Source: Kribbella sp. VKM Ac-2568 (GTDB taxonomy: Bacteria; Actinomycetota; Actinomycetes; Propionibacteriales; Kribbellaceae). Taken from it: a DNA stretch of 64,000 bases. The stretch is taken from positions 62,001 through 126,000 of the forward strand of contig NZ_SLVF01000005.1 in NCBI RefSeq assembly GCF_004345365.1, read 5' to 3'. Positions 1-64,000 of the stretch are shown here, piece by piece (position 1 is the first letter of the stretch; every line of letters starts with the position of its first letter). A program made the position numbers and the translations under genes. The notes under the pieces were generated by a model that saw only the letters and a list, made by a program, of their open reading frames with translations, was not told the origin of the DNA and searched no databases.

Positions 1-521
1 GTACCGTCTGTCGTTGTCAGGCTGACCTGTACGCCGTTCGCGTCGCCGACCCAGTACGGCTCGGTGCCCGATCGCTCGACACCTTCCGGGGCGGACGGGT
101 CGGGCGCGTGGTCGTCCTCGACCGGGAGTCGTTTCCAGGCGATCCACTTGCCCTTGCGCTGGACGCGCACCTTGACCTCGACCTGCTGCGAGTTCACCCG
201 GCTCGGCCAGGTCACACCGACGAGGCTGAACCGCTTCGTCCGCGAAACCGCTGCGCTCGCGTACGCCGTACCGGGGCTCTGTCGCAGCGCACCGGGGCTC
301 TGTTGCAGCACTCCGGAGCTCGGTCGCAGCGGGACTTCTTCGTAGCTCGGCTCGAGTTGTGCACTCTGCGTCGCGACTGGTTGAGCTGAGCCCGGCTGCA
401 GGGCCGCCGCAGGCGCGAACAGGGCGAGGCCCGTCACCGCGGTCAGTGCCAGTCGGGGCAGGGCCAGCCGGGGCAGGGCCAGCCGGTGAAGGAACGGGGC
501 CAGTCGGGGAAGATGGCTCAT
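1..521 (-). CDS. Secreted amidase-like protein, N-terminal part (cut by window edge)
   Basis: Only the first 173 or so codons are present; the rest lies before base 1. The ATG at 521 opens a basic then hydrophobic leader ending near ALFAPAAAL, a likely Sec signal peptide. After a Ser/Pro/Gln-rich linker comes FSLVGVTW followed by a region with DDHAPD, GTEPYWVG and DANGVQV. From memory, this pattern precedes the catalytic domain in actinobacterial secreted N-acetylmuramoyl-L-alanine amidases (PGRP/amidase_2 type). No catalytic residue is in view, so the enzyme name is an inference. Oddity: the leader contains an in-frame five-codon duplication (RLALPRLALPRLAL). It is divergent from the HxlR gene at 728. 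Confidence 0.55.
   Translation of the reverse strand, partial: MSHLPRLAPFLHRLALPRLALPRLALTAVTGLALFAPAAALQPGSAQPVATQSAQLEPSYEEVPLRPSSGVLQQSPGALRQSPGTAYASAAVSRTKRFSLVGVTWPSRVNSQQVEVKVRVQRKGKWIAWKRLPVEDDHAPDPSAPEGVERSGTEPYWVGDANGVQVSLTTTDG
456..485 (-). repeat. Two perfect 15-bp tandem copies inside a signal peptide
   Basis: The unit GGGCAGGGCCAGCCG occurs twice back to back, with a third degenerate copy just before it. It encodes repeats of LALPR within the leader of the secreted protein at 1-521, so copy changes would keep the frame and change only leader length. Confidence 0.8.
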
Positions 522-727
522 GGGTCAGCCTTCCGGCCAGGGCGTCACTGATGTGGTCCCAGACCTTGCGGGGACAGCAGTAATCGATTATGCGCACGGC
601 GTGACTCGAAACCCGCGCATTGTCGTCACCCTGCGTGGCGTTCGGCCCGGTGGCTAGAATTACTGCTGAAATCGAAGTGACACGAGGCGCAGTGACCCGA
701 AGCGCAGTCCGAGTGGGGTGAGGCGGG

Positions 728-1219
728 ATGACCAACCGGTTCCGGCTGGAGGACCTGTCCTGCCCTCTGTCCACGACCGTGCAGCACGTCGGCGAGTGGT
801 GGACGCTGCTCATCCTGCACGACGCCTTCGACGGATTCACCCGCTTCGACGAGTTCCAGCGCAACCTGAAGATCTCGTCGAGCATGCTGACCACGCGGCT
901 CAGAACCCTTGTGGACGACGGATTGCTGGAGCGCCGGCAGTACCAGGACAAGCCGCCGCGGTACGAATATGTGCTGACCGAGCTCGGGCTGTCGCTGCGG
1001 CCGGTGATCATCACCCTGGCCGCGTGGGGCAACGAGCGGCTCGCGCCTGAGGACCGGACGATGATCCTGGTCGACAGCGAGACCGGCAAGGAGGTCGAGC
1101 CTGTTGTCGTCGACCAGGCGACCGGCCGACGAATCGACGGACCGGACTTCGTCTTCACCTCCGGACCCGCGGCGAGCCCGGCGATGAGGAAACGGTACGA
1201 GGGCGCCCGATCCCACTGA
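728..1219 (+). CDS. HxlR-family winged-helix transcriptional regulator
   Basis: A 163-residue protein with the HxlR pattern: an N-terminal LSCPLSTTVQHVGEWWTLLI segment, a helix-turn-helix with LKISSSMLTTRLRTLVDDGLL (about 45-70), and a wing with KPPRYEYVLTELG. The family comprises small dimeric DNA-binding proteins, often redox or electrophile sensors that use the Cys near the N-terminus; that Cys is present here (about residue 12). The ATG at 728 follows GTGAGGCGGG, an acceptable ribosome-binding site. It stands alone on this strand, divergent from the secreted protein at 521, so its target is not evident from context. The about 60 residues after the wing are unlike the core family and have no recognised role. 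Confidence 0.85.
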   Translation: MTNRFRLEDLSCPLSTTVQHVGEWWTLLILHDAFDGFTRFDEFQRNLKISSSMLTTRLRTLVDDGLLERRQYQDKPPRYEYVLTELGLSLRPVIITLAAWGNERLAPEDRTMILVDSETGKEVEPVVVDQATGRRIDGPDFVFTSGPAASPAMRKRYEGARSH

Positions 1220-1301
1220 TTTTCAGGAGATTCTCAGGAGATTTCGGTCGGTTTCCCGATCCCGGTAGGCTCGACGCAACACTCGTCGAGGAAGGCGCGT
1301 C

Positions 1302-2153
1302 ATGGAATTCATCCTGTTGATCGCGGTTGTCGTGATCGCCGTACTGGCTTACCGCTCGTACCGGCGCACGCAGCTGCAGACCAAGAAGAGGGACGAGATC
1401 AGCTCGGCCGAGCTCGAATCGGTCAAGCGCACCGCGGACGAGGACATCACCAAGTTCGGCGAGGAGCTGCAGGACCTCGACCTGGACATGGTCGGCAAGG
1501 ACCTCGGCGACGGCGCCCGGCAGGACTACCAGCGCGCCCTCGACTCGTACGAGGCGGCCAAGGAAGCGGTCGGCAAGGTCACCGAGGCCGAGCAGATCAA
1601 GCACGTGATCGAGATCCTGGAGGACGGCCGCTACGCGATGGCGTGCGTCCGCGCCCGGGTCAACGACGAGCCCCTGCCGCAGCGGCGCCCGTCCTGCTTC
1701 TTCAACCCGCAGCACGGCCCGTCCGTGGTGGACGTGATGTGGTCTCCTCCGGGCGGCGCACCCCGCGAAGTACCGGCCTGCGCCGCTGACGCCGAGCGCG
1801 TCCGCGCCGGCGCCGAGCCGGACGTCCGCAAGGTCATGGTCGGCCCGCAGCGCGTCCCGTACTGGGAGGCCGGCCCGGCCTACTCGCCTTACGCACAAGG
1901 CATGTTCGGCGCCCTGGGCGGCGTGATGACCGGTATGTTCCTCGGCACCATGCTCGGCGGCATGTTCGCCGGCGGCGGCTACGGCGACTACGCATCCGGC
2001 TACGACGGCGGCGGTGACGGCGGCGGCGATGGTGGAGGTGACGGCGGCGGCGACGGCGGTGACGGCGGCGGCTTCGACTTCGGCGGCGACGGCGGCGGCG
2101 GCGACTCCGGCGGCTGGGACTTCGGCGGCGGCGACTTCGGCGGCGATTTCTAA
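1302..2153 (+). CDS. Membrane-anchored protein with conserved Cys motif and glycine-rich tail
   Basis: This 283-residue protein has three visible parts. Residues 3-17 form one hydrophobic helix followed by RSYRR, an N-in/C-out or uncleaved anchor. Residues 25-115 are charged and helical, probably coiled coil. The central part has PSCFFNPQHGPS, VPACAADAERV and PYWEAG, which I recall as conserved in unnamed actinobacterial proteins. From about 190 there is a short Gly/Met-rich hydrophobic stretch, and from about 225 a low-complexity Gly/Asp tail (GGGDGG repeats ending GGDF). It resembles glycine-rich TPM/LemA-neighbour membrane proteins only in layout. Function unknown. It follows the HxlR gene by 82 bases and is closed by a strong hairpin. 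Confidence 0.8.
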   Translation: MEFILLIAVVVIAVLAYRSYRRTQLQTKKRDEISSAELESVKRTADEDITKFGEELQDLDLDMVGKDLGDGARQDYQRALDSYEAAKEAVGKVTEAEQIKHVIEILEDGRYAMACVRARVNDEPLPQRRPSCFFNPQHGPSVVDVMWSPPGGAPREVPACAADAERVRAGAEPDVRKVMVGPQRVPYWEAGPAYSPYAQGMFGALGGVMTGMFLGTMLGGMFAGGGYGDYASGYDGGGDGGGDGGGDGGGDGGDGGGFDFGGDGGGGDSGGWDFGGGDFGGDF

Positions 2154-2166
2154 ACCCACACAAAAC

Positions 2167-2205
2167 AACGGCCGGTGGTGGACCTCGTGGTCCCCACCGG
2201 CTGTT
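2167..2205 (+). terminator. Rho-independent terminator-like hairpin
   Basis: AACGGCCGGTGG-T-GGACC pairs with GGTCC-CCACCGGCTGTT (one bulged T, one G-T pair), with a TCGT loop. TTGTTTT follows the stem. It lies 13 bases after the stop of the glycine-rich protein gene. Confidence 0.8.
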
Positions 2206-2593
2206 TGTTTTCTGAGTCCGGGTCCGCAGTTTTGCCAACTCACGCGGCCCGGAGTACATCAGCCACAGCCCCGTAGTACGTCGGACCAGGTGGTCCGTCA
2301 GCGGCGGTGGTCCGGGGACCTTCCGTTATTTCTCAGAGGTGACAGGCCCGGCGTACGTGGGCCGGGTCGCCACACAATAGGGCCGTCCCGAGCCGCTGCA
2401 CCGGCACGGCTGTACCGAACGACAGGAAGACCTCGCTCGCGGCGTCAATCCCCATGCGTACCGGGGCTGTTCAGGCGCACTGACAACGCGGTACTTCCTG
2501 TCACTCCGTACGCCACCCACCCGACCTCAGCAGTTGCCCGGCACGTCTTGAGCCTGGGCGGCGGGTGGGGTTGTGGGTGGGTGGGGGGCGGCT
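2206..2593. other. About 390 bp without a convincing gene
   Basis: No reading frame here has convincing protein character or a start with a ribosome-binding site. The stretch contains the paired palindromes listed separately at 2282-2320 and, at its right end, the likely promoter of hypA. It is less G/C-periodic than coding DNA nearby and could hold regulatory sites for the hydrogenase accessory genes. Confidence 0.5.
2282..2320. repeat. Paired GGTCC/GGACC palindromes upstream of hypA
   Basis: CGGACCAGGTGGTCCG (2282-2297) is a perfect 7-bp-arm palindrome. Eleven bases later GGTCCGGGGACC (2309-2320) is a second palindrome using the same GGTCC/GGACC words in the opposite order. The centres are about 25 bp apart. 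It could be a tandem operator, or a residual terminator; nothing identifies a binding protein. Confidence 0.5.
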
Positions 2594-2599
2594 TAGCGT
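2594..2599 (+). promoter_or_regulatory. Putative -10 element for leaderless hypA
   Basis: TAGCGT ends seven bases before the GTG of hypA, and no ribosome-binding site is visible. The same hexamer and spacing occur before the aminopeptidase gene (34530-34535). This fits a transcript starting at or next to the start codon. Confidence 0.5.
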
Positions 2600-2606
2600 C
2601 GGGGGT

Positions 2607-2936
2607 GTGCATGAGCTCGCCATTGTGGAGAGCGTGGTCGATGCGATCGTCGAGAAGGTCGGCGACGGACCGATCGCGGCGGTGCGCCTGGAGATCGGGA
2701 AGTTGTCCGGGGTGGTGGTGGACTCGATCCGGTTCTGCTTCGAGATCGTTGCGAACGGCACGGGTCTGCAGGACGCCCGGCTGGACATCGACGAGCCGTC
2801 TGGGCGGGCGTACTGTCGGGAGTGCGGTGACGAGTTCGACCTGGACGACCCGATCATGCTGTGCGCGTGTGGCAGCGCGGATCTAGACATCCTCAGCGGC
2901 GAGCAGTTGAGGATCATCTCGGTGGAGGTGCACTGA
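2607..2936 (+). CDS. hypA: HypA, nickel/zinc chaperone for hydrogenase maturation
   Basis: HypA delivers Ni(II), with HypB, to the [NiFe]-hydrogenase large subunit. The 109-residue product starts MHELAIVES, with the invariant His2 and Glu3 that bind nickel. A zinc loop follows, using Cys70, Cys73, Cys86 and Cys88 (CRECG...CACG). The last pair is spaced CxC rather than the more usual CxxC. The GTG at 2607 is chosen because nickel binding needs His at position 2; upstream codons would bury it. The length matches the family (about 113). It is separated from hypB by two bases. Confidence 0.95.
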   Translation: MHELAIVESVVDAIVEKVGDGPIAAVRLEIGKLSGVVVDSIRFCFEIVANGTGLQDARLDIDEPSGRAYCRECGDEFDLDDPIMLCACGSADLDILSGEQLRIISVEVH

Positions 2937-2938
2937 CG

Positions 2939-3766
2939 ATGTGCAGCACCTGTGGATGTTCCGGCGAAGGCAGCGGCACCAGGATCAGCCTGGTCACCGA
3001 GCACGACCAACCGCACGACCACGAGCACCCGCACGACGCCGACCACCCGCACGACCACGAGCATGAAGCGGGCGAAGCGCACGGGCACGGGCACGGCCAT
3101 GCGCCGGCGGCGACGGTCGAGGAGACCAGGACGATCCTGCTGGAGCAGGAGATTCTGGCGAAGAACGACGGGCTGGCGGCGGCGAACCGGCATCGGCTGC
3201 AGGAGCACGGGATCACCGCGATCAACCTGATGAGCTCCCCCGGCTCCGGCAAGACCACGCTGCTGGAGAGCACGGTCCGCGCGTACGCCGGAGTCCGCGA
3301 AACCCTCGTGATCGAAGGGGATCAGGAGACCTGGCTCGATGCCCAGCGGATCCGCGCGACCGGGAGCAGGGTGGTGCAGATCAACACCGGCGCGGGCTGT
3401 CACCTCGACGCCCAGATGCTCGCCGGCGGCCTGAAGGAGCTTGCCCCACCGGACAACTCGCTCGTGTTCGTGGAGAACGTCGGCAACCTCGTCTGCCCCG
3501 CACTCTTCGACCTCGGCGAGACCGCGCGCGTGGTGATCATCTCGGTCACCGAAGGCGCCGACAAACCCGCCAAGTACCCCTACATGTTCCGCACCGCCGA
3601 TCTCGTCCTGCTCAACAAGATCGATCTGTTGCCGTATGTGGATTTTGATGTGGAGCTTTGTCTGGGATTGATCCGGCAGTTGCAGCCGGAGGCGCGGATT
3701 CTTCAGGTGTCGGCTACCAAGGGCGATGGGCTGGGTGAGTGGCAGACCTGGCTGGACGCCCTGTGA
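2939..3766 (+). CDS. hypB: HypB, GTPase and nickel store for hydrogenase maturation
   Basis: HypB is a SIMIBI-class GTPase that drives nickel insertion with HypA. The 275-residue product begins MCSTCGC, the N-terminal high-affinity nickel motif. A spacer holding 13 His between residues 22 and 54 can store nickel. The G domain has the P-loop SSPGSGKTT (about 99-107), EGDQETWLDAQRI, NTGAGCHLD (metal-site Cys and His), FVENVGNLVCPA and the NKID guanine motif. The ATG at 2939 puts CSTCGC at the N-terminus, as expected. Being His-rich, the protein may serve both insertion and storage. It is the last gene before a convergent stretch facing hypE. Confidence 0.96.
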   Translation: MCSTCGCSGEGSGTRISLVTEHDQPHDHEHPHDADHPHDHEHEAGEAHGHGHGHAPAATVEETRTILLEQEILAKNDGLAAANRHRLQEHGITAINLMSSPGSGKTTLLESTVRAYAGVRETLVIEGDQETWLDAQRIRATGSRVVQINTGAGCHLDAQMLAGGLKELAPPDNSLVFVENVGNLVCPALFDLGETARVVIISVTEGADKPAKYPYMFRTADLVLLNKIDLLPYVDFDVELCLGLIRQLQPEARILQVSATKGDGLGEWQTWLDAL

Positions 3767-3778
3767 GAACCGCTTAGG

Positions 3779-3811
3779 CAGTTCGTCAGTTCGTCAGTTC
3801 GGCAGTTCGGC
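3779..3811. repeat. Four tandem copies of an 8-bp unit between convergent hyp operons
   Basis: CAGTTCGT, CAGTTCGT, CAGTTCGG, CAGTTCGG, then CAG: four consecutive copies with one base change between the two pairs. They begin 13 bases after the hypB stop, in the gap facing the end of hypE. Confidence 0.85.
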
Positions 3812-3888
3812 AGGGCGGACCGGCCGGACAGCGCACCCGCCGGCCCACGTCGATGGCGGGGAACTGGCCGGCCGGTGGCCAAGGGCAT

Positions 3889-4980
3889 TCAGCAGATGCG
3901 GGGTAGTTGTTCTCCGATCGGGGTGTCGACGACGCGGGTGGCACCGAAGGTGGTTTTGGTGACGACCATGCCGGGGTGGGCTTCCACGCATTCGCCGATG
4001 ATCGCGGCGTCGGCGCCAAGCGGATGGGCTCGGATCGCGGCCAGGACCTGGTCGGCATCCTCGGGGGCGACGATCGCGAGGAGCTTGCCCTCGTTCGCGA
4101 CGTAGAGCGGGTCGAGGCCGAGGAAGGCGCAGGCGTTGGCGACGGTCTCGGGGATCGGCAGGTCGCGCTCTACCAGTTCCACCCCGACCCCTGCCGTCTT
4201 GGCGATCTCGTTCAGCGAGGTGGCGACGCCGCCGCGGGTGGGATCCCGCAGTACGTGCAGGTCGAGCGTGGCGTCGAGCATCGCGTCGACCAGGCCGTTC
4301 AGCGGGGCGCAGTCGCTGGTCACCTCGGTACCGAACGAGATGCCTTCGCGCACGCTCATGATCGCGATGCCGTGCACGCCGATCATGCCGCTGACGATCA
4401 CCACGTCACCCGGGACCGCCCGTTGCGGCCGGATGTCCACACCTTCGCGGACCAGCCCGATGCCGGCCGTGTTGATGTAGACGCCGTCGCCGTGACCGGT
4501 GTCGACCACCTTCGTGTCGCCGGTCGCGATGGTGACGCCCGCGCGCTCGGCCGCGGTACCGAGGTCCTTGGCGATCCGGCCGACGACGGACAGTTCGACT
4601 CCTTCCTCGAGGATGAAGCCGCAGGACAGGTACGCCGGCTGCGCACCCGACATGGCCAGGTCGTTCACGGTGCCGTTGACCGCCAGGTCGCCGATGCTGC
4701 CGCCCGGGAAGAACAGCGGCTGCACGACGAACGAGTCGGTCGAGAACGCCAGCCGCGCACCGCCCAACGTGACCACGGCCGAATCCGTCAACCCCTCCAG
4801 CAGCGGATTCGAGAACGCCGGGACGAAGAGGTGCTCGATCAGCTCACCGGAGAGCTGACCACCACCCCCGTGCCCCATCACGATGGTCGGGTAGTCGCGC
4901 AACGGCAAAGGACACGTCCACCCGTCGAAGTTCGGCGGCTGCGCCTCGGAAGTAGGGGGAAGAGCCGGATCAGGAAGCAT
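3889..4980 (-). CDS. hypE: HypE, makes the cyanide ligand precursor for the NiFe site
   Basis: HypE takes a carbamoyl group from HypF onto its C-terminal cysteine and dehydrates it with ATP to a thiocyanate, the CN donor for the Fe(CN)2CO unit. The product ends GEQLPRIC, with the required C-terminal Cys. AIR-synthase-like features are MGHGGGGQLSGELI near the N-terminus, GDLAVNGTVNDLAMSGA, and GDTKVVDTGHGDGVY. Three starts are possible: TTG 4995 (overlaps hypD), GTG 4983 and ATG 4980. I chose ATG 4980 (363 residues) for codon strength; the choice is uncertain. It is the last gene of the hypF-C-D-E operon. Confidence 0.95.
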   Translation of the reverse strand: MLPDPALPPTSEAQPPNFDGWTCPLPLRDYPTIVMGHGGGGQLSGELIEHLFVPAFSNPLLEGLTDSAVVTLGGARLAFSTDSFVVQPLFFPGGSIGDLAVNGTVNDLAMSGAQPAYLSCGFILEEGVELSVVGRIAKDLGTAAERAGVTIATGDTKVVDTGHGDGVYINTAGIGLVREGVDIRPQRAVPGDVVIVSGMIGVHGIAIMSVREGISFGTEVTSDCAPLNGLVDAMLDATLDLHVLRDPTRGGVATSLNEIAKTAGVGVELVERDLPIPETVANACAFLGLDPLYVANEGKLLAIVAPEDADQVLAAIRAHPLGADAAIIGECVEAHPGMVVTKTTFGATRVVDTPIGEQLPRIC

Positions 4981-4987
4981 CACCCGC

Positions 4988-6142
4988 TCAGCCAACAGAA
5001 CTCACCGCCTCGGATGCCTTCGAAGCAGTCTTCGAGGCGGTCTCCGGCGCCGGCGTCTGGAGCCGGCGGTAGAGGTAGTAGGCCGCGCATGCGCCCTCGC
5101 TCGAGACCATGGTGGCGCCCAGCGGGTTGCGTGGCGTGCAGAGCGTGCCGAACGCCTCGCACTCGTGCGGCTTGATCTGCCCCTGCAGCACCTCGCCGCT
5201 GCGGCAGATCGTCGACTCCTCGGTGGCGATGTCCCGCACCTGGAAGCGGTACTCCGCGTCGTACTCCCGATAGCGCGGAGACAACCTCCAGCCGCTCTGC
5301 GGGATCATCCCGATCCCCCGCCAGGCGCGGTCGGTGGTCTCGAAGACGTCGGCGAGCATCTCCTTCGCGGCGGGGTTGCCCTCGTCCCGCACGGCCCGCC
5401 GGTACGCGTTCTCGACGACGTACTCGCCGCGCTCCAACTGGGTCACCGTGCGCAGGATGCCGGCCAGGATGTCCAGCGGTTCGAAGCCGGTCACCACGAT
5501 CGGCACCTTGTACTTCGCGGCCAGCTCCGGGTACTCCGAGATGCCCATCACGCTGCAGACGTGGCCGGCGGCAAGGAACGCCTGCACCCGGCAGTCGGGC
5601 GACTGCATGATCGCCGCGATCGCGGGTGGCACCCGGACGTGCGAAACCAGCAGGCTGAAGTTCGGGAGGCCCAGCCGCTTGGCCTGGTAGACCGTCATCG
5701 CGTTCGGCGGCGCGGTGGTCTCGAAGCCGATGCCGAAGAAGACCACCTGCTTGTCCGGGTTGTCCTTGGCGATCTTGAGCGCGTCCAGCGGTGAGTAGAC
5801 CACCCGGACGTCGCCACCCTCGCTCTTGATCCGGAACAGGTCACGCCCGCTGCCCGGCACCCGCAGCATGTCGCCGAACGAACAGAAGATCACCCCGGGC
5901 TGCGAGGCGATCTCCAGCGCCTTGTCGATGATCTCCAGCGGCGTGACGCAGACCGGGCAGCCCGGCCCGTGGATCATCTCGACGCCGTCGGGCAGCAACT
6001 GGTCGATGCCATGCCGCACGATCGTGTGGGTCTGCCCGCCGCAGACCTCCATCATCGCCCACGGCTTCGTCACCGTGGCGTGGATCTGGTCGACCAGCTT
6101 CTTGGCCAGATCGGGATCGCTGAACTCGGCCAGATACTTCAT
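4988..6142 (-). CDS. hypD: HypD, iron-sulfur scaffold assembling Fe(CN)2CO
   Basis: HypD, with HypC, holds the iron while CN and CO ligands are attached. The 384-residue product has the family signatures CGGQTH (Cys34), [10 protein letters not shown] (Cys62, Cys65) and [12 protein letters not shown]-terminal cluster region has Cys spaced C-x14-C-x6-C-x16-C, matching a [4Fe-4S] site. A 20-residue Ala/Ser/Glu-rich tail ([19 protein letters not shown]) follows the conserved end and looks disordered. The ATG at 6142 follows AGAGGAGACAC, an excellent ribosome-binding site, and overlaps the hypC stop as ATGA, implying coupled translation. Confidence 0.96.
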
Positions 6143-6450
6143 CGCAGTGTCTCCTCTGTCCCCGGCGGCCGCCGTTCCCCGGCCTGCCGTGCGGCGATCC
6201 CCCAGTGGTCGCCGAACTCCTCCTCCAGTGCGCCCAACTGCCGGTAGAGCTCCAGCGACTGCATCGCCGACTCCTCGTCCAGCCGCTGCAACGCGAACCC
6301 GACGTGCACGATCGTGTACTCGCCCACCTGCAGGTCGGGCAGATAGGCCAGGCAGACGTCCTTGATCACGCCGCCGAAGTCGACCTTGCCCATCCGGGTG
6401 TCGTCCTCGTCCCGGATCTCCACCACTCGTCCTGGTACCGCTAGACACAT
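6139..6450 (-). CDS. hypC: HypC, chaperone carrying the iron unit to the large subunit
   Basis: HypC binds HypD and then the hydrogenase large-subunit precursor, using the cysteine exposed after removal of Met1. The product starts [12 protein letters not shown], with the essential Cys2, followed by the OB-fold core ending [18 protein letters not shown]. At 103 residues it is longer than most HypC (70-90). The extra C-terminal part ([18 protein letters not shown] and beyond) is charged. GGGAG lies upstream of the ATG at 6450. Its start lies inside the end of hypF (10-bp overlap) and its stop overlaps hypD. A shorter HypC paralogue sits in the structural operon at 16574. Confidence 0.95.
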
Positions 6451-8831
6451 GCTGATTGCTCCCTTCGTGCCGGCACGCGGGCCGCGACGGCCAGCTGCCC
6501 GAGTGCGATACCGGCATCGGTCGGCGGCACCTTCGCATGCCGCAGAACGGTGAAACCGGCCTTGGACAACGCCCGACTGCTTGCTGCGAGCAACAATCGG
6601 TTGACGAACACCCCACCCGACAGGGCGACCGTGGACAACCCGCGATCGGCTCTGACCCGCTCGGCGATCCGGACCATCGCCCGCGCGACGGCCTGGTGGA
6701 ACCGCAGTCCGACCACCCCGGCGCCGACCCCGGCGAGGACGTCTTGCACCACCTCGGCCAGGACGGGCGTGGGATCGATCAGGCCGGGGAAGCCCGCGAC
6801 GGGCGCGCTCAGGCCGAACTCGTAGGCGCGGTCGACCGGACATCCGACGGCCAGCCCTTCCAACTCGATCGCGGCCTGCGCTTCGTAGCCGACGCGGTGA
6901 CAGACGCCCGCCAGCGAGGACACCGCGTCGAACAAACGACCCATGCTCGAGGTCGGCGCGCAGGCGAGGTTCCGCTCCAGCTGGATCCGGAGCAGCCTCA
7001 ACTCCTCGTCGCCGCAGGCCTGTACCGACGGCAGCCGCGGGTCCCAAGGCAGCCCGGCCGCCATGAGGTGCGACAGGGCCATCCGGCAGGGATTCCGGAC
7101 ACCCGCATCCCCACCGGGCAACGGGACATAGCTCAGGTGTGCGTACCGCTCGAAGCCGTCGTACCCGGCGAGCAGCACCTCACCACCCCAGACCGCGCCG
7201 TCGTCGCCGTACCCGGTCCCGTCGAAGGCGAACCCGATCACCGGCTCCGCCCCGTCGTACCCGTGCTCCGCCAGCACGGACGCGAGGTGCGCATGATGAT
7301 GCTGTACGCCGATCACCGGCCGCCCATCCGCGTGCAGCTCTGCCCACTGCCGGGACCGGTACGCCGGGTGCTTGTCCGTCACGAGTACCTCGGGCCGGAC
7401 GCCGGTCAGTTCCTCCAGATGACGCTCGGCCTTCTCGAAGGCGGCCAGCGTGGCGAGGTCATCCATGTCGCCGACGTGCGCGGAGAGCCAGGCATAGCGA
7501 CCGTCACCAAGACAGAAGGTGTTCTTCAGGTCTCCACCGACAGCGAGCGCCGGACGGACGGGAACAGGCAGCGCGACCGGGAACGGCGCATACCCCCGGG
7601 ACCGCCGGATCGGCAGTTCCGTGCCGGCGACGATCCGGACCACAGAGTCGTCACAGGGAACGTGAATCGCCCGGTCGTGTCCCAGCCACCCGTCGGCCAG
7701 CGGTGCCAACCGGATGGCCGCATCCTCGTCGGAGGTGACGATCGGCTCACCCGACACATTGCCACTCGTCATCACCAGCACCGACAAACCCTCGAAGAGC
7801 AACCGGTGCAACGGGGTGTACGGCAACATCACCCCAAGATCCGGGTTGCCCGGGGCGACTGCGGCAGCAACGGCCGCATCGGGAAGCCTTCTGAGCAACA
7901 CGATCGGCCGCCGATGCCCGGTCAGCAGCGCGGCCTCGACCTCGTCCACCTCCGTCATCCGCCGGGCGGTGTCGAGATCGGCGGCCATGACCGCGAACGG
8001 CTTGTCGCCTCGATCCTTCCGCTTGCGCAGCGTCGTCACAGCGGCCTCATCGGTCGCGTCGCACACCAGATGGAACCCACCGAGACCCTTGACCGCCACG
8101 ATCCCGCCGGCCCGCAACATCCCCAGCGCCCCCGCCAACGCTTCCTCGCCGTACTGCGGGTCGGTGGCGGGCGTGGTCAGGCACAGACGCGGGCCGCAGT
8201 TGGGACAGGCGATCGGCTGGGCGTGGAACCGGCGGTCAGCGGGGTCGCCGTACTCGCGGGCGCAGTCGGGACACAGCGGGAAGGCAGCCATCGTGGTCGC
8301 CGGGCGGTCGTAGGGCAGGCCGGTGATGATGGTGAAGCGCGGCCCGCAGTTCGTACAGGTGATGAACGGATGCCGGTGGCGACGGTCGGCCGGATCGGCG
8401 AACTCGGTCAGACAGTCGTTGCAGGTGGCAACATCCGGGGAGACCAGGGTGCGCCCCGCCCCGGCCGCGGAGTCGAGGATGACGAAGTCCGTGCCACCCC
8501 GTGCGGGCACCACCTCGCACTCCACCGTCTCCACCACGGCCAGCGGCGGCGCGTCGGCCGCGATCCTGCGACCGAAAGCCTCGACCGCATCCGCCGGACC
8601 CTCCACCTCGGCGATCACCCCGGCCGCGGTGTTCGCGACCTCGCCGGACAGTCCGAGCTCCCGCGCCAGGGCATAGACGAACGGCCGGAAACCGACGCCC
8701 TGGACGACGCCGGACACGACGACAGATGCGCGGATGCGTGAAGCCGGACCGGTCGTGGCCCCCACCACCTGCTGATGGATTTGTCGGACTTCCGGGGTGA
8801 CGAGACCGAGCGCGCTGACGAATTCGGCCAT
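6441..8831 (-). CDS. hypF: HypF, carbamoyltransferase for cyanide ligand synthesis
   Basis: HypF uses carbamoyl phosphate and ATP to load the HypE cysteine. Domains in order: an acylphosphatase domain with [15 protein letters not shown] (about residues 40-55); two zinc fingers, CNDC...CTNCGPRF and CPDC...CPNCGPRL (about 130-205); a YrdC-like domain with [12 protein letters not shown]; and a Kae1-like domain with [21 protein letters not shown] and [11 protein letters not shown]. The length (up to 796) is typical. ATG 8831 has no clear ribosome-binding site, and about 32 residues precede the conserved start. In-frame GTG codons near 8768 could be the true start. It heads hypF-hypC-hypD-hypE. 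Confidence 0.95.
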
Positions 8832-8913
8832 ATGCGGACAATTTCGCAGCGTAGACCCGCGAGCTGATGTCCACCAGAGTCCGGAAATACCGGACCGGTC
8901 ATTACCGGAGTGT

Positions 8914-9414
8914 CTACTCGGGCGGCGGCCCGAAGATCGCGTGCACTCGGCGGAGGTCGCGCAGCCGGGGCTCCGTCGTCCCGCTGAGCCACCGGCTGAC
9001 CGTCCGGACCGAGACTCCGATCCGGCTCGCGGCCGCCTGCTGGGAGAGCCCCTGGCGGCGCAGTACGGCGGTCAGCCAGTCGGCGAAAGCCTCCTCGCCG
9101 ACCCGTGGGGACGCGCCTGCCCGCCGTCCCGCACCGTGGAGGACCTCGACCTCGACTCCGTCGGGAAAGATCCGCACGGTCACGTCGAAGACGCCGTCGT
9201 CGGGGCCGGCGGCCTCGAGCATGGCCGACGTGATCGCGTCGTACAGCGCCATGTTCTCGGCCGGCTCCAGCTCCAGCGGCTCGATCGCCTCGCGGACGAA
9301 CAGCTCGGCGTCAGGCAGCGAACCCGGCCGGGCCGGGAAGGTGTGGGCGACGACGACCACCGGCGAGATGAACACGCCGCCGTCGAGGCCGTCCGGCGGG
9401 GGATCAGCGGACAT
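8914..9414 (-). CDS. Helix-turn-helix regulator with an N-terminal ATPase-like region
   Basis: Residues about 105-166 form an XRE-type helix-turn-helix (LRRQGLSQQAAASRIGVSVR, TVSRWLSGTTEPR). The first 90 residues include ALYDAITSAMLEAAG and VTVRIFPDGVEVEVL. These faintly resemble the N-box and strand of histidine-kinase-like (RsbW-type) ATPase folds, but no full G-box is visible, so this is tentative. It sits between hypF and the hydrogenase structural operon, transcribed towards hypF and divergently from hhyS. That makes it the obvious candidate regulator of the locus. The ATG at 9414 starts MSADPP; no strong ribosome-binding site is seen. Confidence 0.75.
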   Translation of the reverse strand: MSADPPPDGLDGGVFISPVVVVAHTFPARPGSLPDAELFVREAIEPLELEPAENMALYDAITSAMLEAAGPDDGVFDVTVRIFPDGVEVEVLHGAGRRAGASPRVGEEAFADWLTAVLRRQGLSQQAAASRIGVSVRTVSRWLSGTTEPRLRDLRRVHAIFGPPPE

Positions 9415-9519
9415 GTCGGCACGGCTCTCAGAGAATGCTTTCGGTGCTCAAAGGTAGCCGTCACGGAAGGTGGTAGTCGACGACTCGCGGGTGACCTTGT
9501 CGAATAAGCTTGGAATATC

Positions 9520-9538
9520 TTTAGCTTAGGCTTGCCTA
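9520..9538. promoter_or_regulatory. Iron-box-like operator (IdeR/DtxR type) before the hydrogenase operon
   Basis: The 19-mer TTAGCTTAGGCTTGCCTAA matches the actinobacterial iron-box consensus TTAGGTTAGGCTAACCTAA at 16 of 19 positions. It contains a perfect dyad TTAGGC-TT-GCCTAA (9525-9538). It lies 137 bp before the hhyS ATG and 106 bp before the divergent regulator ATG, so either or both could be controlled. Family knowledge: IdeR/DmdR with Fe(II) binds such sites, usually repressing but activating from upstream positions at ferritin genes. A possible TTGTCG -35 (9496-9501) precedes it. Confidence 0.6.
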
Positions 9539-9674
9539 ACGCTCCGAAACGGTGTCGCGAAATCGCGGAATCCGGGATTACGCGAAAGGGCCATTAATAC
9601 CCGACACAAGTGTCTGTCCGGGTGCGCATTCCGGACGTACTGTCCGAAGGAGAACTCCTGAGGAGGCTCGGACG

Positions 9675-10751
9675 ATGTCGATGACTCTGGAACCAGATCA
9701 GGCACAGGAGACGGCCGACGAAGGTGTCGTCCACATTCTCTGGATGAACGGCGGGCTGAGCTGCGACGGGGACTCCGTCGCGCTCACCGCGGCCACCCAG
9801 CCCAGCATCGAGGAGATCGTGCTGGGGGCGCTGCCGGGACTGCCGAGGGTCGCGGTGCACTGGCCGCTGATCGACTTCGAGTGCGGCCCGGAGACGGGCG
9901 CGGACAACTTCATCGAGTGGTGGCACAAGGCCGACCGCGGTGAGCTCGAACCCTTCGTCCTGGTGGTGGAGGGCTCCATTCCGAACGAGGCGATCAAGTC
10001 CGACGGATACTGGGCCGGCTTCGGCAACAACCCGGCCACCGGACAGCCGATGAAGACCTCGGAGTGGCTCGACCGGCTGGCCCCGAAGGCGACCGCGGTA
10101 GTTGCCGTCGGCACCTGTGCGGCGTACGGCGGGATCCACGCGATGGCAGGGAATCCAACCGGTGCGATGGGGGTGCCGGACTACCTCGGCTGGGGCTGGA
10201 AGTCGAAGGCCGGACTACCGATCGTCTGCGTGCCAGGTTGCCCCATTCATCCCGACAACCTGTCCGAGACGCTCGTGTACCTGCTCTACCAGGTGGCCGG
10301 CCAGGCGCCGATGATCCCGCTGGACGCCGAACTGCGACCGCAATGGCTGTTCGGCCGGACCGTGCACGAGGGCTGCGACCGCGCCGGGTACTACGAGCAG
10401 GGCGACTTCGCCAAGGAGTACGGCTCGCCGAAGTGCCTGGTGAAACTGGGCTGCTGGGGACCGGTGGTGAACTGCAACGTGCCCAAGCGGGGCTGGATCA
10501 ACGGCGTCGGCGGCTGCCCGAACGTGGGCGGTATCTGCATCGCCTGCACGATGCCCGGGTTCCCGGACAAGTTCATGCCGTTCATGGACGAACCACCGGG
10601 CAGCAAGGTCTCCGTCGCCGCCAGCACGGCCTACGGCACCGTGATCCGGCGGCTGCGCAAGATCACCCAGAACACGGCGAACAAAGAGCCCCAATGGCGG
10701 CACAAGGGATCGACCCTCACGACCGGCTACGAGAAGGTAGTCCAGCCATGA
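9675..10751 (+). CDS. hhyS: Group 1h-type [NiFe]-hydrogenase small subunit
   Basis: This subunit carries three Fe-S clusters moving electrons from the NiFe site. The 358-residue product has no Tat leader, so the enzyme is cytosolic or peripherally bound. The proximal cluster motif reads Cys30-x2-Asp33 (GLSCDGD) where common group 1 enzymes have CxxC; Cys148 (GTCAAYGG) and Cys189 (PGCPIHPDN) complete a 3Cys/1Asp set, the hallmark of actinobacterial high-affinity enzymes. His231, Cys234, Cys254 and Cys260 fit the distal cluster, and Cys267, Cys281, Cys288 and Cys291 the medial. The ATG at 9675 follows GAGGAGG. Its stop overlaps hhyL as ATGA. Confidence 0.95.
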   Translation: MSMTLEPDQAQETADEGVVHILWMNGGLSCDGDSVALTAATQPSIEEIVLGALPGLPRVAVHWPLIDFECGPETGADNFIEWWHKADRGELEPFVLVVEGSIPNEAIKSDGYWAGFGNNPATGQPMKTSEWLDRLAPKATAVVAVGTCAAYGGIHAMAGNPTGAMGVPDYLGWGWKSKAGLPIVCVPGCPIHPDNLSETLVYLLYQVAGQAPMIPLDAELRPQWLFGRTVHEGCDRAGYYEQGDFAKEYGSPKCLVKLGCWGPVVNCNVPKRGWINGVGGCPNVGGICIACTMPGFPDKFMPFMDEPPGSKVSVAASTAYGTVIRRLRKITQNTANKEPQWRHKGSTLTTGYEKVVQP

Positions 10752-12553
10752 CCACCACCGAACCGAAGGTCGGCTCCGCGCTGGACGCCGACAAGAGCTC
10801 CGACGTCGTGGAGATGGCCTGGGACCCGATCACCCGGATCGTCGGCAGCCTGGGTATCTACGCCAAGGTGAACTTCAAGTCCAAGACGGTCGAGGAGTGC
10901 CACAGCACCTCGTCGATCTTCCGCGGCTACAGCATCTTCATGAAGGGCAAGGACCCGCGCGACGCGCACTTCATCACCAGCCGGATCTGCGGCATCTGCG
11001 GCGACAACCACGCCACCTGCTCGGTCTACGCGCAGAACATGGCGTACGGCGTCGCGCCGCCGCACCTGGGCGAGTGGATCGTCAACCTGGGCGAGGCCGC
11101 GGAGTACATGTTCGACCACAACATCTTCCAGGAGAACCTGGTCGGGGTGGACTACTGCGAGCGGATGGTCCGGGAGACCAACCCGGGCGTGCTCGAACTG
11201 GCGAACCGAACCGAGGCGCCGCACGCCGGCGACCACGGGTACCGCACGATCGGCGACATCATGCGGTCGCTGAACCCGCTGGAGGGCGACTTCTACCGCG
11301 AGGCGCTGCACGTCAGCCGCTACACCCGCGAGATGTTCTGCCTGATGGAGGGCCGGCACGTCCACCCGTCCACGCTGTACCCCGGCGGTGTCGGCACGGT
11401 CGCGACGATCCAGCTGTTCACCGACTACCTGACCCGGCTGATGCGCTACGTCGAGTTCATGAAGAAGGTCGTACCGTTGCACGACGACCTGTTCGACTTC
11501 TTCTACGAGGCGCTGCCCGGCTACGAGCACGTCGGCGAGCGGCGCATCCTGCTCGGCTGCTGGGGCAGTCTGAACGACCCGGCGATCTGCGACTTCAAGT
11601 ACGAGAACATGGATGCCTGGGGCAAGCGGATGTTCGTCACCCCGGGCGTGGTGGTGGACGGCCGGCTCGTCACCAACAACCTGGTCGACATCAACCTCGG
11701 CCTGCGGATCCTGCTCGGCAGCTCGTTCTACGACGACTGGGCCGACGGCAGCCACGAGAAGTTCGTCGACCGGGACCCGCTGGGCAACCCCGTCGACGTC
11801 CGGCACCCGTGGAACCAGCACACCCTGCCGAAGCCGCAGAAGCGCGACTTCTCGAACGCCTACAGCTGGACGATGTCGCCGCGCTGGTTCGACGGCACCG
11901 ACCACCTGGCGCTCGACACCGGCGGCGGCCCGATCGCGCGCCTCTGGTCGACCGCGCTTTCCGGACTGGTCAACACCACCTACGTCCAGGCCACCGGCAA
12001 CAGCGTGAAGATCCAGCTCCCCCGGACCGCGCTGAAGCCGGCCACGGAGTACGAGTGGAAGATCCCGCGGTGGAGCAACGCGATCGAGCGGAACCGGGCC
12101 CGGACCTACTTCCAGGCGTACGCGGCCGGGCTGGCGCTGCACTTCTGCGAGAAGGCGATGGCCGAGGTCAGGGCCGGCCGGACCGAGACCTGGACCCCGT
12201 TCAAGGTCCCGGACAACGCGATCTCCTGCGGTTTCACCGAGGCCGTGCGGGGCGTGCTGTCGCACCACATGGTGATCCGCGACGGCAAGATCGCGAACTA
12301 CCACCCGTACCCACCGACCCCGTGGAACGGGAGTGTGCGCGACTCCTACGGAACCCCCGGGCCGTACGAGGACGCCGTACAGAACACGCCGATCTTCGAG
12401 GAGAACCCACCCGACCGGTTCAAGGGCATCGACATCATGCGCGCGGTGCGCAGCTTCGATCCCTGCCTGCCGTGCGGTGTGCACATGTTCGTCGGGAACG
12501 GGAGAGAGAAGACCCATCTGCACTCGCCCACGCTCGCGGTCAAGCCGTACTGA
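10748..12553 (+). CDS. hhyL: Group 1h-type [NiFe]-hydrogenase large subunit precursor
   Basis: This is the catalytic subunit that splits H2. The 601-residue precursor has the two NiFe ligand motifs: RICGICGDNH (Cys81, Cys84) and DPCLPCGVH (Cys573, Cys576, His579). Beyond His579 there is a 22-residue tail, MFVGNGREKTHLHSPTLAVK plus PY. It should be removed after nickel insertion by the protease at 15982. The length and motifs agree with group 1h enzymes that scavenge trace atmospheric H2 during starvation (known for Streptomyces, Mycobacterium and relatives). It overlaps hhyS by ATGA and is followed one base later by the NifU-like gene. Confidence 0.96.
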   Translation: MTTTEPKVGSALDADKSSDVVEMAWDPITRIVGSLGIYAKVNFKSKTVEECHSTSSIFRGYSIFMKGKDPRDAHFITSRICGICGDNHATCSVYAQNMAYGVAPPHLGEWIVNLGEAAEYMFDHNIFQENLVGVDYCERMVRETNPGVLELANRTEAPHAGDHGYRTIGDIMRSLNPLEGDFYREALHVSRYTREMFCLMEGRHVHPSTLYPGGVGTVATIQLFTDYLTRLMRYVEFMKKVVPLHDDLFDFFYEALPGYEHVGERRILLGCWGSLNDPAICDFKYENMDAWGKRMFVTPGVVVDGRLVTNNLVDINLGLRILLGSSFYDDWADGSHEKFVDRDPLGNPVDVRHPWNQHTLPKPQKRDFSNAYSWTMSPRWFDGTDHLALDTGGGPIARLWSTALSGLVNTTYVQATGNSVKIQLPRTALKPATEYEWKIPRWSNAIERNRARTYFQAYAAGLALHFCEKAMAEVRAGRTETWTPFKVPDNAISCGFTEAVRGVLSHHMVIRDGKIANYHPYPPTPWNGSVRDSYGTPGPYEDAVQNTPIFEENPPDRFKGIDIMRAVRSFDPCLPCGVHMFVGNGREKTHLHSPTLAVKPY

Positions 12554-12554
12554 C

Positions 12555-13403
12555 ATGGACCGTCGCGACGCGCAAGCGCTGAGCGAGCGGATCGACGTGC
12601 TGCTGGACGAGGTCCAGCGGCGCGCCGAGCCGGACGTGACCGAGAAGGTCGAGGAGCTGGTTCGCGCCGTGTTGTCCCTGCACGGCGCGGGCCTCGAACA
12701 ACTGCTGGCCCGGCTGGACGAACCCCAGGTCCGGGGCCTGCTGGAGGACGATCTCGTCACCGGGATGCTGTTGCTGCACGATCTCCACCCGGACGACGTC
12801 GCGACCCGGATCCAGGGCGCCCTGGACAGCGTCCGGCCGTACCTCGGCTCCCATGCCGGCGGGATCGACTATCTGGGCATCGATGACGACGGAGTCGTGC
12901 ACCTACGGTTGCAGGGCAGCTGCGACGGTTGCCCCGGCTCGACGGCAACGGTCCGGCTCACGGTGGAGAACGCCGTGCTGGACGCCGCCCCCGAGGCCGT
13001 CGCCGTCGACGTGGAGGGAATGGTCGCAGCCAAGAAGCAGACCTTGCTGACGATCGAGCCGTTCCGGCCCAGTCAGGAGACCGAGGGCTGGTACCGGCTC
13101 GACCTGGTCACGGCGCCCGGCCAGGTCCAGAAGCTCGTGGTCGCAGACCTCGAACTCCTGGTCGCGAACCTCGGTGGCACCTACTTCGCCTACCGGAACA
13201 GCTGCCCCGCCTGCTCGTCCGTCCTGCACCACGGTGAACTCACTGGAGACGAGCTCACCTGCCCGCGCTGCACCGCCGTGTACGACGTCCGCCTGGCCGG
13301 GCGTGCGCTTGCACCTGTCGGGTCCGAGGCACTCGAGGCCCTGCCGCTGCTGCCCGACGCCACCGGCTGGAAGGTCGCAGTACCGGGGAGGCAGCCGGCG
13401 TGA
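12555..13403 (+). CDS. NifU-like/Rieske-like fusion with all-cysteine metal site
   Basis: The 282-residue protein joins two cluster-related domains. Residues about 84-160 are a NifU C-terminal scaffold domain with CDGCP (Cys123, Cys126). Residues about 175-270 look like a Rieske ferredoxin, but where Rieske proteins have CxH and CxxH this one has CPAC (Cys217, Cys220) and CPRC (Cys236, Cys239). The site should therefore be all-Cys: a plant-type [2Fe-2S], a rubredoxin-like iron or zinc. The first 80 residues are helical and charged. Its place directly after the subunit genes suggests it builds clusters for, or takes electrons from, the hydrogenase. The ATG at 12555 is chosen by position after the hhyL stop; the stop overlaps the next gene as GTGA. 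Confidence 0.85.
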   Translation: MDRRDAQALSERIDVLLDEVQRRAEPDVTEKVEELVRAVLSLHGAGLEQLLARLDEPQVRGLLEDDLVTGMLLLHDLHPDDVATRIQGALDSVRPYLGSHAGGIDYLGIDDDGVVHLRLQGSCDGCPGSTATVRLTVENAVLDAAPEAVAVDVEGMVAAKKQTLLTIEPFRPSQETEGWYRLDLVTAPGQVQKLVVADLELLVANLGGTYFAYRNSCPACSSVLHHGELTGDELTCPRCTAVYDVRLAGRALAPVGSEALEALPLLPDATGWKVAVPGRQPA

Positions 13404-14068
13404 GGCCCTCATCGACGCTGAGATCGCTCGCGCGGGACAAACCACCGCCACCTGTGGACCCGGTGGCGGTGCTTCGCGGCTTCACGGGTGGGGTGCGGGA
13501 ACAACTCGCGCCGGGTGAGCAGTGCGAGATGTGCGCGGTGCCGATCGGTCCGGAGCACTCGCACATCGCGGATGTACCGGATCACCGGCTGCTGTGCACC
13601 TGCCGGCCGTGCTACCTGCTCTTCAACGCCGAGGCAGCCTCGCGCGGGCACTACCGCGCCGTACCGGAGAACTACCGGTTCAACCAGGACTTCTCGATGT
13701 CGTCGGCGCAGTGGGAAGCGCTGGGCATTCCGGTGAACCTGGCCTTCCTCTTCCACCAGACCGATCAGGACAGGAACGTCGCGTTCTACCCGAGTCCGGG
13801 CGGCGCGACCGAGTCGTTGCTCGACCTGGCCAGCTGGGACGAGGTGGTCGCGGCGGATCCCCTGCTGGGCGAGCTGATCCCGGACGTGGAGGCGGTGCTG
13901 CTGCGCCGGCTCGACGACGGCTTCGAGTGCTACCTGGTCCCGATCGACTCCTGCTACGAACTGGTCGGCATCGTCCGGCAGTACTGGGAGGGGTTCGCGG
14001 GAGGCGAGGAGGTCTGGGGACGGATCGACGGGTTCTTCGCCCGGGTGAAGGAGCGCTGCCGTGGTTGA
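13400..14068 (+). CDS. DUF5947-type hydrogenase-operon protein with Cys/His cluster
   Basis: I match this 222-residue protein to DUF5947 from memory; the function is not known. A Pro-rich N-terminus leads into a candidate metal-binding region: CEMC (Cys42, Cys45), GPEHSHIAD (two His), DH, and LLCTCRPC (Cys66, Cys68, Cys71). The rest is an alpha/beta region with FHQTDQDRNVAFYPSPGGATE and LVPIDSCYELVGIVR. No signal peptide or membrane helix is seen. Eight possible Cys/His ligands in 30 residues fit a zinc or Fe-S site. It starts with GTG overlapping the previous stop and its 3' end overlaps the next gene, so it belongs to the tightly coupled hydrogenase operon. Confidence 0.8.
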   Translation: MRPSSTLRSLARDKPPPPVDPVAVLRGFTGGVREQLAPGEQCEMCAVPIGPEHSHIADVPDHRLLCTCRPCYLLFNAEAASRGHYRAVPENYRFNQDFSMSSAQWEALGIPVNLAFLFHQTDQDRNVAFYPSPGGATESLLDLASWDEVVAADPLLGELIPDVEAVLLRRLDDGFECYLVPIDSCYELVGIVRQYWEGFAGGEEVWGRIDGFFARVKERCRG

Positions 14069-14693
14069 CCTCGAGTTCACCTGCGTCGGCGCGGACGCCG
14101 ACCGGTACGCCGCGACGCCGACCGTGCTGCTGCACCTGAGGATCACCGAGACGACCGGTACGCCGGTGCATGCGCTCGCGTTGCGCTGCCAGATCAGGAT
14201 CGAGCCGATCAAGCGCCGCTACGACGACGAAGAGGCTGATGGTCTGGCGGACCTGTTCGGCGATCGTGCCCGCTGGGGCGAGACGCTGAAGCCGCTGCAA
14301 CTGGCCTTCGTCACGCAGATGGTGCCGGGGTTCACCGGGTCGACCGAGGTGGATCTCAATCTGCCGTGCAGCTACGACTTCGACGTCGCCGCGCACAAGT
14401 ATCTCTACGCAGTCCGCGAGGGAGGGGTGCCGCTGTTGCTGCTGTTCAACGGCACGATCTTCACCGGCCGGGCCGGCACCTTGTCTGTGACACCGGTCGC
14501 CTGGCAGAAGGAGGCGTCGTACGCCCTCCCCGTACCGGTCTGGCGCGAGGCGATGGACCAGCACTTCCCCGGGGCCGCCTGGCTGAAGTTGCGGCGGGAC
14601 ACCTTCGACAAGCTCTACAGCTACCGGGCCCGGGAGGCGCTGCCCGGCTGGGACGACGCGATCGAACGGCTGCTGAAGGAGAGCCAGGAATGA
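14061..14693 (+). CDS. DUF6084-type hydrogenase-operon protein
   Basis: A 210-residue protein I assign to DUF6084 from memory. It is rich in beta strands (VDLEFTCVGADADRY, LLHLRITETTGTPVHALALR, STEVDLNLPCSYDFDV) and ends in a helical segment with WLKLRRDTFDKLYSYRARE. No catalytic motif, signal peptide or metal-binding cluster is evident. The GTG at 14061 overlaps the end of the DUF5947 gene by eight bases and the stop overlaps the next ATG (ATGA). Conserved co-occurrence with group 1h hydrogenase genes is the only clue to role: assembly, subunit pairing or electron acceptor. Confidence 0.8.
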   Translation: MVDLEFTCVGADADRYAATPTVLLHLRITETTGTPVHALALRCQIRIEPIKRRYDDEEADGLADLFGDRARWGETLKPLQLAFVTQMVPGFTGSTEVDLNLPCSYDFDVAAHKYLYAVREGGVPLLLLFNGTIFTGRAGTLSVTPVAWQKEASYALPVPVWREAMDQHFPGAAWLKLRRDTFDKLYSYRAREALPGWDDAIERLLKESQE

Positions 14694-15985
14694 CCCCGTC
14701 CTTCGAGAGTGTCCAGCAGATCGCCGACGTGTTGCTGTTCGAGGGGTACGTGCTGTACCCGTACCGCGCGTCCGACGGGAAGAACCGGGTGCGCTGGCAG
14801 TTCGGCGTCCTGATGCCGCCCGCCTACGGTGCGGTCGACCCGTCCGAGCGGACCTGGTCGCAGACGGACTGCCTGCTCGACGGGGACGAGGCCGTCCTGA
14901 CCGTGCGGATCCGCTTCTTGCAGGCACAACGCCGTACCGTGCTGAACGCCGAGCGGGTCGAGGTGGAGTCCCTGCAGACCGAGGACGCTTCGTACGTGCC
15001 GTGGGACGAGGCCGTCGAGCAGCACGTCGACGTCACCGTGGACCTGCGCGAACTGCCCTGCGAGAGGGCGTTCTCCGTTGCCGGAGGCGCCGAGCTGGAA
15101 GCGGTCGGCGATGCGGGTTTCCTGCAACGGACTCGCCTGCCACTCGAAGGAGTGCTTGCCCTTAGCAAAGAAGAGTTGCCTGGACCCTACGGAGTGAACC
15201 GGCTGCGGTTGCGGTTGGAGAATCGCAGTACAGGCGAGGATTCCGAGCGAGTCGGGGCGCTGCGACAAGCACTGATCGCGCATCACCTGCTGGTCGCCGC
15301 TGATGGTTGCCGCTTCATCTCGTTGCTCGAACCCCCTGAATGGGCGACCGGCTACGTGGCCGGGTGCGAGAACCTCGGCATCTTCCCGGTGCTGGCCGGC
15401 GATCTGTTGCTGTCGTCGCCGATCATCCTCTACGACCACCCGCAGATCGCGCCGGAGAGCCACGGCGACCTGTTCGACGCCACCGAGATCGACGAGATCC
15501 TCAGCCTGCGCACCATGACGCTGACCGAGGAGGAGAAGCGTGAGGTCCGCGGTACCGACCCACGCGCGGCGGCAATGCTCGACCGGGTGGACTCGATGCC
15601 GCAGGAGATCCTGGATCGCCTGCACGGCACGGTCCGCTACCTGCGCAAGGTCACCGAGCCGGAGCCCGCGCCCGCCGACGCGCCCTGGTGGGACCCCGGC
15701 AACGACACCTCGGTGTCCCCCGAGACCGACACCGTGATGGTCGGTGGCGTCGCCGTCGGCAACGGCGTCCGCGTCCGGCTGCGTCCCGGCGTACGGCGGG
15801 CCGACGCGCAGGACATGTTCCTCGCGGACCGGGTGGGCACGGTGGTCGCGGTGCTGTCGGACGTGGACGGCGTGACGCATCTCGCCGTCGCGCTGGATGG
15901 TGAGGAGGGTGAGGTGCAACGCGCGCATGGTCGCTACCTGTACTTCAGCCCGGACGAGATCGAGCCCCTGGTGAGTGCCGGATGA
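14690..15985 (+). CDS. Uncharacterised 431-residue hydrogenase-operon protein with SH3-like C-terminus
   Basis: No named family is recognised. The N-terminal 230 residues start with VADVLLFEGY-like sequence (QIADVLLFEGYVLYPYR) and contain KNRVRWQFGVLMPP. The middle has SPIILYDHPQIAPESHGDLFDATEIDEIL and TDPRAAAMLDRVDSMP. The last 80 residues (VAVGNGVRVRLRPG, GRYLYFSPDEIEPL) look like a small SH3/KOW-type beta barrel. It is soluble, with few Cys. The ATG at 14690 overlaps the preceding stop and the TGA at 15985 overlaps the protease start. Its place just before the large-subunit protease suggests a late maturation or quality-control step; this is inference only. Confidence 0.8.
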   Translation: MTPSFESVQQIADVLLFEGYVLYPYRASDGKNRVRWQFGVLMPPAYGAVDPSERTWSQTDCLLDGDEAVLTVRIRFLQAQRRTVLNAERVEVESLQTEDASYVPWDEAVEQHVDVTVDLRELPCERAFSVAGGAELEAVGDAGFLQRTRLPLEGVLALSKEELPGPYGVNRLRLRLENRSTGEDSERVGALRQALIAHHLLVAADGCRFISLLEPPEWATGYVAGCENLGIFPVLAGDLLLSSPIILYDHPQIAPESHGDLFDATEIDEILSLRTMTLTEEEKREVRGTDPRAAAMLDRVDSMPQEILDRLHGTVRYLRKVTEPEPAPADAPWWDPGNDTSVSPETDTVMVGGVAVGNGVRVRLRPGVRRADAQDMFLADRVGTVVAVLSDVDGVTHLAVALDGEEGEVQRAHGRYLYFSPDEIEPLVSAG

Positions 15986-16467
15986 GCCCGCGGATCCTGG
16001 TCGCCGGCCTGGGCAACATGTTCTGCACCGACGACGCCTTCGGGGTGTCGGTCGTCGCCGAGCTCGCCCAGCAAAGCTGGCCGGAAGGGGTCGAGGTGCA
16101 GGACTTCGGCATCCGCGGCATCCACCTGGCCTACCAACTGCTCGAACCGTACGACCTCGTCGTACTGATCGACGCGGTGCACCGCGAAGGCCCGGCGGGG
16201 ACGGTCTACGTGGTCGAGGCCGAGCCGGACCCGGAGCCCGGGCCGGAGGTGAGCATGGACGCGCACGACCTGGGCCCCGACGCCGTGCTCTCGCTTGTAC
16301 CCCGACTTGGTGGGACCTTGGGAAGAGTGGTGGTGGTCGGCTGCGAGCCAGGCGACATAGGCACCGGCATCGGGCTCACCCCGGCCGTCCAGGACGCGGT
16401 GGAGACCGCGGCACAACTGGTGACCGACCTGGTCATCGGCGTGAAAGTCGGAGAAGGGACATCGTGA
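15982..16467 (+). CDS. Hydrogenase maturation protease (HyaD/HupD/HycI family)
   Basis: This endopeptidase removes the C-terminal tail of the large subunit after nickel insertion, locking the active site. The 161-residue product has the family start ILVAGLGNMFCTDDAFGV with the metal-sensing acid at Asp17/Asp18, a second acid in VLIDAVH (Asp64) and the His in MDAHDLGPD (His95). Together these are the nickel-binding trio of HybD. GCEPGDIGTGIGLTP is the usual C-terminal signature. The expected substrate is hhyL, cleaved after His579. Its start overlaps the previous stop (ATGA) and its stop overlaps the microprotein start (ATGA). Confidence 0.95.
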   Translation: MSPRILVAGLGNMFCTDDAFGVSVVAELAQQSWPEGVEVQDFGIRGIHLAYQLLEPYDLVVLIDAVHREGPAGTVYVVEAEPDPEPGPEVSMDAHDLGPDAVLSLVPRLGGTLGRVVVVGCEPGDIGTGIGLTPAVQDAVETAAQLVTDLVIGVKVGEGTS

Positions 16468-16568
16468 TGCGCTGGGTCATCCTCGCAATCGTGCTGCTGT
16501 TCACATTCGGGCTTCTCTACTTCGTGCTGCCCGATGCCCGGCGGTACTTCCGGCTGAGGGACATGTAG
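16467..16568 (+). CDS. 33-residue single-helix membrane microprotein (DUF6893-like)
   Basis: The ATG at 16467 overlaps the protease stop and encodes MRWVILAIVLLFTFGLLYFV, then a short basic tail with DARRYFRLRDM. It has one transmembrane helix and a positively charged end; the 'RRYxRxRxM' ending resembles what I recall of DUF6893 small actinobacterial proteins. Position in the operon suggests it tethers the soluble hydrogenase, or a partner, to the membrane and so to the quinone pool. This is inference, but plausible because the hydrogenase subunits have no anchor. The size could lead to its omission from automated annotation. Confidence 0.75.
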   Translation: MRWVILAIVLLFTFGLLYFVLPDARRYFRLRDM

Positions 16569-16573
16569 CGGCG

Positions 16574-16789
16574 ATGTGCCTCGGCATCCCGGGCCGGATC
16601 GTCAGCACCACCCCTGGCCTCGACCTCGGACAGGTCGAGGTCGCGGGTGTGGTGCGCGAGATCAACCTGGCGCTGCTGGACGGTCCGTTCGTCCCGGGTG
16701 AGTACATCTTGATCCACAGCGGCTTCGCACTCGAGCGGATGACGCCCGAGCGAGCCGCCGACGCTTTGGCGTTCTTCGGCGGCGAGTGA
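16574..16789 (+). CDS. Second HypC/HupF-type chaperone
   Basis: A 71-residue protein starting MCLGIPGRIV with the essential Cys2, followed by VREINLALLDG, GEYILIHSGFALERMTPE: a complete minimal HypC. It lacks the charged C-terminal extension of the HypC at 6139-6450. Two HypC-type proteins with one set of structural genes suggest a split of work, such as one chaperone holding HypD and one holding the large subunit, as for HypC/HybG or HypC/HupF elsewhere. The start lies six bases after the microprotein stop and the stop overlaps the next gene (GTGA). Confidence 0.92.
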   Translation: MCLGIPGRIVSTTPGLDLGQVEVAGVVREINLALLDGPFVPGEYILIHSGFALERMTPERAADALAFFGGE

Positions 16790-17475
16790 TGGCAGTCGCG
16801 ACGACGTCCGGGCCGATCCTGTTCGTCCGGTACGCGCTGGCGCCCAACCTGCTCGGGTACTGCGGCCCCGCCGACGGCAGCGCGTTGCTGGCCTACGGAG
16901 CGGGTGCTGCGGTGGACGACGGACTGCGCGAACGCGCCCGGCAGTTCGAGGGCGCCTGGCCGTACCTGGAGATGATCGCCGAGACGGCGGGGATCAGAGA
17001 TCCGCTGGACTACCGGATCGTGGAGGCCTACTGGCTCGGCAACGCCCTGCTGGGCGACGTGGGCGCGCGGTTGAAGGCCGGTGGGATGCCACACCACAGC
17101 TACCAGGTGTTCTGCTGCTACCCGTGGGCCGACCTGCTCGGCAACGAACGCGCCGGGCAGCAGGCGTTGCACGTCCTCGACCAGTGCCGGATCCGCTGGG
17201 GCCGGGTGATCGCCGACGTGGGCACCCATGTCCTCGTCGAGTCCCGGGCCCTCACCTGGGACGGCCGCGCTCTGGCTCTCGGCCCGCTCCGCAAGGAGAC
17301 GGTCATCCGCGGCACTGACGGCATCGACCTGCTCGGCCCTCTGTCCCCCGGCGACTGGGTCACCCTGCACTGGCAATGGATCTGCGACCGCGTCGACCTC
17401 CGCCGAGTCACCGCGCTGCGCAAATACTCGGCGTACCACCTGACGCTGACCAACAACCGCCTCGCACTAGTCTGA
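16786..17475 (+). CDS. DUF6390-type hydrogenase-operon protein
   Basis: A 229-residue protein I match to DUF6390 from memory. Conserved-looking segments are ILFVRYALAPNLLGYCGP near the N-terminus, VEAYWLGNALLG, MPHHSYQVFCCYPWADLL and a long C-terminal beta-rich part ending HLTLTNNRLALV. Cys/His residues (YCG, HH, CC) might bind metal, but no known motif is complete. The start is GTG 16786 overlapping the HypC stop, or ATG 16789. It is the last gene of the ten-gene hydrogenase operon; the next gene begins 41 bases later with its own ribosome-binding site. Role unknown. Confidence 0.75.
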   Translation: MMAVATTSGPILFVRYALAPNLLGYCGPADGSALLAYGAGAAVDDGLRERARQFEGAWPYLEMIAETAGIRDPLDYRIVEAYWLGNALLGDVGARLKAGGMPHHSYQVFCCYPWADLLGNERAGQQALHVLDQCRIRWGRVIADVGTHVLVESRALTWDGRALALGPLRKETVIRGTDGIDLLGPLSPGDWVTLHWQWICDRVDLRRVTALRKYSAYHLTLTNNRLALV

Positions 17476-17516
17476 ATCGTCCGGGACCGCCGGACCTTTG
17501 ATGACTGGAGTTCGCG

Positions 17517-18290
17517 ATGGATCTGCACCTGGCCGGCAAGACCGCACTCGTCACCGGCGCCAGCAAGGGCATCGGCCTCGCGATCACCCGGGAGTTGCTC
17601 GCCGAGGGAGTGAAGGTCGTCGCCGGCGCGCGCTCCGTCGACGGCCAACTGGGCTCGCTGCCGGTCGAGACCGTCGCCGTCGACCTCAGTACGCCGGAGG
17701 GTCCCGCGGACTTCGTCGCCGAGGCGCTGGCCCGGACGGGCACGTTCGACATCCTGGTCAACAACGTCGGTGCGGTGCATCCGCGACCGGGCGGGTTCGT
17801 CTCGGTGACCGACGAGGACTGGCTGGCGACCTGGACGCTCGACTTCCTGTCGGCCGTGCGGACCACCCGAGCCGCGCTGCCGCAACTGCTGGAGCGGACC
17901 GGGACGATCGTGACCGTCTGCTCGGTCAACGCGACCCTGCCCGACCCGCTGGTGATCGACTACAGCGCCGCCAAGGCCGCCGCCGCCAACTTCTTCAAGG
18001 CGTTGTCGAAGGAGGTCGGTCCGCAAGGCGTCCGGGTGAACACGGTCAGCCCAGGGCCGGTCTCCACGGATCTCTGGCTCGGCAAGGACGGCGTGGCCGA
18101 GACGGTCGCCGGTGCCGTCGGAGGCGAACCGGACGCCGTCGCCGCTCAGGCCGCGGCGGGTTCCGTGACCGGGCGCTTCACGACCCCGGAGGAGGTGGCA
18201 GCGCTGGTCGTCTTCCTGGCCGGCGACCGGGCCGGCAATCTGACCGGCGAGGACATCGTGATCGACGGCGGCCTCACGCCCACACTCTGA
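17517..18290 (+). CDS. Short-chain dehydrogenase/reductase
   Basis: A 257-residue classical SDR. It has the NAD(P) motif TGASKGIG (about 13-20), NNVG (about 81-84), a catalytic Ser in CSVNAT, and Tyr/Lys in YSAAKAAAANF; PGPVSTDLW follows. Substrate cannot be told; the basic residue after the glycine motif (SKGIG) and the ARSVDG segment lean towards NADP. The ATG at 17517 follows TGGAGTTCGCG. It lies downstream of the hydrogenase operon but is probably separate. There is no sign it serves hydrogen metabolism. Confidence 0.9.
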   Translation: MDLHLAGKTALVTGASKGIGLAITRELLAEGVKVVAGARSVDGQLGSLPVETVAVDLSTPEGPADFVAEALARTGTFDILVNNVGAVHPRPGGFVSVTDEDWLATWTLDFLSAVRTTRAALPQLLERTGTIVTVCSVNATLPDPLVIDYSAAKAAAANFFKALSKEVGPQGVRVNTVSPGPVSTDLWLGKDGVAETVAGAVGGEPDAVAAQAAAGSVTGRFTTPEEVAALVVFLAGDRAGNLTGEDIVIDGGLTPTL

Positions 18291-18313
18291 GCTCCCACGC
18301 TCTGAGCTCGAGC

Positions 18314-18685
18314 TCAGGTGTGGTGGTTCGCGCGCGTCGGTACGTCGGGGCCGAGGATCCAGTTGCCCTGGCTGGATTGGTGCGAGCCCTGCGCCGGCAG
18401 CGGGCTCGGGCGGTCGGGCTCCCAGTGGGTCGGGTCCTCGGTGAGGCCGAGGAGATAGGTGACCGTGCAGTCGAGGGCCGCGGCGAGTTCCGGGAGGCGG
18501 ACGACGTCGACGCCGGCGCCGTGCTCGAAGCTGCTCAGCGTCTTGTTCGTGGTGCGGATGCCGCGGCGGCCCAGCCGGGTCACCACCTGCTTCTGGGTCA
18601 GGCCGAGCTGGACGCGACGCGCGCGCAGCCGGTGCGTGACGATCAGGTGCCGGTCGACGGCCAGGTCGTCGTTGTCGTTGAACAT
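18314..18685 (-). CDS. XRE-family helix-turn-helix regulator
   Basis: A 123-residue protein with a single helix-turn-helix (residues about 14-75: LGLTQKQVVTRLGRRGIRTT, LSSFEHGAGVDVV, LAAALDCTVTYLLGLTEDP). The remaining 45 residues are Pro/Ser-rich and probably flexible. The ATG at 18685 has GGGAGG nine bases upstream, better than the in-frame TTG six bases earlier. It converges on the SDR gene. Nothing nearby suggests a target other than the lpdA-like pair that starts just beyond. Confidence 0.85.
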   Translation of the reverse strand: MFNDNDDLAVDRHLIVTHRLRARRVQLGLTQKQVVTRLGRRGIRTTNKTLSSFEHGAGVDVVRLPELAAALDCTVTYLLGLTEDPTHWEPDRPSPLPAQGSHQSSQGNWILGPDVPTRANHHT

Positions 18686-18753
18686 GCCCAACCTCCCGTC
18701 CTGCCACCATCCTCCGGGTCGGGAAGTCCGTCAATCACGGAAAGCGAGCGAAG

Positions 18754-19014
18754 TCAGGCCATGTCGGCCAGCGCGTGCACGGTGTAGCGCGCGAAGTTGA
18801 AGACCGGCGCACGTCCGAGCAACCGCTCGAACTCCTCGTGCGACTCGACCTCGTAGATCCACGCGCCGCCGTGCGAGCCGACCACGTGGTACCGGGCCAG
18901 CACCTTGCCCTCGCGCTGCAGCCGTTCGCCGTACTCCGGCATGGCGCCGACCGCGCGCGCCATCTCCGGCGAGAGCAGGCTCAGCTCCATCTGCCAGAGC
19001 ACGAGGAACTTCAT
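18754..19014 (-). CDS. Muconolactone isomerase-like small protein
   Basis: An 86-residue alpha/beta protein with the ferredoxin-like fold pattern of muconolactone delta-isomerases (MKFLVLWQMELS, LQREGKVLARYHVVG, GAWIYEVESHEEFERLL, NFARYTVHALADM). True isomerases of aromatic catabolism sit in cat operons; none is seen here. The ATG overlaps the stop of the LpdA-like gene (ATGA), so the two are co-translated. It may act on a quinone- or lactone-like metabolite tied to that reductase. The catalytic role is unproven. Confidence 0.75.
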   Translation of the reverse strand: MKFLVLWQMELSLLSPEMARAVGAMPEYGERLQREGKVLARYHVVGSHGGAWIYEVESHEEFERLLGRAPVFNFARYTVHALADMA

Positions 19015-20390
19015 GACCGCAGGTGGAGCCGTCGGGCGGCCTCGGCGATCGAGCCGGAGACCGAGGGGTAGACCGTGAACGACTGGGCCATCTGGTCGAC
19101 GGTCAGCCGCGCGCCGACGGCCAGGGAGATCGGGTGGATCAGCTCGCTGGCCCGGGGCGCGACCACCACGCCGCCGACGATGATGCCGGTGTTCGGCAGG
19201 CAGAAGAGCTTGATGAATCCGTCCCGGACGCCCTGCATCTTGGCCCGGGCGTTGTCCGCGAGCGGCACCTTGACCGCCATCGCGGTACTGCCGCCCGCGT
19301 CCACGACGGCCTGGGTGAGGCCGACGGTGGCGATCTCCGGCGCCGTGAAGACGTTGGAGGAGACGGTCGACAGGTTCAGCGGGGCCACGGCGTCGCCGAG
19401 CGCGTGCGACATCGCGATCCGGCCCTGCATGGCCGCCACCGAGGCGAGCATCAGGACGCCGGTGCAGTCGCCGGCGGCATAAACGCCCCGGGCGGTCGTC
19501 CGGGACACCTTGTCGACCGTGATGAAGCCGCCGTCGCCCAGCGACACGCCCGACTCGACGAGTCCCATGTTCTCGGTGTTCGGCAGCGAACCGACGGCCA
19601 GCAGCGCGTGCGACCCCTCCACCTTGCGGCCGTCCGTCAGGGTCACCACGACCCCGTCGCCTTGCCGCTTGACCGACTCGGCCCGCGACTTGCCCAGCAC
19701 GGTCATGCCGCGCCGCTTGAAGACGTCCTCCAGTACTGCGGCCGCGTCCTGGTCCTCGCCCGGCAGCACCCGGTCGCGGGAGGAGACCAGCACCACGTCG
19801 CTGCCGAGCGCGTCGTACGCGCTGGCGAACTCGGCGCCGGTGACACCGGACCCGACCACGATCAGCCGCTCGGGCAGTTCCTCGAGCTCGTAGACCTGCT
19901 CCCAGGTCAGGATCCGCTCGCCGTCCGGCTCGGAGCCGGGGAGGATGCGGGGCCGTGCACCGGTGGCAACCAGTACCACGTCGGCGTCCAGCCGTTCGTC
20001 GCCGACGACGACGGCCTCGGGGCCGTCCAGCCGGCCGCGGCCGTGGATCACCCGGACCTTGTCGTCGGCCAGCCGCCGGGTGATCCCGTCGGACTGCGCG
20101 GCCGCGAGCGCCTTGACGCGTTTGTTGACGACGGAGAGATCGACACGCACGGAATTCGCCGGATCGTCGTCACCGTCATCGAGGCGGACGCCGAGCTCGC
20201 CGGCCTCCTCGACCTCGGTCATCACCTCGGCCGTGGCGATCAGGGTCTTGCTCGGCACACAGTCCGTGAGCACGCAGGAACCGCCGATCCCGTCGGAATC
20301 GACAACCGTCACCTCCGCTCCCAGCTGGGCGGCCGCACTCGCCGCTTCGTACCCGCCAGGACCGCCACCGATGATCACAACTCGCGCCAC
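19011..20390 (-). CDS. lpdA: NAD(P)H-quinone dehydrogenase of the LpdA (flavoprotein disulfide reductase) family
   Basis: A 459-residue FAD enzyme with RVVIIGGGPGGYEAA at the N-terminus, a Cys pair Cys39-x4-Cys44 in GGSCVLTDCVPSK, a second nucleotide site VVGSGVTGAEFASAY and AAGDCTGVLMLAS. It resembles dihydrolipoamide dehydrogenase, but the C-terminal catalytic His-Glu motif (HPTxSE) reads TVYPSVSGS. It should not work as an E3 subunit. Mycobacterial LpdA (Rv3303c), a quinone reductase, is the best match from memory. The start is GTG 20390 (MARVVIIGG), 31 bp from a divergent gene. The mutase gene at 20940 recalls the lpdA-pmmB neighbourhood of mycobacteria. Confidence 0.88.
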   Translation of the reverse strand: MARVVIIGGGPGGYEAASAAAQLGAEVTVVDSDGIGGSCVLTDCVPSKTLIATAEVMTEVEEAGELGVRLDDGDDDPANSVRVDLSVVNKRVKALAAAQSDGITRRLADDKVRVIHGRGRLDGPEAVVVGDERLDADVVLVATGARPRILPGSEPDGERILTWEQVYELEELPERLIVVGSGVTGAEFASAYDALGSDVVLVSSRDRVLPGEDQDAAAVLEDVFKRRGMTVLGKSRAESVKRQGDGVVVTLTDGRKVEGSHALLAVGSLPNTENMGLVESGVSLGDGGFITVDKVSRTTARGVYAAGDCTGVLMLASVAAMQGRIAMSHALGDAVAPLNLSTVSSNVFTAPEIATVGLTQAVVDAGGSTAMAVKVPLADNARAKMQGVRDGFIKLFCLPNTGIIVGGVVVAPRASELIHPISLAVGARLTVDQMAQSFTVYPSVSGSIAEAARRLHLRS

Positions 20391-20421
20391 GAGACGCCAT
20401 TGTTCCGTATCCTGTGTCGTC

Positions 20422-20883
20422 GTGACCCTGTACGCCGCGTTTGCGTCGAATCTGGACCCGAACCTGATGGCCGAGCGGTGCCCGTACTCCCCCCTGCGCG
20501 GGACCGGGTGGATCGTCGGCTGGCGACTCACCTTCGGAGGCGAGGAGCTCGGCTGGGAGGGCTCGATGGCGACCGTCGTCGAGGACCTCGCCGACCCGGG
20601 CAACCAGGTCTTCGTCGCCCTGTACGACGTCCACCCCAAGGACGCGGAGCGCCTGGACGAGTGGGAGTGGATCGACCAGGGCGTCTACCGCAAGATCCAG
20701 GTGCGGGTGCAGACGCTGGACGGCGAGCAGCTGGCCTGGATGTACGTGCTGAACGCGTACGAGGGTGGCCTGCCCTCCGCGCGCTACCTGGGCATCCTCG
20801 CCGAGGCCGCCGAGGCCGCGGGCGCCCCCGACGACTACGTGGCGGATCTGCGCGCGCGGCCCTGCCAGTCCTCGGGCCACTGA
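20422..20883 (+). CDS. Gamma-glutamylcyclotransferase-like (AIG2 fold) protein
   Basis: A 153-residue protein starting MTLYAAFASNLDPNLM, matching the Y-G-x-N substrate loop of gamma-glutamylcyclotransferases in a varied form (YAAFASNL). A likely catalytic Glu lies in LDEWEWIDQGVYRK. GLPSARYLGILAEAAEAAG is the usual C-terminal part. The family cleaves gamma-glutamyl groups to 5-oxoproline. The GTG at 20422 has TATCCT eight bases upstream and no ribosome-binding site, so it may be leaderless. It diverges from lpdA with 31 bp between the two starts, so their promoters must overlap. Confidence 0.8.
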   Translation: MTLYAAFASNLDPNLMAERCPYSPLRGTGWIVGWRLTFGGEELGWEGSMATVVEDLADPGNQVFVALYDVHPKDAERLDEWEWIDQGVYRKIQVRVQTLDGEQLAWMYVLNAYEGGLPSARYLGILAEAAEAAGAPDDYVADLRARPCQSSGH

Positions 20884-20927
20884 CACCCCCGCCCGCTGAC
20901 TCCTCGGGGAGTTAGTTAACCGGGCGG

Positions 20928-20933
20928 TATCGT
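20928..20933 (+). promoter_or_regulatory. Putative -10 element for leaderless phosphosugar mutase
   Basis: TATCGT lies six bases before the GTG at 20940, with no ribosome-binding site between them. The spacing fits transcription starting at the start codon. Confidence 0.5.
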
Positions 20934-20939
20934 GCGCTC

Positions 20940-22595
20940 GTGACCGTCAACGATGCCGCTCTGACCCGTACCGCTGCCCAGGCCTGGCTCGCCGAGGACC
21001 CGGATCCCGACACCCGCGCCGAGCTCCAGCGACTGCTCGATACCGGCACCGACGCCGACGCCGAGCTGGCCGACCGGTTCTCCGGCACCCTCGAGTTCGG
21101 TACCGCGGGTCTGCGCGGCGCGGTGGGCGCCGGACCGAACCGGATGAACCGGGTCGTGGTGATCCGCGCCGCCGCCGGTCTCTGCGCCTACCTGAAGGCG
21201 AACGGCCTCACCGACGGCCCCGTCCTGATCGGGTACGACGCGCGCCACAAGTCCGACGTGTTCGCCCAGGACACGGCCGCGGTGGTCCGTGGGGCCGGGT
21301 TGGACGCGGTACTGCTGGACCGGCCGACGCCGACCCCGGTGGTGGCGTTCGGGATCCGGCACCTGAAAGCGGTTGCCGGGGTGGTCGTGACGGCGTCGCA
21401 CAATCCCCCGCAGGACAACGGCTACAAGGTCTACCTCGGCGACGGCTCGCAGATCGTGCCACCGGCCGACGTGGAGATCGCCGCCGCCATCGCGGCGGTC
21501 GGCCCGCTGGCGTCCGTGCCGCGCGGGGACGACTGGCAGACCGCCGGCGACGACCTGCTCGACGCCTACCTCGACCGGATCGCGACTCTGGTACCGGCGG
21601 ATGCTCCCCGATCGTTGAATGTGGCCTACACGCCGCTGCACGGAGTCGGGCGCGCCCTTGTGGAGCAGGCCGTCCATCGCGCCGGGTTCGCAGTACCGGC
21701 TGTGGTGGCGTCGCAGGCGGATCCGGATCCGGACTTCCCGACCGTGTCGTTCCCGAACCCGGAGGAGCCGGGGGCGATCGACGCCGCATTGGAGCTCGCT
21801 CGGGCCGAGGGCGCGGATATTGCCGTCGCCAACGATCCCGACGCCGACCGTTGCGCGGTCGCGGTACCGGATCCTGCCGCTGAGGGTGGATGGCGGATGC
21901 TGCGCGGGGACGAGCTCGGGTCGTTGCTGGGTGAGTTCCTCTTGGCTTCCGGGGCTCAGGGGGTCGCGGCCTGCTCGATCGTGTCGTCGTCGCTGCTGGG
22001 GAAGATCGCGGCGGCGTACGGGGTCCGGTACGTCGAGACGCTCACCGGGTTCAAGTGGATCGGGCGGGTGCCGGAGCTGGTGTTCGGCTACGAGGAGGCG
22101 CTCGGGTACTGCGTTGACCCGGCGGCGGTGAAGGACAAGGACGGCGTGTCGACGCTGATCCGGGTGCTCCAGCTCGGCGCTCAGGCGAAGGCCGAAGGGC
22201 GGACGCTGCTGGACCTGCTGGACGATTTGGCGAAGAAGTACGGGCTGCACGCGACGGATCAGCTGTCCGTGCGAGTGGACGACCTTAGCCTGATCGCCGC
22301 CGCAATGGACCGCCTTCGCGCGACCCCACCCACGGAGCTCGGCGGCCACTCGGTTGAGCGCGTAGACGACCTCAGCCACGGCACCGAGACCCTCCCACCC
22401 ACCGAAGGCCTCCGCTACACCCTGTCCGACGGCGCGCGAGTAGTAGTCCGCCCCTCCGGCACCGAACCCAAACTCAAGTGCTACCTGGAAGTCGTAATCC
22501 CCGTCTCATCCAACGACGTCCCCGCAGCCCGCACCCAGGCCGCGGTGGAACTGGCAGCCATAAAACGCTCCCTCTCCACCGCCGCCGGCATCTAA
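20940..22595 (+). CDS. Phosphosugar mutase (phosphomannomutase/phosphoglucomutase family)
   Basis: A 551-residue alpha-D-phosphohexomutase. It has a phosphoserine loop VTASHNPPQDNGYK (Ser153), the Mg site NDPDADRC, the substrate loop GYEEALGYCV and the phosphate-binding RPSGTEPKLKCYLEV. The length fits the 550-residue actinobacterial group (mycobacterial PmmB type) rather than the 450-residue phosphoglucosamine mutases. Given deoC, deoA and cdd in this window, it may act as a phosphopentomutase joining nucleoside phosphorolysis to deoC. That is inference; sequence alone does not separate hexose and pentose use. Confidence 0.92.
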   Translation: MTVNDAALTRTAAQAWLAEDPDPDTRAELQRLLDTGTDADAELADRFSGTLEFGTAGLRGAVGAGPNRMNRVVVIRAAAGLCAYLKANGLTDGPVLIGYDARHKSDVFAQDTAAVVRGAGLDAVLLDRPTPTPVVAFGIRHLKAVAGVVVTASHNPPQDNGYKVYLGDGSQIVPPADVEIAAAIAAVGPLASVPRGDDWQTAGDDLLDAYLDRIATLVPADAPRSLNVAYTPLHGVGRALVEQAVHRAGFAVPAVVASQADPDPDFPTVSFPNPEEPGAIDAALELARAEGADIAVANDPDADRCAVAVPDPAAEGGWRMLRGDELGSLLGEFLLASGAQGVAACSIVSSSLLGKIAAAYGVRYVETLTGFKWIGRVPELVFGYEEALGYCVDPAAVKDKDGVSTLIRVLQLGAQAKAEGRTLLDLLDDLAKKYGLHATDQLSVRVDDLSLIAAAMDRLRATPPTELGGHSVERVDDLSHGTETLPPTEGLRYTLSDGARVVVRPSGTEPKLKCYLEVVIPVSSNDVPAARTQAAVELAAIKRSLSTAAGI

Positions 22596-22637
22596 CCCAA
22601 GCCTCCGAGAGGTGGCGGCGGGGGTGTGGGCGTGCGA

Positions 22638-22662
22638 AGGCCCCCGAGCGGGTCGGGGGCCT
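22638..22662. terminator. Hairpin between convergent genes
   Basis: AGGCCCCCGA and TCGGGGGCCT are perfect 10-bp arms around GCGGG. There is no T-tract on either side. It sits between the mutase stop (22595) and the end of the minus-strand gene at 22683, so it may end both transcripts. Confidence 0.7.
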
Positions 22663-22682
22663 GGGCGGGGTGGGGCGCCGGG

Positions 22683-23129
22683 TTAGTGGGCGGCGGCGGC
22701 TTCGGCCTGTTCGGCTTGGAGGGAGGACTGGAGGGACGCGTGGAGGATGCGGAGGGTGCTGGTGGACTGCATCAGCGCCTCTCGCTCGTCGGGGTTGCGG
22801 TTCGCGAGGCTGGTGATCTCGTCGATGCTCGCCGCGATCCGGGCGATCCGGTCCGCCACGGTGCCCTCACCGCTGCTGGCCCGGCGGACCGCCTCGGAGG
22901 TGACGGTCCAGACGTCCTCGCGGTCGTTCGTGCGGCGGGACAGGTCGACCATCTGGCTGAGCGCGGCCAGATCGCTGTCGATCTGCGAGCGCTCCACCGG
23001 CATAGTGATGTTGGCGGTGCCCTGGCGCAGCCGGGTGACGTGCCCGGACAGCTCCGACCAGCTGCACTTGCCGCCTCTGATCTTGTCCAGCACCTTCGTG
23101 TACTCGGTGTTGAACTCGTCGTAGTTCAC
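22683..23129 (-). CDS. Uncharacterised helical protein
   Basis: Not recognised. The 148-residue product (start MNYDEFNTEYTKVLDKIRGG) is almost wholly alpha-helical and charged, with heptad-like Leu/Ala spacing, and ends in an Ala/Glu-rich tail (SSLQAEQAEAAAAH). One Cys (GGKCSW) is present; no signal or membrane helix. The GTG at 23129 follows CAGGAGTCAAGGATC, which carries two purine-rich candidates. It could be a cytoplasmic structural or adaptor protein. Isolated between hairpins on both sides, it is probably monocistronic. Confidence 0.7.
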   Translation of the reverse strand: MNYDEFNTEYTKVLDKIRGGKCSWSELSGHVTRLRQGTANITMPVERSQIDSDLAALSQMVDLSRRTNDREDVWTVTSEAVRRASSGEGTVADRIARIAASIDEITSLANRNPDEREALMQSTSTLRILHASLQSSLQAEQAEAAAAH

Positions 23130-23236
23130 GATCCTTGACTCCTGCCGTTCGTCGGTCGACCAAGACTGTAAGGCGTGCGGACCCGAAACACGGTAGCCAC
23201 ACGATCGCAGATCGTGAACGTGTCGGCAAAACGCGA

Positions 23237-23273
23237 AAGCCGCCTGGAAACGCAAACGCGTCCCAGGCGGCTT
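23237..23273 (-). terminator. Rho-independent terminator of the metallopeptidase gene
   Basis: Read on the minus strand, AAGCCGCCTGG pairs perfectly with CCAGGCGGCTT across a 15-base loop and is followed by TCGCGTTTT. It lies about 50 bp after the stop at 23324. Confidence 0.75.
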
Positions 23274-23323
23274 GGTTACTCGCGAATCTACGCTTTGTCA
23301 CCCGCGAATCTACGCATTGCGCG

Positions 23324-24271
23324 TCAGGATACGCGGCTGGAGATCGCAGCGAAGGTATTGCACCGGCTCGCGGTGGTCGTGGAGCTGGTCGCGTTGAAGC
23401 CCGCGGTGGACCACCAGTTGTGGTTCGAGAGCGAGCCGTGGTCGCGGACGGCGCCCTTCTGGTCGCCGGAGTTGGCGACGACGTACGTCCACTGGGTGTA
23501 GAGCGTGCCGCTCATCGGGTAGTACCGCTTGTTCGCGCCGATGTACGCCGAGCCGAGGCAGGACGCCTGCAGCTCGCGGCGGCGGCTCTCCTCGAGCTTG
23601 GCCGACTGGGTGGTGAAGGCCCGCTGCCGCCACCAGGACGCGTCCAGGATGCCGGTGACGAACTGCACGTGGTGGGCGTACTCGTGCGCGATGGTGTTGG
23701 TCGCGTATGCGCGGGCGAAGGTCGGGTTCTGCTTCCAGTAGGTCTGGATGAGTCCCCACGGGATGTAGATCTGGCCGTTCTTGTAGCCGCAGTAGTACGA
23801 CTGCGGGCCGCGGACGACGCCGCAGTACGTGTTGACCCGGCTGTAGTTGTGGACGATCAGGGTCGGCTTGACCTTGTAGTCGGCGCCGGCCGCCTTCAGC
23901 ACCGGCGCCCACGCCGCCCACATGCAGGTGAGCATCTGCTGGTCGTACGCCTTGACCGCGGCCGCCGTGGTCAGCGTGCCCTTGACCTCTTTGCACTTCG
24001 AGGGCGGGATCACCGGCGCCTTGTAGAGCTTGTTGTACCGCACGGTGTTCTTGGCGGTGGTGCTATTCCAGCCTGCGGCGAGCGCCGCCGATCGCTGGAC
24101 TGTCTCGGTCCGGACCGAGACCTGGGACTCGGCGGTCTTGCCCACCGGCAGCGGCTCACCCGCGGTACCGGAGGTCTGCGCTGCCTGGGCCGGCACCGCC
24201 AGAGCCGCGAGGCCGGCCACCGCGACGACTGCGGCGAGGCCGCGCAGCTTCTTGCTGGGGAGGTTCTTCAT
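23324..24271 (-). CDS. Secreted neutral zinc metallopeptidase (YpfJ-like)
   Basis: A 315-residue exported protein. The leader is MKNLPSKKLRGLAAVVAVAG followed by LAALAVPAQAA, with a likely cut after AQA. The catalytic motif is HEYAHHVQ (HExxH), in the context TNTIAHEYAHH seen in predicted neutral zinc metallopeptidases. Downstream RRRELQASCLG resembles the third-ligand helix (E in LEESRRRELQASC). Paired Cys (SKCKE, LTCMW, TYCG, YYCG, SRCN) suggest disulfides outside the cell. The ATG at 24271 follows GAGTGGAGCGC. It follows the esterase gene by about 130 bp, transcribed the same way. Substrate unknown. Confidence 0.88.
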   Translation of the reverse strand: MKNLPSKKLRGLAAVVAVAGLAALAVPAQAAQTSGTAGEPLPVGKTAESQVSVRTETVQRSAALAAGWNSTTAKNTVRYNKLYKAPVIPPSKCKEVKGTLTTAAAVKAYDQQMLTCMWAAWAPVLKAAGADYKVKPTLIVHNYSRVNTYCGVVRGPQSYYCGYKNGQIYIPWGLIQTYWKQNPTFARAYATNTIAHEYAHHVQFVTGILDASWWRQRAFTTQSAKLEESRRRELQASCLGSAYIGANKRYYPMSGTLYTQWTYVVANSGDQKGAVRDHGSLSNHNWWSTAGFNATSSTTTASRCNTFAAISSRVS

Positions 24272-24400
24272 GCGCTCCACTCTCGAGTGTTCGGGGACGT
24301 ACGGGTCCCATCCTGGGCGAACCTGAGGTCCGTCCCGGAAGCGGACACGGGGTCCGACGCCACCGATCGCCGCGAAGTTCCCCGCGGATCGCGACAAACT

Positions 24401-25273
24401 TCAGCGGGCGAGAGCGCCACCCAGGAAGGCGAGCTGGTCCGGCAGCATCCGCCGCCAGTAACCGGCCGTGTGCGCCCCGGCCTGTACTCCGCCCGCCGCC
24501 GTCACCTCGTCCCGCAGCTCCCGGACCGCCCCCGCGAACGGGTCGTCCCGGCCACAATCGATGCGCAAGGCAACATCTTTGAAATTCTCCTGGCGACCGA
24601 ACACCTCATGCGCCCGGAAGTCCCCCGGGCCATCGAACGCACCCGCCGCGGCCTGGGACGCGTCACGCCAGAGCGCAGGGCTCAGCGCGCCGGCCGCGGC
24701 CACCCGGGCCGATCCGGCGTCCGCCGCATGCAGGAGAGCGCCGTATCCGCCCATGGACCACCCGAGTACGCCGTACCGGTCGGTCTCCAGTCCGCGTTTG
24801 GCCAACAGGGGAACGAATTCCGCCATCAGCATCGCCTGCGGGTCGTCCCCGGTCGCGCGCAGGTGCCAGTAGTTGTCGGTCCCACCGTCCACCGCGGCGA
24901 GCGCGAACGGCGCAGTGCCGGCTTGCACCGCGGCGGTCAGGTAGCGGTCGGCGCCGAGGTCGTTGATCGCGGACGTGTGGTCGCCACCGCGCCCGTGCAG
25001 CACCAGTACGACGGGAAGCCGCGCGTCGGCCCGTTGTCCGTGCGGGTACATCACCGTCCACCCGACCGTCGTACGCCGTGCGGCTGATGCGAAGCTGCCG
25101 GACTCCACCGGGCCGGCCGGGACCTCCGGCACGACGCCGTCCTCGCCGGTCAGCCCGAGTACGTCATGAACCCGCGTCCGGCCAGGCAGTACTCCGGCCT
25201 CGACCAGCCCGGCACCTCCGGCGACGGTGAGACCTGCCGCGACGAGCAGACCGCGGCGGGAGACCCGGGTCAG
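24401..25273 (-). CDS. Exported alpha/beta-hydrolase esterase, probable Tat substrate
   Basis: An esterase of the S-formylglutathione hydrolase/antigen-85-like type. It has an oxyanion region LVLHGRGGDH, nucleophile elbow GWSMGGYGALL, Asp in DCGRDDPF and a late His in AGAHTAGYW. The N-terminus carries SRRGLLVAAGLTVAGGAGL, a twin-arginine leader. No ATG, GTG or TTG lies just before it. A CTG at 25273 overlaps the previous stop (CTGA), with GGAG eight bases upstream, and gives MTRVSRRGLL; I take this start. A TTG at 25342 is the alternative. It is co-translated with the PH-domain gene before it. Confidence 0.82.
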   Translation of the reverse strand: MTRVSRRGLLVAAGLTVAGGAGLVEAGVLPGRTRVHDVLGLTGEDGVVPEVPAGPVESGSFASAARRTTVGWTVMYPHGQRADARLPVVLVLHGRGGDHTSAINDLGADRYLTAAVQAGTAPFALAAVDGGTDNYWHLRATGDDPQAMLMAEFVPLLAKRGLETDRYGVLGWSMGGYGALLHAADAGSARVAAAGALSPALWRDASQAAAGAFDGPGDFRAHEVFGRQENFKDVALRIDCGRDDPFAGAVRELRDEVTAAGGVQAGAHTAGYWRRMLPDQLAFLGGALAR

Positions 25274-25830
25274 CGGAGGAACTCCGCCAGCAGAGCGGTG
25301 ACCGCGAGGACGCCGACGATCACCAGCTCGGGCCTCGCCCAACTGGTGACGATCTCGCCCTGGGAGTTCTGCCGGTACATGTTGAGGTGGTGGTCGATCC
25401 GGTCGACCACGAACTCGGCGCGCGAGACCGAGTTCTCCGCGCCGAGCTTCCGCCCGCCGACCCGCTGCTTGCGCAGGTCCCGCATCGCTACTTGCACGCC
25501 CGGCGCGCGCAGCCGCGCGTCCTCGGTGTGCACCCGCAGGATGTCGGTCACGTCGACGTCGGTGATCTTGCCCCACGGCACGGTGTGATCACGGATGTGG
25601 TTACGGATCAGCAGGTTCTCGGGGCGGAGCGTGACGGACGGGCGGACCAGACCGACGTACGCGAGCACCATCAGGATCCCGATCAGGGCCGCGACCTCCA
25701 GGCCGCCCAGGGTGCGCCACTCCAGCACGATGTCGATCAGCCCGATCACCCCGATCGCCATCACCACGGCGCCGGTGATCCGGTTCGACGTGGACAGGTA
25801 CCGCTCACTCTCGCTGACCTTCGGTTTCAC
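25270..25830 (-). CDS. PH-like (DUF2244/YdbS-type) membrane protein
   Basis: A 186-residue protein with two N-terminal hydrophobic helices (about 18-36 and 44-60: TGAVVMAIGVIGLIDIVL, VAALIGILMVLAYVGL). A bacterial PH-like domain follows (VTLRPENLLIRNHIRDHTVP, WGKITDVDV), and the C-terminus has another helix, ELVIVGVLAVTALLAEFL. These domains anchor at membranes; no enzyme motif is seen. The GTG at 25830 has TACTTT six bases upstream and no ribosome-binding site. It is divergent from deoC and shares a 106-bp promoter region with it. Confidence 0.75.
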   Translation of the reverse strand: MKPKVSESERYLSTSNRITGAVVMAIGVIGLIDIVLEWRTLGGLEVAALIGILMVLAYVGLVRPSVTLRPENLLIRNHIRDHTVPWGKITDVDVTDILRVHTEDARLRAPGVQVAMRDLRKQRVGGRKLGAENSVSRAEFVVDRIDHHLNMYRQNSQGEIVTSWARPELVIVGVLAVTALLAEFLR

Positions 25831-25836
25831 CCCGAC

Positions 25837-25842
25837 AAAGTA
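25837..25842 (-). promoter_or_regulatory. Putative -10 element for the leaderless PH-domain gene
   Basis: On the minus strand TACTTT is followed after GTCGGG directly by the GTG start at 25830. Confidence 0.45.
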
Positions 25843-25923
25843 TCCGCCACCTGGTCACCGGCCTAGAACCAGCCACCACTATGGTCCGTCTTGTGACCGG
25901 AAACGCAGGCTCGGGAAGCGCAC

Positions 25924-25929
25924 TAGACT
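25924..25929 (+). promoter_or_regulatory. Putative -10 element for leaderless deoC
   Basis: TAGACT ends seven bases before the deoC GTG at 25937; no ribosome-binding site is present. Confidence 0.55.
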
Positions 25930-25936
25930 GCCAGGC

Positions 25937-26893
25937 GTGACCACTACCGACACTGGCGTCGACAGTCTCGCGGACGTGACCTCGTCCGAGGACCGGCTGC
26001 GCCGATTCCTGCTGGGCCTGCCGGGCGTCGACCAGGTCGGCGCCGAGGCGCGGGCCGCCACCTTGAGCACCCGGTCGATCAAGACCACCGCCAAGGCCTA
26101 CGCCCTCGATCTGGCCATCCAGATGATCGACCTGACCACGCTGGAGGGCCAGGACACCCCGGGCAAGGTGCGGGCGCTGTGCTCGAAGGCGAAGCGCCCG
26201 GACCCGGCGGACCCGACCGCGCCGCAGGTGGCCGCCGTCTGCGTGTATCCCGACCTGGTGGCGACCGCGAAGTACGAGCTGCGCGGGTCGGGGATCAACG
26301 TGGCGAGCGTGGCAACCGCGTTCCCCAGCGGTCGTTCCAGCCTGGCGATCAAGGTGCAGGACACCCAGGACGCGGTGGCGGCCGGCGCCGACGAGGTCGA
26401 CATGGTGATCGACCGCGGCGCCTTCCTGTCCGGGCGGTACGGGCTGGTCTTCGACGAGATCGCCGCGATCCGCGAGGCGGCCGGTGACGCGCACCTCAAG
26501 GTGATCCTGGAGACCGGAGAGCTGGTCACCTACGACAACGTCCGGCGGGCCTCCTGGCTGGCGATGCTGGCCGGCGCGGACTTCATCAAGACCTCCACCG
26601 GCAAGGTCTCCCCCGCGGCGACCCTGCCGGTCACCCTGGTGATGCTGGAGGCCGTCCGCGACTACCACGAGGCGACCGGCCTGCACATCGGCGTCAAACC
26701 CGCCGGTGGCATCCGGACCGCGAAGGACGCGATCAAGTACCTGGTCACCGTCAACGAGACGGCCGGACCGGATTGGCTGGACCCGGAGCTGTTCCGCTTC
26801 GGCGCCTCCAGTCTGCTGAACGACCTGCTGATGCAACGCACCAAGCTGGCCACCGGGAACTACCCCGGCCCCGACTACTTCACGCTGGACTGA
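25937..26893 (+). CDS. deoC: Deoxyribose-phosphate aldolase
   Basis: DeoC splits 2-deoxyribose 5-phosphate to acetaldehyde and glyceraldehyde 3-phosphate, the end step of deoxynucleoside breakdown. The 318-residue product has the Schiff-base Lys in ADFIKTSTGK, the second active-site Lys in IGVKPAGGIR, VCVYPDL and EVDMVIDRG. It is longer than E. coli DeoC (259) because of about 40 extra N-terminal residues. The start is GTG 25937, probably leaderless. Four bases later begins an aldehyde dehydrogenase suited to oxidising the acetaldehyde formed. Thymidine phosphorylase and cytidine deaminase lie at 49900-51566. Confidence 0.96.
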   Translation: MTTTDTGVDSLADVTSSEDRLRRFLLGLPGVDQVGAEARAATLSTRSIKTTAKAYALDLAIQMIDLTTLEGQDTPGKVRALCSKAKRPDPADPTAPQVAAVCVYPDLVATAKYELRGSGINVASVATAFPSGRSSLAIKVQDTQDAVAAGADEVDMVIDRGAFLSGRYGLVFDEIAAIREAAGDAHLKVILETGELVTYDNVRRASWLAMLAGADFIKTSTGKVSPAATLPVTLVMLEAVRDYHEATGLHIGVKPAGGIRTAKDAIKYLVTVNETAGPDWLDPELFRFGASSLLNDLLMQRTKLATGNYPGPDYFTLD

Positions 26894-26896
26894 GGC

Positions 26897-28333
26897 ATGA
26901 GCAGATTCGAGTACGCACCCGCGCCCGAGTCGCGGGCGATCGTGGACATCAAGTCGTCGTACGGGTTGTTCATCAACGGCGCCTTCACCGAGGCCACCGA
27001 CGGCAAGCCGTTCAAGACGGTCAGCCCCGCCTCCGAGGAGGTGCTGGCCGAGATCAGCGAGGCTGGTCCGGCCGACGTCGACAAGGCGGTCAAGGCCGCC
27101 CGCAAGGCCTACGACAAGGTCTGGGGCACGATGCCGGGCCGCGACCGGGCGAAGTACCTGTACCGGATCGCCCGGCTGATCCAGGAGCGGTCGCGCGAGC
27201 TGGCCGTGCTGGAGTCGCTGGACAACGGCAAGCCGATCCGCGAGTCCCGCGACGTCGACCTGCCGCTTGTCGCCGCGCACTTCTTCTACTACGCCGGCTG
27301 GGCCGACAAGCTCGAGTACGCCGGCGCCGGGGAGAACCCGCAGCCCCTGGGCGTCGCCGCGCAGGTGATCCCGTGGAACTTCCCGCTGATGATGCTCGCG
27401 TGGAAGATCGCGCCCGCCCTCGCGGCAGGCAACACCGTGGTGCTGAAGCCGGCCGAGACGACGCCGCTGACCGCGCTCGCGTTCGCCGAGATCTGCCAGC
27501 AGGCCGATCTCCCGCCGGGCGTGGTGAACATCATCACCGGCGCGGGCCGGACCGGTCAGGCGCTGGTCGAGCACGAGGGTGTCGACAAGGTCGCGTTCAC
27601 CGGCTCCACCGCCGTCGGCCGGGCGATCGCCAAGTCGGTGGCCGGCACGGACAAGAAGGTCACCCTCGAGCTGGGCGGCAAGGCGGCGAACATCGTCTTC
27701 GAGGACGCGCCGATCGACCAGACCATCGAGGGCATCGTCAACGGCATCTTCTTCAACCAGGGCCACGTCTGCTGCGCCGGTTCGCGGCTGCTGGTCCAGG
27801 AGAGCGTGTACGACGAGGTGCTGGCCCGGCTGAAGCGCCGGATGGGCACCCTGCGGGTGGGTGACCCGCTGGACAAGAACACCGACATCGGCGCGATCAA
27901 CTCCGCCGAGCAGTTGGCCCGGATCCGCGAGCTGTCGCAGGTCGGCGAGGACGAGGGCGCCGAGCGCTGGTCGCCCGAGTGTGAGCTGCCGACCCAGGGC
28001 TACTGGTTCGCGCCGACCGTGTTCACCGGCGTCTCCCAGGCGCACCGGATCGCCCGCGAGGAGATCTTCGGGCCGGTGCTCTCGGTGCTCACCTTCCGCA
28101 CCCCGGCCGAGGCCGTGGAGAAGGCGAACAACACCCCCTTCGGCCTGTCCGCCGGGGTCTGGACCGACAAGGGCTCCCGGATCCTGTGGATGGCCGACCA
28201 GCTGCGCGCCGGCGTGGTCTGGGCCAACACGTTCAACCGTTTCGACCCGACCTCGCCGTTCGGCGGCTACAAGGAGTCGGGTTACGGCCGCGAGGGCGGC
28301 CGCCATGGTCTGGAGGCCTACCTTGCCCACTAA
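26897..28333 (+). CDS. Aldehyde dehydrogenase
   Basis: A complete 478-residue NAD(P)-dependent aldehyde dehydrogenase. It has PWNFPLMMLAWK (NAD pocket), FTGSTAVGRAI, the catalytic Glu in LELGGKAANIV, the catalytic Cys in FNQGHVCCAGSRL, and EIFGPVLSVLTF with FNRFDPTSPFGGYKESGYGR at the end. Being directly after deoC, acetaldehyde is the likely substrate, giving acetate; this is inference from context. The ATG at 26897 lies three bases after the deoC stop. The next gene, a partial homologue, overlaps its end. Confidence 0.93.
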   Translation: MSRFEYAPAPESRAIVDIKSSYGLFINGAFTEATDGKPFKTVSPASEEVLAEISEAGPADVDKAVKAARKAYDKVWGTMPGRDRAKYLYRIARLIQERSRELAVLESLDNGKPIRESRDVDLPLVAAHFFYYAGWADKLEYAGAGENPQPLGVAAQVIPWNFPLMMLAWKIAPALAAGNTVVLKPAETTPLTALAFAEICQQADLPPGVVNIITGAGRTGQALVEHEGVDKVAFTGSTAVGRAIAKSVAGTDKKVTLELGGKAANIVFEDAPIDQTIEGIVNGIFFNQGHVCCAGSRLLVQESVYDEVLARLKRRMGTLRVGDPLDKNTDIGAINSAEQLARIRELSQVGEDEGAERWSPECELPTQGYWFAPTVFTGVSQAHRIAREEIFGPVLSVLTFRTPAEAVEKANNTPFGLSAGVWTDKGSRILWMADQLRAGVVWANTFNRFDPTSPFGGYKESGYGREGGRHGLEAYLAH

Positions 28334-29198
28334 GGACAGTGCCCGCCTGGACGTGCGCAAGACCTACAAGCTGTACGTCGGCGGCGCCTTCCCGCGCAGC
28401 GAGTCGGGCCGGTCGTACGTGGTGAACAATGCCAGGGGCAAGTTCCTCGCGAACGCCTCGCAGGCCTCCCGCAAGGACGCCCGGGACGCGGTCGTCGCGG
28501 CCCGCAAGGCGTTCGGCGGCTGGTCCGGCAAGACCGCCTACAACCGCGGCCAGGTGCTGTACCGGATCGCCGAGGTGATGGAGGGCCGGCACGAGCAGTT
28601 CAGTGCCGAGGTCGCCGCCGCCGAAGGGTTGTCGATCAGCAAGGCCCGGGCTGTGGTCGACGCTGCCATCGACCGCTGGGTCTGGTACGCCGGCTGGGCG
28701 GACAAGCTGGCCCAGGTGGTCGGCTCCAGCAATCCGGTGGCCGGCCCGTACTTCGACTTCTCCTTGCCTGAGGCAACTGGTGTGGTGGCGGTGCTGGCCC
28801 CGCAGGACTCCAGCCTGCTCGGCCTGACCAGCGTGATCGCCCCGGCCATCGTGTCCGGCAACACGGTCGTCGCGGTCACGTCGTTCGAGCGTCCGCTGCC
28901 GGCGGTCACGCTGGGCGAGGTGATGGCGACCTCCGACCTGCCGGGTGGCGTGGTCAACATCCTGACCGGCTCGGCGTCGGAGATCGGGCCGTGGCTGGCC
29001 GGTCACCTGGACGTGAACGCGATCGACCTGGCCGGCGTGACGGATCCCGAGGAGGCGACGGCGCTGGAGGTCGCGGCGGCGGAGAACCTCAAGCGGGTGC
29101 GCCGTCCGGTCGACGAGGACTGGACGGAGTCGCCCGGCCTGTCCCGCCTGACGCAGTACCTCGAGCTGAAGACCGTCTGGCATCCCATCGGCGTCTGA
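28323..29198 (+). CDS. Half-length aldehyde dehydrogenase homologue lacking the catalytic domain
   Basis: A 291-residue protein matching the N-terminal NAD-binding half of aldehyde dehydrogenases (YKLYVGGAFPRSESG, SQASRKDARDAVVAARKAF, NRGQVLYRIAEVMEGR, WYAGWADKLAQVVGSSNPV). At the NAD pocket it reads LAPQDSSLLGLTS instead of PWNFP. The catalytic Cys and the C-terminal half are absent, and the protein ends in a private ENLKRVRRPVDEDW region. The frame is intact and codon use normal, so it looks maintained, not decayed. TTG 28323 has GGAGG six bases upstream; ATG 28305 is an alternative. It overlaps the full enzyme by 11 bases. Confidence 0.8.
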   Translation: MPTKDSARLDVRKTYKLYVGGAFPRSESGRSYVVNNARGKFLANASQASRKDARDAVVAARKAFGGWSGKTAYNRGQVLYRIAEVMEGRHEQFSAEVAAAEGLSISKARAVVDAAIDRWVWYAGWADKLAQVVGSSNPVAGPYFDFSLPEATGVVAVLAPQDSSLLGLTSVIAPAIVSGNTVVAVTSFERPLPAVTLGEVMATSDLPGGVVNILTGSASEIGPWLAGHLDVNAIDLAGVTDPEEATALEVAAAENLKRVRRPVDEDWTESPGLSRLTQYLELKTVWHPIGV

Positions 29199-29208
29199 TC
29201 CCGCGCTG

Positions 29209-30237
29209 ATGCTGTTCGCCGCGAAGCCGATCCCGGGCGACAAGGTGGCCGTGGTGTCGCCGTCGGGTGGACTGCCCGAGGTGTTCCCCGCGCCGTACGA
29301 GCTGGGCCTCCAGCGGCTCCGTGCCTTCGGGCTGGAGCCGGTGGAGTATCCGGCGACCCGGAAACTGCGGTCGACGCCGGAGGAGCGGGCCGCCGACCTG
29401 CACGCCGCCTGGTCGGACCCGCACGTCCGCGCGGTGATCGCCAGTATCGGCGGCGACGACCAGATCGCCCTGCTCAAGCACCTCGATCCGGCGGTCTTCC
29501 GGGCCGACCCGAAGCCGTTCTTCGGCTACAGCGACAACACGAACCTGCTCAACTTCCTTTACTCGCAAGGGCTTCCGGCGTTCCACGGCGGCAGCATGAT
29601 GGCGCAGTTCGGCCGCGGCGGCGCGATGCATCCCGACAGCGAGCGGTCGCTGCGAGCCGCGCTCTTCACCTCCGGGGATTTCGAGCTGGCTCCCGCGACC
29701 GGCTGGACCGACCGGGATCGCGACTGGGCCGACCCCGTCCACCTGGAGACCGAGCCCGACCTCTTCCCGGGCGAGGGCTGGAGCTGGCACGGCCCGTCGA
29801 CTCCGGTCAGCGGGCGACTCTGGGGCGGTTGCCTGGAGATCCTCGACTGGCAACTGGCCGTCGGCCGCTGGATGCTCCCGGTCGAGGAGTACTCCGGGGT
29901 CCTCTTCTGCGAGACCAGCGAGGAACTCCCGAGCGACACCCAGGTCTACCGGACACTCCGCAACTTCGGCGAACGCGGTCTGCTCGCCCGCTTCGACGCA
30001 GTCCTCTGGGGTCGGCCCAAGACCTGGGCTCTGGACCACCAGACCACTCCGGATGAAGGCGCCGCCTACCGCGCTTCGCAGTACGCCGCTGTGGCGCGGG
30101 CGCTCGCGGAGTACAACCCCTCCGCGCTGCTGGTCACCGGGCTGGACATCGGCCACACCGATCCCCAGATCGTCGTCCCGTACGGCGGCAACGTCGCCAT
30201 CGACCCCGCCGCGGAGCGGATCACGGTCACCTACTGA
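29209..30237 (+). CDS. S66-family LD-carboxypeptidase / MccF-like peptidase
   Basis: A 342-residue serine peptidase. It has VAVVSPSGGLPE at the N-terminus, the nucleophile in FGYSDNTNLL (Ser108), the Glu in LWGGCLEILDW and the His in LDIGHTDPQIVVPYGG, the S66 Ser-Glu-His triad. The family includes murein LD-carboxypeptidases and MccF-type enzymes that cleave toxic aminoacyl-nucleotide antibiotics. There is no signal peptide, so it is cytoplasmic. Ten bases separate it from the deoC operon, so it may be co-transcribed, though a metabolic link is not obvious. Confidence 0.88.
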   Translation: MLFAAKPIPGDKVAVVSPSGGLPEVFPAPYELGLQRLRAFGLEPVEYPATRKLRSTPEERAADLHAAWSDPHVRAVIASIGGDDQIALLKHLDPAVFRADPKPFFGYSDNTNLLNFLYSQGLPAFHGGSMMAQFGRGGAMHPDSERSLRAALFTSGDFELAPATGWTDRDRDWADPVHLETEPDLFPGEGWSWHGPSTPVSGRLWGGCLEILDWQLAVGRWMLPVEEYSGVLFCETSEELPSDTQVYRTLRNFGERGLLARFDAVLWGRPKTWALDHQTTPDEGAAYRASQYAAVARALAEYNPSALLVTGLDIGHTDPQIVVPYGGNVAIDPAAERITVTY

Positions 30238-30417
30238 CGACAGCTAGCGGATCCCGGTGCGGGTGAGGGCCGGGGTAGCAGGCGACCGGGGACTTGACGG
30301 TGATGACTTTCACTTGATCGCGGCCTGGAGCTTGAGACCGGGGTTGTCGAAGCCGACGACAGATGACCTGCGCAACCACATCTTAATGCAGTGAGTAGTC
30401 ACATGGCTCCCGTACGG

Positions 30418-30437
30418 AGTCAAGCAACTCCTTGACT
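30418..30437. repeat. Inverted repeat AGTCAAG-N6-CTTGACT
   Basis: Perfect 7-bp arms around CAACTC lie 20 bases from the end of the kinase gene and in the gap after the S66 peptidase. Both genes end towards it, so it may be a weak terminator. No T-tract follows. Confidence 0.5.
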
Positions 30438-30457
30438 GCCCACGTCTCGCCTGCTGA

Positions 30458-31471
30458 TCACTGCCCGACGAAGAACCAGGCGGCGGCCAGCGCGAGCAGG
30501 AAGAACACCGGAACCAGCAGGAGCAACAGCCCGCGCCTGGTCCGGCGCCCCTGAGCCGCCTGCGCGACCGTAGTACTGATCTCGTCGTCGTTGCTGACGG
30601 CGGTGCGCTGTCCCGCCAACAGGGGCGCCTCCTGCTCCAGCCGGTAGGCCTCGACCTCCAGCCGATCGGCGAGGGTGTCCGCGCGCTCCCAGCGGTCGCC
30701 GACGCGGTAGGCGAGGGTGCGGGCCAGGATGTCGTCGACCTGGCCGAGCGAGTCGTGCAGCAGCGGCCGCAGGCTGGGTGGGTTGAGCTCCGGGTCGCGC
30801 GCGAGCACGTCGTTGATGGAGGACGCCACGTACGGCGCCCGCCCGGTCATCAGCGCGTACGTCACCGCGCCGACCGCGTACACGTCCGCCCGCTCGTCGA
30901 AACCGTCGCTCCCGCGCGCCTGCTCAGGAGCCATGTACGACGGGGTGCCGACGGCCTGGGTCAGTCCCGACGCCTCCGCGGCGCGTTTCGCCAGCCCGAG
31001 ATCGGCCAGCACGATCCGATGCGTCCCGCCGCCCGACTCGTTGCCCTGGTTGGGCCGGAGCAGCAGGTTCGCCGGGGTGATGTCGCGGTGCACGACGCCC
31101 TCCTCGTGCAGGGCGGCGACCGCTCGCGCCAGGTCCGCGCCCCACCAGAGCGCGTCGGCCGGGTCAGTCGGCCCGTGCACGAGCACCTCGGCCAGGGACC
31201 CGCCGCTGATGAAGTCCATCACGAAGTACGGGCGGCCGTCGGGCAGTTGGCCGAGGTCGAAGACCCGGACCACCCGGTCGCTGGCGATCCGGCGCATCAG
31301 CCGGGCCTCGGACAGGAACCGCTCGCGGACGTCCGCCCGGGAGGCCCAGTTGTCCGCCAGCACCTTGACGGCCACGTCGACGTCGAGGTCGTCGTCGTAC
31401 CCGCGCCAGACCGTCGCGAAGGCGCCTGCGCCGATCTTCGACTGCAGCCGATACCTTCCGATGACATCCAT
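30458..31471 (-). CDS. Tail-anchored Ser/Thr protein kinase with altered catalytic loop
   Basis: A 337-residue Hanks-type kinase. It has a glycine loop GAGAFATVW (about 14-22), Lys36 in VAVKVL, Glu in FLSEARLM and DLG at 157-159, followed by GTPSYMAPEQARG. The catalytic loop reads HRDITPAN (128-135): the catalytic Asp130 is present but the usual Lys of HRDxKxxN is Thr132. After a linker there is one C-terminal helix (about 312-335, GLLLLLVPVFFLLALAAAWF) with only a few residues beyond, so no external sensor domain. It is divergent from a sigma factor 68 bp away. Whether it is fully active is uncertain. Confidence 0.9.
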   Translation of the reverse strand: MDVIGRYRLQSKIGAGAFATVWRGYDDDLDVDVAVKVLADNWASRADVRERFLSEARLMRRIASDRVVRVFDLGQLPDGRPYFVMDFISGGSLAEVLVHGPTDPADALWWGADLARAVAALHEEGVVHRDITPANLLLRPNQGNESGGGTHRIVLADLGLAKRAAEASGLTQAVGTPSYMAPEQARGSDGFDERADVYAVGAVTYALMTGRAPYVASSINDVLARDPELNPPSLRPLLHDSLGQVDDILARTLAYRVGDRWERADTLADRLEVEAYRLEQEAPLLAGQRTAVSNDDEISTTVAQAAQGRRTRRGLLLLLVPVFFLLALAAAWFFVGQ

Positions 31472-31539
31472 CCCGGCTATTGTCGGTTACTGAGCGGATC
31501 TAGGCGAACACCGACGCAGTACAAAGCAGTTGGGGGAGT

Positions 31540-32079
31540 ATGAACGAGGACTTGGAACACCTCGCCGCGCGAGCGGCGGCGGGCGAGGCGAGCGTAGTTC
31601 CCGAACTGCTGCAGGCGATCCGTCCGCAGGTGCTGCGCCGGGTGTCCAAGTTCCTGCCGTTCCGCGAGGACGCCGAAGAGGCCGCGCAGGACACGCTGCT
31701 CCAGGTGGCGACCAAGATCCACACCTTCAAGGGCACCGGCAGCTTCGCCGGCTGGCTGACCGTGGTCGCGACGAACTGCGCCCGGCAGACCTACCGCTCG
31801 CTGAAGCGCCGGGCCGTCGAGCAGTCCGCCGAGGTGCTGCCGGAGTCGGTGGACCCGCGGACCACCTCGGTGATCGCCGGTTCACGGCTCGACCTGCTGG
31901 AGGCGCTCGAAGCGCTCGAGTCGAACCACCCGCAACTCGTCCAGCCGCTGGTACTGCGCGATCTAGGCGCGATGACCTACGCCGAGATCGCCGACGAACT
32001 GGCCGTGCCGCTCGGCACCGTGAAGGCCCGGATCCACCAGGCCCGCAAGGAAGTCGCCGAACACCTCACCGTCCGCTGA
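31540..32079 (+). CDS. RNA polymerase sigma-70 family (ECF-like) factor
   Basis: A 179-residue sigma factor with region 2 (LRRVSKFLPFREDAEEAAQD, SFAGWLTVVATNCARQTYRS) and region 4 (LRDLGAMTYAEIADELAVPL, GTVKARIHQARKEV). No extra C-terminal domain is seen. The ATG at 31540 follows GGGGGAGT. No anti-sigma gene follows; instead the neighbour on the other side is the divergent tail-anchored kinase, so phosphorylation could replace an anti-sigma factor. The 3' end overlaps the convergent pepN end by 14 bp. Confidence 0.9.
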   Translation: MNEDLEHLAARAAAGEASVVPELLQAIRPQVLRRVSKFLPFREDAEEAAQDTLLQVATKIHTFKGTGSFAGWLTVVATNCARQTYRSLKRRAVEQSAEVLPESVDPRTTSVIAGSRLDLLEALEALESNHPQLVQPLVLRDLGAMTYAEIADELAVPLGTVKARIHQARKEVAEHLTVR

Positions 32080-34522
32080 AGCGGCTTCGCACCACGACCG
32101 CTCGCCGCAGGTCGTCGGCCAGGTCGGACACCGACCGACGGATGCTCGGGGCAACGGTGTCGTCGGCGACCAGCGCCTCGGCCTGGTCGATCACCCGCTG
32201 CTCCACCGCGAACCGCGGGAAGATGCGGGTAGTGGTCAGCGAGATCGCCATCCCGGCCCGGTACTCGGCGGTGCCGGCGATCTCCGCGAAGAAGCGGTCC
32301 ACGTACGGCGCGGTGAGCTCGGCCTGGGCGGGATGCCAGAAGCCCTCACAGGTGGCGAACAACTCGTTCACCCCGACCGCGGGATCCGTCATGATCCGGG
32401 TCCACGCTGCTTCCTTGCCATCGGCGGTCGCCGCGTAGCACCTCGCGGCCTGGGAGACGCCCTCGGTCGACTGGTCCCTGGCCAGCTCCGCGTCGATCTC
32501 CGCCTTGCCGAACGCGCCCAGCCGGACGAGCCGCAGTACGAGTGACCAGCGGAGATCGGCATCCACGCTGAGGCCTTCGGGAATCTGGTGGCCATCGAGC
32601 CAGCCCTTCAGCAACTGCTCGTCCGCCGTGGTGGCGATGACTCCGCGCGTGATGGCGAGTTGAAGGCTGCTGCCGGGCGGCGTCTGGGCGAGCCGGGCGG
32701 TCAGTACGTCGGCCGCCTGCGCGCGGTACGGCTCGTACGGGAAGAGGTAGACGCCGAGCAGGCGGTCCTCCAGCCAGCGCAGCAACGAACCCACCGCGAT
32801 GTCGCTGTCCTCCTGCGCCAACGCCGCCAGCAGGATCTCGAAGGCCTGGCGTGGATCCAGCTCGGCGTCGGCGGTCGCGTCGCGGATGCTGTTCCAGATC
32901 ACCGCGCGGGTGGTGCCGTCCTCGATCCTCGGCAGGACCGTGGGCAGGTTCGCGAGGCTCTCCGCGTCGAGCCGGATCTTGGCCCAGGTGTCGTCGGCCG
33001 CATCCGGCACGATCACCTTCAGCGCGGGATCGAGTTCCACGTCCACGTGGTCGCCGTCCAGCAACACCTGGGCTGGCGTGCCGCGGCCCTGCTCGTCGTA
33101 CCCGGCGACCGTGAACTGGTGCGGACGGTCGGCCGGGTGGTCCGCGGGCGCCGTGCGGTGCAGGCGGATCCCGGTCTCCGTGCGCTCGGCGCTGATCGTG
33201 TCCAGGCCGGCCGTGCGCAGCCACTGCGCGGACCAGTTCGGCAGGTCCTCGGCACCGGCCTCGGTGAGCTTGCCGATGAACTCCGCCAGGTCCGCGTTGC
33301 CGAACTCGTGCGCGTCGATGTGCGCGTTGACGCCCTGCAGGAACACCTCGTCGCCGAGGTAGGTGGCGAGCTGCTTGAGCACCGCGGCGCCTTTGGCGTA
33401 GGAGATTCCGTCGAAGTCGTCGAGCGACGCCCGCGCGTCCTTGATCGCCTCAGCCGCGACCGGATGCGTCGAGGTCCGCTGGTCGGCCAGCAGGCCCCAC
33501 CACTTGCGCACGAACGCGAAGTCCGTCCAGTGTCCGGCGTGATCCGTCGCGTCGTGCGAGACCCGGTGCGCCATGTACTCAGCGAAGGACTCGTTCAGCC
33601 ACAGGTCGTTCCACCACTTCATCGTGACGGTGTCGCCGAACCACATGTGCGCCATCTCGTGCACCACGATCCGAGCCCTGGTACTGCGTTCCGCGTCCGT
33701 CACCTTCGACCGGAACACCAGGCTGTCCGCGAACGTCACGCAACCCGGGTTCTCCATCGCGCCGAGGTTGAAGTCGGGCACGAACACCTGGTGGTACTCG
33801 CCGAAGGGATACCGGTACCCGAACAACCGGTGATACTCGTCGAACGCCTGGGCCGTGGTGCGGAAGAGGTCGTCCTTGTCCTTCTCCAGGTGCTCCTTCA
33901 GGCTCTGCCGACAGGCCAGCCCGAGCGGAATCCCGTCGTGCTCGGAACGGATCAGGTGGTAGGGACCCGCCACCAGCGTCACGAAGTACGTGGAGAGCGG
34001 TTTGGTCTCGGCGAGCTTCCACTGGCCGGGCGCGGTCTGCGTCGCCGCCCCGTTCCCGAGCACGATCCAGTCCTCGGGGCACCGCACCGACATCGTGTAC
34101 GGCGCCTTCAGGTCCGGCTGGTCGAAACAGGCGAAGTACCGCGGGGCCGACTCAAGCGAGGACATCCCGTAGGTGTAGACCCTGCCGTCGGCGGCATCGA
34201 CCGTGCGCTGCAGCCCTTCGCCGTCCGCCGAGTAGGCCATCCGGCTGGTGACCACCAGTTCGTTCTCGGCCCGCAACCCCGCGAGCGGCAACCGCCCGTC
34301 GACCAGACCGCCGACGTCGACAGGGACACCGTTCAGTGTCACCGAGGTCAACTCGTCGGGCTTCACGTCGACGAACGTGCTGTCGGCCGACGCGGCGAAC
34401 CAGATCCGGCTGACCGAGCCGAACGTGGTGTCCCCGGTGGTCAGGTCGAACTCGAGGTGGTATCCGCGAACGGTGACGGCGGCGGCCCGGATCCGGGCGT
34501 CCTCCACGGTGAGAGCAGGCAT
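32066..34522 (-). CDS. pepN: Aminopeptidase N (M1 family)
   Basis: An 818-residue zinc aminopeptidase removing N-terminal residues from peptides. It has the substrate motif GAMENPG, zinc motif HEMAHMWFGD with the third ligand in LWLNESFAEYMA, an N-terminal beta domain and a long helical ERAP1-like C-terminal domain. The length fits actinobacterial PepN (about 850). It has no leader, so is cytosolic. The ATG at 34522 has TAGCGT seven bases upstream, the same -10-like arrangement as hypA, suggesting a leaderless message. Confidence 0.96.
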   Translation of the reverse strand: MPALTVEDARIRAAAVTVRGYHLEFDLTTGDTTFGSVSRIWFAASADSTFVDVKPDELTSVTLNGVPVDVGGLVDGRLPLAGLRAENELVVTSRMAYSADGEGLQRTVDAADGRVYTYGMSSLESAPRYFACFDQPDLKAPYTMSVRCPEDWIVLGNGAATQTAPGQWKLAETKPLSTYFVTLVAGPYHLIRSEHDGIPLGLACRQSLKEHLEKDKDDLFRTTAQAFDEYHRLFGYRYPFGEYHQVFVPDFNLGAMENPGCVTFADSLVFRSKVTDAERSTRARIVVHEMAHMWFGDTVTMKWWNDLWLNESFAEYMAHRVSHDATDHAGHWTDFAFVRKWWGLLADQRTSTHPVAAEAIKDARASLDDFDGISYAKGAAVLKQLATYLGDEVFLQGVNAHIDAHEFGNADLAEFIGKLTEAGAEDLPNWSAQWLRTAGLDTISAERTETGIRLHRTAPADHPADRPHQFTVAGYDEQGRGTPAQVLLDGDHVDVELDPALKVIVPDAADDTWAKIRLDAESLANLPTVLPRIEDGTTRAVIWNSIRDATADAELDPRQAFEILLAALAQEDSDIAVGSLLRWLEDRLLGVYLFPYEPYRAQAADVLTARLAQTPPGSSLQLAITRGVIATTADEQLLKGWLDGHQIPEGLSVDADLRWSLVLRLVRLGAFGKAEIDAELARDQSTEGVSQAARCYAATADGKEAAWTRIMTDPAVGVNELFATCEGFWHPAQAELTAPYVDRFFAEIAGTAEYRAGMAISLTTTRIFPRFAVEQRVIDQAEALVADDTVAPSIRRSVSDLADDLRRAVVVRSRFSGR

Positions 34523-34545
34523 ACTCCGGACGCTAGCAACCCGGC

Positions 34546-35013
34546 CTAAACGGGCGGGAGCTCGGACCGGTCTCGCTCATGGCGGAGGTACAGTCCGGTT
34601 GCGGTCGACACGCTGGTGAGCAGCCAGACCGCCACCCCGGCATCGTCGGCCACCCCGATGATCGGCAACAGTTCGGGGAGGATGTCGATCGGCGAGACCA
34701 GGTAGACCAGCGCGAGCACCCACAGAGCCATCCGGCTCTTGGGCAACCCGGCGTAGCCCTCCTGACGCGCGGCCCGCAGCAGTCGGGGCAGCGCACGGGC
34801 CCGTTCGAAGAAATCTCCGATGGGCACCGGCTCTCCCCTGGCCACCCGCTGCCGACGACGCACCCGTCGCAGCAGGCCGAGGCCGGCCACGGCAGCCCCC
34901 ACGACGAGCAGGCCCACCCCGGCCGCGGACGCGGGCAAACCGGCAACATCGGCATCCCGGAACACCAATGTCGCCAGTCCCATCAAGCCCAGCAACCCAC
35001 CGAAGTACAGCAT
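34546..35013 (-). CDS. DUF1232 (YkvA-type) membrane protein
   Basis: A 155-residue protein with two N-terminal helices (LYFGGLLGLMGLATLVF; VGLLVVGAAVAGLGLL), a basic loop, and the DUF1232 signature LVYLVSPIDILPELLPIIGV, then ADDAGV. The family is of unknown function, found at membranes. The ATG at 35013 has TAGGGT six bases upstream (35020-35025), another leaderless arrangement. It ends 23 bp before pepN starts, in the same direction. Confidence 0.88.
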   Translation of the reverse strand: MLYFGGLLGLMGLATLVFRDADVAGLPASAAGVGLLVVGAAVAGLGLLRRVRRRQRVARGEPVPIGDFFERARALPRLLRAARQEGYAGLPKSRMALWVLALVYLVSPIDILPELLPIIGVADDAGVAVWLLTSVSTATGLYLRHERDRSELPPV

Positions 35014-35072
35014 CCACCAACCCTAGTGCGCCTCAGCCCAATAGGCAGGGAGGTCGAGTGGCGGCAGGAGGT

Positions 35073-35954
35073 CTACCCGGCGGCGAGGTGGATGTGGTGG
35101 GCGAGGGACTTGGTGGCGGCGGTTGGGCGGTGGGCGGAGTGACAGAGGAGGTGGGAGCGGGTGGACCACGGGTCGGTGAGCGGGCGGATGTCCAGCAGAG
35201 GTCCCGGCGGCACGGAGCGGAGCGGCACGATGGCCAGGCCCACTCCCGCGGTGGCGAGGGTGATGAGGGCGTGCAGGGTCGGGACGAGGGTCCGGTAGCG
35301 CGGGACCGGCGCGTGCGGGCCGAGGTGTTTTTCGATCCAGCCGCGGAGGGCGGCATCGGCGGGTAGGCCGACCATCGGGTGCTCGGCGACGTCGGCGTAC
35401 GAGAGCGACTGCCGCCCGGCGAGCACGCCACCGGACTGCCCGATCACGACGAGCGAGTCGTCGGCCAGAAGCTCAGTCCGCAATGAGGTCGAGCCGGCTT
35501 CGTCGTCCGACACGATGCCCAGGTCGGCCTTGCCCTCGCTGAGCAGACGCAGCGACCGCGGTGTCCGCTGCTCCGACACCGTCACGTCATGCTCCGGATA
35601 CTCCCGCAGGAACGACGCGAGCGCGGCCGGCACCAGCCGATCCATGGCAGACGTCCCAGCGACCAGGACGAGCGGCCGGGACCGCGCCGCGGTGTAGCTC
35701 GCGACAGCACTGTCGAGCCGAGCCGTCTGAGCCAGTACTTCGCGCGCGTGCCGGGCCAGCGTCGTACCAGCCGGCGTCGGCCGCACTCCGCGCCGCTCCC
35801 GGATCAGCAACCCGACCCCGGCCTGGGATTCAAGCGCCCTGACCCGTGCACTGGCCGAAGGCAGACTGAGATGCATCCGAGCCGCTCCCGCCGTGATCGA
35901 GCCCTCGGCAACGACGTTCACGAAGAGCCGCAGATCGTACAGGTCGTAGCGCAT
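35073..35954 (-). CDS. LysR-family transcriptional regulator
   Basis: A 293-residue LTTR with the N-terminal winged helix (LYDLRLFVNVVAEGSITAGA, LSLPSASARVRALESQAGVG) and a periplasmic-binding-like effector domain (VLVAGTSAMDRLVPAALASF, GKADLGIVSDD, GVGLAIVPLRSVPPG). The inducer is unknown. The start ATG 35954 is preceded by GAGGAG and, six bases upstream, by TAGGCT, which is also one arm of the dyad at 35961-35983. The protein therefore probably represses its own gene. The divergent neighbour is a small unknown gene at 36038. Confidence 0.92.
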   Translation of the reverse strand: MRYDLYDLRLFVNVVAEGSITAGAARMHLSLPSASARVRALESQAGVGLLIRERRGVRPTPAGTTLARHAREVLAQTARLDSAVASYTAARSRPLVLVAGTSAMDRLVPAALASFLREYPEHDVTVSEQRTPRSLRLLSEGKADLGIVSDDEAGSTSLRTELLADDSLVVIGQSGGVLAGRQSLSYADVAEHPMVGLPADAALRGWIEKHLGPHAPVPRYRTLVPTLHALITLATAGVGLAIVPLRSVPPGPLLDIRPLTDPWSTRSHLLCHSAHRPTAATKSLAHHIHLAAG

Positions 35955-35960
35955 CTCCTC

Positions 35961-35983
35961 AGCCTAAGCCTGAGCCATAGGCT
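35961..35983. promoter_or_regulatory. LysR-type operator dyad overlapping the lysR -10
   Basis: AGCCTA-N11-TAGGCT is a perfect 6-bp dyad with the T-N11-A spacing typical of LTTR boxes. It lies 7-29 bp before the LysR start codon. Read on the minus strand, its inner arm TAGGCT sits six bases before the ATG as a candidate -10. Confidence 0.65.
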
Positions 35984-36037
35984 GACCTCGGAAATGACGC
36001 ATTGCGCGGCCCGGTCCACACCATCGATGCTCGAACT

Positions 36038-36343
36038 GTGCTCACCGACGACGACCGCGCCCGGATCGCGATGGCCCACGAGGCCTGCCAGATCGCCGAC
36101 CTCGCCCGCCTCGCGATCACCACCCGCGACCCGGCCTCAGCCCTCGCCCAGGCACACCAGCTCCTCGTGACCGCCCACCGCCTCCTCGAAGCGGCCCACG
36201 CCTACGCCCACGGCACGAACCCACCCGAGAGCTTCGCCTCGACCCACCCGGAGGAAGCAGCCGACGACATCACCGACTGGCTCGGCCGCCATCAGGAGGG
36301 CGAGTTCGATCACAGTGCAGGCACATTCCTGCAGATCCGGTAA
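36038..36343 (+). CDS. Small uncharacterised helical protein
   Basis: Not recognised. From the GTG at 36038 the product has 101 residues: LTDDDRARIAMAHEACQIAD, two Ala-rich helices (LAQAHQLLVTAHRLLEAAHA) and an acidic C-terminal part with DDITDWLGRHQEGEFDHSAG. An upstream in-frame TTG at 36002 would add 12 residues. No ribosome-binding site is obvious at either. It is divergent from the LysR regulator across the dyad at 35961-35983 and is thus a candidate target of it. It is acidic and soluble with no signal peptide. Confidence 0.6.
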   Translation: MLTDDDRARIAMAHEACQIADLARLAITTRDPASALAQAHQLLVTAHRLLEAAHAYAHGTNPPESFASTHPEEAADDITDWLGRHQEGEFDHSAGTFLQIR

Positions 36344-36421
36344 CGCCCGCGCCTCCCAGCCGATAGGCGGACGGAGTGAGAACCCACCGGTTCTCCCCGC
36401 CTGTATCTCCTGGGGGTTCTG

Positions 36422-38382
36422 TTGCGTCCGTCATTCCGCCTCATCGCGCCGGCCGTCCTGGCGGCTATCGGCCTGACCGCGGCCGTCGTGCACCTCGCAC
36501 CAGCCGAAGCAGAGGCCCAGACCGCAGGTGAGCCGTCCGTGACGGTGATCAGCCCGGCTGCCGAGAGCACCAACCCGCTCGGCGACGTTCCGGTCAAGAT
36601 GACCGTCGACCTTGGTGGCGCGACCTCGGGCCGCGTCGACGTCTCTCTCGGGTACTACATCAGCGGGGCCGCCGACATCCCCGAGGGCAGCTGCGACGCC
36701 GGTTGCGAGATCACCGTCACCTTGCACATCGGCGACTGGGACCACCCGCGACTGGGCTCGGTCCTGCTGACCGCGAAGCTGACCACCGCCGACGCCACGA
36801 CGTACGGCGGCGGCACGGTGTACTTCCCCGGCCCGGTGCCGATCTCCGAGATGCGGCACGTCCGCGACGGCCAGCTGTACGAGGACGCCGTGGTCGATGC
36901 CATCGGCAACTTCCGGGTCAGCGCCTCGAACGACCCCGGTGACGCCGTCGCCGAGGTCCGGCTGCGCGACCTCGCGGGCACCGCACTCGTCACGGAGTCG
37001 GCGGCGTTCACCGTCACCCGGGGCGTCTGGCACGACGCCGTGTTCAGCCTCGACCTCACCGCCGTCCCGAACGGGTTCTACGAGCTGCACAGCCGGACCC
37101 GCGGCACAGACGGGCTGTACGGCGAAGGCCGGCGACTCGACGTCCGCGTGAACCACACGAACCCGGCGATCTTCGACACGGGGACGGACGCCCCCAGATC
37201 GGCACCGGGGCGATCAGCGGCAACCTGACAGTCCAGGGGCCGCTGCTGAGCGGCAGCAAGCCGGACATCGCCAAGGCGACCGTCGACGGCGTCGAGCGCT
37301 CGGTGCTCCTCCTCCCGGGCTGGGGCCCGGGGCAGTGGCAGAAGCCCGGCACCATGGCGCAGTCGGGCTTCTACGTGGAAGGGCCCGCGCTTGGCGTCGG
37401 CAGCCACCAGGTGGCGCTACGCCTGCTGGACCCGGCCGGCCGCGTGATCGGGACGCCGACCACCCGGACCATCGTGGTGATCGCGGACTCCCAGGCCACT
37501 GTCGTCGCGCCCAAGCTCGTGGTCGGCCGCAAGTCGACGGTCACGCTGACCGCCGACCCGCCGGCCGGGCGGCAGTTCGACAGCTGTGCGCTGGGCCTGA
37601 GCGGTCCGGCGGGCGCCGACGCGTTCGAGGTCGGCTCGTGGTGCTCGACGCTCAAGCTGCTCCCGAGCCTGCGCACCACCGCCGCGGTCACCCCTCGGCG
37701 AGCCGGGGCGAACACGTTCACCGTCTATCTGAACACCAGCGACGGCCACACCCGGAACATCCCGGTCGCGGCCACCGTCTACTCCGCCCGGCGCGCCGCC
37801 GTCCGCGCTCCCGCCGTCCCGTACGGCGCTCGCGGTACGGCGAAGGTGGTCGTCCAGGACTCGGCGAGGCTCAACACCTGGGCAGCGGCTCCGGCCGGTA
37901 TCACTGTCTCCCTGCAGCGCCTGGCTGTCGGGACCACTCGCTGGGTGACGGTCGGTTCCGCGAAGACGGTGGCCGGCGGTATCGCCTCGGTCCCCTTCAC
38001 CAGCACCACGAACGGTGCGTTCCGGGCCGTGATGCTGTCGTCCGTACCGGTTGAAACGACGGTCTCCCCGGCGATCAGCGCGGTCTCCGGCGCCACCGTC
38101 GGCTGGCGTCTCGCTCCGCGCGCCGCGACCCGCGGGAAGGCCGTCGTCTACGAGGTGCTCGCGAACCCGTACGACGCGGGCGCGCTCGCGCAACTGCAGG
38201 TTCGCAAGTCCGGCACGACCAAGTGGGTCACGGTGAAGAGTGTCGCGGTCCCGACCAGCCGGATCGCCCGCCTCGCCTACGCCTACCCGAGTGCGGGCGC
38301 CTGGTCGGTCCGGGTCTACCGACCCGCGACCAAGCAGCACGCGGCCGGCGTCTCCGTGGCCCTGGGCGTCAGCGTCAAGTAG
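36422..38382 (+). pseudogene. Secreted repeat-rich beta protein, interrupted by a one-base frameshift
   Basis: Two adjacent frames form one protein. The first, from TTG 36422 (GGGGG upstream), has a signal peptide (LIAPAVLAAIGLTAAVVHL) and Ig-like beta segments up to NPAIFDTGTDAP, then runs into another frame and stops at 37228. The other frame continues sensibly from 37195 (QIGTGAISGNLTVQGPLL) to 38382. The join is a run of five C at 37191-37195: six C, or a -1 slip there, would give DAPQIGTG and a product of about 653 residues. The second half has repeated beta modules ending VSVALGVSVK. Function unknown; a surface or adhesion role is possible. Confidence 0.75.
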
Positions 38383-38416
38383 CCCCGATTCGGCCGATAC
38401 CGGCCCAGGATCGGCA

Positions 38417-38456
38417 CAGCAGGGCCTGCGGACAAAGGAGTCTGCGGGCCCTGCTG
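38417..38456. terminator. Strong hairpin between convergent genes
   Basis: CAGCAGGGCC-TGCGGAC pairs with GTCTGCG-GGCCCTGCTG (two G-T pairs) around a six-base loop. It separates the secreted protein stop (38382) from the HtrA-like gene end (38467) and could stop transcripts from both sides. Confidence 0.75.
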
Positions 38457-38466
38457 CATTGATGGC

Positions 38467-39396
<930 letters not shown>

Positions 39397-39418
39397 AGCA
39401 GGCTCCTGACGTACAGCA

Positions 39419-40366
39419 CTAGGGCAGACGCGAGAACCAGAGCAGCGACGCCAGGCCGGCCAGCAGGGCCGCGGCCAGGGCGATTCCCGCCACCAGGTTG
39501 GTGATCTCGCGTTCCTCGGTGGTCCAGCCGATCGACGACTGGAGATCGGAGTACACGTCGCGCAGTTCCTCGTCGCTCTCCGCGGCGTAGAAGGAACCGC
39601 TGGTCGCCTCGGCCAGCCCCCGCAGGGACTCGGTGTCGGCGGGGACCGGGATGGACCGGCCTTCGATGTCGACCGTGCCCTCCGGTGTTCCGTAGGCGAT
39701 GGTCGACACCGGTACGCCGGCCTCCGTCGCCGCCTGGGCGGCCTCCTCGACAGGCCGGCCGGAGGTGTTGCCACCGTCGGACAGCAGCACGATCCGGGTC
39801 GGCGGCGGATCCTCGGCCGCATCGGCGTCCAGCGACCGGACGGCCTGCAGGCTCGTCATCACGGCCTCGCCGATCGCGGTGCTGTCGGTCAGGGTCAGCC
39901 CGTTGATCGCGTCGACGGTGGCCTGGTGGTTCGTGCTCGGCGGCGTCACCACGTTCGCAGTACGGGCGAACGAGACCAGGCCGACGTTGAACTGCTCGGG
40001 CAGGTCGTTCACGAACTCGGTCGCGGCCTGTTTGGCCACCTCGAACCGGTTCGGCTCGACGTCGGTGGCGGCCATCGAGTTCGAGATGTCCATCGCCACC
40101 ACGACGGTGGCCCGTTCCCGCGGCACCCGGACATCGGTGACGGGCCGGGCGATCGCGATGGTCAGGACGGTCATCGCGGCCAGAAAGGCGAGCGCGGGCG
40201 CATGCCGTCGCCAGCCGGGCCGCCGCGGCGCCACCTTCTCCAGCATCGGCAGCGTCGCGAACCGTACGGCGTATTTGCTGCGGCGGCGTTGTGCGACCAG
40301 GTAGGCCACGACGAGCGCCGCGACCACCAGTAGCAGCCAGAGCCACAGGGGTTGCTCGAATTTCAT
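39419..40366 (-). CDS. VWA-domain membrane protein (BatA-like)
   Basis: A 315-residue protein with two N-terminal helices ([35 protein letters not shown]), a von Willebrand A domain with the metal site MDISNSM (DxSxS) and [10 protein letters not shown], and a C-terminal helix ([20 protein letters not shown]). It matches BatA-type proteins of moxR operons, where the AAA protein remodels VWA partners. The ATG at 40366 overlaps the DUF58 stop (ATGA), so the genes are co-translated. Confidence 0.92.
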
Positions 40367-41301
40367 CGGATACCGGTCCTCCCTCGAGGCGTTCGGCGGG
40401 TGTGGGCCCGGCGGCGTGCGGTGGCGAAGGCGGCCACGTCGCGGACCCAGTCGGTGTCGGTTCGCAGTACCAGGTGGGCCGCGCCGGCGGCACGGATCGC
40501 CTGGGCCGTCTGCGCGCGTTGCTCGGCCATCGCCGCGGCGTACCGCTCGCGCAGCCGCTTCCTGCCGGTCTGGACCTCGCGTCGCCGGCCGGTCTCGGGA
40601 TCGACCAGCGTCAGCAGGCCCACTTCGGGGAGTTCGAGCTCGCGGGGGTCGAGGATCTCGACGGCGATCACCTCGTGCCGCGCGCCCAACCTGCGCAGCG
40701 GATCCGCCCAGCCCTCGCCGTGGAAGTCGGATGCGACCACTCGCAACCCTGGCCTGGGATGCTCCCGGTTCAGCCGGCTGATCGCGTGGCCGAGATCGGT
40801 GACCGGGTGCTCCCCCGGCTCCGGCCGCGGCAGGGACAGCAGCGTGCGCAAGGTACGCCGCAGCGCCGCCACCCCGCCGACGTCCGGGATCCGCCTGACT
40901 TCGTTGCCCAGGGCAACACGTACGCCGAGCCGGTTGCCGGGGCGGTCCGCGAGCAACCCGACGGCTCCGACGACGGCGACGGCCAGATCCCGTTTCTCGC
41001 TGAGCGCGGTGCCGAAGTCCATGCTGGCGGACGCGTCCACCAGGGCCCAGGTCTCCAGCTCCCGCTCGGCCAGCGGCGCGCGGACGTGCGGTTCGAGCGA
41101 GCGGGCGGTGACGTTCCAGTCCATCCGGCGGACGTCGTCCTGGCCGGCCTGGTACGGCCTGGCCTCGTTCGGCTCGCTGCCCGGACCGCTGCGCAGGCCA
41201 GTGATGTCGCCGTGCAGGAAGCCCTCGAGCTTCCGCTTCACCGACAGCTCCAGCGAGCGCAGCGCCCGCTCCCGCCCGGCCAGCAGGTCGGGACCCGTCA
41301 T
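40363..41301 (-). CDS. DUF58-domain protein of the MoxR operon
   Basis: A 312-residue soluble protein with the DUF58 signature (NEARPYQAGQDDVRRMDWNV, then TARSLEPHVR) and a degenerate VWA-like fold (ALVDASASMDFG). It is the usual middle partner between MoxR and the VWA membrane protein. ATGA overlaps occur on both sides: with moxR at 41298-41301 and the VWA gene at 40363-40366. Role inferred from family context: adaptor in a MoxR remodelling system of the cell envelope. Confidence 0.92.
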   Translation of the reverse strand: MTGPDLLAGRERALRSLELSVKRKLEGFLHGDITGLRSGPGSEPNEARPYQAGQDDVRRMDWNVTARSLEPHVRAPLAERELETWALVDASASMDFGTALSEKRDLAVAVVGAVGLLADRPGNRLGVRVALGNEVRRIPDVGGVAALRRTLRTLLSLPRPEPGEHPVTDLGHAISRLNREHPRPGLRVVASDFHGEGWADPLRRLGARHEVIAVEILDPRELELPEVGLLTLVDPETGRRREVQTGRKRLRERYAAAMAEQRAQTAQAIRAAGAAHLVLRTDTDWVRDVAAFATARRRAHTRRTPRGRTGIR

Positions 41302-42326
41302 GCCGCCGACCCCTGGGCACCGCCGGTGGGATCGAAGCCGGGAGCCGTGTTGACGCCCGGGGTGTCGTCCGCCGGTACGACGTGCGGCTGCTCAACGGTG
41401 TGCAGCACCCTCGACACCACTGCCCGCGGGTCGACCCCGTCCGCGAGCGCGTCGAACGTCAGCACCAGACGATGCGCCATCACGTCGTGCGCAACGTCGT
41501 ACACGTCGGCCGGCAGCACGTAGTCCCGGCCCCGCAGCAGTGCGAGGGCGCGACCGGCTGCCACCAGGCCGAGCGTGGCCCGCGGGCTCACCCCGAAGTC
41601 CAGCACCCCGCCGAGATCGTCGATCCCGTACTGCTGCGGAGCCCTGGTCGCGTGGACCAGCCGGACGACGTACTCCGCGACGGCGTTGTGCACGAAGACG
41701 TCTTCCGTTGCCTCCTGCAACTCGGTGACCATCGCAGGAGTGAGTACTGCGTTGGCGTGCGGCCGATGCGAGCTCATCCGCTGCAGGATGGTGAGTTCCT
41801 CCATCGGCGTCGGGTAGTCGACCGTGATCTTCAGCAGGAACCGGTCCCGCTGTGCCTCGGGCAGCGCGTAGACACCCTCGGACTCGATCGGGTTCTGGGT
41901 GGCGAGCACCAGGAACGGCTCGGGCAGCGGGTAGCTGACGCCGCCGATGCTGACCTGGTTCTCGGCCATTGCCTCGAGCAACGCCGACTGCACCTTCGCC
42001 GGCGCCCGGTTGATCTCGTCGGCGAGCACGAGGTTCGCGAAGATCGGACCGAGCTCGGTGTCGAAGCCCTCGGCGGACGGGCGCCAGATCCGGGTGCCGA
42101 CGATGTCGCCGGGGACCAGGTCGGGGGTGAACTGCAGCCGGGCGAACCGGCCGCCGATCACCTCCGCGAGCGTCCGGACGGCGAGCGTCTTGGCGACGCC
42201 GGGAACACCTTCCAGCAGGCAGTGACCGCGGGCCAGCAGGCCGACGAGCATCCGCTCCACCAACTGGTCCTGGCCGACGACGACCCGCTTCACCTCGAAA
42301 AGGGCGCGCTCGAGCACTGCGGTCAT
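41298..42326 (-). CDS. moxR: MoxR-family AAA+ ATPase
   Basis: A 342-residue AAA+ protein. It has the Walker A variant GVPGVAKT (about 40-47), Walker B LVLADEINRAPAK, the sensor region LATQNPIESEGVY and LPEAQRDRFLLK with the arginine finger, and a helical lid with FGVSPRATLGL. A Pro/Gly-rich tail follows. MoxR ATPases act as chaperones for metal loading or assembly of VWA-linked complexes. It is second in a five-gene operon; its ATG overlaps the stop of the small exported protein gene. Confidence 0.94.
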   Translation of the reverse strand: MTAVLERALFEVKRVVVGQDQLVERMLVGLLARGHCLLEGVPGVAKTLAVRTLAEVIGGRFARLQFTPDLVPGDIVGTRIWRPSAEGFDTELGPIFANLVLADEINRAPAKVQSALLEAMAENQVSIGGVSYPLPEPFLVLATQNPIESEGVYALPEAQRDRFLLKITVDYPTPMEELTILQRMSSHRPHANAVLTPAMVTELQEATEDVFVHNAVAEYVVRLVHATRAPQQYGIDDLGGVLDFGVSPRATLGLVAAGRALALLRGRDYVLPADVYDVAHDVMAHRLVLTFDALADGVDPRAVVSRVLHTVEQPHVVPADDTPGVNTAPGFDPTGGAQGSAA

Positions 42327-42637
42327 GCGTTGTCCTGCGGGTCGGCCTGGCTCTGCTCGGGCTGGGTCGGCTGGGATCCTTCGGCGCCCGGGCTCTCGGT
42401 GCCTGAGCCGTTCTTCTCGGGGCAGTCGCGGCCGTCACGCTGGGCGCCGCTGCCGTTCTGGCCGGGCCCGGTGCTCGGGTCGGCGCCGGGACTCGGGGTA
42501 GTCGCGCCGTCCTCGATGGTCACATAGCCCTGCTCGGGCGCCGGGTCGTTGCCGGCCGCATACGCGATGCCGCCGACGCCGAGCGCGGCGGCGGCGACCG
42601 CAGTACCGAGCAGGAGACGTTTGCCGGGGAGGTTCAT
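42323..42637 (-). CDS. Small exported acidic protein, first gene of the MoxR operon
   Basis: A 104-residue protein with signal peptide MNLPGKRLLLGTAVAAAALG, then VGGIAYAAGN, and a disordered Pro/Ser/Gly/Gln-rich mature part with one Cys (GRDCPEKNG). No domain is recognised. The ATG at 42637 has AGGAGTTGGC upstream. It overlaps moxR by ATGA and is divergent from the two-component system at 42768 with 130 bp between. It could be an extracellular or membrane-proximal signal for the sensor kinase, or a substrate of the HtrA protease; both are inference. Confidence 0.75.
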   Translation of the reverse strand: MNLPGKRLLLGTAVAAAALGVGGIAYAAGNDPAPEQGYVTIEDGATTPSPGADPSTGPGQNGSGAQRDGRDCPEKNGSGTESPGAEGSQPTQPEQSQADPQDNA

Positions 42638-42755
42638 GCCAACTCCTTCTGACTGAGGTTGATGGGTTCCAGATCATCAGGAGGGCCCGAAAACGACCGG
42701 AAAGCAGAGCGAAAGTCCGCCGAAAGAGCTCACCGGGACTTGCGATCCGCGCGGC

Positions 42756-42761
42756 TACCTT
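42756..42761 (+). promoter_or_regulatory. Putative -10 element for leaderless response regulator
   Basis: TACCTT is followed by GGTCTG and then the GTG start at 42768; no ribosome-binding site is present. Confidence 0.5.
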
Positions 42762-42767
42762 GGTCTG

Positions 42768-43460
42768 GTGCGATTACTGGTGGTGGAGGACGAGGAAGGT
42801 CTGGTCAGCGCGCTGCGCTCGGGACTGGGCCGGGCCGGCTATGCCGTGGACACGGCCGAGAACGGCGCCGTGGCGATGGAGAAGCTCGCGACCACGGCGT
42901 ACGACCTGGCGATCCTGGACATCACCCTGCCCGACACGAGCGGCCTCGACCTGTGCCGCGCGGTACGGCGGGGCGAGATCGAGGTGGCGTCCGGGCGGGA
43001 GTTGCGGGTGCTGATGCTGACCGCGCGGGCTTCGCTGGCGGACCGGGTCCGGGGGCTCGACGAGGGCGCCGACGACTACCTGACGAAGCCGTTCGCCCTG
43101 GTGGAGTTGCTGGCACGGATCCGCGCGCTGCTCCGGCGGGACGTGACGAACGGGACCACCCAGTTGCACGTCGGCGACCTGGTGCTGGACAGCTCGCGCC
43201 ACCTCGCCACCCGCGCGGGCCGGGAACTGCCGCTGACGTTGAAGGAGTTCGGCGTACTGCGGTATCTGATGTCGCGGCCCGGGCACGTCGTGTCGGCCGA
43301 GGAACTGCTCGAGCACGTGTGGGACGAGAACGCGGACCCGTTCACCCAGAGCGTCCGGGTGACCGTCGGGACGCTGCGGCGCAAACTCACCCTGGACGGC
43401 GAGGATCCCTTGCTGGAAACGGTGATCGGGCGCGGCTACCGGCTCAGAGGTGACACATGA
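42768..43460 (+). CDS. OmpR-family response regulator
   Basis: A 230-residue regulator. The receiver has the acidic pair in VVEDEEG, phospho-Asp in LAILDITLPDTSG, Thr in VLMLTAR and Lys in DYLTKPF. The winged helix has LTLKEFGVLRYLMSRPGHVV, SVRVTVGTLRRKL and IGRGYRLRG. A short insertion (RRGEIEVASGRELR) extends the receiver. The GTG at 42768 looks leaderless. It is coupled to the kinase gene by ATGA and divergent from the exported peptide/MoxR operon, which is therefore the likely target. Confidence 0.94.
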   Translation: MRLLVVEDEEGLVSALRSGLGRAGYAVDTAENGAVAMEKLATTAYDLAILDITLPDTSGLDLCRAVRRGEIEVASGRELRVLMLTARASLADRVRGLDEGADDYLTKPFALVELLARIRALLRRDVTNGTTQLHVGDLVLDSSRHLATRAGRELPLTLKEFGVLRYLMSRPGHVVSAEELLEHVWDENADPFTQSVRVTVGTLRRKLTLDGEDPLLETVIGRGYRLRGDT

Positions 43461-44710
43461 AGCTCCCGCCGTGGACCCAGACCATCCGCTTCCGGCTCAC
43501 CGTCGCGTACTCCGCCGTACTGATCGGCCTGTCGGCGCTCGTGCTGGGCGGCCTGTACTTCGCGCTGTCGGCCTACCTCGATCCGACGCCGCTGGACCCG
43601 ATCACGGTCAACAAGGTCTACCGCGACCACGAGGGCAACCTGAAGGCCAAGGAGGGTCAGACCTTCCAGGCCGCGGAGTTGTCGAGCATCGAGTCCGCGG
43701 TGAACTACAAAACCCTGCAGACGTTGAGGAACTACTCCGCCGCCGGGATGGGCGCGCTGTTCCTCGTCAGCCTCGGCACCGGCTGGTGGTTGTCCGGTCG
43801 CGCGCTCCGGCCCGTCCGGCAGATCACCGCGACGGCGCAGGACATCTCGGCCACCGACCTGTCCCGGCGGATCGCGCTGCAGGGACCGCGGGACGAACTG
43901 CGCAACCTGGCCGACACCGTGGACGACATGCTCGGCCGGCTGGAGTCCGCCTTCGTCGCCCAGCGGCAACTCGTCGACGACGCCTCCCACGAACTCCGCA
44001 ACCCGCTGGCGGTGATCCAGGCCAACGTCGACGCGGTACTGGCGCATGACGACACCCCGCCGGATGATCGCGCGCAGGCGACCGCGATCGTCAGCCGCGC
44101 GATCCAGCGGATGACCCGGCTGGTCGAGGACCTGCTCGCGTCGGCCCGCCGCTCGTCCCCCGCCTTCGTCGACGCCGACGTGGATCTGGCCGCGATCGCT
44201 GGTGAGGCAGCCGAGGAATACGCCCTGCTGGCGGCCGATCGCGAACTCCACCTGGTACGCCGCCTCGCGCCCGGGCCGATCGCCGCCGGAGATGCCCAGG
44301 CGCTCCGCCGGGCGGTGGACAACCTGCTCTCCAACGCGGTCCGGCTGGCTCGCGGCGGCAGCGAGCTCGTCCTGGCCGTCGGAAGCCGCAGCGGCTGGGC
44401 CTGGATCGCCGTCCGCGACGAGGGCCCGGGAATCGCCGACGAGGACGCAGACCGCGTCTTCGACCGCTTCTTCCGCTCAGGCCAACGCCAACCACCCCCG
44501 GCCGTCGCCTCGACCGGCCAACGCCGAGCCGGCCTCGGCCTCGCCATCGTCCGCCAGATCGTCGAATCCCACGGCGGCACAGTCGCCCTCCATTCCGAGG
44601 TAGGCGTCGGCAGCACCTTCATCCTCTGGCTCCCCGAACGCTCCCTCACCAACACCACCCGCCGCAGCCCCACCCCACCCACCGAAGACCCCCTCGGCCC
44701 CCGCCACTAG
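43457..44710 (+). CDS. Sensor histidine kinase
   Basis: A 417-residue membrane kinase with two helices (about 17-38 and 96-115) around a short 60-residue extracellular loop with no recognised sensor fold. HAMP segment (RALRPVRQITATAQDISATD) follows, then the H-box VDDASHELRNPLAVIQAN, N-box DNLLSNAVRLA, G-boxes RDEGPGI and GLGLAIVRQI, and an unstructured Thr/Pro-rich tail. It partners the regulator just upstream. Signal unknown; the small loop fits sensing of membrane state or of a partner protein. Confidence 0.93.
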   Translation: MKLPPWTQTIRFRLTVAYSAVLIGLSALVLGGLYFALSAYLDPTPLDPITVNKVYRDHEGNLKAKEGQTFQAAELSSIESAVNYKTLQTLRNYSAAGMGALFLVSLGTGWWLSGRALRPVRQITATAQDISATDLSRRIALQGPRDELRNLADTVDDMLGRLESAFVAQRQLVDDASHELRNPLAVIQANVDAVLAHDDTPPDDRAQATAIVSRAIQRMTRLVEDLLASARRSSPAFVDADVDLAAIAGEAAEEYALLAADRELHLVRRLAPGPIAAGDAQALRRAVDNLLSNAVRLARGGSELVLAVGSRSGWAWIAVRDEGPGIADEDADRVFDRFFRSGQRQPPPAVASTGQRRAGLGLAIVRQIVESHGGTVALHSEVGVGSTFILWLPERSLTNTTRRSPTPPTEDPLGPRH

Positions 44711-44713
44711 CTG

Positions 44714-44758
44714 GCGAGCCGCCCGCCAAGGCGGTATTGCCACTCTGCCGAGGCTCGC
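44714..44758. terminator. Possible bidirectional terminator
   Basis: Outer arms GCGAGCC (44714-44720) and GGCTCGC (44752-44758) enclose an inner hairpin CCGCC-AA-GGCGG (44723-44734). It fills the gap between convergent genes and has no T-tract. Confidence 0.5.
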
Positions 44759-44761
44759 GGG

Positions 44762-45175
44762 TCAGGTCCTCGGCCAGAGTCGTGTTACGCCGAAGCAGGC
44801 GAAGAAGACAACACCGACGAACCACAGGCCACCGAGCCAATAGTCGAGGCCCCAGTCGGCCGCCTGCATCCGGTACGGATTCTCCGGGTCGTAGACGACC
44901 AGGATCTGCTTCCCGACCTCGGCCTCCAGATAGTTCGCCGTGTCGTTCTCGATGGTCTGTCCGGCCTTGGTCACATAGCGGACGTCGATGCGCGTCGTCT
45001 TGCCTCCGTACTCGTCCAGCACCGTGGCTGTCACGACTTCTCCACGCTGGCCGAGCCAGTACGTGTCCAGATTTTCAGCCACCCCGAGGCCGGCGAGGAC
45101 CAGCGCCGCCACAAAGCACATGACCCCTTCGAGGTCGAAGGTGAACCGCCGCTTGCTGCGAACTCGTGGTTTCAC
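44762..45175 (-). CDS. DUF3592-like membrane protein
   Basis: A 137-residue protein: basic start (KPRVRSKRRF), helix (GVMCFVAALVLAGLGVAE), a beta-rich loop with GEVVTATVLDEYGGKTTRID, VGKQILVVYDPENPYR, and a second helix (LGGLWFVGVVFFACFGVTRL). The layout and the VVYDPENP motif fit DUF3592 domain proteins; function is unknown. The GTG at 45175 (MKPRVRSK) is preferred over longer forms because it starts the basic/helix unit. It lies 41 bp after xylB in the same direction. Confidence 0.75.
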   Translation of the reverse strand: MKPRVRSKRRFTFDLEGVMCFVAALVLAGLGVAENLDTYWLGQRGEVVTATVLDEYGGKTTRIDVRYVTKAGQTIENDTANYLEAEVGKQILVVYDPENPYRMQAADWGLDYWLGGLWFVGVVFFACFGVTRLWPRT

Positions 45176-45216
45176 AGCAAGTCGACGTCGACCGCTGCCT
45201 GCTCGTTCCGTTTGGG

Positions 45217-46644
45217 TCAGGACCAGTCCTTGTTCGCGGCGAGCAACGGACGGGTGCCGGCTAGTACTGCGGCATATTGCTCGCGGACGGGGGTGGCCTC
45301 GGCATCTGTCATGACGGAGGATTCGGGCTTGCCGGTGGCGACGTCCCAGATGGGGAGCTCGCCGGTGAGGGCCCACGCGGCCTGGCGGGCTGCACCCAGC
45401 GCCACATATTCGCCGGGCTCCGGCAGCACGACTGGGGCTCCGAGCAGAGCAGGAGCAAAGGCCTGTACTGCGCGTGAGCGGGCCGCGCCGCCTAGCAGGA
45501 GGACTCGGTGGACGGGAAGGCCTTGGGTGCGGAGGGCGTCCACGGCGTCGGCGAGGCCGCAGAGCATGCCTTCGACCGCGGCGCGGGCCATCGTCGCGGG
45601 CTGCGCGGTGGCCCGGGTGAGTCCGTAGATCAGGCCGGTGGAGTGCGGGAGGTCCGGGGTCCGCTCGCCGTCTAGGTACGGCAGCATCACCAGTCCGGCG
45701 CTACCCGGCGACCCCAGCGCCGCCTCGTCGAGTTCGGCGAGTTCCATGCCGAGGAGCTGGGCGGTCGCCGACAGGACGCGAGCCGCGTTCAGGGTGCAGA
45801 CCAACGGCAGGTAACCACCGGTTGCGTCGGCGAAACCAGCGACGAAACCGCTCGGGTCCGTCGTCGGCTCGGCGCACCTGGCGAACGCGGTACCGCTGGT
45901 TCCGAGGGAGACGGCGACGTCGCCGGGCTGGAGGTCCAGGCCAAGGGCGGCGGCCATGTTGTCGCCGGTGCCGGCGGCCAGGGCGATGCCGGTCGACGTC
46001 CGGCCGACGATCTCGGCCGGGTCGGCAACCCGTGGCAGGGTCAGCGGCCGGCCGAAGGCGAGCTCGACCAGATCCGGTCGGTAGGAGTTGGAGGTCGGCG
46101 ACCACCAGCCGGTGCCGGAGGCGTCGCCGCGGTCGGTGGTGAGGTCCTCGATGCCCGAGCGATCGGCGGCCAGCTTGTGGGTCATCCAGTCGTGCGGCAG
46201 CGCCACAGCCGCGGCTCGGGCCGCGGCATCCGGGGCAGCGCTGCGAACCCACCGCAGCTTCGTGACGGTGAAGCTCGGCACCGGCACAGACCCGGTCGCA
46301 GCAGCCCATGCCTCCGGGCCGCCAAGCTCCGAGACCAGCTCCTGGGTTGCGTCGGCCGAGCTCGTGTCGTTCCAGAGGACTGCCGGGTGGACGACCTCAC
46401 CAGAGCCGTCCAGCAGGACCATGCCGTGCTGCTGACCTGCCACGGAGATCGCCTCGACACCGTCGAGCAGGCCGTCGGATGCGATCTCCCAGGCCTTCCA
46501 CCACTCGGCCGGGTCCACCTGGGTGGCGTCGGGATGCGGCGCGCGGCCTTCCCGCAGTACCTCGCCGGTAGAGGCGTCGACGACCACGACCTTCGTCGCC
46601 TGGGTGGAGCAGTCCACTCCTGCGACCAGTCTCTGCTGACTCAT
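45217..46644 (-). CDS. xylB: Xylulokinase
   Basis: A 475-residue FGGY-family kinase that phosphorylates D-xylulose. It has AGVDCSTQATKVVVVD (phosphate 1), GQQHGMVLLDG, catalytic Asp region DLTTDRGDASGTGWWS, GTGDNMAAALG (phosphate 2) and LLLGGAARSRAVQAF (adenosine). The ATG at 46644 follows a GAAGGG-like site. The gene before it encodes a polyol dehydrogenase, which would supply ketose (for example D-arabitol to D-xylulose), so the two form a short sugar-alcohol pathway. Confidence 0.93.
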   Translation of the reverse strand: MSQQRLVAGVDCSTQATKVVVVDASTGEVLREGRAPHPDATQVDPAEWWKAWEIASDGLLDGVEAISVAGQQHGMVLLDGSGEVVHPAVLWNDTSSADATQELVSELGGPEAWAAATGSVPVPSFTVTKLRWVRSAAPDAAARAAAVALPHDWMTHKLAADRSGIEDLTTDRGDASGTGWWSPTSNSYRPDLVELAFGRPLTLPRVADPAEIVGRTSTGIALAAGTGDNMAAALGLDLQPGDVAVSLGTSGTAFARCAEPTTDPSGFVAGFADATGGYLPLVCTLNAARVLSATAQLLGMELAELDEAALGSPGSAGLVMLPYLDGERTPDLPHSTGLIYGLTRATAQPATMARAAVEGMLCGLADAVDALRTQGLPVHRVLLLGGAARSRAVQAFAPALLGAPVVLPEPGEYVALGAARQAAWALTGELPIWDVATGKPESSVMTDAEATPVREQYAAVLAGTRPLLAANKDWS

Positions 46645-46708
46645 GTTGGGCCCTTCTTCTCAGAGCGGCAGGCTCGGGCCAACGGTAACCGCTCCCACCC
46701 AAGCTCGC

Positions 46709-48199
46709 TCAGTCAGCAGCCAGGGCCTCGAGCGTCGCCCGGGCTCCTCGCTCGTGCAACGACGACAGCGCCGAGGTGTAGGCCCGAACGAACCGTTCGT
46801 CCTGCGCGAGATCGCCGAACAGGTCGGGGTCGGAGACGAAGACCAGCGGCTCCTCGCGATTGTGCTGGGCGCGCTCGACCAGCTTGTCGCGCAGCCGGTC
46901 GACCACCTCGATCGGCTCCCCCTGCTCGTCGGTGCCCTCGGCGTACCGGGCCCAGGCGGCGACGACCAGCGCGGCCCGGTCGATCCCGCGATCGGCGGCG
47001 AGCTGCTCGCGGACGACGGGCAGCAGCCACTTCGGGATGCGGTCCGAGCTCTCCGCGCAGAGGCGGGCGAGGGTGTCGCGGACCTCCGGGTTGGCGAACC
47101 GCTCGATCAGCTGTTGCTTGTAGCGATCCAGGTCCACCCCCGGCACCGGCGGCAACGTCGGAGTCCCCTCCTCGTCCATGTAGGCGAGCAGGAAGTCCAC
47201 GAACAGCTTGTCCTGGCAGACCTCGTGGGCATAGCGATAGCCGGCCAGGTACCCCAGGTAGCACAGCGCCTGGTGGCTCGCGTTCAGCAGCCGCAGCTTC
47301 ATCAGCTCGTACGGCTCGACGTCCTCCACCAACTGCACGCCGACTTCCTCGTACGGCGGCCGGTCTCCGCCGAAGTCGTCCTCCAGCACCCACTGGGTGA
47401 ACGGCTCGCAGACCACCGGCCAGCCGTCCTCGATCCCGAAGTGCTCCGCCAGCGCCTCCCGGTCGGCGTCCGCGGTGACCGGCGTGATCCGGTCCACCAT
47501 CGAGTTCGGGAACCGCACCTCGCGCTCGATCCAGTCCGCCAGCTCGGGATCCTTCAGCCGCGCGAACGAGGTCAGCATCTTCCGTGCCACCTGACCGTTG
47601 CCCGGGATGTTGTCGCACGACATCACCGTGAACGGCGGTACTCCGGCCGCGCGCCGCCGGGCCAGCGCCTCGATGACGAACCCGAACACGCTCACCGGCG
47701 TGGCCCCGGGCTCGAGATCGGCGGCGAGACCCTCGTCGGAGGTGTCGAGCTCACCCGTCACCTGGTGCACGTTGTACCCGCCCTCGGTGATCGTCAGCGA
47801 GACGATCCGGGTGGCCGGGTCGGCCATCCGCGCGAGCACCGCCTCCGGGTCGTCCGGGGCGAACAGGTAGTCGACGATCGAGCCGATCACCCGCGGCTCC
47901 AGGGTCCCGTCGGGGTGCTTGAGCACCAGCGTGTAGAGGCTGTCCTGCGCCGACATCACGTCGTCCATCCGGCGATCCTGCGGCAGCACGCCGACGCCGC
48001 AGATCCCCCAGTCGAGCGCCTTCCCGTCGTTCATCAGCCGGTCCAGGTACATCGCCTGGTGGGCCCGGTGGAACCCGCCGACCCCGAAGTGCACGATGCC
48101 GGGACGGACCGCCGTACGGTCGTACCGCGGGGCGCCGACCTGGTCGCCGAGCGCGCCCACGGTGTCGGAACTGAGCTTCTGCAAGATGTCCTCCGTCAC
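46709..48199 (-). CDS. Mannitol dehydrogenase-family polyol dehydrogenase
   Basis: A 496-residue long-chain polyol dehydrogenase. It has the NAD motif IVHFGVGGFHRAHQAMYLD, SCDNIPGNGQV, FPNSMVDRITPVT with the catalytic Lys region ELMKLRLLNASHQALCYLG. It oxidises mannitol, arabitol or sorbitol to the ketose; with xylB beside it, D-arabitol is attractive but not proven. GTG 48199 overlaps the stop of a permease fragment (GTGA), showing it was once last in a transporter operon. Confidence 0.92.
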   Translation of the reverse strand: MTEDILQKLSSDTVGALGDQVGAPRYDRTAVRPGIVHFGVGGFHRAHQAMYLDRLMNDGKALDWGICGVGVLPQDRRMDDVMSAQDSLYTLVLKHPDGTLEPRVIGSIVDYLFAPDDPEAVLARMADPATRIVSLTITEGGYNVHQVTGELDTSDEGLAADLEPGATPVSVFGFVIEALARRRAAGVPPFTVMSCDNIPGNGQVARKMLTSFARLKDPELADWIEREVRFPNSMVDRITPVTADADREALAEHFGIEDGWPVVCEPFTQWVLEDDFGGDRPPYEEVGVQLVEDVEPYELMKLRLLNASHQALCYLGYLAGYRYAHEVCQDKLFVDFLLAYMDEEGTPTLPPVPGVDLDRYKQQLIERFANPEVRDTLARLCAESSDRIPKWLLPVVREQLAADRGIDRAALVVAAWARYAEGTDEQGEPIEVVDRLRDKLVERAQHNREEPLVFVSDPDLFGDLAQDERFVRAYTSALSSLHERGARATLEALAAD

Positions 48200-48393
48200 T
48201 TGACGGCCCCGAGCGACAGGCCCTGGACCAGCTTGTCCTGGGCGGCGAATCCGGCGATCAGCACCGGCAGCGACACCACCAGCGCCGCCGCGCAGACCTT
48301 GGCCAGGAACAGCCCCTGGCTGGTGACGAACCCGGTCAGGAACACCGGTGCCGTCTGGGCCACCGTACCCGTCAGGACCCGGGCGAAAAGCAA
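48196..48393 (-). pseudogene. C-terminal remnant of a sugar/polyol ABC permease (MalG-like)
   Basis: The 65 codons (FLTGFVTSQGLFLAKVCAAA, LVVSLPVLIAGFAAQDKLVQ, GLSLGAVK) are the very end of a binding-protein-dependent sugar permease, including the typical GLSLGAVK finish. The preceding 200 or more residues are gone: an in-frame TAG stands immediately before, and upstream DNA belongs to another gene. A TTG with GGAGG 13 bases upstream may still allow translation and coupling to the dehydrogenase. A deletion that fused the operon to the 48471 gene is the simplest reading. Confidence 0.75.
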
Positions 48394-48470
48394 CTAACCC
48401 ACGACACCTCCCTCCACCAGGCGCTCTTCACCTGACCTCATGCCGTTGCAGGGCCCCAGGGTGAGGAAGA

Positions 48471-49079
48471 ATGGCGCCGGTGAGCGCGCGGGTGGTGTTG
48501 TTGGCGGGGCCTTCGGGGGCCGGGAAGTCCCGGCTGGCCGAACTGGTGGGGCTGCCGGTGGTCCGGCTGGACGACTTCTATCGCGACGGCGACGATGCCG
48601 CGATGCCCCGGTCCCCGCTGGGAATCGTGGACTGGGACGACCCGGGCTCCTGGGACGCCGACCGGGCGGTCGCAGCGCTGGAGACCCTTTGTACGACGGG
48701 GTCCGCGGACATGCCGGTGTACGACATCGCGGTGGACGCGACCATCGGGCATCGGCCGGTGGTGACGGACGGATCACCGCTGGTGATTGCCGAGGGCATC
48801 TTTGCCGACCAGATCGTCGGAGCACTGCGCGATCGTGGCCTGCTGGCCGCGGCGATCTGCGTCTACCACCACCGCCTCGTCACCTTCGTCCGCCGGTTCC
48901 AGCGCGATCTGCGGGAGCACCGCAAGCCGCCGTTCACCCTGCTGCGGCGGGGATTGCTGCTGTTGAAGGACGACCCGCGGGTGGTCAAGCGCTGCATCGA
49001 CGCCGGGTGCGAGCCCCTGCATCCGAAGCCGGCCCGGCGCCGGATCACCGCACTGCTGTCGGCTGCCAACGCTGAGTGA
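48471..49079 (+). CDS. Uridine kinase-like P-loop kinase
   Basis: A 202-residue nucleoside kinase-like protein. It has Walker A LLAGPSGAGKSRLAE, the uridine-kinase feature LDDFYRDGDD, VDWDDPGSWD, a core strand PLVIAEGIFAD and a basic lid RRFQRDLREHRKPP. It phosphorylates uridine/cytidine by family, consistent with the nucleoside transporter nearby. Start ATG 48471, or GTG 48480. It lies divergent from the permease remnant in a 77-bp gap, which looks like the deletion junction. Confidence 0.85.
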   Translation: MAPVSARVVLLAGPSGAGKSRLAELVGLPVVRLDDFYRDGDDAAMPRSPLGIVDWDDPGSWDADRAVAALETLCTTGSADMPVYDIAVDATIGHRPVVTDGSPLVIAEGIFADQIVGALRDRGLLAAAICVYHHRLVTFVRRFQRDLREHRKPPFTLLRRGLLLLKDDPRVVKRCIDAGCEPLHPKPARRRITALLSAANAE

Positions 49080-49191
49080 TCCCGGCGGGCCTGAGCTCGC
49101 TCTGTGTGTCCGCGGACTGGTCAGGATTTGCCTGGTGTTCACCTTGGTCTGGTGGGCTCTCGCCGTCACCCCCTGGACTGGCGGAGGAATC

Positions 49192-49881
49192 GTGAGGCGT
49201 CACGCGCCTGGTGTTGCCGCTGTGCTGTACGTCGGAGTGCTGGCCGTCGGAGTGCTGGGGCTGACCGGGTGCGGGAGCAACGCGGGGGCCACCACCACCC
49301 AGGTGCAGGTCGCACCCGCCGCGCCGACGGCTGCTCCCAAGGCAGTGCCGAGCAGCAGCCTGGCGCCCCTGGTCGTCGTACCGAGCGGCTATCTGAAGAG
49401 CACCGCAGCGGATCCTGAGCAGCTGAGCGGGCCGTTCACCGCCGAGTTGTACCTCGACACCCTGTCGCCGATGCCGGCGGTGGACCGGGCGCTGCTGCTG
49501 AACGCGTCCTTCGGCGAGGGATACCAGGTGTTCCGGGTCAGCCCGGACCGGCAGAAGCGCTTCACCCTGCAACTTTTCAAGACCGGCTCCAGGGCGAAGG
49601 CGGCCGACCTCCGGCAGGGTTTCTGGAAGCAGGACGTGCACAGCCGCTCGTTCGCCGTACCGGGTGTTCCGGGAGCGTTGACCGATGCCCGGGTGGAAGT
49701 GGTCGGCTCGTCGGACCAGATGGAGGCGGTCGCTCAGACCACCTTCGTCGTCGGCACTCTCGTCGTCGACCTCACCATCCGCCAGACCGGCAGCCTGCAG
49801 GACACTCCCACCCCAGACACCGCGCTGATCACCACCCTCGCCAAACAGCAGAAAGACCGGCTCGCCCGCAAGTCCGGCTGA
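49192..49881 (+). CDS. Putative lipoprotein
   Basis: A 229-residue protein with a lipoprotein leader: basic start, helix VAAVLYVGVLAVGVLG, lipobox LTGC (Cys27). A Thr/Ala/Pro linker precedes a globular part with two related halves (SPMPAVDRALLLNASFGEGY, VFRVSPDRQKRFTLQLFKT; SFAVPGVPGALTDARVEVVG) typical of unnamed actinobacterial lipoproteins. The GTG at 49192 follows GGAGGAATC; a longer start at 49135 would bury the leader. It converges on deoA. Function unknown. Confidence 0.82.
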   Translation: MRRHAPGVAAVLYVGVLAVGVLGLTGCGSNAGATTTQVQVAPAAPTAAPKAVPSSSLAPLVVVPSGYLKSTAADPEQLSGPFTAELYLDTLSPMPAVDRALLLNASFGEGYQVFRVSPDRQKRFTLQLFKTGSRAKAADLRQGFWKQDVHSRSFAVPGVPGALTDARVEVVGSSDQMEAVAQTTFVVGTLVVDLTIRQTGSLQDTPTPDTALITTLAKQQKDRLARKSG

Positions 49882-49899
49882 GTCCTGCCGGCCTCGCGC

Positions 49900-51177
49900 T
49901 CAGGCGGTGATGCGGTCGATCACCAACGGCGTCGGGGTGTAGGCGGCAGAGATCTGGATTGCGTCGGCGAGGGACTCCAGGGCACGGTCGAAGCGGCTGG
50001 TGTCGTCCGCGTGCAGGGTGAGCAGAGGCTGACCCTCGGAGACCTGGTCACCCGGCTTCGCGTGCATTTCGACACCCGCGACCGCGGAGACCGGGTCTTC
50101 CTTGCGAGCGCGACCGGCGCCCAGACGCCAGGCGGCAACCCCGACAGCCAGGGCGTCCAAACCACTGAGGACACCTGTGGATTGCGCCTTCACCACGTGC
50201 TTTTCCGGCGCCACCGGCAGGTCGGCGTCGGGGTCGCCGCCCTGGGCCGCGATCATCCTGCGCCAGGCGTCCATCGCAGTACCGTCGCGGAGCCTCTCGG
50301 CCGGATCGACGTCCGTGACACCGGCCGCGGCGAGCATCTCGGCGGCCAGGGCCACTGTCAACTCGACGACGTCGGCGGGACCGCCACCGGCCAGCACCTC
50401 GACGGATTCCCTGACCTCCAAGGCGTTCCCGGCGGTCAGGCCGAGCGGCGTCGACATGTCGGTGAGCAGTGCGACGGTCTTCACGCCGGCATCGGTGCCC
50501 AGAGCAACCATCGTCTCGGCCAGCTCACGGGCGTCGGCCAGGTCCTTCATGAACGCGCCGGTGCCGACCTTCACGTCCAGCACCAGCGCGCCGGTGCCCT
50601 CGGCGATCTTCTTGCTCATGATCGAGCTGGCGATCAGCGGGATCGCCTCGACCGTGCCGGTCACGTCACGCAGCGCGTAAAGCTTCTTGTCGGCCGGCGC
50701 CAGGCCGTCGCCTGCCGCGCAGATCACCGCGCCGACGTCCTCGAGCTGTTGCATCAGCTCGTCGTTCGAGAGCGCCGCGCGCCAGCCCGGGATCGACTCC
50801 AGCTTGTCCAGCGTGCCGCCGGTGTGGCCGAGTCCCCGGCCGGACAGCTGCGGCACCGCGACGCCGCAGGCCGCCACGAGAGGGGCCAGCGGCAACGTGA
50901 TCTTGTCGCCGACGCCACCGGTCGAGTGCTTGTCCGCGGTCGGCCGGGACAGCTTGGCGAAGTCCATCCGCTCCCCGGAGGCGATCATCGCCGCGGTCCA
51001 GCGGGCGATCTCGCGCCGGTTCATCCCGTTCAGCAGGATCGCCATCGCGAGCGAGGACATCTGCTCGTCCGCGACCGCCCCGTGGGTGTAGGCGTCGATC
51101 ACCCAGTCGATCTGCTCGTCGCTCAGCTCGCCCTTGTCCCGCTTGGTCCGGATCACGTCGACGGCGTCGAATGACAT
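49900..51177 (-). CDS. deoA: Thymidine phosphorylase
   Basis: A 425-residue pyrimidine-nucleoside phosphorylase that yields the base and 2-deoxyribose 1-phosphate. It has the family signature SGRGLGHTGGTLDKLE, phosphate loop DKHSTGGVGDK, an Arg/Ser/Lys pocket region ASSIMSKKIAEG, and a C-terminal domain with KPGDQVSEGQPLLTL. ATG 51177 has GGAG five bases upstream; the GTG at 51180 would be too close to it. The stop of cdd overlaps it. The sugar phosphate can go through a mutase and DeoC. Confidence 0.95.
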   Translation of the reverse strand: MSFDAVDVIRTKRDKGELSDEQIDWVIDAYTHGAVADEQMSSLAMAILLNGMNRREIARWTAAMIASGERMDFAKLSRPTADKHSTGGVGDKITLPLAPLVAACGVAVPQLSGRGLGHTGGTLDKLESIPGWRAALSNDELMQQLEDVGAVICAAGDGLAPADKKLYALRDVTGTVEAIPLIASSIMSKKIAEGTGALVLDVKVGTGAFMKDLADARELAETMVALGTDAGVKTVALLTDMSTPLGLTAGNALEVRESVEVLAGGGPADVVELTVALAAEMLAAAGVTDVDPAERLRDGTAMDAWRRMIAAQGGDPDADLPVAPEKHVVKAQSTGVLSGLDALAVGVAAWRLGAGRARKEDPVSAVAGVEMHAKPGDQVSEGQPLLTLHADDTSRFDRALESLADAIQISAAYTPTPLVIDRITA

Positions 51178-51566
51178 CACTTCTCCAGGTTCTCGGGGCC
51201 GAAGGCGTCGGGCAGTAGCTCACGCAGGGGCCGGCTGCCGTCGGCGGACTCCAGCAGCAGGTTCGGACCGCCGTGCTCGTGCAGCAGTTGGCGGCACCGC
51301 CCACACGGAGTGAGCAGTTCCTCGTTGTGGTCCACGCAGGTGAACGCGACCAACCGGCCGCCCCCGGTGCTGTGCAGCGCCGATACAACCCCGCACTCCG
51401 CGCACAGCGTCAGCCCGTAGGACGCGTTCTCCACGTTGCACCCGGCAACGATCCTGCCGTCGTCGACCAGCGCCGCCGCACCCACCGCGTATCCGCTGTA
51501 CGGCGCGTACGCCCGCCGCATGGCGGCGACAGCCGCTGCTCGCAGCACACCCCAATCAACGTCCAC
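51177..51566 (-). CDS. cdd: Cytidine deaminase
   Basis: A 129-residue zinc enzyme converting cytidine and deoxycytidine to uridines. It has GAAALVDDGRIVAGCNVENA, the zinc/acid motif CAECG, and PCGRCRQLL giving the other two Cys ligands. GTG 51566 gives the usual 130-residue length; longer in-frame starts add a disordered Pro-rich stretch. It overlaps deoA and lies 64 bp downstream of the nucleoside permease, so uptake, deamination and phosphorolysis are in one line. Confidence 0.95.
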   Translation of the reverse strand: MDVDWGVLRAAAVAAMRRAYAPYSGYAVGAAALVDDGRIVAGCNVENASYGLTLCAECGVVSALHSTGGGRLVAFTCVDHNEELLTPCGRCRQLLHEHGGPNLLLESADGSRPLRELLPDAFGPENLEK

Positions 51567-51630
51567 CCCACTAGCATCCCCTACCCGACCACCCGCAGCC
51601 GGGTCCGGGCCGGGAGCCGGGGTTCTGGGG

Positions 51631-52920
51631 CTACTCGGTGACGTAGGGCTCACCGTCTGCCTTCGGGGCTCGGACTCGGCCGACCAGGCCGGCGACCGCG
51701 ATGATCGTCGCCAGGTAGGGGGCCATCAGCAACAGTTCGCCCGGGATCGGGGTCTGGATGATCTGCAGCTGCGACTGGAGCTGGGTGGCGAAGCCGAAGA
51801 ACAGCGCGGCCACCATCGCCCCGATCGGGTTCCAGCGGCCCATGATCAGCGCGGCCAGCGCGATGAACCCGTTGCCGGCCGTCATGTCCTTGCTGAACGA
51901 GCCGGCGTACCCGACGGTGAAGAAGGCGCCGCCGAGGCCGGCCAGCACCCCGGCCCACAGGACCGCGGAGTACCGGACGCGCTTGACCCTGATGCCGACC
52001 GTGTCCGCCGCCTTCGGGTGCTCGCCGACCGAGCGGACCCGAAGACCCCAGCGGGTCTCGAAGAGCACGAAGGTGACCACCGCGACCGCGATGTAGGTCA
52101 GGTAGACCAGGATCGTCTGGTTGAACAGGATCGGGCCGAAGAACGGGATGTCGCCCAGCAGCGGGATCTTCACGGCCGAGAGCACGTCGGGCGTGTTCAT
52201 GTTCGCCGCGTCCTCCTGCAGGAACTGGTCGAACAGATAGCCCGTGATGCCGGAGGCGAAGACCACCAGGACGACGCCGAGGACCACCTGGTTCACCAGG
52301 TACTTGATCGAGAAGACCGCCAGCAGCGCGGCCATCAGGACACCCGTCAGGGCGGCCGCGATCAGTGCCGCCGCCGAGCTGCCCGTCGTACTGGAGACGA
52401 CAGCCGCGGTGAAGGCTCCGACCAGGAACTGGCCCTCGATCGCGATGTTGATGACACCGGCCCGCTCACACAGCACCCCGGCCAGCGCGCCGAGGATCAG
52501 CGGGGTGGCGAAGTTCAGCGTGCCCTGGAACTGGTTGGCCAGCGGGAAGGTCTTACCCGCCGCCGCCCAGCACAGGAACGAGCCGATGAAGCAGATGCCG
52601 AGCAGGGTGGCGAGGTAGCCGGAGTACGACTGCGGGACCCGGCGCAGCACGTACGCCCCCGCGGCGATCACGCCGAGGATCCCGAGGATCAGGGCGGTCG
52701 CCTGGGCCGGTACGCCGAACAGGTTGTTCTGCAGATCGCCGGAGACCAGCTGGAAGGTCGCCTTGCCACCGTTGGTGAAGATCGCCAGCAGCAGGCCGAT
52801 CAGCGCGAACACCAGCATCAGGCTGCCGACCCGCAACCGCCGGGTCCGGTCGGCCGGAGCCTCGATCGCGGCCGGTGCCGGCACCCGCACGGTGTCGGGA
52901 GTGGTGGTCGTCTCGCTCAT
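51631..52920 (-). CDS. Nucleoside ABC transporter permease (BMP type, second)
   Basis: A 429-residue inner-membrane permease of the BPD_transp_2/YufQ-NupQ type. An N-terminal 30-residue soluble part is followed by about 11 helices, with LCERAGVINIAIEGQFLVGA the family signature near the middle and VGEHPKAADTVGIRVKRVRY as the coupling loop. It pairs with the permease upstream (ATGA overlap at 52917-52920). The ATG at 52920 is chosen for that overlap. Confidence 0.92.
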   Translation of the reverse strand: MSETTTTPDTVRVPAPAAIEAPADRTRRLRVGSLMLVFALIGLLLAIFTNGGKATFQLVSGDLQNNLFGVPAQATALILGILGVIAAGAYVLRRVPQSYSGYLATLLGICFIGSFLCWAAAGKTFPLANQFQGTLNFATPLILGALAGVLCERAGVINIAIEGQFLVGAFTAAVVSSTTGSSAAALIAAALTGVLMAALLAVFSIKYLVNQVVLGVVLVVFASGITGYLFDQFLQEDAANMNTPDVLSAVKIPLLGDIPFFGPILFNQTILVYLTYIAVAVVTFVLFETRWGLRVRSVGEHPKAADTVGIRVKRVRYSAVLWAGVLAGLGGAFFTVGYAGSFSKDMTAGNGFIALAALIMGRWNPIGAMVAALFFGFATQLQSQLQIIQTPIPGELLLMAPYLATIIAVAGLVGRVRAPKADGEPYVTE

Positions 52921-54125
52921 CCGTTCCAACCTTTCGCGAGGACGGCGCCGGCTCCGCGTTCCTTGGGCAGGAACGGGAAGATCGAGCGCACCAGCGCCGG
53001 GGCCGCGACGAACAGCACGATCACGGCCTGCAGGACGGTGGTCAGGGTCAGTGGCGTCTGGGTCTGCAACTGCATCTGCAGGCCACCGGCGTTCAGGGCG
53101 CCGAAGAGCAGGCCCGCCAGCACGGTGCCGAGCGGAGTACCGCGGCCCAGCAGGGCGACGGTGATCGCGTCGAAGCCGATCGTGGCGGCGACGCCGTCGG
53201 TCAATGGCAGGTCGGTGCCGAGCACCTGCTGGCTGCCGGCCAGCCCCGCGAGGGCACCGGCGATCACCATGGCGATCACGTAGGCCCGGCCCACCGACAT
53301 GCCCGCGGTCCGCGAGGCGTCGGCGTTCGCACCGACCGCGCGGAGCTCGAAGCCGACGGTCGAGCGGTTCAGCAGCCACCAGACGAAGACGGCGGCCAGC
53401 AAGGCGAGCAGGAAACCGGCGTGCAGCCGGGTGTCACCGAACTGCGGGAACTGCGCGTTCGGCTTCACGATCGGGCTGATCGGATCGTCGCGGCCGGGCC
53501 GCTTGAACGTCGTGGTGGTCAGCAACCACACCAGCAGGTAGATCGCGACATAGTTGAGCATGATCGTGACGATCACCTCGTGCGCGCCGGTACGAGCCTT
53601 CAGCACGCCGACCACGCCACCCCAGAGCGCACCACCGATCAGACCGGCGATCACCGCCACCAGCAGGTGCAGGCCCGGGGGCAGGTCCCAGGTGAAGCCG
53701 ACGTAGGAGGCGAAGATCGCGCCGATGATCAGCTGGCCCTGGGCGCCGATGTTGAACAGGCCGGCGCGGAACGCCAGCGAGACCGCGAGGCCGCCGCAGA
53801 TCAGCGGGGTGGCCTGGGTCAACGACTCGGCGATCTGATCGACGCCGCCGACCGCGCCGAGGAACAGCGCCTTGTAGGCCTCGCCGACCGCGGTCAGCGC
53901 CGCAGAAATAGTGTCCATCGGTGCCGCGCCGAAGTAGCCGGCCGCGGCCGTCACGTCGTCGTCGCCGATGATGATCAGGATCGCGCCGACCACCAGCGCC
54001 AGCACGATCGCGCTCAGCGAGACCAGCCCCTGGACCGCCCAGTTCGGCAGGCCGCTGCCGGACTCCTTCGCCGGCCCGGCGGGAACCGGTGTCTGCTCCG
54101 GCTCTGTGGCCGTGTCGTTGCTCAT
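52917..54125 (-). CDS. Nucleoside ABC transporter permease (BMP type, first)
   Basis: A 402-residue permease of the YufP/NupP type. Its soluble N-terminus (about 28 residues) precedes about nine helices. It has FRAGLFNIGAQGQLIIGAIF, the family signature, and LRAVGANADASRTAGMSVGR as the ATPase-contact loop, with THEVIVTIMLN-like TGAHEVIVTIMLNYVAIYLL. It follows the ATPase stop directly (TAGATG) and overlaps the second permease. The complex with BmpA and the ATPase imports nucleosides. Confidence 0.92.
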   Translation of the reverse strand: MSNDTATEPEQTPVPAGPAKESGSGLPNWAVQGLVSLSAIVLALVVGAILIIIGDDDVTAAAGYFGAAPMDTISAALTAVGEAYKALFLGAVGGVDQIAESLTQATPLICGGLAVSLAFRAGLFNIGAQGQLIIGAIFASYVGFTWDLPPGLHLLVAVIAGLIGGALWGGVVGVLKARTGAHEVIVTIMLNYVAIYLLVWLLTTTTFKRPGRDDPISPIVKPNAQFPQFGDTRLHAGFLLALLAAVFVWWLLNRSTVGFELRAVGANADASRTAGMSVGRAYVIAMVIAGALAGLAGSQQVLGTDLPLTDGVAATIGFDAITVALLGRGTPLGTVLAGLLFGALNAGGLQMQLQTQTPLTLTTVLQAVIVLFVAAPALVRSIFPFLPKERGAGAVLAKGWNG

Positions 54126-55685
54126 CTAGATGGTTCCCAACGTCGTCGGGTTCTCGGTTGCCACGACCTCGGCCTCGCTCTTCGAGGCGCCGGCCATCAT
54201 CAGGCCGAGCTCGTCACGGGGGGTGTCGGCCGGTACGACGCCGACTACCTTGCCGCGGTACATCACCGCGACCCGGTCGGCCAGCGCGGCGATCTCGTCC
54301 AGCTCGGTGGAGACGATCAGCACCGCGGTGCCGTTGTCGCGCTCCTTCACCATCCTGGTGTGCAGGAACTCGATCGAGCCGACGTCCACACCGCGGGTCG
54401 GCTGCGAGGCCACCAGCAGCTTCAGCGGCCGGGACAGCTCGCGGGCCAGCACGACCTTCTGCTGGTTGCCGCCGGACAGCGACGAGACGGCCAGGTCGGT
54501 GGACTGGGTGCGGATGTCGAACTCCTCGACCCGCTCCTGCGCGTTCTTCTCGATCTCGTCGGTCCGCAGCGAGAGGCCCTTGCCGAACGGCGCGCGGCGG
54601 GCCATGTCCAGCACCAGGTTCTCGGCGACGCTGAACGAGCCGACGAACCCGTCGTGGGCGCGGTCCTCGGGGATGTACCCGATGCCCGCGTCGAGCCGAT
54701 CGCGCGTGGTCCGGCCGGTCAGGTCGTTGCCGTCCAGCGAGATCCGGCCCGCGGCGATCGGGGTCAGCCCCAGCAGCGCCTCGGCGAGCTCGGTCTGACC
54801 GTTGCCCTGGACACCGGCCACGGCGAGGATCTCGCCCGCCCGGACCTCCAGGTCGACGCCGTCGACGGCGGTGAAGCCCCGCTCGTCGATCACCGTCAGG
54901 CCCTCGACCCGCAGTACCGTGTCGCCGGGGGTGGCGGGGTCCTTGTCGACCACCAGGTCGACCGCGCGCCCGACCATCAGCTCGGCGAGTTCCTCCTCGG
55001 TGGCCGACGGCTCGGCGCTGCCGACCACCTTGCCGCGGCGGATCACGGTGATCGTGTCCGCGATCGCCTTGACCTCTTTGAGTTTGTGGGTGATGAAGAC
55101 GATCGAGGTGCCGTTCTCCTTCAGCTGCCGCATCACCGCGATCAGTTCGTCGATCTCGGCCGGGGTGAGCACCGCGGTCGGCTCGTCCAGGATCAGCACC
55201 CTGGCGTTGTTGGCGAGCGCCTTGATGATCTCCACCCGTTGTTGCACGCCGACCGGGATGTCCTCCACGAGCGCCTCCGGGTCGACCTCGAACCCGTACC
55301 GCTCGGACAGCTCGGTGACCAGCGCGTCCGCCTTCTTGCGATCCAGTACGCCGACGGCGCGGGTGTACTCCCGCCCGAGCATGATGTTCTCGGCGACGGT
55401 GAACACCGGGACCAGCATGAAATGCTGGTGCACCATGCCGATACCTTGCGCGATCGCGTCGCTGGGCGAGTGGATCGCGACCTTCTCGCCGTCGATCAGG
55501 ATCTCGCCGGCGTCGGGCTGCAGCAACCCGTAGAGCATGTTCATCAGAGTGCTCTTGCCGGCGCCGTTCTCGCCGAGCAGGCAGTGGATCTGGCCCGGTT
55601 CGATCACCAGGTCGATGTGGTCGTTGGCGACCAGGGAGCCGAAGCTCTTGGTCAGCCCCGAGAGCTCTAGATGCATGCGGGCCAT
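54126..55685 (-). CDS. Nucleoside ABC transporter ATPase with two ABC domains
   Basis: A 519-residue fused ATPase. First domain: LGENGAGKSTLMNML, signature VGVQQRVEIIKAL (degenerate LSGGQ), LILDEPTAVLTPAE. Second domain: GVQGNGQTELAEALLGL in place of a Walker A (no GKT), LSGGNQQKVVLARELSR, LLVASQPTRGVD. The pattern of one proper and one degenerate site is usual for this transporter class. ATG 55685 is used, but ATG 55676 (MHLELSGLTKSFG) has better spacing from GGGGG. It lies downstream of bmpA beyond a strong hairpin. Confidence 0.93.
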   Translation of the reverse strand: MARMHLELSGLTKSFGSLVANDHIDLVIEPGQIHCLLGENGAGKSTLMNMLYGLLQPDAGEILIDGEKVAIHSPSDAIAQGIGMVHQHFMLVPVFTVAENIMLGREYTRAVGVLDRKKADALVTELSERYGFEVDPEALVEDIPVGVQQRVEIIKALANNARVLILDEPTAVLTPAEIDELIAVMRQLKENGTSIVFITHKLKEVKAIADTITVIRRGKVVGSAEPSATEEELAELMVGRAVDLVVDKDPATPGDTVLRVEGLTVIDERGFTAVDGVDLEVRAGEILAVAGVQGNGQTELAEALLGLTPIAAGRISLDGNDLTGRTTRDRLDAGIGYIPEDRAHDGFVGSFSVAENLVLDMARRAPFGKGLSLRTDEIEKNAQERVEEFDIRTQSTDLAVSSLSGGNQQKVVLARELSRPLKLLVASQPTRGVDVGSIEFLHTRMVKERDNGTAVLIVSTELDEIAALADRVAVMYRGKVVGVVPADTPRDELGLMMAGASKSEAEVVATENPTTLGTI

Positions 55686-55716
55686 GCCCCCTTCTTGACT
55701 ACAGCCTTCAGACGAC

Positions 55717-55759
55717 GAGCCAGGAAGGCCCGGACCTCAGCGGTCCGCCTTCCTGGCTC
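55717..55759 (-). terminator. Attenuator-like hairpin between bmpA and the transporter genes
   Basis: GAGCCAGGAAGG-CC-CGGACC pairs with GGTCCG-CCTTCCTGGCTC around TCAGC: 18 base pairs with only a two-base bulge. No T-tract follows in the direction of transcription. It could protect the upstream bmpA message or partly stop transcription, giving more binding protein than transporter. Confidence 0.7.
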
Positions 55760-55793
55760 GCACCGTACTACTCGGCGGTGACGACGTCGTGGA

Positions 55794-56873
55794 TCAGGAC
55801 GCCTTCGGCTGCACCTTGGACTCGATGGTGATCTTGCCGCTGATGATGTCGGCCTTGATCTGCTCCAACTCGCTCTTCACGTCCGCCGGGACCTTGGAGT
55901 CGAACTCGTGGAACGGCGCCAGCCCCGTCCCGCCGTTCTGCATCGTGCCGATGAACTGGCTGTTGTCGAACTTGTTGTCGACCACGGACACGACCGCGTC
56001 GTGGACGGCGACGTCCATGCCCTTCTCCACGCTGGAGATCAGCACCGAGCAGTACTCCGCGGCGCTCACGCAGCCGTCGGTGTCGACCCAGATCGCGTTC
56101 ACCTTGCCGTTGCTCGCCTTGGCCGCCTGCAGACCGCCCAGACCGGACGGACCGGCCACCGGGAAGATGACGTCGGCGCCCTGGGTGATCAGGTTCTGCG
56201 CGGTGTTCTGGCCCTTCGCCTTGTCCTCGAAGTCACCGGTGAACAGACCGGCCTGCTTCGCGTCGTCCCAGCCGAGCACCTGGACGTTCTTGCTCTTCTG
56301 CTTGTTGTAGTACCGCACACCCTCGGCGAAACCGTCCATGAAGATGGTCACCGTCGGGATCTTGATGCCGCCGTAGGTGCCGACCTTGCCGGTCTTCGAC
56401 ATCGCCGCGGCCAGGTAACCGGCCTGGAAGCTGCTCTGCGCGGTGTTGAAGGCGAGCGGCTTGAGGTTGGCGATCGGCTTGGCCGGCGCCGAGTCGACGA
56501 TCGCGAACTTGATGTTCGGGTTCGCCTGGGCCGCCTTGTCGGTGGCGTCCTCGAGCTTGAAGCCGACGGCGACGATGACGTTGCACTTCGCCTGGACCAT
56601 CGCGGTCATGTTCGTCGGGTAGTCGTTGTCCGACTTCGACTCGGCCTTGACCTCGGTCAGGCCCTTCTCCTTCACCGCTGACTGGAGACCGGCGTACGAC
56701 GTCTGGTTGAACGACTTGTCGTCGAAACCACCGGAGTCGGAGACCATGCAGGCCTTGAAGTCCTTGTTGGCGTCACCGCCGCCCGCCGTGTCCTCGGCCG
56801 GCTTGCTGCCACAAGCGGCGACGGCGAGCGTCACCGCACCCACGATCGCCAATCCCCGCACGTACTTCTTCAC
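55794..56873 (-). CDS. BMP-family nucleoside-binding lipoprotein
   Basis: A 359-residue substrate-binding lipoprotein (Bmp/Med family, PnrA-like). It has a lipobox ending at Cys21 (LAVAAC), then MVSDSGGFDDKSFNQTSYAG, the family's N-terminal signature, and ADVIFPVAGPSGLGGLQAAK, WVDTDGCVSA in the second lobe. It captures nucleosides for the transporter encoded downstream. The GTG at 56873 follows AAAGGAGACGTCCG. It is the first gene of the operon bmpA-ATPase-permease-permease-cdd-deoA. Confidence 0.93.
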   Translation of the reverse strand: MKKYVRGLAIVGAVTLAVAACGSKPAEDTAGGGDANKDFKACMVSDSGGFDDKSFNQTSYAGLQSAVKEKGLTEVKAESKSDNDYPTNMTAMVQAKCNVIVAVGFKLEDATDKAAQANPNIKFAIVDSAPAKPIANLKPLAFNTAQSSFQAGYLAAAMSKTGKVGTYGGIKIPTVTIFMDGFAEGVRYYNKQKSKNVQVLGWDDAKQAGLFTGDFEDKAKGQNTAQNLITQGADVIFPVAGPSGLGGLQAAKASNGKVNAIWVDTDGCVSAAEYCSVLISSVEKGMDVAVHDAVVSVVDNKFDNSQFIGTMQNGGTGLAPFHEFDSKVPADVKSELEQIKADIISGKITIESKVQPKAS

Positions 56874-57127
56874 CGGACGTCTCCTTTGTCGACCGAAAAT
56901 CTCTTACCCGGCACGCCTTCCCCAGCGTGCCGCATCCGCAGACTATAGGGGCCGCCACGCCCTTCTTGAACGCCAAGACACCCTCGATACCGGAAAGTGA
57001 CCGGCGCGTAGGTCAGACCGCCGCAATTCCTTCATTGTGTCGAAGACCCGATCACGGACAGTGACCGAATGGCCGAGCCGGTCCTCACCGGTAAGCACCG
57101 TTCGGGCCGGATGAGATGATCCCCGGC

Positions 57128-58315
57128 ATGACGACTTCGCATCATCCGGCGCTTGCCGACGTGAAATCGCGCGTTGACCAGGTGCGGGAAGAGGTGGTCG
57201 CGGTGCGGCGTGACCTGCACGCCCACCCCGAACTCGGCTGGCACGAGGTCCGCACCACGGAGGTACTGCGGCAGCGGCTGACCGCCGCCGGACTGTCGCC
57301 ACAGGTGCTCCCGACCGGTACCGGCCTGATCTGCGACATCGGCTCGGGTGACACCTGCGTCGCCCTGCGCGCTGACATCGATGCCCTGCCCGTCCCGGAT
57401 GCGGTCGACGCCCCCTGGCGCTCGGGTATCGAGGGAGTCGCCCACGCCTGCGGGCACGACGTCCACACGGCTGCTCTGCTGGGCGCCGGTCTCGTGCTGG
57501 CGGGGATGGCAGCAGACGGGCTGCTCGACCGGCGGGTGCGGCTGATCTTCCAGCCGGCGGAGGAAGTCATGCCCGGCGGCGCGCTCGGAGTGATCGCCGC
57601 CGGCGGGCTCGAAGGGGTGCACCGGATCTACGGACTGCACTGCGACCCGCGGCTGGAGGTCGGGCAGATCGGCCTCCGGGTCGGCGCACTGACCGCCGCG
57701 GCGGACCGGATTCTCGTTCGCCTGAACGGTCCTGGCGGTCACACGTCGAGGCCGCATCTCACCGCGGACCTGGTGTACGCGCTCGCAACCCTGGTCACCG
57801 AACTCCCGGCCGCGCTCACCCGCCGGGTCGACCCGCGCGCGGGAATGTCGCTGGTGTGGGGGCGGATCACCTCGGGGTCCGCGGCGAACGCGATCCCCGC
57901 TCGCGGCGAGGTCGAGGGCACGCTGCGCTGTCTCGACGTGAATGCCTGGCGGCTCGCGGCCGAGTTGATCCCGACGCTCGCGGAGCAACTCGTCTCGCCG
58001 TACGGGGTGGAGGTCGACACCGAGGTCACCCACGGCGTACCGCCGGTGATGAACGACGCTGCCGCGATCGAGGTGTTCAAGACGGCCGTCGAGCGCACCA
58101 TGGGCACCGGAGCAGTCGCCGCGACCGACCAGAGCCTGGGAGGAGAGGACTTCGCCTGGTACCTGGAGCATGTGCCGGGAGCGATGGCCCGGCTCGGCGT
58201 ACGGCCTGCCGGGGTCGAGACGGCCGCCGACCTGCACACGCCTGGCTTCAACCCGTCCGAGGACGCGATCGCCCTCGGCACCACGCTGTTCGCCGCCTCC
58301 GCGTTGCTGGACTGA
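57128..58315 (+). CDS. M20-family amidohydrolase
   Basis: A 395-residue metal-dependent amidohydrolase. It has RRDLHAHPELGWHE, LRADIDALPV, ACGHDVHTAALLGAG, the Glu pair in FQPAEEVMPGG, and a dimerisation domain with LNGPGGHTSRPHLTAD; SLGGEDFAWYLEHVPG holds the last metal ligand. The family cleaves N-acyl amino acids and similar amides. ATG 57128 gives MTTSHH. It is divergent from bmpA. Mycobacterial genomes also carry amidohydrolases (amiA1/amiB1) close to pmmB, deoA and cdd, so the neighbourhood is conserved. Confidence 0.9.
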   Translation: MTTSHHPALADVKSRVDQVREEVVAVRRDLHAHPELGWHEVRTTEVLRQRLTAAGLSPQVLPTGTGLICDIGSGDTCVALRADIDALPVPDAVDAPWRSGIEGVAHACGHDVHTAALLGAGLVLAGMAADGLLDRRVRLIFQPAEEVMPGGALGVIAAGGLEGVHRIYGLHCDPRLEVGQIGLRVGALTAAADRILVRLNGPGGHTSRPHLTADLVYALATLVTELPAALTRRVDPRAGMSLVWGRITSGSAANAIPARGEVEGTLRCLDVNAWRLAAELIPTLAEQLVSPYGVEVDTEVTHGVPPVMNDAAAIEVFKTAVERTMGTGAVAATDQSLGGEDFAWYLEHVPGAMARLGVRPAGVETAADLHTPGFNPSEDAIALGTTLFAASALLD

Positions 58316-58340
58316 GCGCCACGGCGCGCTGCCGGGCTAG

Positions 58341-59921
58341 CTAGAAGGTGTCGGCGGGGACGTAGACGCCCCAGACCTCGCGGAGGGCATTGGAGACCTC
58401 ACCGACGGTGGCGCGGGCTCTCAGGGCTTCCTTCATCGGGTAGAGGCAGTTGTCCGAGCCGCGGGCGGCCGCCTGCAACTCGAGCAGCGCCTTGTCGACG
58501 GCTGCCTGGTCACGCTCGGCGCGGAGCCGGGCGAGCCGGTCCACCTGCTGCGCCTCGATCGCCGGATCGACCCGGAGCGGCTCGTACGGCTCCTCCTCGG
58601 CGACCTTGAACTTGTTCAGCCCGACGACGACCCGCTCGGCGGAGTCGATCTGCTGCGCGATCCGGTACGCCGAGCGCTCGATCTCCTGCTTCTGGAATCC
58701 CTTCTCGATGGCCGCGACGGCACCACCGAACTCCTCCACCCGGTCCATCAACTCCCGGGCGGCGGCCTCCACCTCGTCGGTGAGCGACTCCACGACGTAC
58801 GAGCCGGCGAAGGGATCCACCGTGGCGGTGACGTCGGTCTCGTAGGCGAGCACCTGCTGGGTCCGCAGCGCGAGGCGCGCCGCCTTCTCGGTGGGGAGCG
58901 CGATCGCCTCGTCGTACGAGTTGGTGTGCAGGGACTGCGTGCCGCCGAGCACGGCCGCCAGACCCTGGATCGCGACCCGGACGAGGTTCACCTCGGGCTG
59001 CTGCGCGGTCAGCTGTACTCCGGCCGTCTGGGTGTGGAAGCGCAGCATCAGGGATTTCGGGTTCTTCGCGTTGAACTCGTCGCGCATCACCTGGGCCCAG
59101 ATCCGCCGGGCGGCGCGGAACTTCGCCACCTCCTCGAGCAGCGTCGTCCGGGAGACGAAGAAGAAGGACAGCCGCGGGGCGAAGGTGTCCACGTCGAGGC
59201 CGGCCGCGACCGCGGCACGGACGTATTCGATGCCGTCGGCAAGGGTGAAGGCGATCTCCTGCGCGGGCGTCGCACCGGCCTCGGCCATGTGGTAGCCGGA
59301 GATCGAGATGGTGTTCCAGCGCGGCAGCTCGGTCTGGCAGTAGGCGAAGATGTCGCTGATCAGCCGCAGCGACTCCTTCGGTGGGTAGATGTAGGTGCCG
59401 CGGGCGATGTACTCCTTCAGCACGTCGTTCTGGATCGTGCCGGTCAGCTTGTCGCCGGAGACGCCCTGCTCCTCGGCCACCAGTTGGTAGAGCAGCAACA
59501 GCACCGAGCCGGGCGCGTTGATGGTCATCGAGGTGGACACCTGGTCCAGCGGGATCCGGTCGAACAGCACCCGCATGTCGTCGATCGAGTCGATCGCCAC
59601 CCCGACCTTGCCGACCTCGCCGTGCGCAATCGCGGCGTCGGAGTCGTACCCCATCTGGGTCGGCAGATCGAACGCGACGGACAGCCCCATCGTGCCCGCG
59701 TCGATCAGCTGGTGGTACCGCTGGTTCGACTCGGCCGCGGTCCCGAACCCGGCGTACTGCCGCATCGTCCAGGGCCGTTGCGTGTACATCGTCGGGTAGA
59801 CGCCCCGGGTGAACGGAAACTCCCCGGGCGCACCCAACTTCTCCACGGGGTCGAACCCCGCGAGCCGATCGGGCCCATACACGGGCTCGAAATCCCACCC
59901 GGACTCGGTTTGATGGCTCAT
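58341..59921 (-). CDS. Acyl-CoA mutase large subunit (methylmalonyl-CoA mutase type) without B12 domain
   Basis: A 526-residue catalytic subunit of a B12-dependent mutase, (R)-methylmalonyl-CoA to succinyl-CoA. It has the substrate tunnel motif [19 protein letters not shown] (Tyr46), [20 protein letters not shown] and [20 protein letters not shown]. Tyr in TMY and Arg in IARGTY agree with methylmalonyl-CoA rather than isobutyryl-CoA use. The protein stops at about 525 residues, so the cobalamin-binding domain must come from another gene, not in this window. The ATG at 59921 follows GGGGGG closely. Confidence 0.9.
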
Positions 59922-60176
59922 CCCCCCACGGTAGTGGGACCACGCCCCCACTGGTATGCACCAGCGGGTGAGATCGCGCACGCCACTCCTGTGCGTTCCA
60001 GCACACCCCCTGGGATAGGTCCACGGCTCTCCGCCCCCTGGAAGGACCCCGGCATGTCCCTGCCCCAGCCCGCTCTTCGCCGTACTGGCCGGCTGGCGAG
60101 TCGAGCTGCGAGTGCTTCGCGGCAAGCCGGAACTGACCGTGAGGAACGAAGAGGTCTGGCAAGTACCTGAGTGAGG

Positions 60177-60956
60177 TCAGTCCCACCAGAAGGACCAGGT
60201 GTTGCGGCCCTGGATCGTCTCGGCGTACTCGAGCAGGCTGCCTGGTCCTTGCTCCACGTTGTCCGGGCAGAAGACGACGTGCTCGGCCGCGACCTGTACT
60301 GCGTGCTCAGGTGTCACCGGAGGCGCCGCCACGCTGAGGTCCATGGTGTCGAAGCCGAGCCGCACCAGCCGTACTCCGAAGCGCTCCTCCCAGCTCCGGA
60401 GGATCGCGAGCAGGGGAGCCAACTCGTTCGAGTGGTTCATCGGGCCGCTCCACCCGACCACGGCCGGCAGGTCCGCGCCCCGGGCAGCCGGTGCGAGCAG
60501 TAGGCGGGAGTCCGGTCCAAGGCCGAGCTCACCGGCGAACCACACGGCGACCTCGCCAGGTTCCGCCATCGGCTCGCCGGCCGCGGCCAGGCCGGGGAAC
60601 TCCTGACCGAAAGGCTTGAAGTCGTCGAAGGGGTCGTCGCCGAAGAACACCACCTCGCCCTCGACCGGGGTCACCAGCCCGGCCCAGAAGTCCCGCATCA
60701 CTGTCAAGGGATCCATGCCGTCGATGTCCGCCACCGGCTCGACGAAGAGCCCGTCGGTCCAGGCCTGCGCGTCGGTGATCACCGGCCACAGTCCGGTCCG
60801 GAGGTGCGCCGCGAGCAACCGCTGGTACAGCTCGGCATCGGGCGGGCCCTCGCTCAGCCAGAACAGCGGCGGTCCGCCGGCGTCACCGACCAGACGGCCA
60901 GGCGGCAGATCGTCGGGAAGGGAGGCGGTCAGGTCGGCGGGCAGGTCGGCGGGCAC
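60177..60956 (-). CDS. DUF4253-domain protein
   Basis: A 259-residue soluble protein with the DUF4253 pattern at its end (LAPLLAILRSWEERFGVRLV, RLGFDTMDLSVAAPPVTPEH, NTWSFWWD). The first 60 residues are Pro/Asp/Leu-rich (PADLPADLTASLPDDLPPGR). Family function is unknown; such genes are common and single in actinobacteria. The GTG at 60956 follows GGGAGGATTTCGCC. No functional link to neighbours is apparent. Confidence 0.88.
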   Translation of the reverse strand: MPADLPADLTASLPDDLPPGRLVGDAGGPPLFWLSEGPPDAELYQRLLAAHLRTGLWPVITDAQAWTDGLFVEPVADIDGMDPLTVMRDFWAGLVTPVEGEVVFFGDDPFDDFKPFGQEFPGLAAAGEPMAEPGEVAVWFAGELGLGPDSRLLLAPAARGADLPAVVGWSGPMNHSNELAPLLAILRSWEERFGVRLVRLGFDTMDLSVAAPPVTPEHAVQVAAEHVVFCPDNVEQGPGSLLEYAETIQGRNTWSFWWD

Positions 60957-61033
60957 GGCGAAATCCTCCCATTCGTCATCGGGTGGTCATCTGCGGGCCG
61001 CTGATTCCTCGACAGGGCTGGAATGCAGCGTCA

Positions 61034-61058
61034 CCGGTGTGAAGGGCGGTCACACCGG
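61034..61058. repeat. Inverted repeat CCGGTGTGA-N7-TCACACCGG
   Basis: Perfect 9-bp arms with centre about 136 bp before the secreted propeller-like gene and 80 bp after the start of the divergent DUF4253 gene. No T-tract follows. It may be an operator for either gene. A possible -10 (TAATGT) for the right-hand gene lies at about 61094. Confidence 0.55.
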
Positions 61059-61181
61059 CTGCTTCGCCTTTGCCCGCCCGTGAGATTCCTTCTAATGTGA
61101 CCGTGTTCCGGGGGAATGACCTTCGTACCTTGTACAGCTTCACGGCCGGACTCGGCCTGGACACCTGAAAGCGGAGTATTG

Positions 61182-62555
61182 ATGCGGCTGCGTGGAATCG
61201 CCCTTGGGGGCTTGGCCCTGATCACCATGGTCTCGGCCGGGGTGGTGCTGGCCGGGTCCAGCTCCGCGGACGAGCCGGAGCTGCTGAAGAGCGTCGGGAC
61301 CCAGCTGCCGGTGCAGGACTTCCGGGCGATCGAGCTCGACGAGGATCGTGGACGGCTGTACCTGGCGCAGGGTGCGGGAAGCGACCTGCCGCTGGTGGTC
61401 ACGGACCTCGACGGCGTACTGAAGTCCAAGGTCCCGGCAGTGACCGGCGCCTCCGACGTCGTTCTGAGCGACGACCTCGGCACCCTGCTGGTGACGCAGG
61501 ACTTCGACCATGTCACCGCGGTGGACGCCGACACTTTGGTGCCGTCGGCAAGGTACGACGCTCCGGCCGGAGCCTGCGTCTACAGCGCCGAACCGGCCGG
61601 CGACAAGATCGTCGGGGCGTACGTCGGCTGCGGCATCGGGTCGGGCGGCCTGCTGGTCTGGTCAACACCGAACACGGCACCCGTCGTCTACACAGGTGGA
61701 CCGAACTACCACCCGGTGATCGACGCCAGCCCCGGCCGCCGCGGCCTCATCGTCGCCGGTGACACCGGCTATTCACCCGTCAGTACGTACGTCATCGACG
61801 TCTCCGGTGCCACCCCGACGATCGTCAGCAAGCGCGACAACACCGGCAGCAACCTGATCGACTACGCGCTCAGCCCCGACGGCACCGAGGTCGTCGAGAC
61901 GGTTGGCAGCCCGTACGAGCACCACTCGTACCGGCTGCCCGACCTGTCCGATGCCACCGTCTACCCCAGCGGCGTCTATCCGGGTGATGCGGCATGGTCC
62001 GGCGACAGCTCCACCGTCGCCGTCGCCCGCTCCAACACCGGCTCGAACGACGCTGACGTGCTCTTCTACGCCAAGGGCAGCACCACCCCGACGTACGCCG
62101 TCGACTTCCGCCGCAGCGACGTGCTCTGGCAGGGCACCCTGCTGGTGAACTCCACCGGCACCCGCGCCTGGGCCGTCACCTACGACGACGTCTACCAGAA
62201 CACCCAACTGCTCCACTCCTTCGGCCCGTCCCACCCGCCGAAGGCTCCCACCACAGACATCAATATCAGCGCCCGCACAGGCTCCGGCAAGAACAAGAGC
62301 ACCGCGTACGTCACGGTCACCTGGACCTCACCGATGTCCCGCCCGGGCAGCTCCACCAACCAGCAGTTCCTCCGCGTCTACGCCAGCACCGACGGCGCCA
62401 CCGAACGCCTCATCGGCAACCCCGAACTCACCGCGACCGGCACCTACACCACCACCTACGCCCTCCCCCGAGGAACCACCACCCTGACCGCCCGCTACAC
62501 AGACTTCGAAAACTGGTACCCCTCCGCCTCACCCACCACCAGCCTCACCCGATGA
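61182..62555 (+). CDS. Secreted beta-propeller-like protein
   Basis: A 457-residue exported protein with leader MRLRGIALGGLALITMVSAG, then VVLAGSSSAD. The mature part has repeated blade-like units (LDEDRGRLYLAQG, VVLSDDLGTLLVTQDFDHVT, YALSPDGTEVVETVG, AAWSGDSSTVAVARS), as in YVTN/WD40 propellers, then a C-terminal Fn3/Ig-like module (KNKSTAYVTVTWTSPMSRPG, TARYTDFENWYPS). No catalytic motif is visible. The ATG at 61182 has GGAG seven bases upstream. A protein- or wall-binding role is the most that can be inferred. Confidence 0.8.
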   Translation: MRLRGIALGGLALITMVSAGVVLAGSSSADEPELLKSVGTQLPVQDFRAIELDEDRGRLYLAQGAGSDLPLVVTDLDGVLKSKVPAVTGASDVVLSDDLGTLLVTQDFDHVTAVDADTLVPSARYDAPAGACVYSAEPAGDKIVGAYVGCGIGSGGLLVWSTPNTAPVVYTGGPNYHPVIDASPGRRGLIVAGDTGYSPVSTYVIDVSGATPTIVSKRDNTGSNLIDYALSPDGTEVVETVGSPYEHHSYRLPDLSDATVYPSGVYPGDAAWSGDSSTVAVARSNTGSNDADVLFYAKGSTTPTYAVDFRRSDVLWQGTLLVNSTGTRAWAVTYDDVYQNTQLLHSFGPSHPPKAPTTDINISARTGSGKNKSTAYVTVTWTSPMSRPGSSTNQQFLRVYASTDGATERLIGNPELTATGTYTTTYALPRGTTTLTARYTDFENWYPSASPTTSLTR

Positions 62556-62723
62556 CGCGAACTCACCTCATCAGCCCGATTTAGAGTCAGCACGAAGCCT
62601 GGCGTTCAGGGCTGGTTCGCCGGTGGGTGGTTACTGGTCACTCCCTGGTCATCAAACGGCCGCAGACGCGCCTACCGGGCATCGACGACGTGTCACGAGA
62701 CAGTCGCCGAGGGTTCATGCGGG

Positions 62724-63866
62724 GTGGGGAACCTCCGGAGTGTGCGCATAGTGCTGGTCGCCGAGTCCTTCCTGCCGCAGATCAATGGCGTCGCGAACAC
62801 GGTTCGCCACGTCGCCGACCGGCTGCTGGCCCGCGGGCACCAGCTGCTGATCATTGCCGCCGGCCCCGGTCCGGACAGCTACCACGGCGTCCGGGTGCTC
62901 CGGGCCCGGAGCTTCGGGATCCCTGGCTACAAAGAGTTCCCGGTCGGCCTGCCCGACCCCGCGATCGAACGGGCGATGGCCCACTTCAAGCCAGATCTCG
63001 TTCACCTGGCGTCTCCCTTCATCCTCGGGGCCTACGGCCTGCGCAGCGCGCGACGGCTCGGGCTGCCCACGGTCGCCGTCTTCCAGACGGATCTGGCCGG
63101 CTTCGCCCGGCAGTACCCCTGGTTCGCCAAGGCGGACCGCGGCGTACAGCGTTGGGTACGCCGGGTCCACTCGCGGGCGGATCGGACGCTCGCACCATCG
63201 TCGGCCTCGATGGCCCAGCTGATCCAGGCGGGTGTGCCACGCGTGCACCACTGGGGCCGCGGCGTGAACCTCGACCTCTTCGATCCGGCCAACCGCGACG
63301 AGCAGTGGCGCCGCGAGATCTCCCCCGGCGGCAAGCCGATCGTCGGGTACGTCGGCCGGCTCGCGGCGGAGAAGAAGGTACGGCGGCTCGCCGAGCTGAC
63401 GGAGCTCGACTGCCACGTGGTGGTCGTCGGCGACGGCCCGGACCGCGCGTCCCTGGAGAACTCCTTGCCCAAGGCCACCTTCCTCGGGATGCGCCGGGGC
63501 ACGGACCTGGCGTCGATCTTCGCCGGGCTGGACGTCTTCGTACACACCGGCGAGCACGAGACGTTCTGCCAGACCATCCAGGAGGCGCAGGCCTCCGGTG
63601 TCGCCACGGTGGGACCGGCCGCCGGCGGACCGCTCGACCTGATCCGTCCCGGCGACACCGGTCTGCTCTTCGAACCGGGACAGCCGGGCTCGCTGCGTCA
63701 GGTGGTCGAGCGTCTGCTGGACAGCCCGGCCGAACGCCAGGCGATCGCGAAGGCAGGACAGCGCAGGGTCCAGACGAGGACCTGGCCGGCGGTGGTCGAC
63801 GACCTGGTCGACCGGCACTACGCCGAGGTCCTGCTCGAGGTCGCGACCCTCCGACAGGCCGCCTGA
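62724..63866 (+). CDS. GT4 glycosyltransferase (MgtA-like alpha-mannosyltransferase)
   Basis: A 380-residue retaining glycosyltransferase. It has VRIVLVAESFLPQINGVANT at the N-terminus, FQTDLAGFARQY, WGRGVNLDLFDP, GYVGRLAAEKKV and the EX7E-like HTGEHETFCQTIQEAQASGV donor site. It matches GDP-mannose-dependent enzymes of the MgtA/PimB group, which build mannosylated lipids. Start GTG 62724 or GTG 62742 (MRIVLVAE); the second starts at the fold but has GGAG only one base away. It overlaps the next glycosyltransferase (TGATG). Confidence 0.9.
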   Translation: MGNLRSVRIVLVAESFLPQINGVANTVRHVADRLLARGHQLLIIAAGPGPDSYHGVRVLRARSFGIPGYKEFPVGLPDPAIERAMAHFKPDLVHLASPFILGAYGLRSARRLGLPTVAVFQTDLAGFARQYPWFAKADRGVQRWVRRVHSRADRTLAPSSASMAQLIQAGVPRVHHWGRGVNLDLFDPANRDEQWRREISPGGKPIVGYVGRLAAEKKVRRLAELTELDCHVVVVGDGPDRASLENSLPKATFLGMRRGTDLASIFAGLDVFVHTGEHETFCQTIQEAQASGVATVGPAAGGPLDLIRPGDTGLLFEPGQPGSLRQVVERLLDSPAERQAIAKAGQRRVQTRTWPAVVDDLVDRHYAEVLLEVATLRQAA

Positions 63867-64000
63867 TGCTCCGGATCGCGCAGCTGGCGAACTTCGTCGG
63901 CCCAACCTCCGGCGGGATGCGGACCGCGATCGAACACCTCGGCCAGGGGTACTGCGAGGCCGGCGCGGAGCGGATCCTCATCACTCCCGGTGAACGCGAC
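63866..64000 (+). CDS. GT4-type glycosyltransferase, N-terminal part (cut by window edge)
   Basis: Only 45 codons are present from ATG 63866, which overlaps the stop of the preceding gene (TGATG). The start LRIAQLANFVGPTSGGMRTA is a typical GT4 N-terminal strand and glycine loop, so a second glycosyltransferase coupled to the first is likely. The rest lies past base 64000. Confidence 0.7.
   Translation, partial: MLRIAQLANFVGPTSGGMRTAIEHLGQGYCEAGAERILITPGERD

Follow-up and report, generated by a model that had tools for sequence, protein, structure and literature searches.

Group 1h [NiFe]-hydrogenases (Hhy) let soil bacteria live on trace atmospheric hydrogen. By one estimate about half of atmospheric H2 is taken up by microbes, and group 1h is among the enzymes held responsible (PMC7174314). 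Hhy is membrane-associated, yet no membrane anchor is known for it (PMC13332983, PMC7174314), and the literature calls both its membrane seating and the onward passage of electrons unresolved. The Hhy operon of Mycobacterium smegmatis (hhyS, hhyL, hhyE = MSMEG_2718, MSMEG_2717) resembles the locus studied here in that HhyE and a PHG067 homologue come next after the group 1h subunits (PMC6883350). Loss of hhyE or hucE lowers H2 oxidation in that species and loss of both abolishes it; a maturation role for HhyE is allowed as a possibility (PMC6883350). The actinobacterial-type cluster of C. necator H16 (hofKG, PHG066-070) has the same order as ours, i.e. small subunit, large subunit, NifU protein, DUF5947, DUF6084, P431 and protease, plus a microprotein; by gene order our DUF5947, DUF6084 and P431 proteins correspond to PHG067-069. 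PHG066-070 and hhaABC are already in print, and a 2026 paper counts the hypothetical genes of this cluster. In view of these publications, the rank of most likely under-described system that the locus had been given is not supported.

The window, i.e. the whole stretch of DNA analysed, comprises 64,000 nucleotides of Kribbella sp. VKM Ac-2568. Positions 12555-17475 hold, on the + strand, eight complete reading frames, each with a start and a stop codon, behind the two subunit genes:

9675..10751, + strand: hhyS, hydrogenase small subunit, 358 aa (Pfam NiFe_hyd_SSU_C and Oxidored_q6)
10748..12553, + strand: hhyL, group 1h large subunit, 601 aa (Pfam NiFeSe_Hases; 5aa5; L1/L2 motifs)
12555..13403, + strand: HhyE, NifU domain and C-terminal domain with two CPxC, 282 aa (Pfam NifU 5.6e-18; alignment)
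13400..14068, + strand: DUF5947 protein, 222 aa (Pfam 1.9e-70; PHG067 of C. necator by gene order)
14061..14693, + strand: DUF6084 protein, 210 aa (Pfam 1.8e-88)
14690..15985, + strand: P431, 431 aa, beta-rich N-terminal domain and C-terminal SH3-like barrel (predicted model)
15982..16467, + strand: hydrogenase maturation protease, 161 aa (Pfam HycI 5.3e-17; TIGR00072 over cut-off)
16467..16568, + strand: DUF6893 single-helix membrane microprotein, 33 aa, tail PDARRYFRLRDM (Pfam PF21833)
16574..16789, + strand: second hypC of the window, 71 aa (Pfam HupF_HypC)
16789..17475, + strand: DUF6390 protein, 228 aa (Pfam 1.6e-75)

HhyL finds its top PDB match in HofG of C. necator (5aa5, 1068 bits). 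The sequences TSRICGICGDNH and SFDPCLPCGVH are legible in the window DNA and are the L1 and L2 motifs quoted for group 1h (PMC5364354); judged by sequence, the operon is that of a group 1h [NiFe]-hydrogenase. A gap of 1 nt separates hhyL from HhyE and one of 5 nt the microprotein from hypC. The other neighbours overlap: HhyE/DUF5947, DUF6084/P431 and P431/protease by 4 nt, DUF5947/DUF6084 by 8 nt, protease/microprotein and hypC/DUF6390 by 1 nt. The original prediction of eight genes that overlap or nearly touch is thus borne out by the reading frames and their coordinates, with gaps of at most 5 nt, and the HypC and membrane microprotein that it placed in the module are both present (Pfam HupF_HypC and DUF6893). 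The other hypC copy of the window lies at 6178-6450 on the - strand. The same prediction announced four genes without known function and named five.

Neighbourhoods were compared in the best 80 loci among the matches listed (HhyL identity 79-95%), which are mostly from Streptomycetaceae and are not independent; five truncated loci (L023, L026, L030, L048, L056) were dropped, leaving 75 untruncated relatives. Among these matches S, L, E, DUF5947, DUF6084 and P431 are present in 75/75 and the protease in 73/75. The gene content of the module is therefore far beyond chance. The order of HhyE and the neighbouring conserved hypothetical genes is shared by loci from C. necator, Methylocystis, Mycobacterium and Kitasatospora.

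Co-occurrence was counted in 246 genomes, all of them from Actinomycetota; Pseudomonadota enter the comparisons only via plasmids. The group 1h set comprises 24 genomes: 23 with HhyL of at least 63% identity over at least 509 residues (in G087 cut by a contig end) and G028, whose HhyL lies on two contigs. Genomes whose HhyL pieces were shorter (G107, G184 and G227) were not counted. Ten genomes were classed as group 2a-only, G163 and G221 by partial matches; G130 has in addition a 72-residue piece at 58% identity. DUF5947 and P431 occur in 23/24 group 1h genomes each and DUF6084 in 22/24, versus 0/10 group 2a-only genomes for all three, counts on which Fisher values ignore shared ancestry. Within this sample these three families are tied to group 1h.

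To this extent the module is "locked" to the hydrogenase, as had been claimed; the claim does not extend to HypC and DUF6390. Among the matches listed hypC is adjacent (+ strand, start at most 900 nt from the last protease/P431 frame) in just 17 of the 75 untruncated relatives, and DUF6390 is present in 7. Across the genomes DUF6390 occurs in 9/24 of group 1h and in 7/222 others (G150 via a fragment only). The proposed comparison of group 1h with other hydrogenases gives a positive answer for DUF5947, DUF6084 and P431 and a negative one for this family. At L153, L154, L156, L158, L159 and L170, DUF6390 has hypC no more than about 1 kb away or hypD next to it; it is not group 1h-specific and accompanies NiFe hydrogenases of several kinds. 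Because it also stands near HypC/HypD of other hydrogenases, a role as group 1h electron-transfer protein was rejected. We read the locus as a standard Hhy operon made of a conserved core (hhyS-hhyL-hhyE-DUF5947-DUF6084-P431-protease-microprotein) and a local tail (hypC and DUF6390), in which the microprotein would be a membrane tether. To this reading as a whole we give a probability of roughly 0.45.

Gene 1 had been described as Rieske-like and without known function. It is HhyE, which is required for H2 uptake in M. smegmatis (PMC6883350). Pfam places NifU over the cut-off and Rieske below (16.8 bits versus 20.3). The window HhyE (L125) has CxxC at residues 123, 217 and 236, the first in the NifU domain and the other two C-terminal, a C-terminal pair already reported (PMC6883350). 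The latter read CPAC...CPRC (CPxC...CPxC) and not C-x-H...C-x2-H, so Rieske identity was rejected; in the same alignment the Rieske-type CAH...CPWH appears only in the HucE-like L156 and L170. Among the matches listed, HhyE could be compared in all of the 85 loci but L026 and L038. Of these 83 proteins, 16 carry three CxxC, 11 carry one or two, 49 show CxC only, and 7, including C. necator and Methylocystis, show neither motif. C-terminally truncated forms of HhyE are on record (PMC6883350). To say that Streptomyces HhyE lacks any metal site would be too strong, as 49/83 listed retain CxC.

DUF5947, by comparison, carries the motif CxxC...HxH...CxCxxC, whose five Cys and two His are invariant in 73 sequences. 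That the metal-binding cysteines of HhyE change or disappear across relatives while the Cys/His site of DUF5947 stays constant looks new, and gives the hunt for the electron path another direction. In the AlphaFold model of DUF5947, residues 40-80 show a weak structural likeness to zinc domains (Z 2.4-3.0 over about 40 residues), so electron transfer by this Cys/His region is not favoured; for residues 91-222 all structural rows are at Z of at most 2.8. These data also bear on the idea that Hhy must give its electrons to HhyE, which would pass them through iron-sulfur sites to menaquinone as proposed for M. smegmatis, with DUF5947 a structural zinc protein. Deletion phenotypes and conserved motifs (PMC6883350) speak for it, as does the faint zinc-domain likeness; the 49/83 listed HhyE with CxC only and the 7/83 with neither motif speak against, and we consider it rather improbable.

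Profiles of P431, DUF5947 and DUF6084 gave nothing better than E 0.11 against the PDB, that of DUF5947 nothing better than E 0.33. For DUF6084, a single-sequence PDB search returned no match at E of at most 5 and a scan of IMG/VR no relatives; for P431 nothing credible was found in Pfam. Homology between DUF6084 and P431 was rejected (hhalign probability 0.2%). An AlphaFold model was also made for P431 (pLDDT 84.1). Its predicted C-terminal domain resembles PetP (Z 8.1, 79 residues, 3.8 A) and PsaE (1jb0_E; Z 6.3, 60 residues, 2.9 A). Such a barrel is common, and with comparable scores for ribosomal L21e (Z 7.4) and for nitrile hydratase beta (Z 6.2) the likeness is one of predicted fold only. 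The predicted residues 18-246 resemble residues 150-423 of the DISARM protein DrmA (Z 10.8, 179 residues, 4.8 A; Foldseek E 5.5e-6). The two differ in that identity is 13%, P431 has no helicase parts and its neighbours are hydrogenase genes. In view of these neighbours and of a PADLOC DrmA match at just E 0.018, P431 as a defence protein was rejected.

The microprotein, to which the original prediction attached no particular importance, is the least described part of the module; the available part of the M. smegmatis Hhy description (PMC6883350) gave no mention of it. It consists of a single helix and a conserved basic tail that closes with PDxxRYxxxxxM. The window copy scores 25.2 bits against Pfam DUF6893 (PF21833; curated cut-off 24.6), a cut-off passed by 9/10 homologues tested, the Methylocystis one failing. 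K/R residues are more numerous in the last 12 residues than in the first 6 in 68/68 microproteins. pN/pS is 0.28 in the last 13 codons versus 0.77 in the preceding ones (31 sequences, 158 close pairs that are not independent, with high pS). The HMM was trained via a pattern requiring D, R/K and Y as well as M at the end, so that part of the invariance in the alignment stems from selection; in a pattern-free search of short frames 59/60 matches listed end in M.

An unfiltered search of short frames found homologues widely, and confinement to Kribbella was rejected. The peptide adjoins the module in 68 of the 75 untruncated relatives among the matches listed, and also occurs in C. necator (L001 10754-10855) and Methylocystis, where the examined gene tables omit it. 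A plasmid locus of M. intracellulare in which the subunits, HhyE and a PHG067 homologue likewise succeed one another has it between P431 and protease. In the genome sample it is found in 17/24 group 1h genomes, 0/10 group 2a-only and 4/222 outside the 24, with a cut (E of at most 2.1e-4 and reaching model position 34) chosen after the results were known. The next match has E 0.0016, and none weaker among the matches listed reaches position 34. Absences are soft because only the best 32 or fewer first-look candidates per genome, or 150 or fewer in a second scan, were scored. Direct inspection of the loci of G182, G128, G171, G100, G103 and G124 gave no clear copy, and the candidate at L152 is longer and scores very weakly (8.0 bits). 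Among the seven genomes behind microprotein-less loci only that of L015 has a copy elsewhere, in a second hhy locus.

It is very unlikely that the microprotein is a general small membrane protein whose place in the operon is incidental. Extra copies do lie away from the module in G189 (contigs 92 and 155) and G092, one of them sharing its contig with an Nramp transporter. Pfam recognised just AbiEi/MTES_1575 and Nramp among ten frames near orphan or G195 microproteins, frames of which the others may not be genes. Yet 20 of the 21 genomes matching at E of at most 2.1e-4 (best 32 or fewer candidates per genome) have the hydrogenase module or a structural-gene remnant. Of the four outside the group 1h set, G189 and G216 carry module genes at contig ends and G150 a small-subunit remnant with the protease; the 21st matching genome, G195, has the protease and hyp genes beside the microprotein.

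We tentatively propose that DUF6893 is the missing group 1h anchor. Its helix would be N-out/C-in, and the tail with its conserved C-terminal methionine would dock Hhy, via P431, DUF6084 or HhyL, beside the quinone pool and help give the high apparent H2 affinity; lineages without the peptide would use a replacement. In the operon as a whole, the protease and Hyp proteins would mature HhyL, as is established for these families. HhyE, needed in M. smegmatis according to others' work, and DUF5947 may provide metal sites aiding assembly or electrical connection of the enzyme. DUF6084 and P431, the latter ending in a predicted SH3-like docking domain, would be scaffold subunits. The microprotein would cross the membrane once with its basic tail in the cytoplasm, tethering an otherwise soluble complex near the quinones, as its hydrophobicity, charge bias, constraint and linkage suggest. 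Such a candidate anchor looks new: one small peptide, skipped by the examined gene tables, bearing on how Hhy is seated.

The chief rival to the anchor role is one in maturation, the microprotein tying the protease and the Hyp proteins to the membrane or aiding HhyL processing, while the other accessories would be assembly chaperones, gone by the time the enzyme is at work. Of 82 microprotein copies, 69 have the protease as their closest gene upstream. G195, without any hhyL match, shows the series protease-microprotein-hypF-hypC-hypD-hypE, in G205 a second copy adjoins hypC-hypD-hypE, and G150 retains microprotein and protease after hhyL loss, although G195 and G150 may be just decaying loci. 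The maturation role that PMC6883350 allows for HhyE points the same way. On the other hand, in L012, L019 and L020 the protease is on the other strand, about 8-10 kb off, and the microprotein remains among the structural genes, immediately after DUF6084. Moreover, no membrane helper is known to be required by the soluble Hyp proteases of other hydrogenases, which also counts against this explanation. We hold it to be unlikely.

Several comparisons weigh against the anchor proposal or the wider reading, and others show how the locus differs from known systems. The peptide is absent from 7/75 untruncated relatives among the matches listed and from 7/24 group 1h genomes, which counts against an anchor. 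So does C. necator H16, which has the peptide and an enzyme described as cytoplasmic and of low affinity (PMC4377017, PMC7174314); its cluster also differs from ours by a short HhyE without CxxC/CxC and by hypF, not hypC-DUF6390, at the next place. The verrucomicrobial strain SolV, whose group 1h enzyme is membrane-associated and in which homologues of the hypothetical operon genes are reported to be lacking (PMC7174314), probably tells against our overall reading. The reported M. smegmatis operon stops at hhyE (MSMEG_2722-2718), while the window continues with hypC and DUF6390. Huc (group 2a) resembles Hhy in that it oxidises atmospheric H2 and must reach menaquinone, and HucE is homologous to HhyE (PMC6883350); in none of the ten group 2a-only genomes were DUF5947, DUF6084, P431 or the microprotein found, and Huc employs the HucM stalk (PMC10017518).

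As read from the frames at the locus, the eight-gene set that the original prediction placed behind the group 1h hydrogenase subunits is present: eight reading frames follow hhyL on the same strand, overlapping or nearly touching, up to 17475. Their Pfam families are NifU, DUF5947, DUF6084, HycI protease, DUF6893 (a 33-residue one-helix microprotein), HypC and DUF6390; for the 431-residue protein (P431) no credible Pfam family was found. The surrounding genes are:

2607-3763, hypA and hypB, upstream of the hydrogenase operon
3892-8759, opposite strand, hypE, hypD, hypC and hypF, upstream of the operon
9675-10751, plus strand, hhyS, small subunit
10748-12553, plus strand, hhyL, large subunit

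Among the matches listed, the nearest relatives of this HhyL are in a Streptomyces-labelled genome (95%) and in Kribbella species (92-94%). About 40 bases 3' of the operon, on the same strand, 17517-18290 resembles by eye a short-chain dehydrogenase.

The module is mostly described already, given the published HhyE, PHG066-070, hhaABC and recent counts of hypothetical genes. Its first gene is hhyE and thus not one of "no known function": in M. smegmatis, deletion of hhyE or hucE lowers H2 oxidation and the double deletion abolishes it, an electron-transfer role being favoured by the authors and maturation left open (PMC6883350). In C. necator the numbering runs from hofK (PHG064) and hofG (PHG065) through ORFs without assigned role (PHG066-069) to the protease (PHG070) (PMC4377017); from this numbering and the pHG1 gene order we map PHG067 as DUF5947. 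The conserved hypothetical genes behind hhyLS of T. roseum are named hhaABC (PMC6776052), and a 2026 paper on the conserved cluster gives the number of hypothetical proteins once as four and elsewhere as six (PMC13332983).

All families were searched in the same 246 Actinomycetota genomes, of which 24 have an HhyL of at least 63% identity and 10 the group 2a type only (39-44%). DUF5947, DUF6084 and P431 occur in 23, 22 and 23 of the 24 respectively, in none of the 10, and in 1, 2 and 2 of the 222 genomes outside the 24. All these outside occurrences come from G189 and G216, in which the block sits at the end of a contig. DUF6084 is missing from two group 1h genomes (G128, G171). In a third, G042, the contig stops at DUF6084, so that P431 could lie beyond, and the interval of only ~310 nt between HhyE and DUF6084 is insufficient for DUF5947. 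In this sample the predicted family-by-family association thus holds for these three but not for DUF6390, found in 9/24, 1/10 and 7/222 genomes and, in G086, G100 and G140, on a different contig from the group 1h operon. Because it lies less than ~1 kb from hypC or adjoins hypD in six loci (L153, L154, L156, L158, L159, L170), DUF6390 is a general hydrogenase-associated gene. In a survey of 72,556 plasmid records HhyL, P431 and DUF5947 match the same 12 (six being pairs of the same strain) and DUF6084 10 of those 12; DUF6390 is in two records, one without HhyL.

The 80 nearest HhyL loci listed for GTDB genomes were compared, and 75 of them extend at least 4.6 kb 3' of hhyL. The two subunits, HhyE, DUF5947, DUF6084 and P431 are each present in 75/75, the protease in 73 and the microprotein in 68; with hypC adjoining in only 17 and DUF6390 present in only 7, "locked" is too strong for the whole module. 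The same core is found on C. necator, Methylocystis, Mycobacterium and Kitasatospora plasmids. P431 lies upstream on the opposite strand in L012, L015, L019 and L020, as does the protease in L012, L019 and L020 (the L015 contig ends). In the Streptomyces type (L005, L151, L152) P431 is 5' of hhyS and DUF6084 is missing. This type, without a clear microprotein, conserves 3' of DUF5947 a small soluble protein of ~60-70 residues (MGRIRVG...MKIMPNI), which may be a replacement part:

L005, 14880-15130
L151, 9700-10080, minus strand
L152, 10950-11200

In L164 (11743-13540, genome G184) a shortened hhyL runs directly into hypE-like sequence, either a decayed locus or a misassembly.

Among the 83 HhyE proteins read from related loci, 16 have three CxxC motifs, 11 one or two, 49 CxC only, and 7, including those of C. 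necator and Methylocystis, neither. HhyE forms truncated at the C-terminus are already in print (PMC6883350); new here is that the NifU CxxC is altered to CxC or lost among relatives. The DUF5947 motif CxxC...HxH...CxCxxC is invariant in 73 aligned sequences and found in 74/74 loci read; should any single accessory protein hold a metal site common to all relatives, that protein is DUF5947. In its structure model (pLDDT 87.6) the nearest likeness of the Cys/His region, a weak one, is to zinc domains (Z 2.4-3.0 over ~40 residues), so that the model does not support iron-sulfur chemistry.

The P431 model (mean pLDDT 84.1) predicts at 18-246 a beta-rich domain like DrmA 148-423 (Z 10.7-10.8, ~180 residues, 4.4-4.8 A) and at the C-terminus an SH3-like barrel like PetP (Z 8.1, 79 residues, 3.8 A), PsaE and many others. 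In L099, L100, L102 and L105 the barrel is read in a different frame from the rest. We infer from the model that P431 might be a scaffold with a docking barrel.

An unfiltered search of all short frames with the 33 residues of the window found one-helix peptides of the same size directly 3' of the protease in many loci; an HMM places the microprotein in 4/5 plasmid loci as well. The gene tables of these four, which describe themselves as incomplete, do not list it, and the term DUF6893 appears in no paper of the open literature searched (most subscription papers and preprints lie outside it). The gene mostly overlaps its upstream neighbour by 4 nt or follows a short gap. In the alignment the 68 peptides are 32-43 residues long, and every one of them has more K/R among its last 12 residues (mean 4.2) than among its first six (mean 1.4). 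The positively charged side of a membrane helix faces the cytoplasm (positive-inside rule), so the tail is predicted to be cytoplasmic. In close pairs pN/pS is 0.28 in the last 13 codons versus 0.77 in those before, which shows a tail constrained as protein and a helix constrained mainly in hydrophobicity.

With a cut-off of E <= 2.1e-4 and the last model position reached, at least 21 of the 246 genomes have the microprotein among the matches listed: 17 of the 24, plus G150, G189, G195 and G216, and none of the 10. In G189 and G216 module genes are at contig ends. Among the nearest loci listed it was not found in L008, L009, L015, L016, L034, L055 and L081; an Amycolatopsis genome (G248) has two hhy loci, L015 without it and L185 with it. 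Additional copies occur in G205, G092 and G189, and G140 (L178 7326-8359) has two different copies, one on each side of the protease. A second type (tail PDFQRYxQLRDM) lies apart from the module at L173 2152-2250 (G189), with an Nramp-type transporter on the same contig, and at L176 7044-7142 (G092).

We propose that the DUF6893 microprotein is the membrane tether of Hhy. In strain SolV the enzyme is membrane-associated even though none of its Hhy subunits contains a transmembrane helix, and its affinity is lower once it is isolated (PMC7174314); no anchoring membrane subunit is known according to a passage of the 2026 paper (PMC13332983). Huc, the group 2a hydrogenase, meets this membrane problem with its HucM stalk (PMC10017518). 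DUF6893 would tether the complex, P431 and DUF6084 would be its scaffold, and HhyE and DUF5947 would serve assembly or electron relay. Against an anchor, 7 of the 75 nearest relatives listed lack the peptide, and an absence from SolV is reported for the hypothetical genes, though not specifically for the microprotein (PMC7174314).

The main rival is a role in maturation, since the protease is the upstream neighbour of 69/82 copies and two genomes that lack hhyL still keep the peptide close to protease or hyp genes. In mycobacterium-like G150 (L159 2265-3417) an hhyS remnant, microprotein, protease and hyp genes remain and the hhyL-to-P431 stretch is gone; G195 (L171 8779-9401) reads protease-microprotein-hypF-hypC-hypD-hypE, with no hhyL match genome-wide. 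In L012, L019 and L020 the microprotein is directly 3' of DUF6084 and the protease is relocated.

A further point against the proposed tether is C. necator, which has the peptide although published descriptions make its enzyme a cytoplasmic one with low affinity (PMC4377017, PMC7174314). This objection is serious but not decisive, because the purified protein came from homologous expression (PMC7174314) and overexpressed Huc is likewise mainly soluble (PMC10017518).
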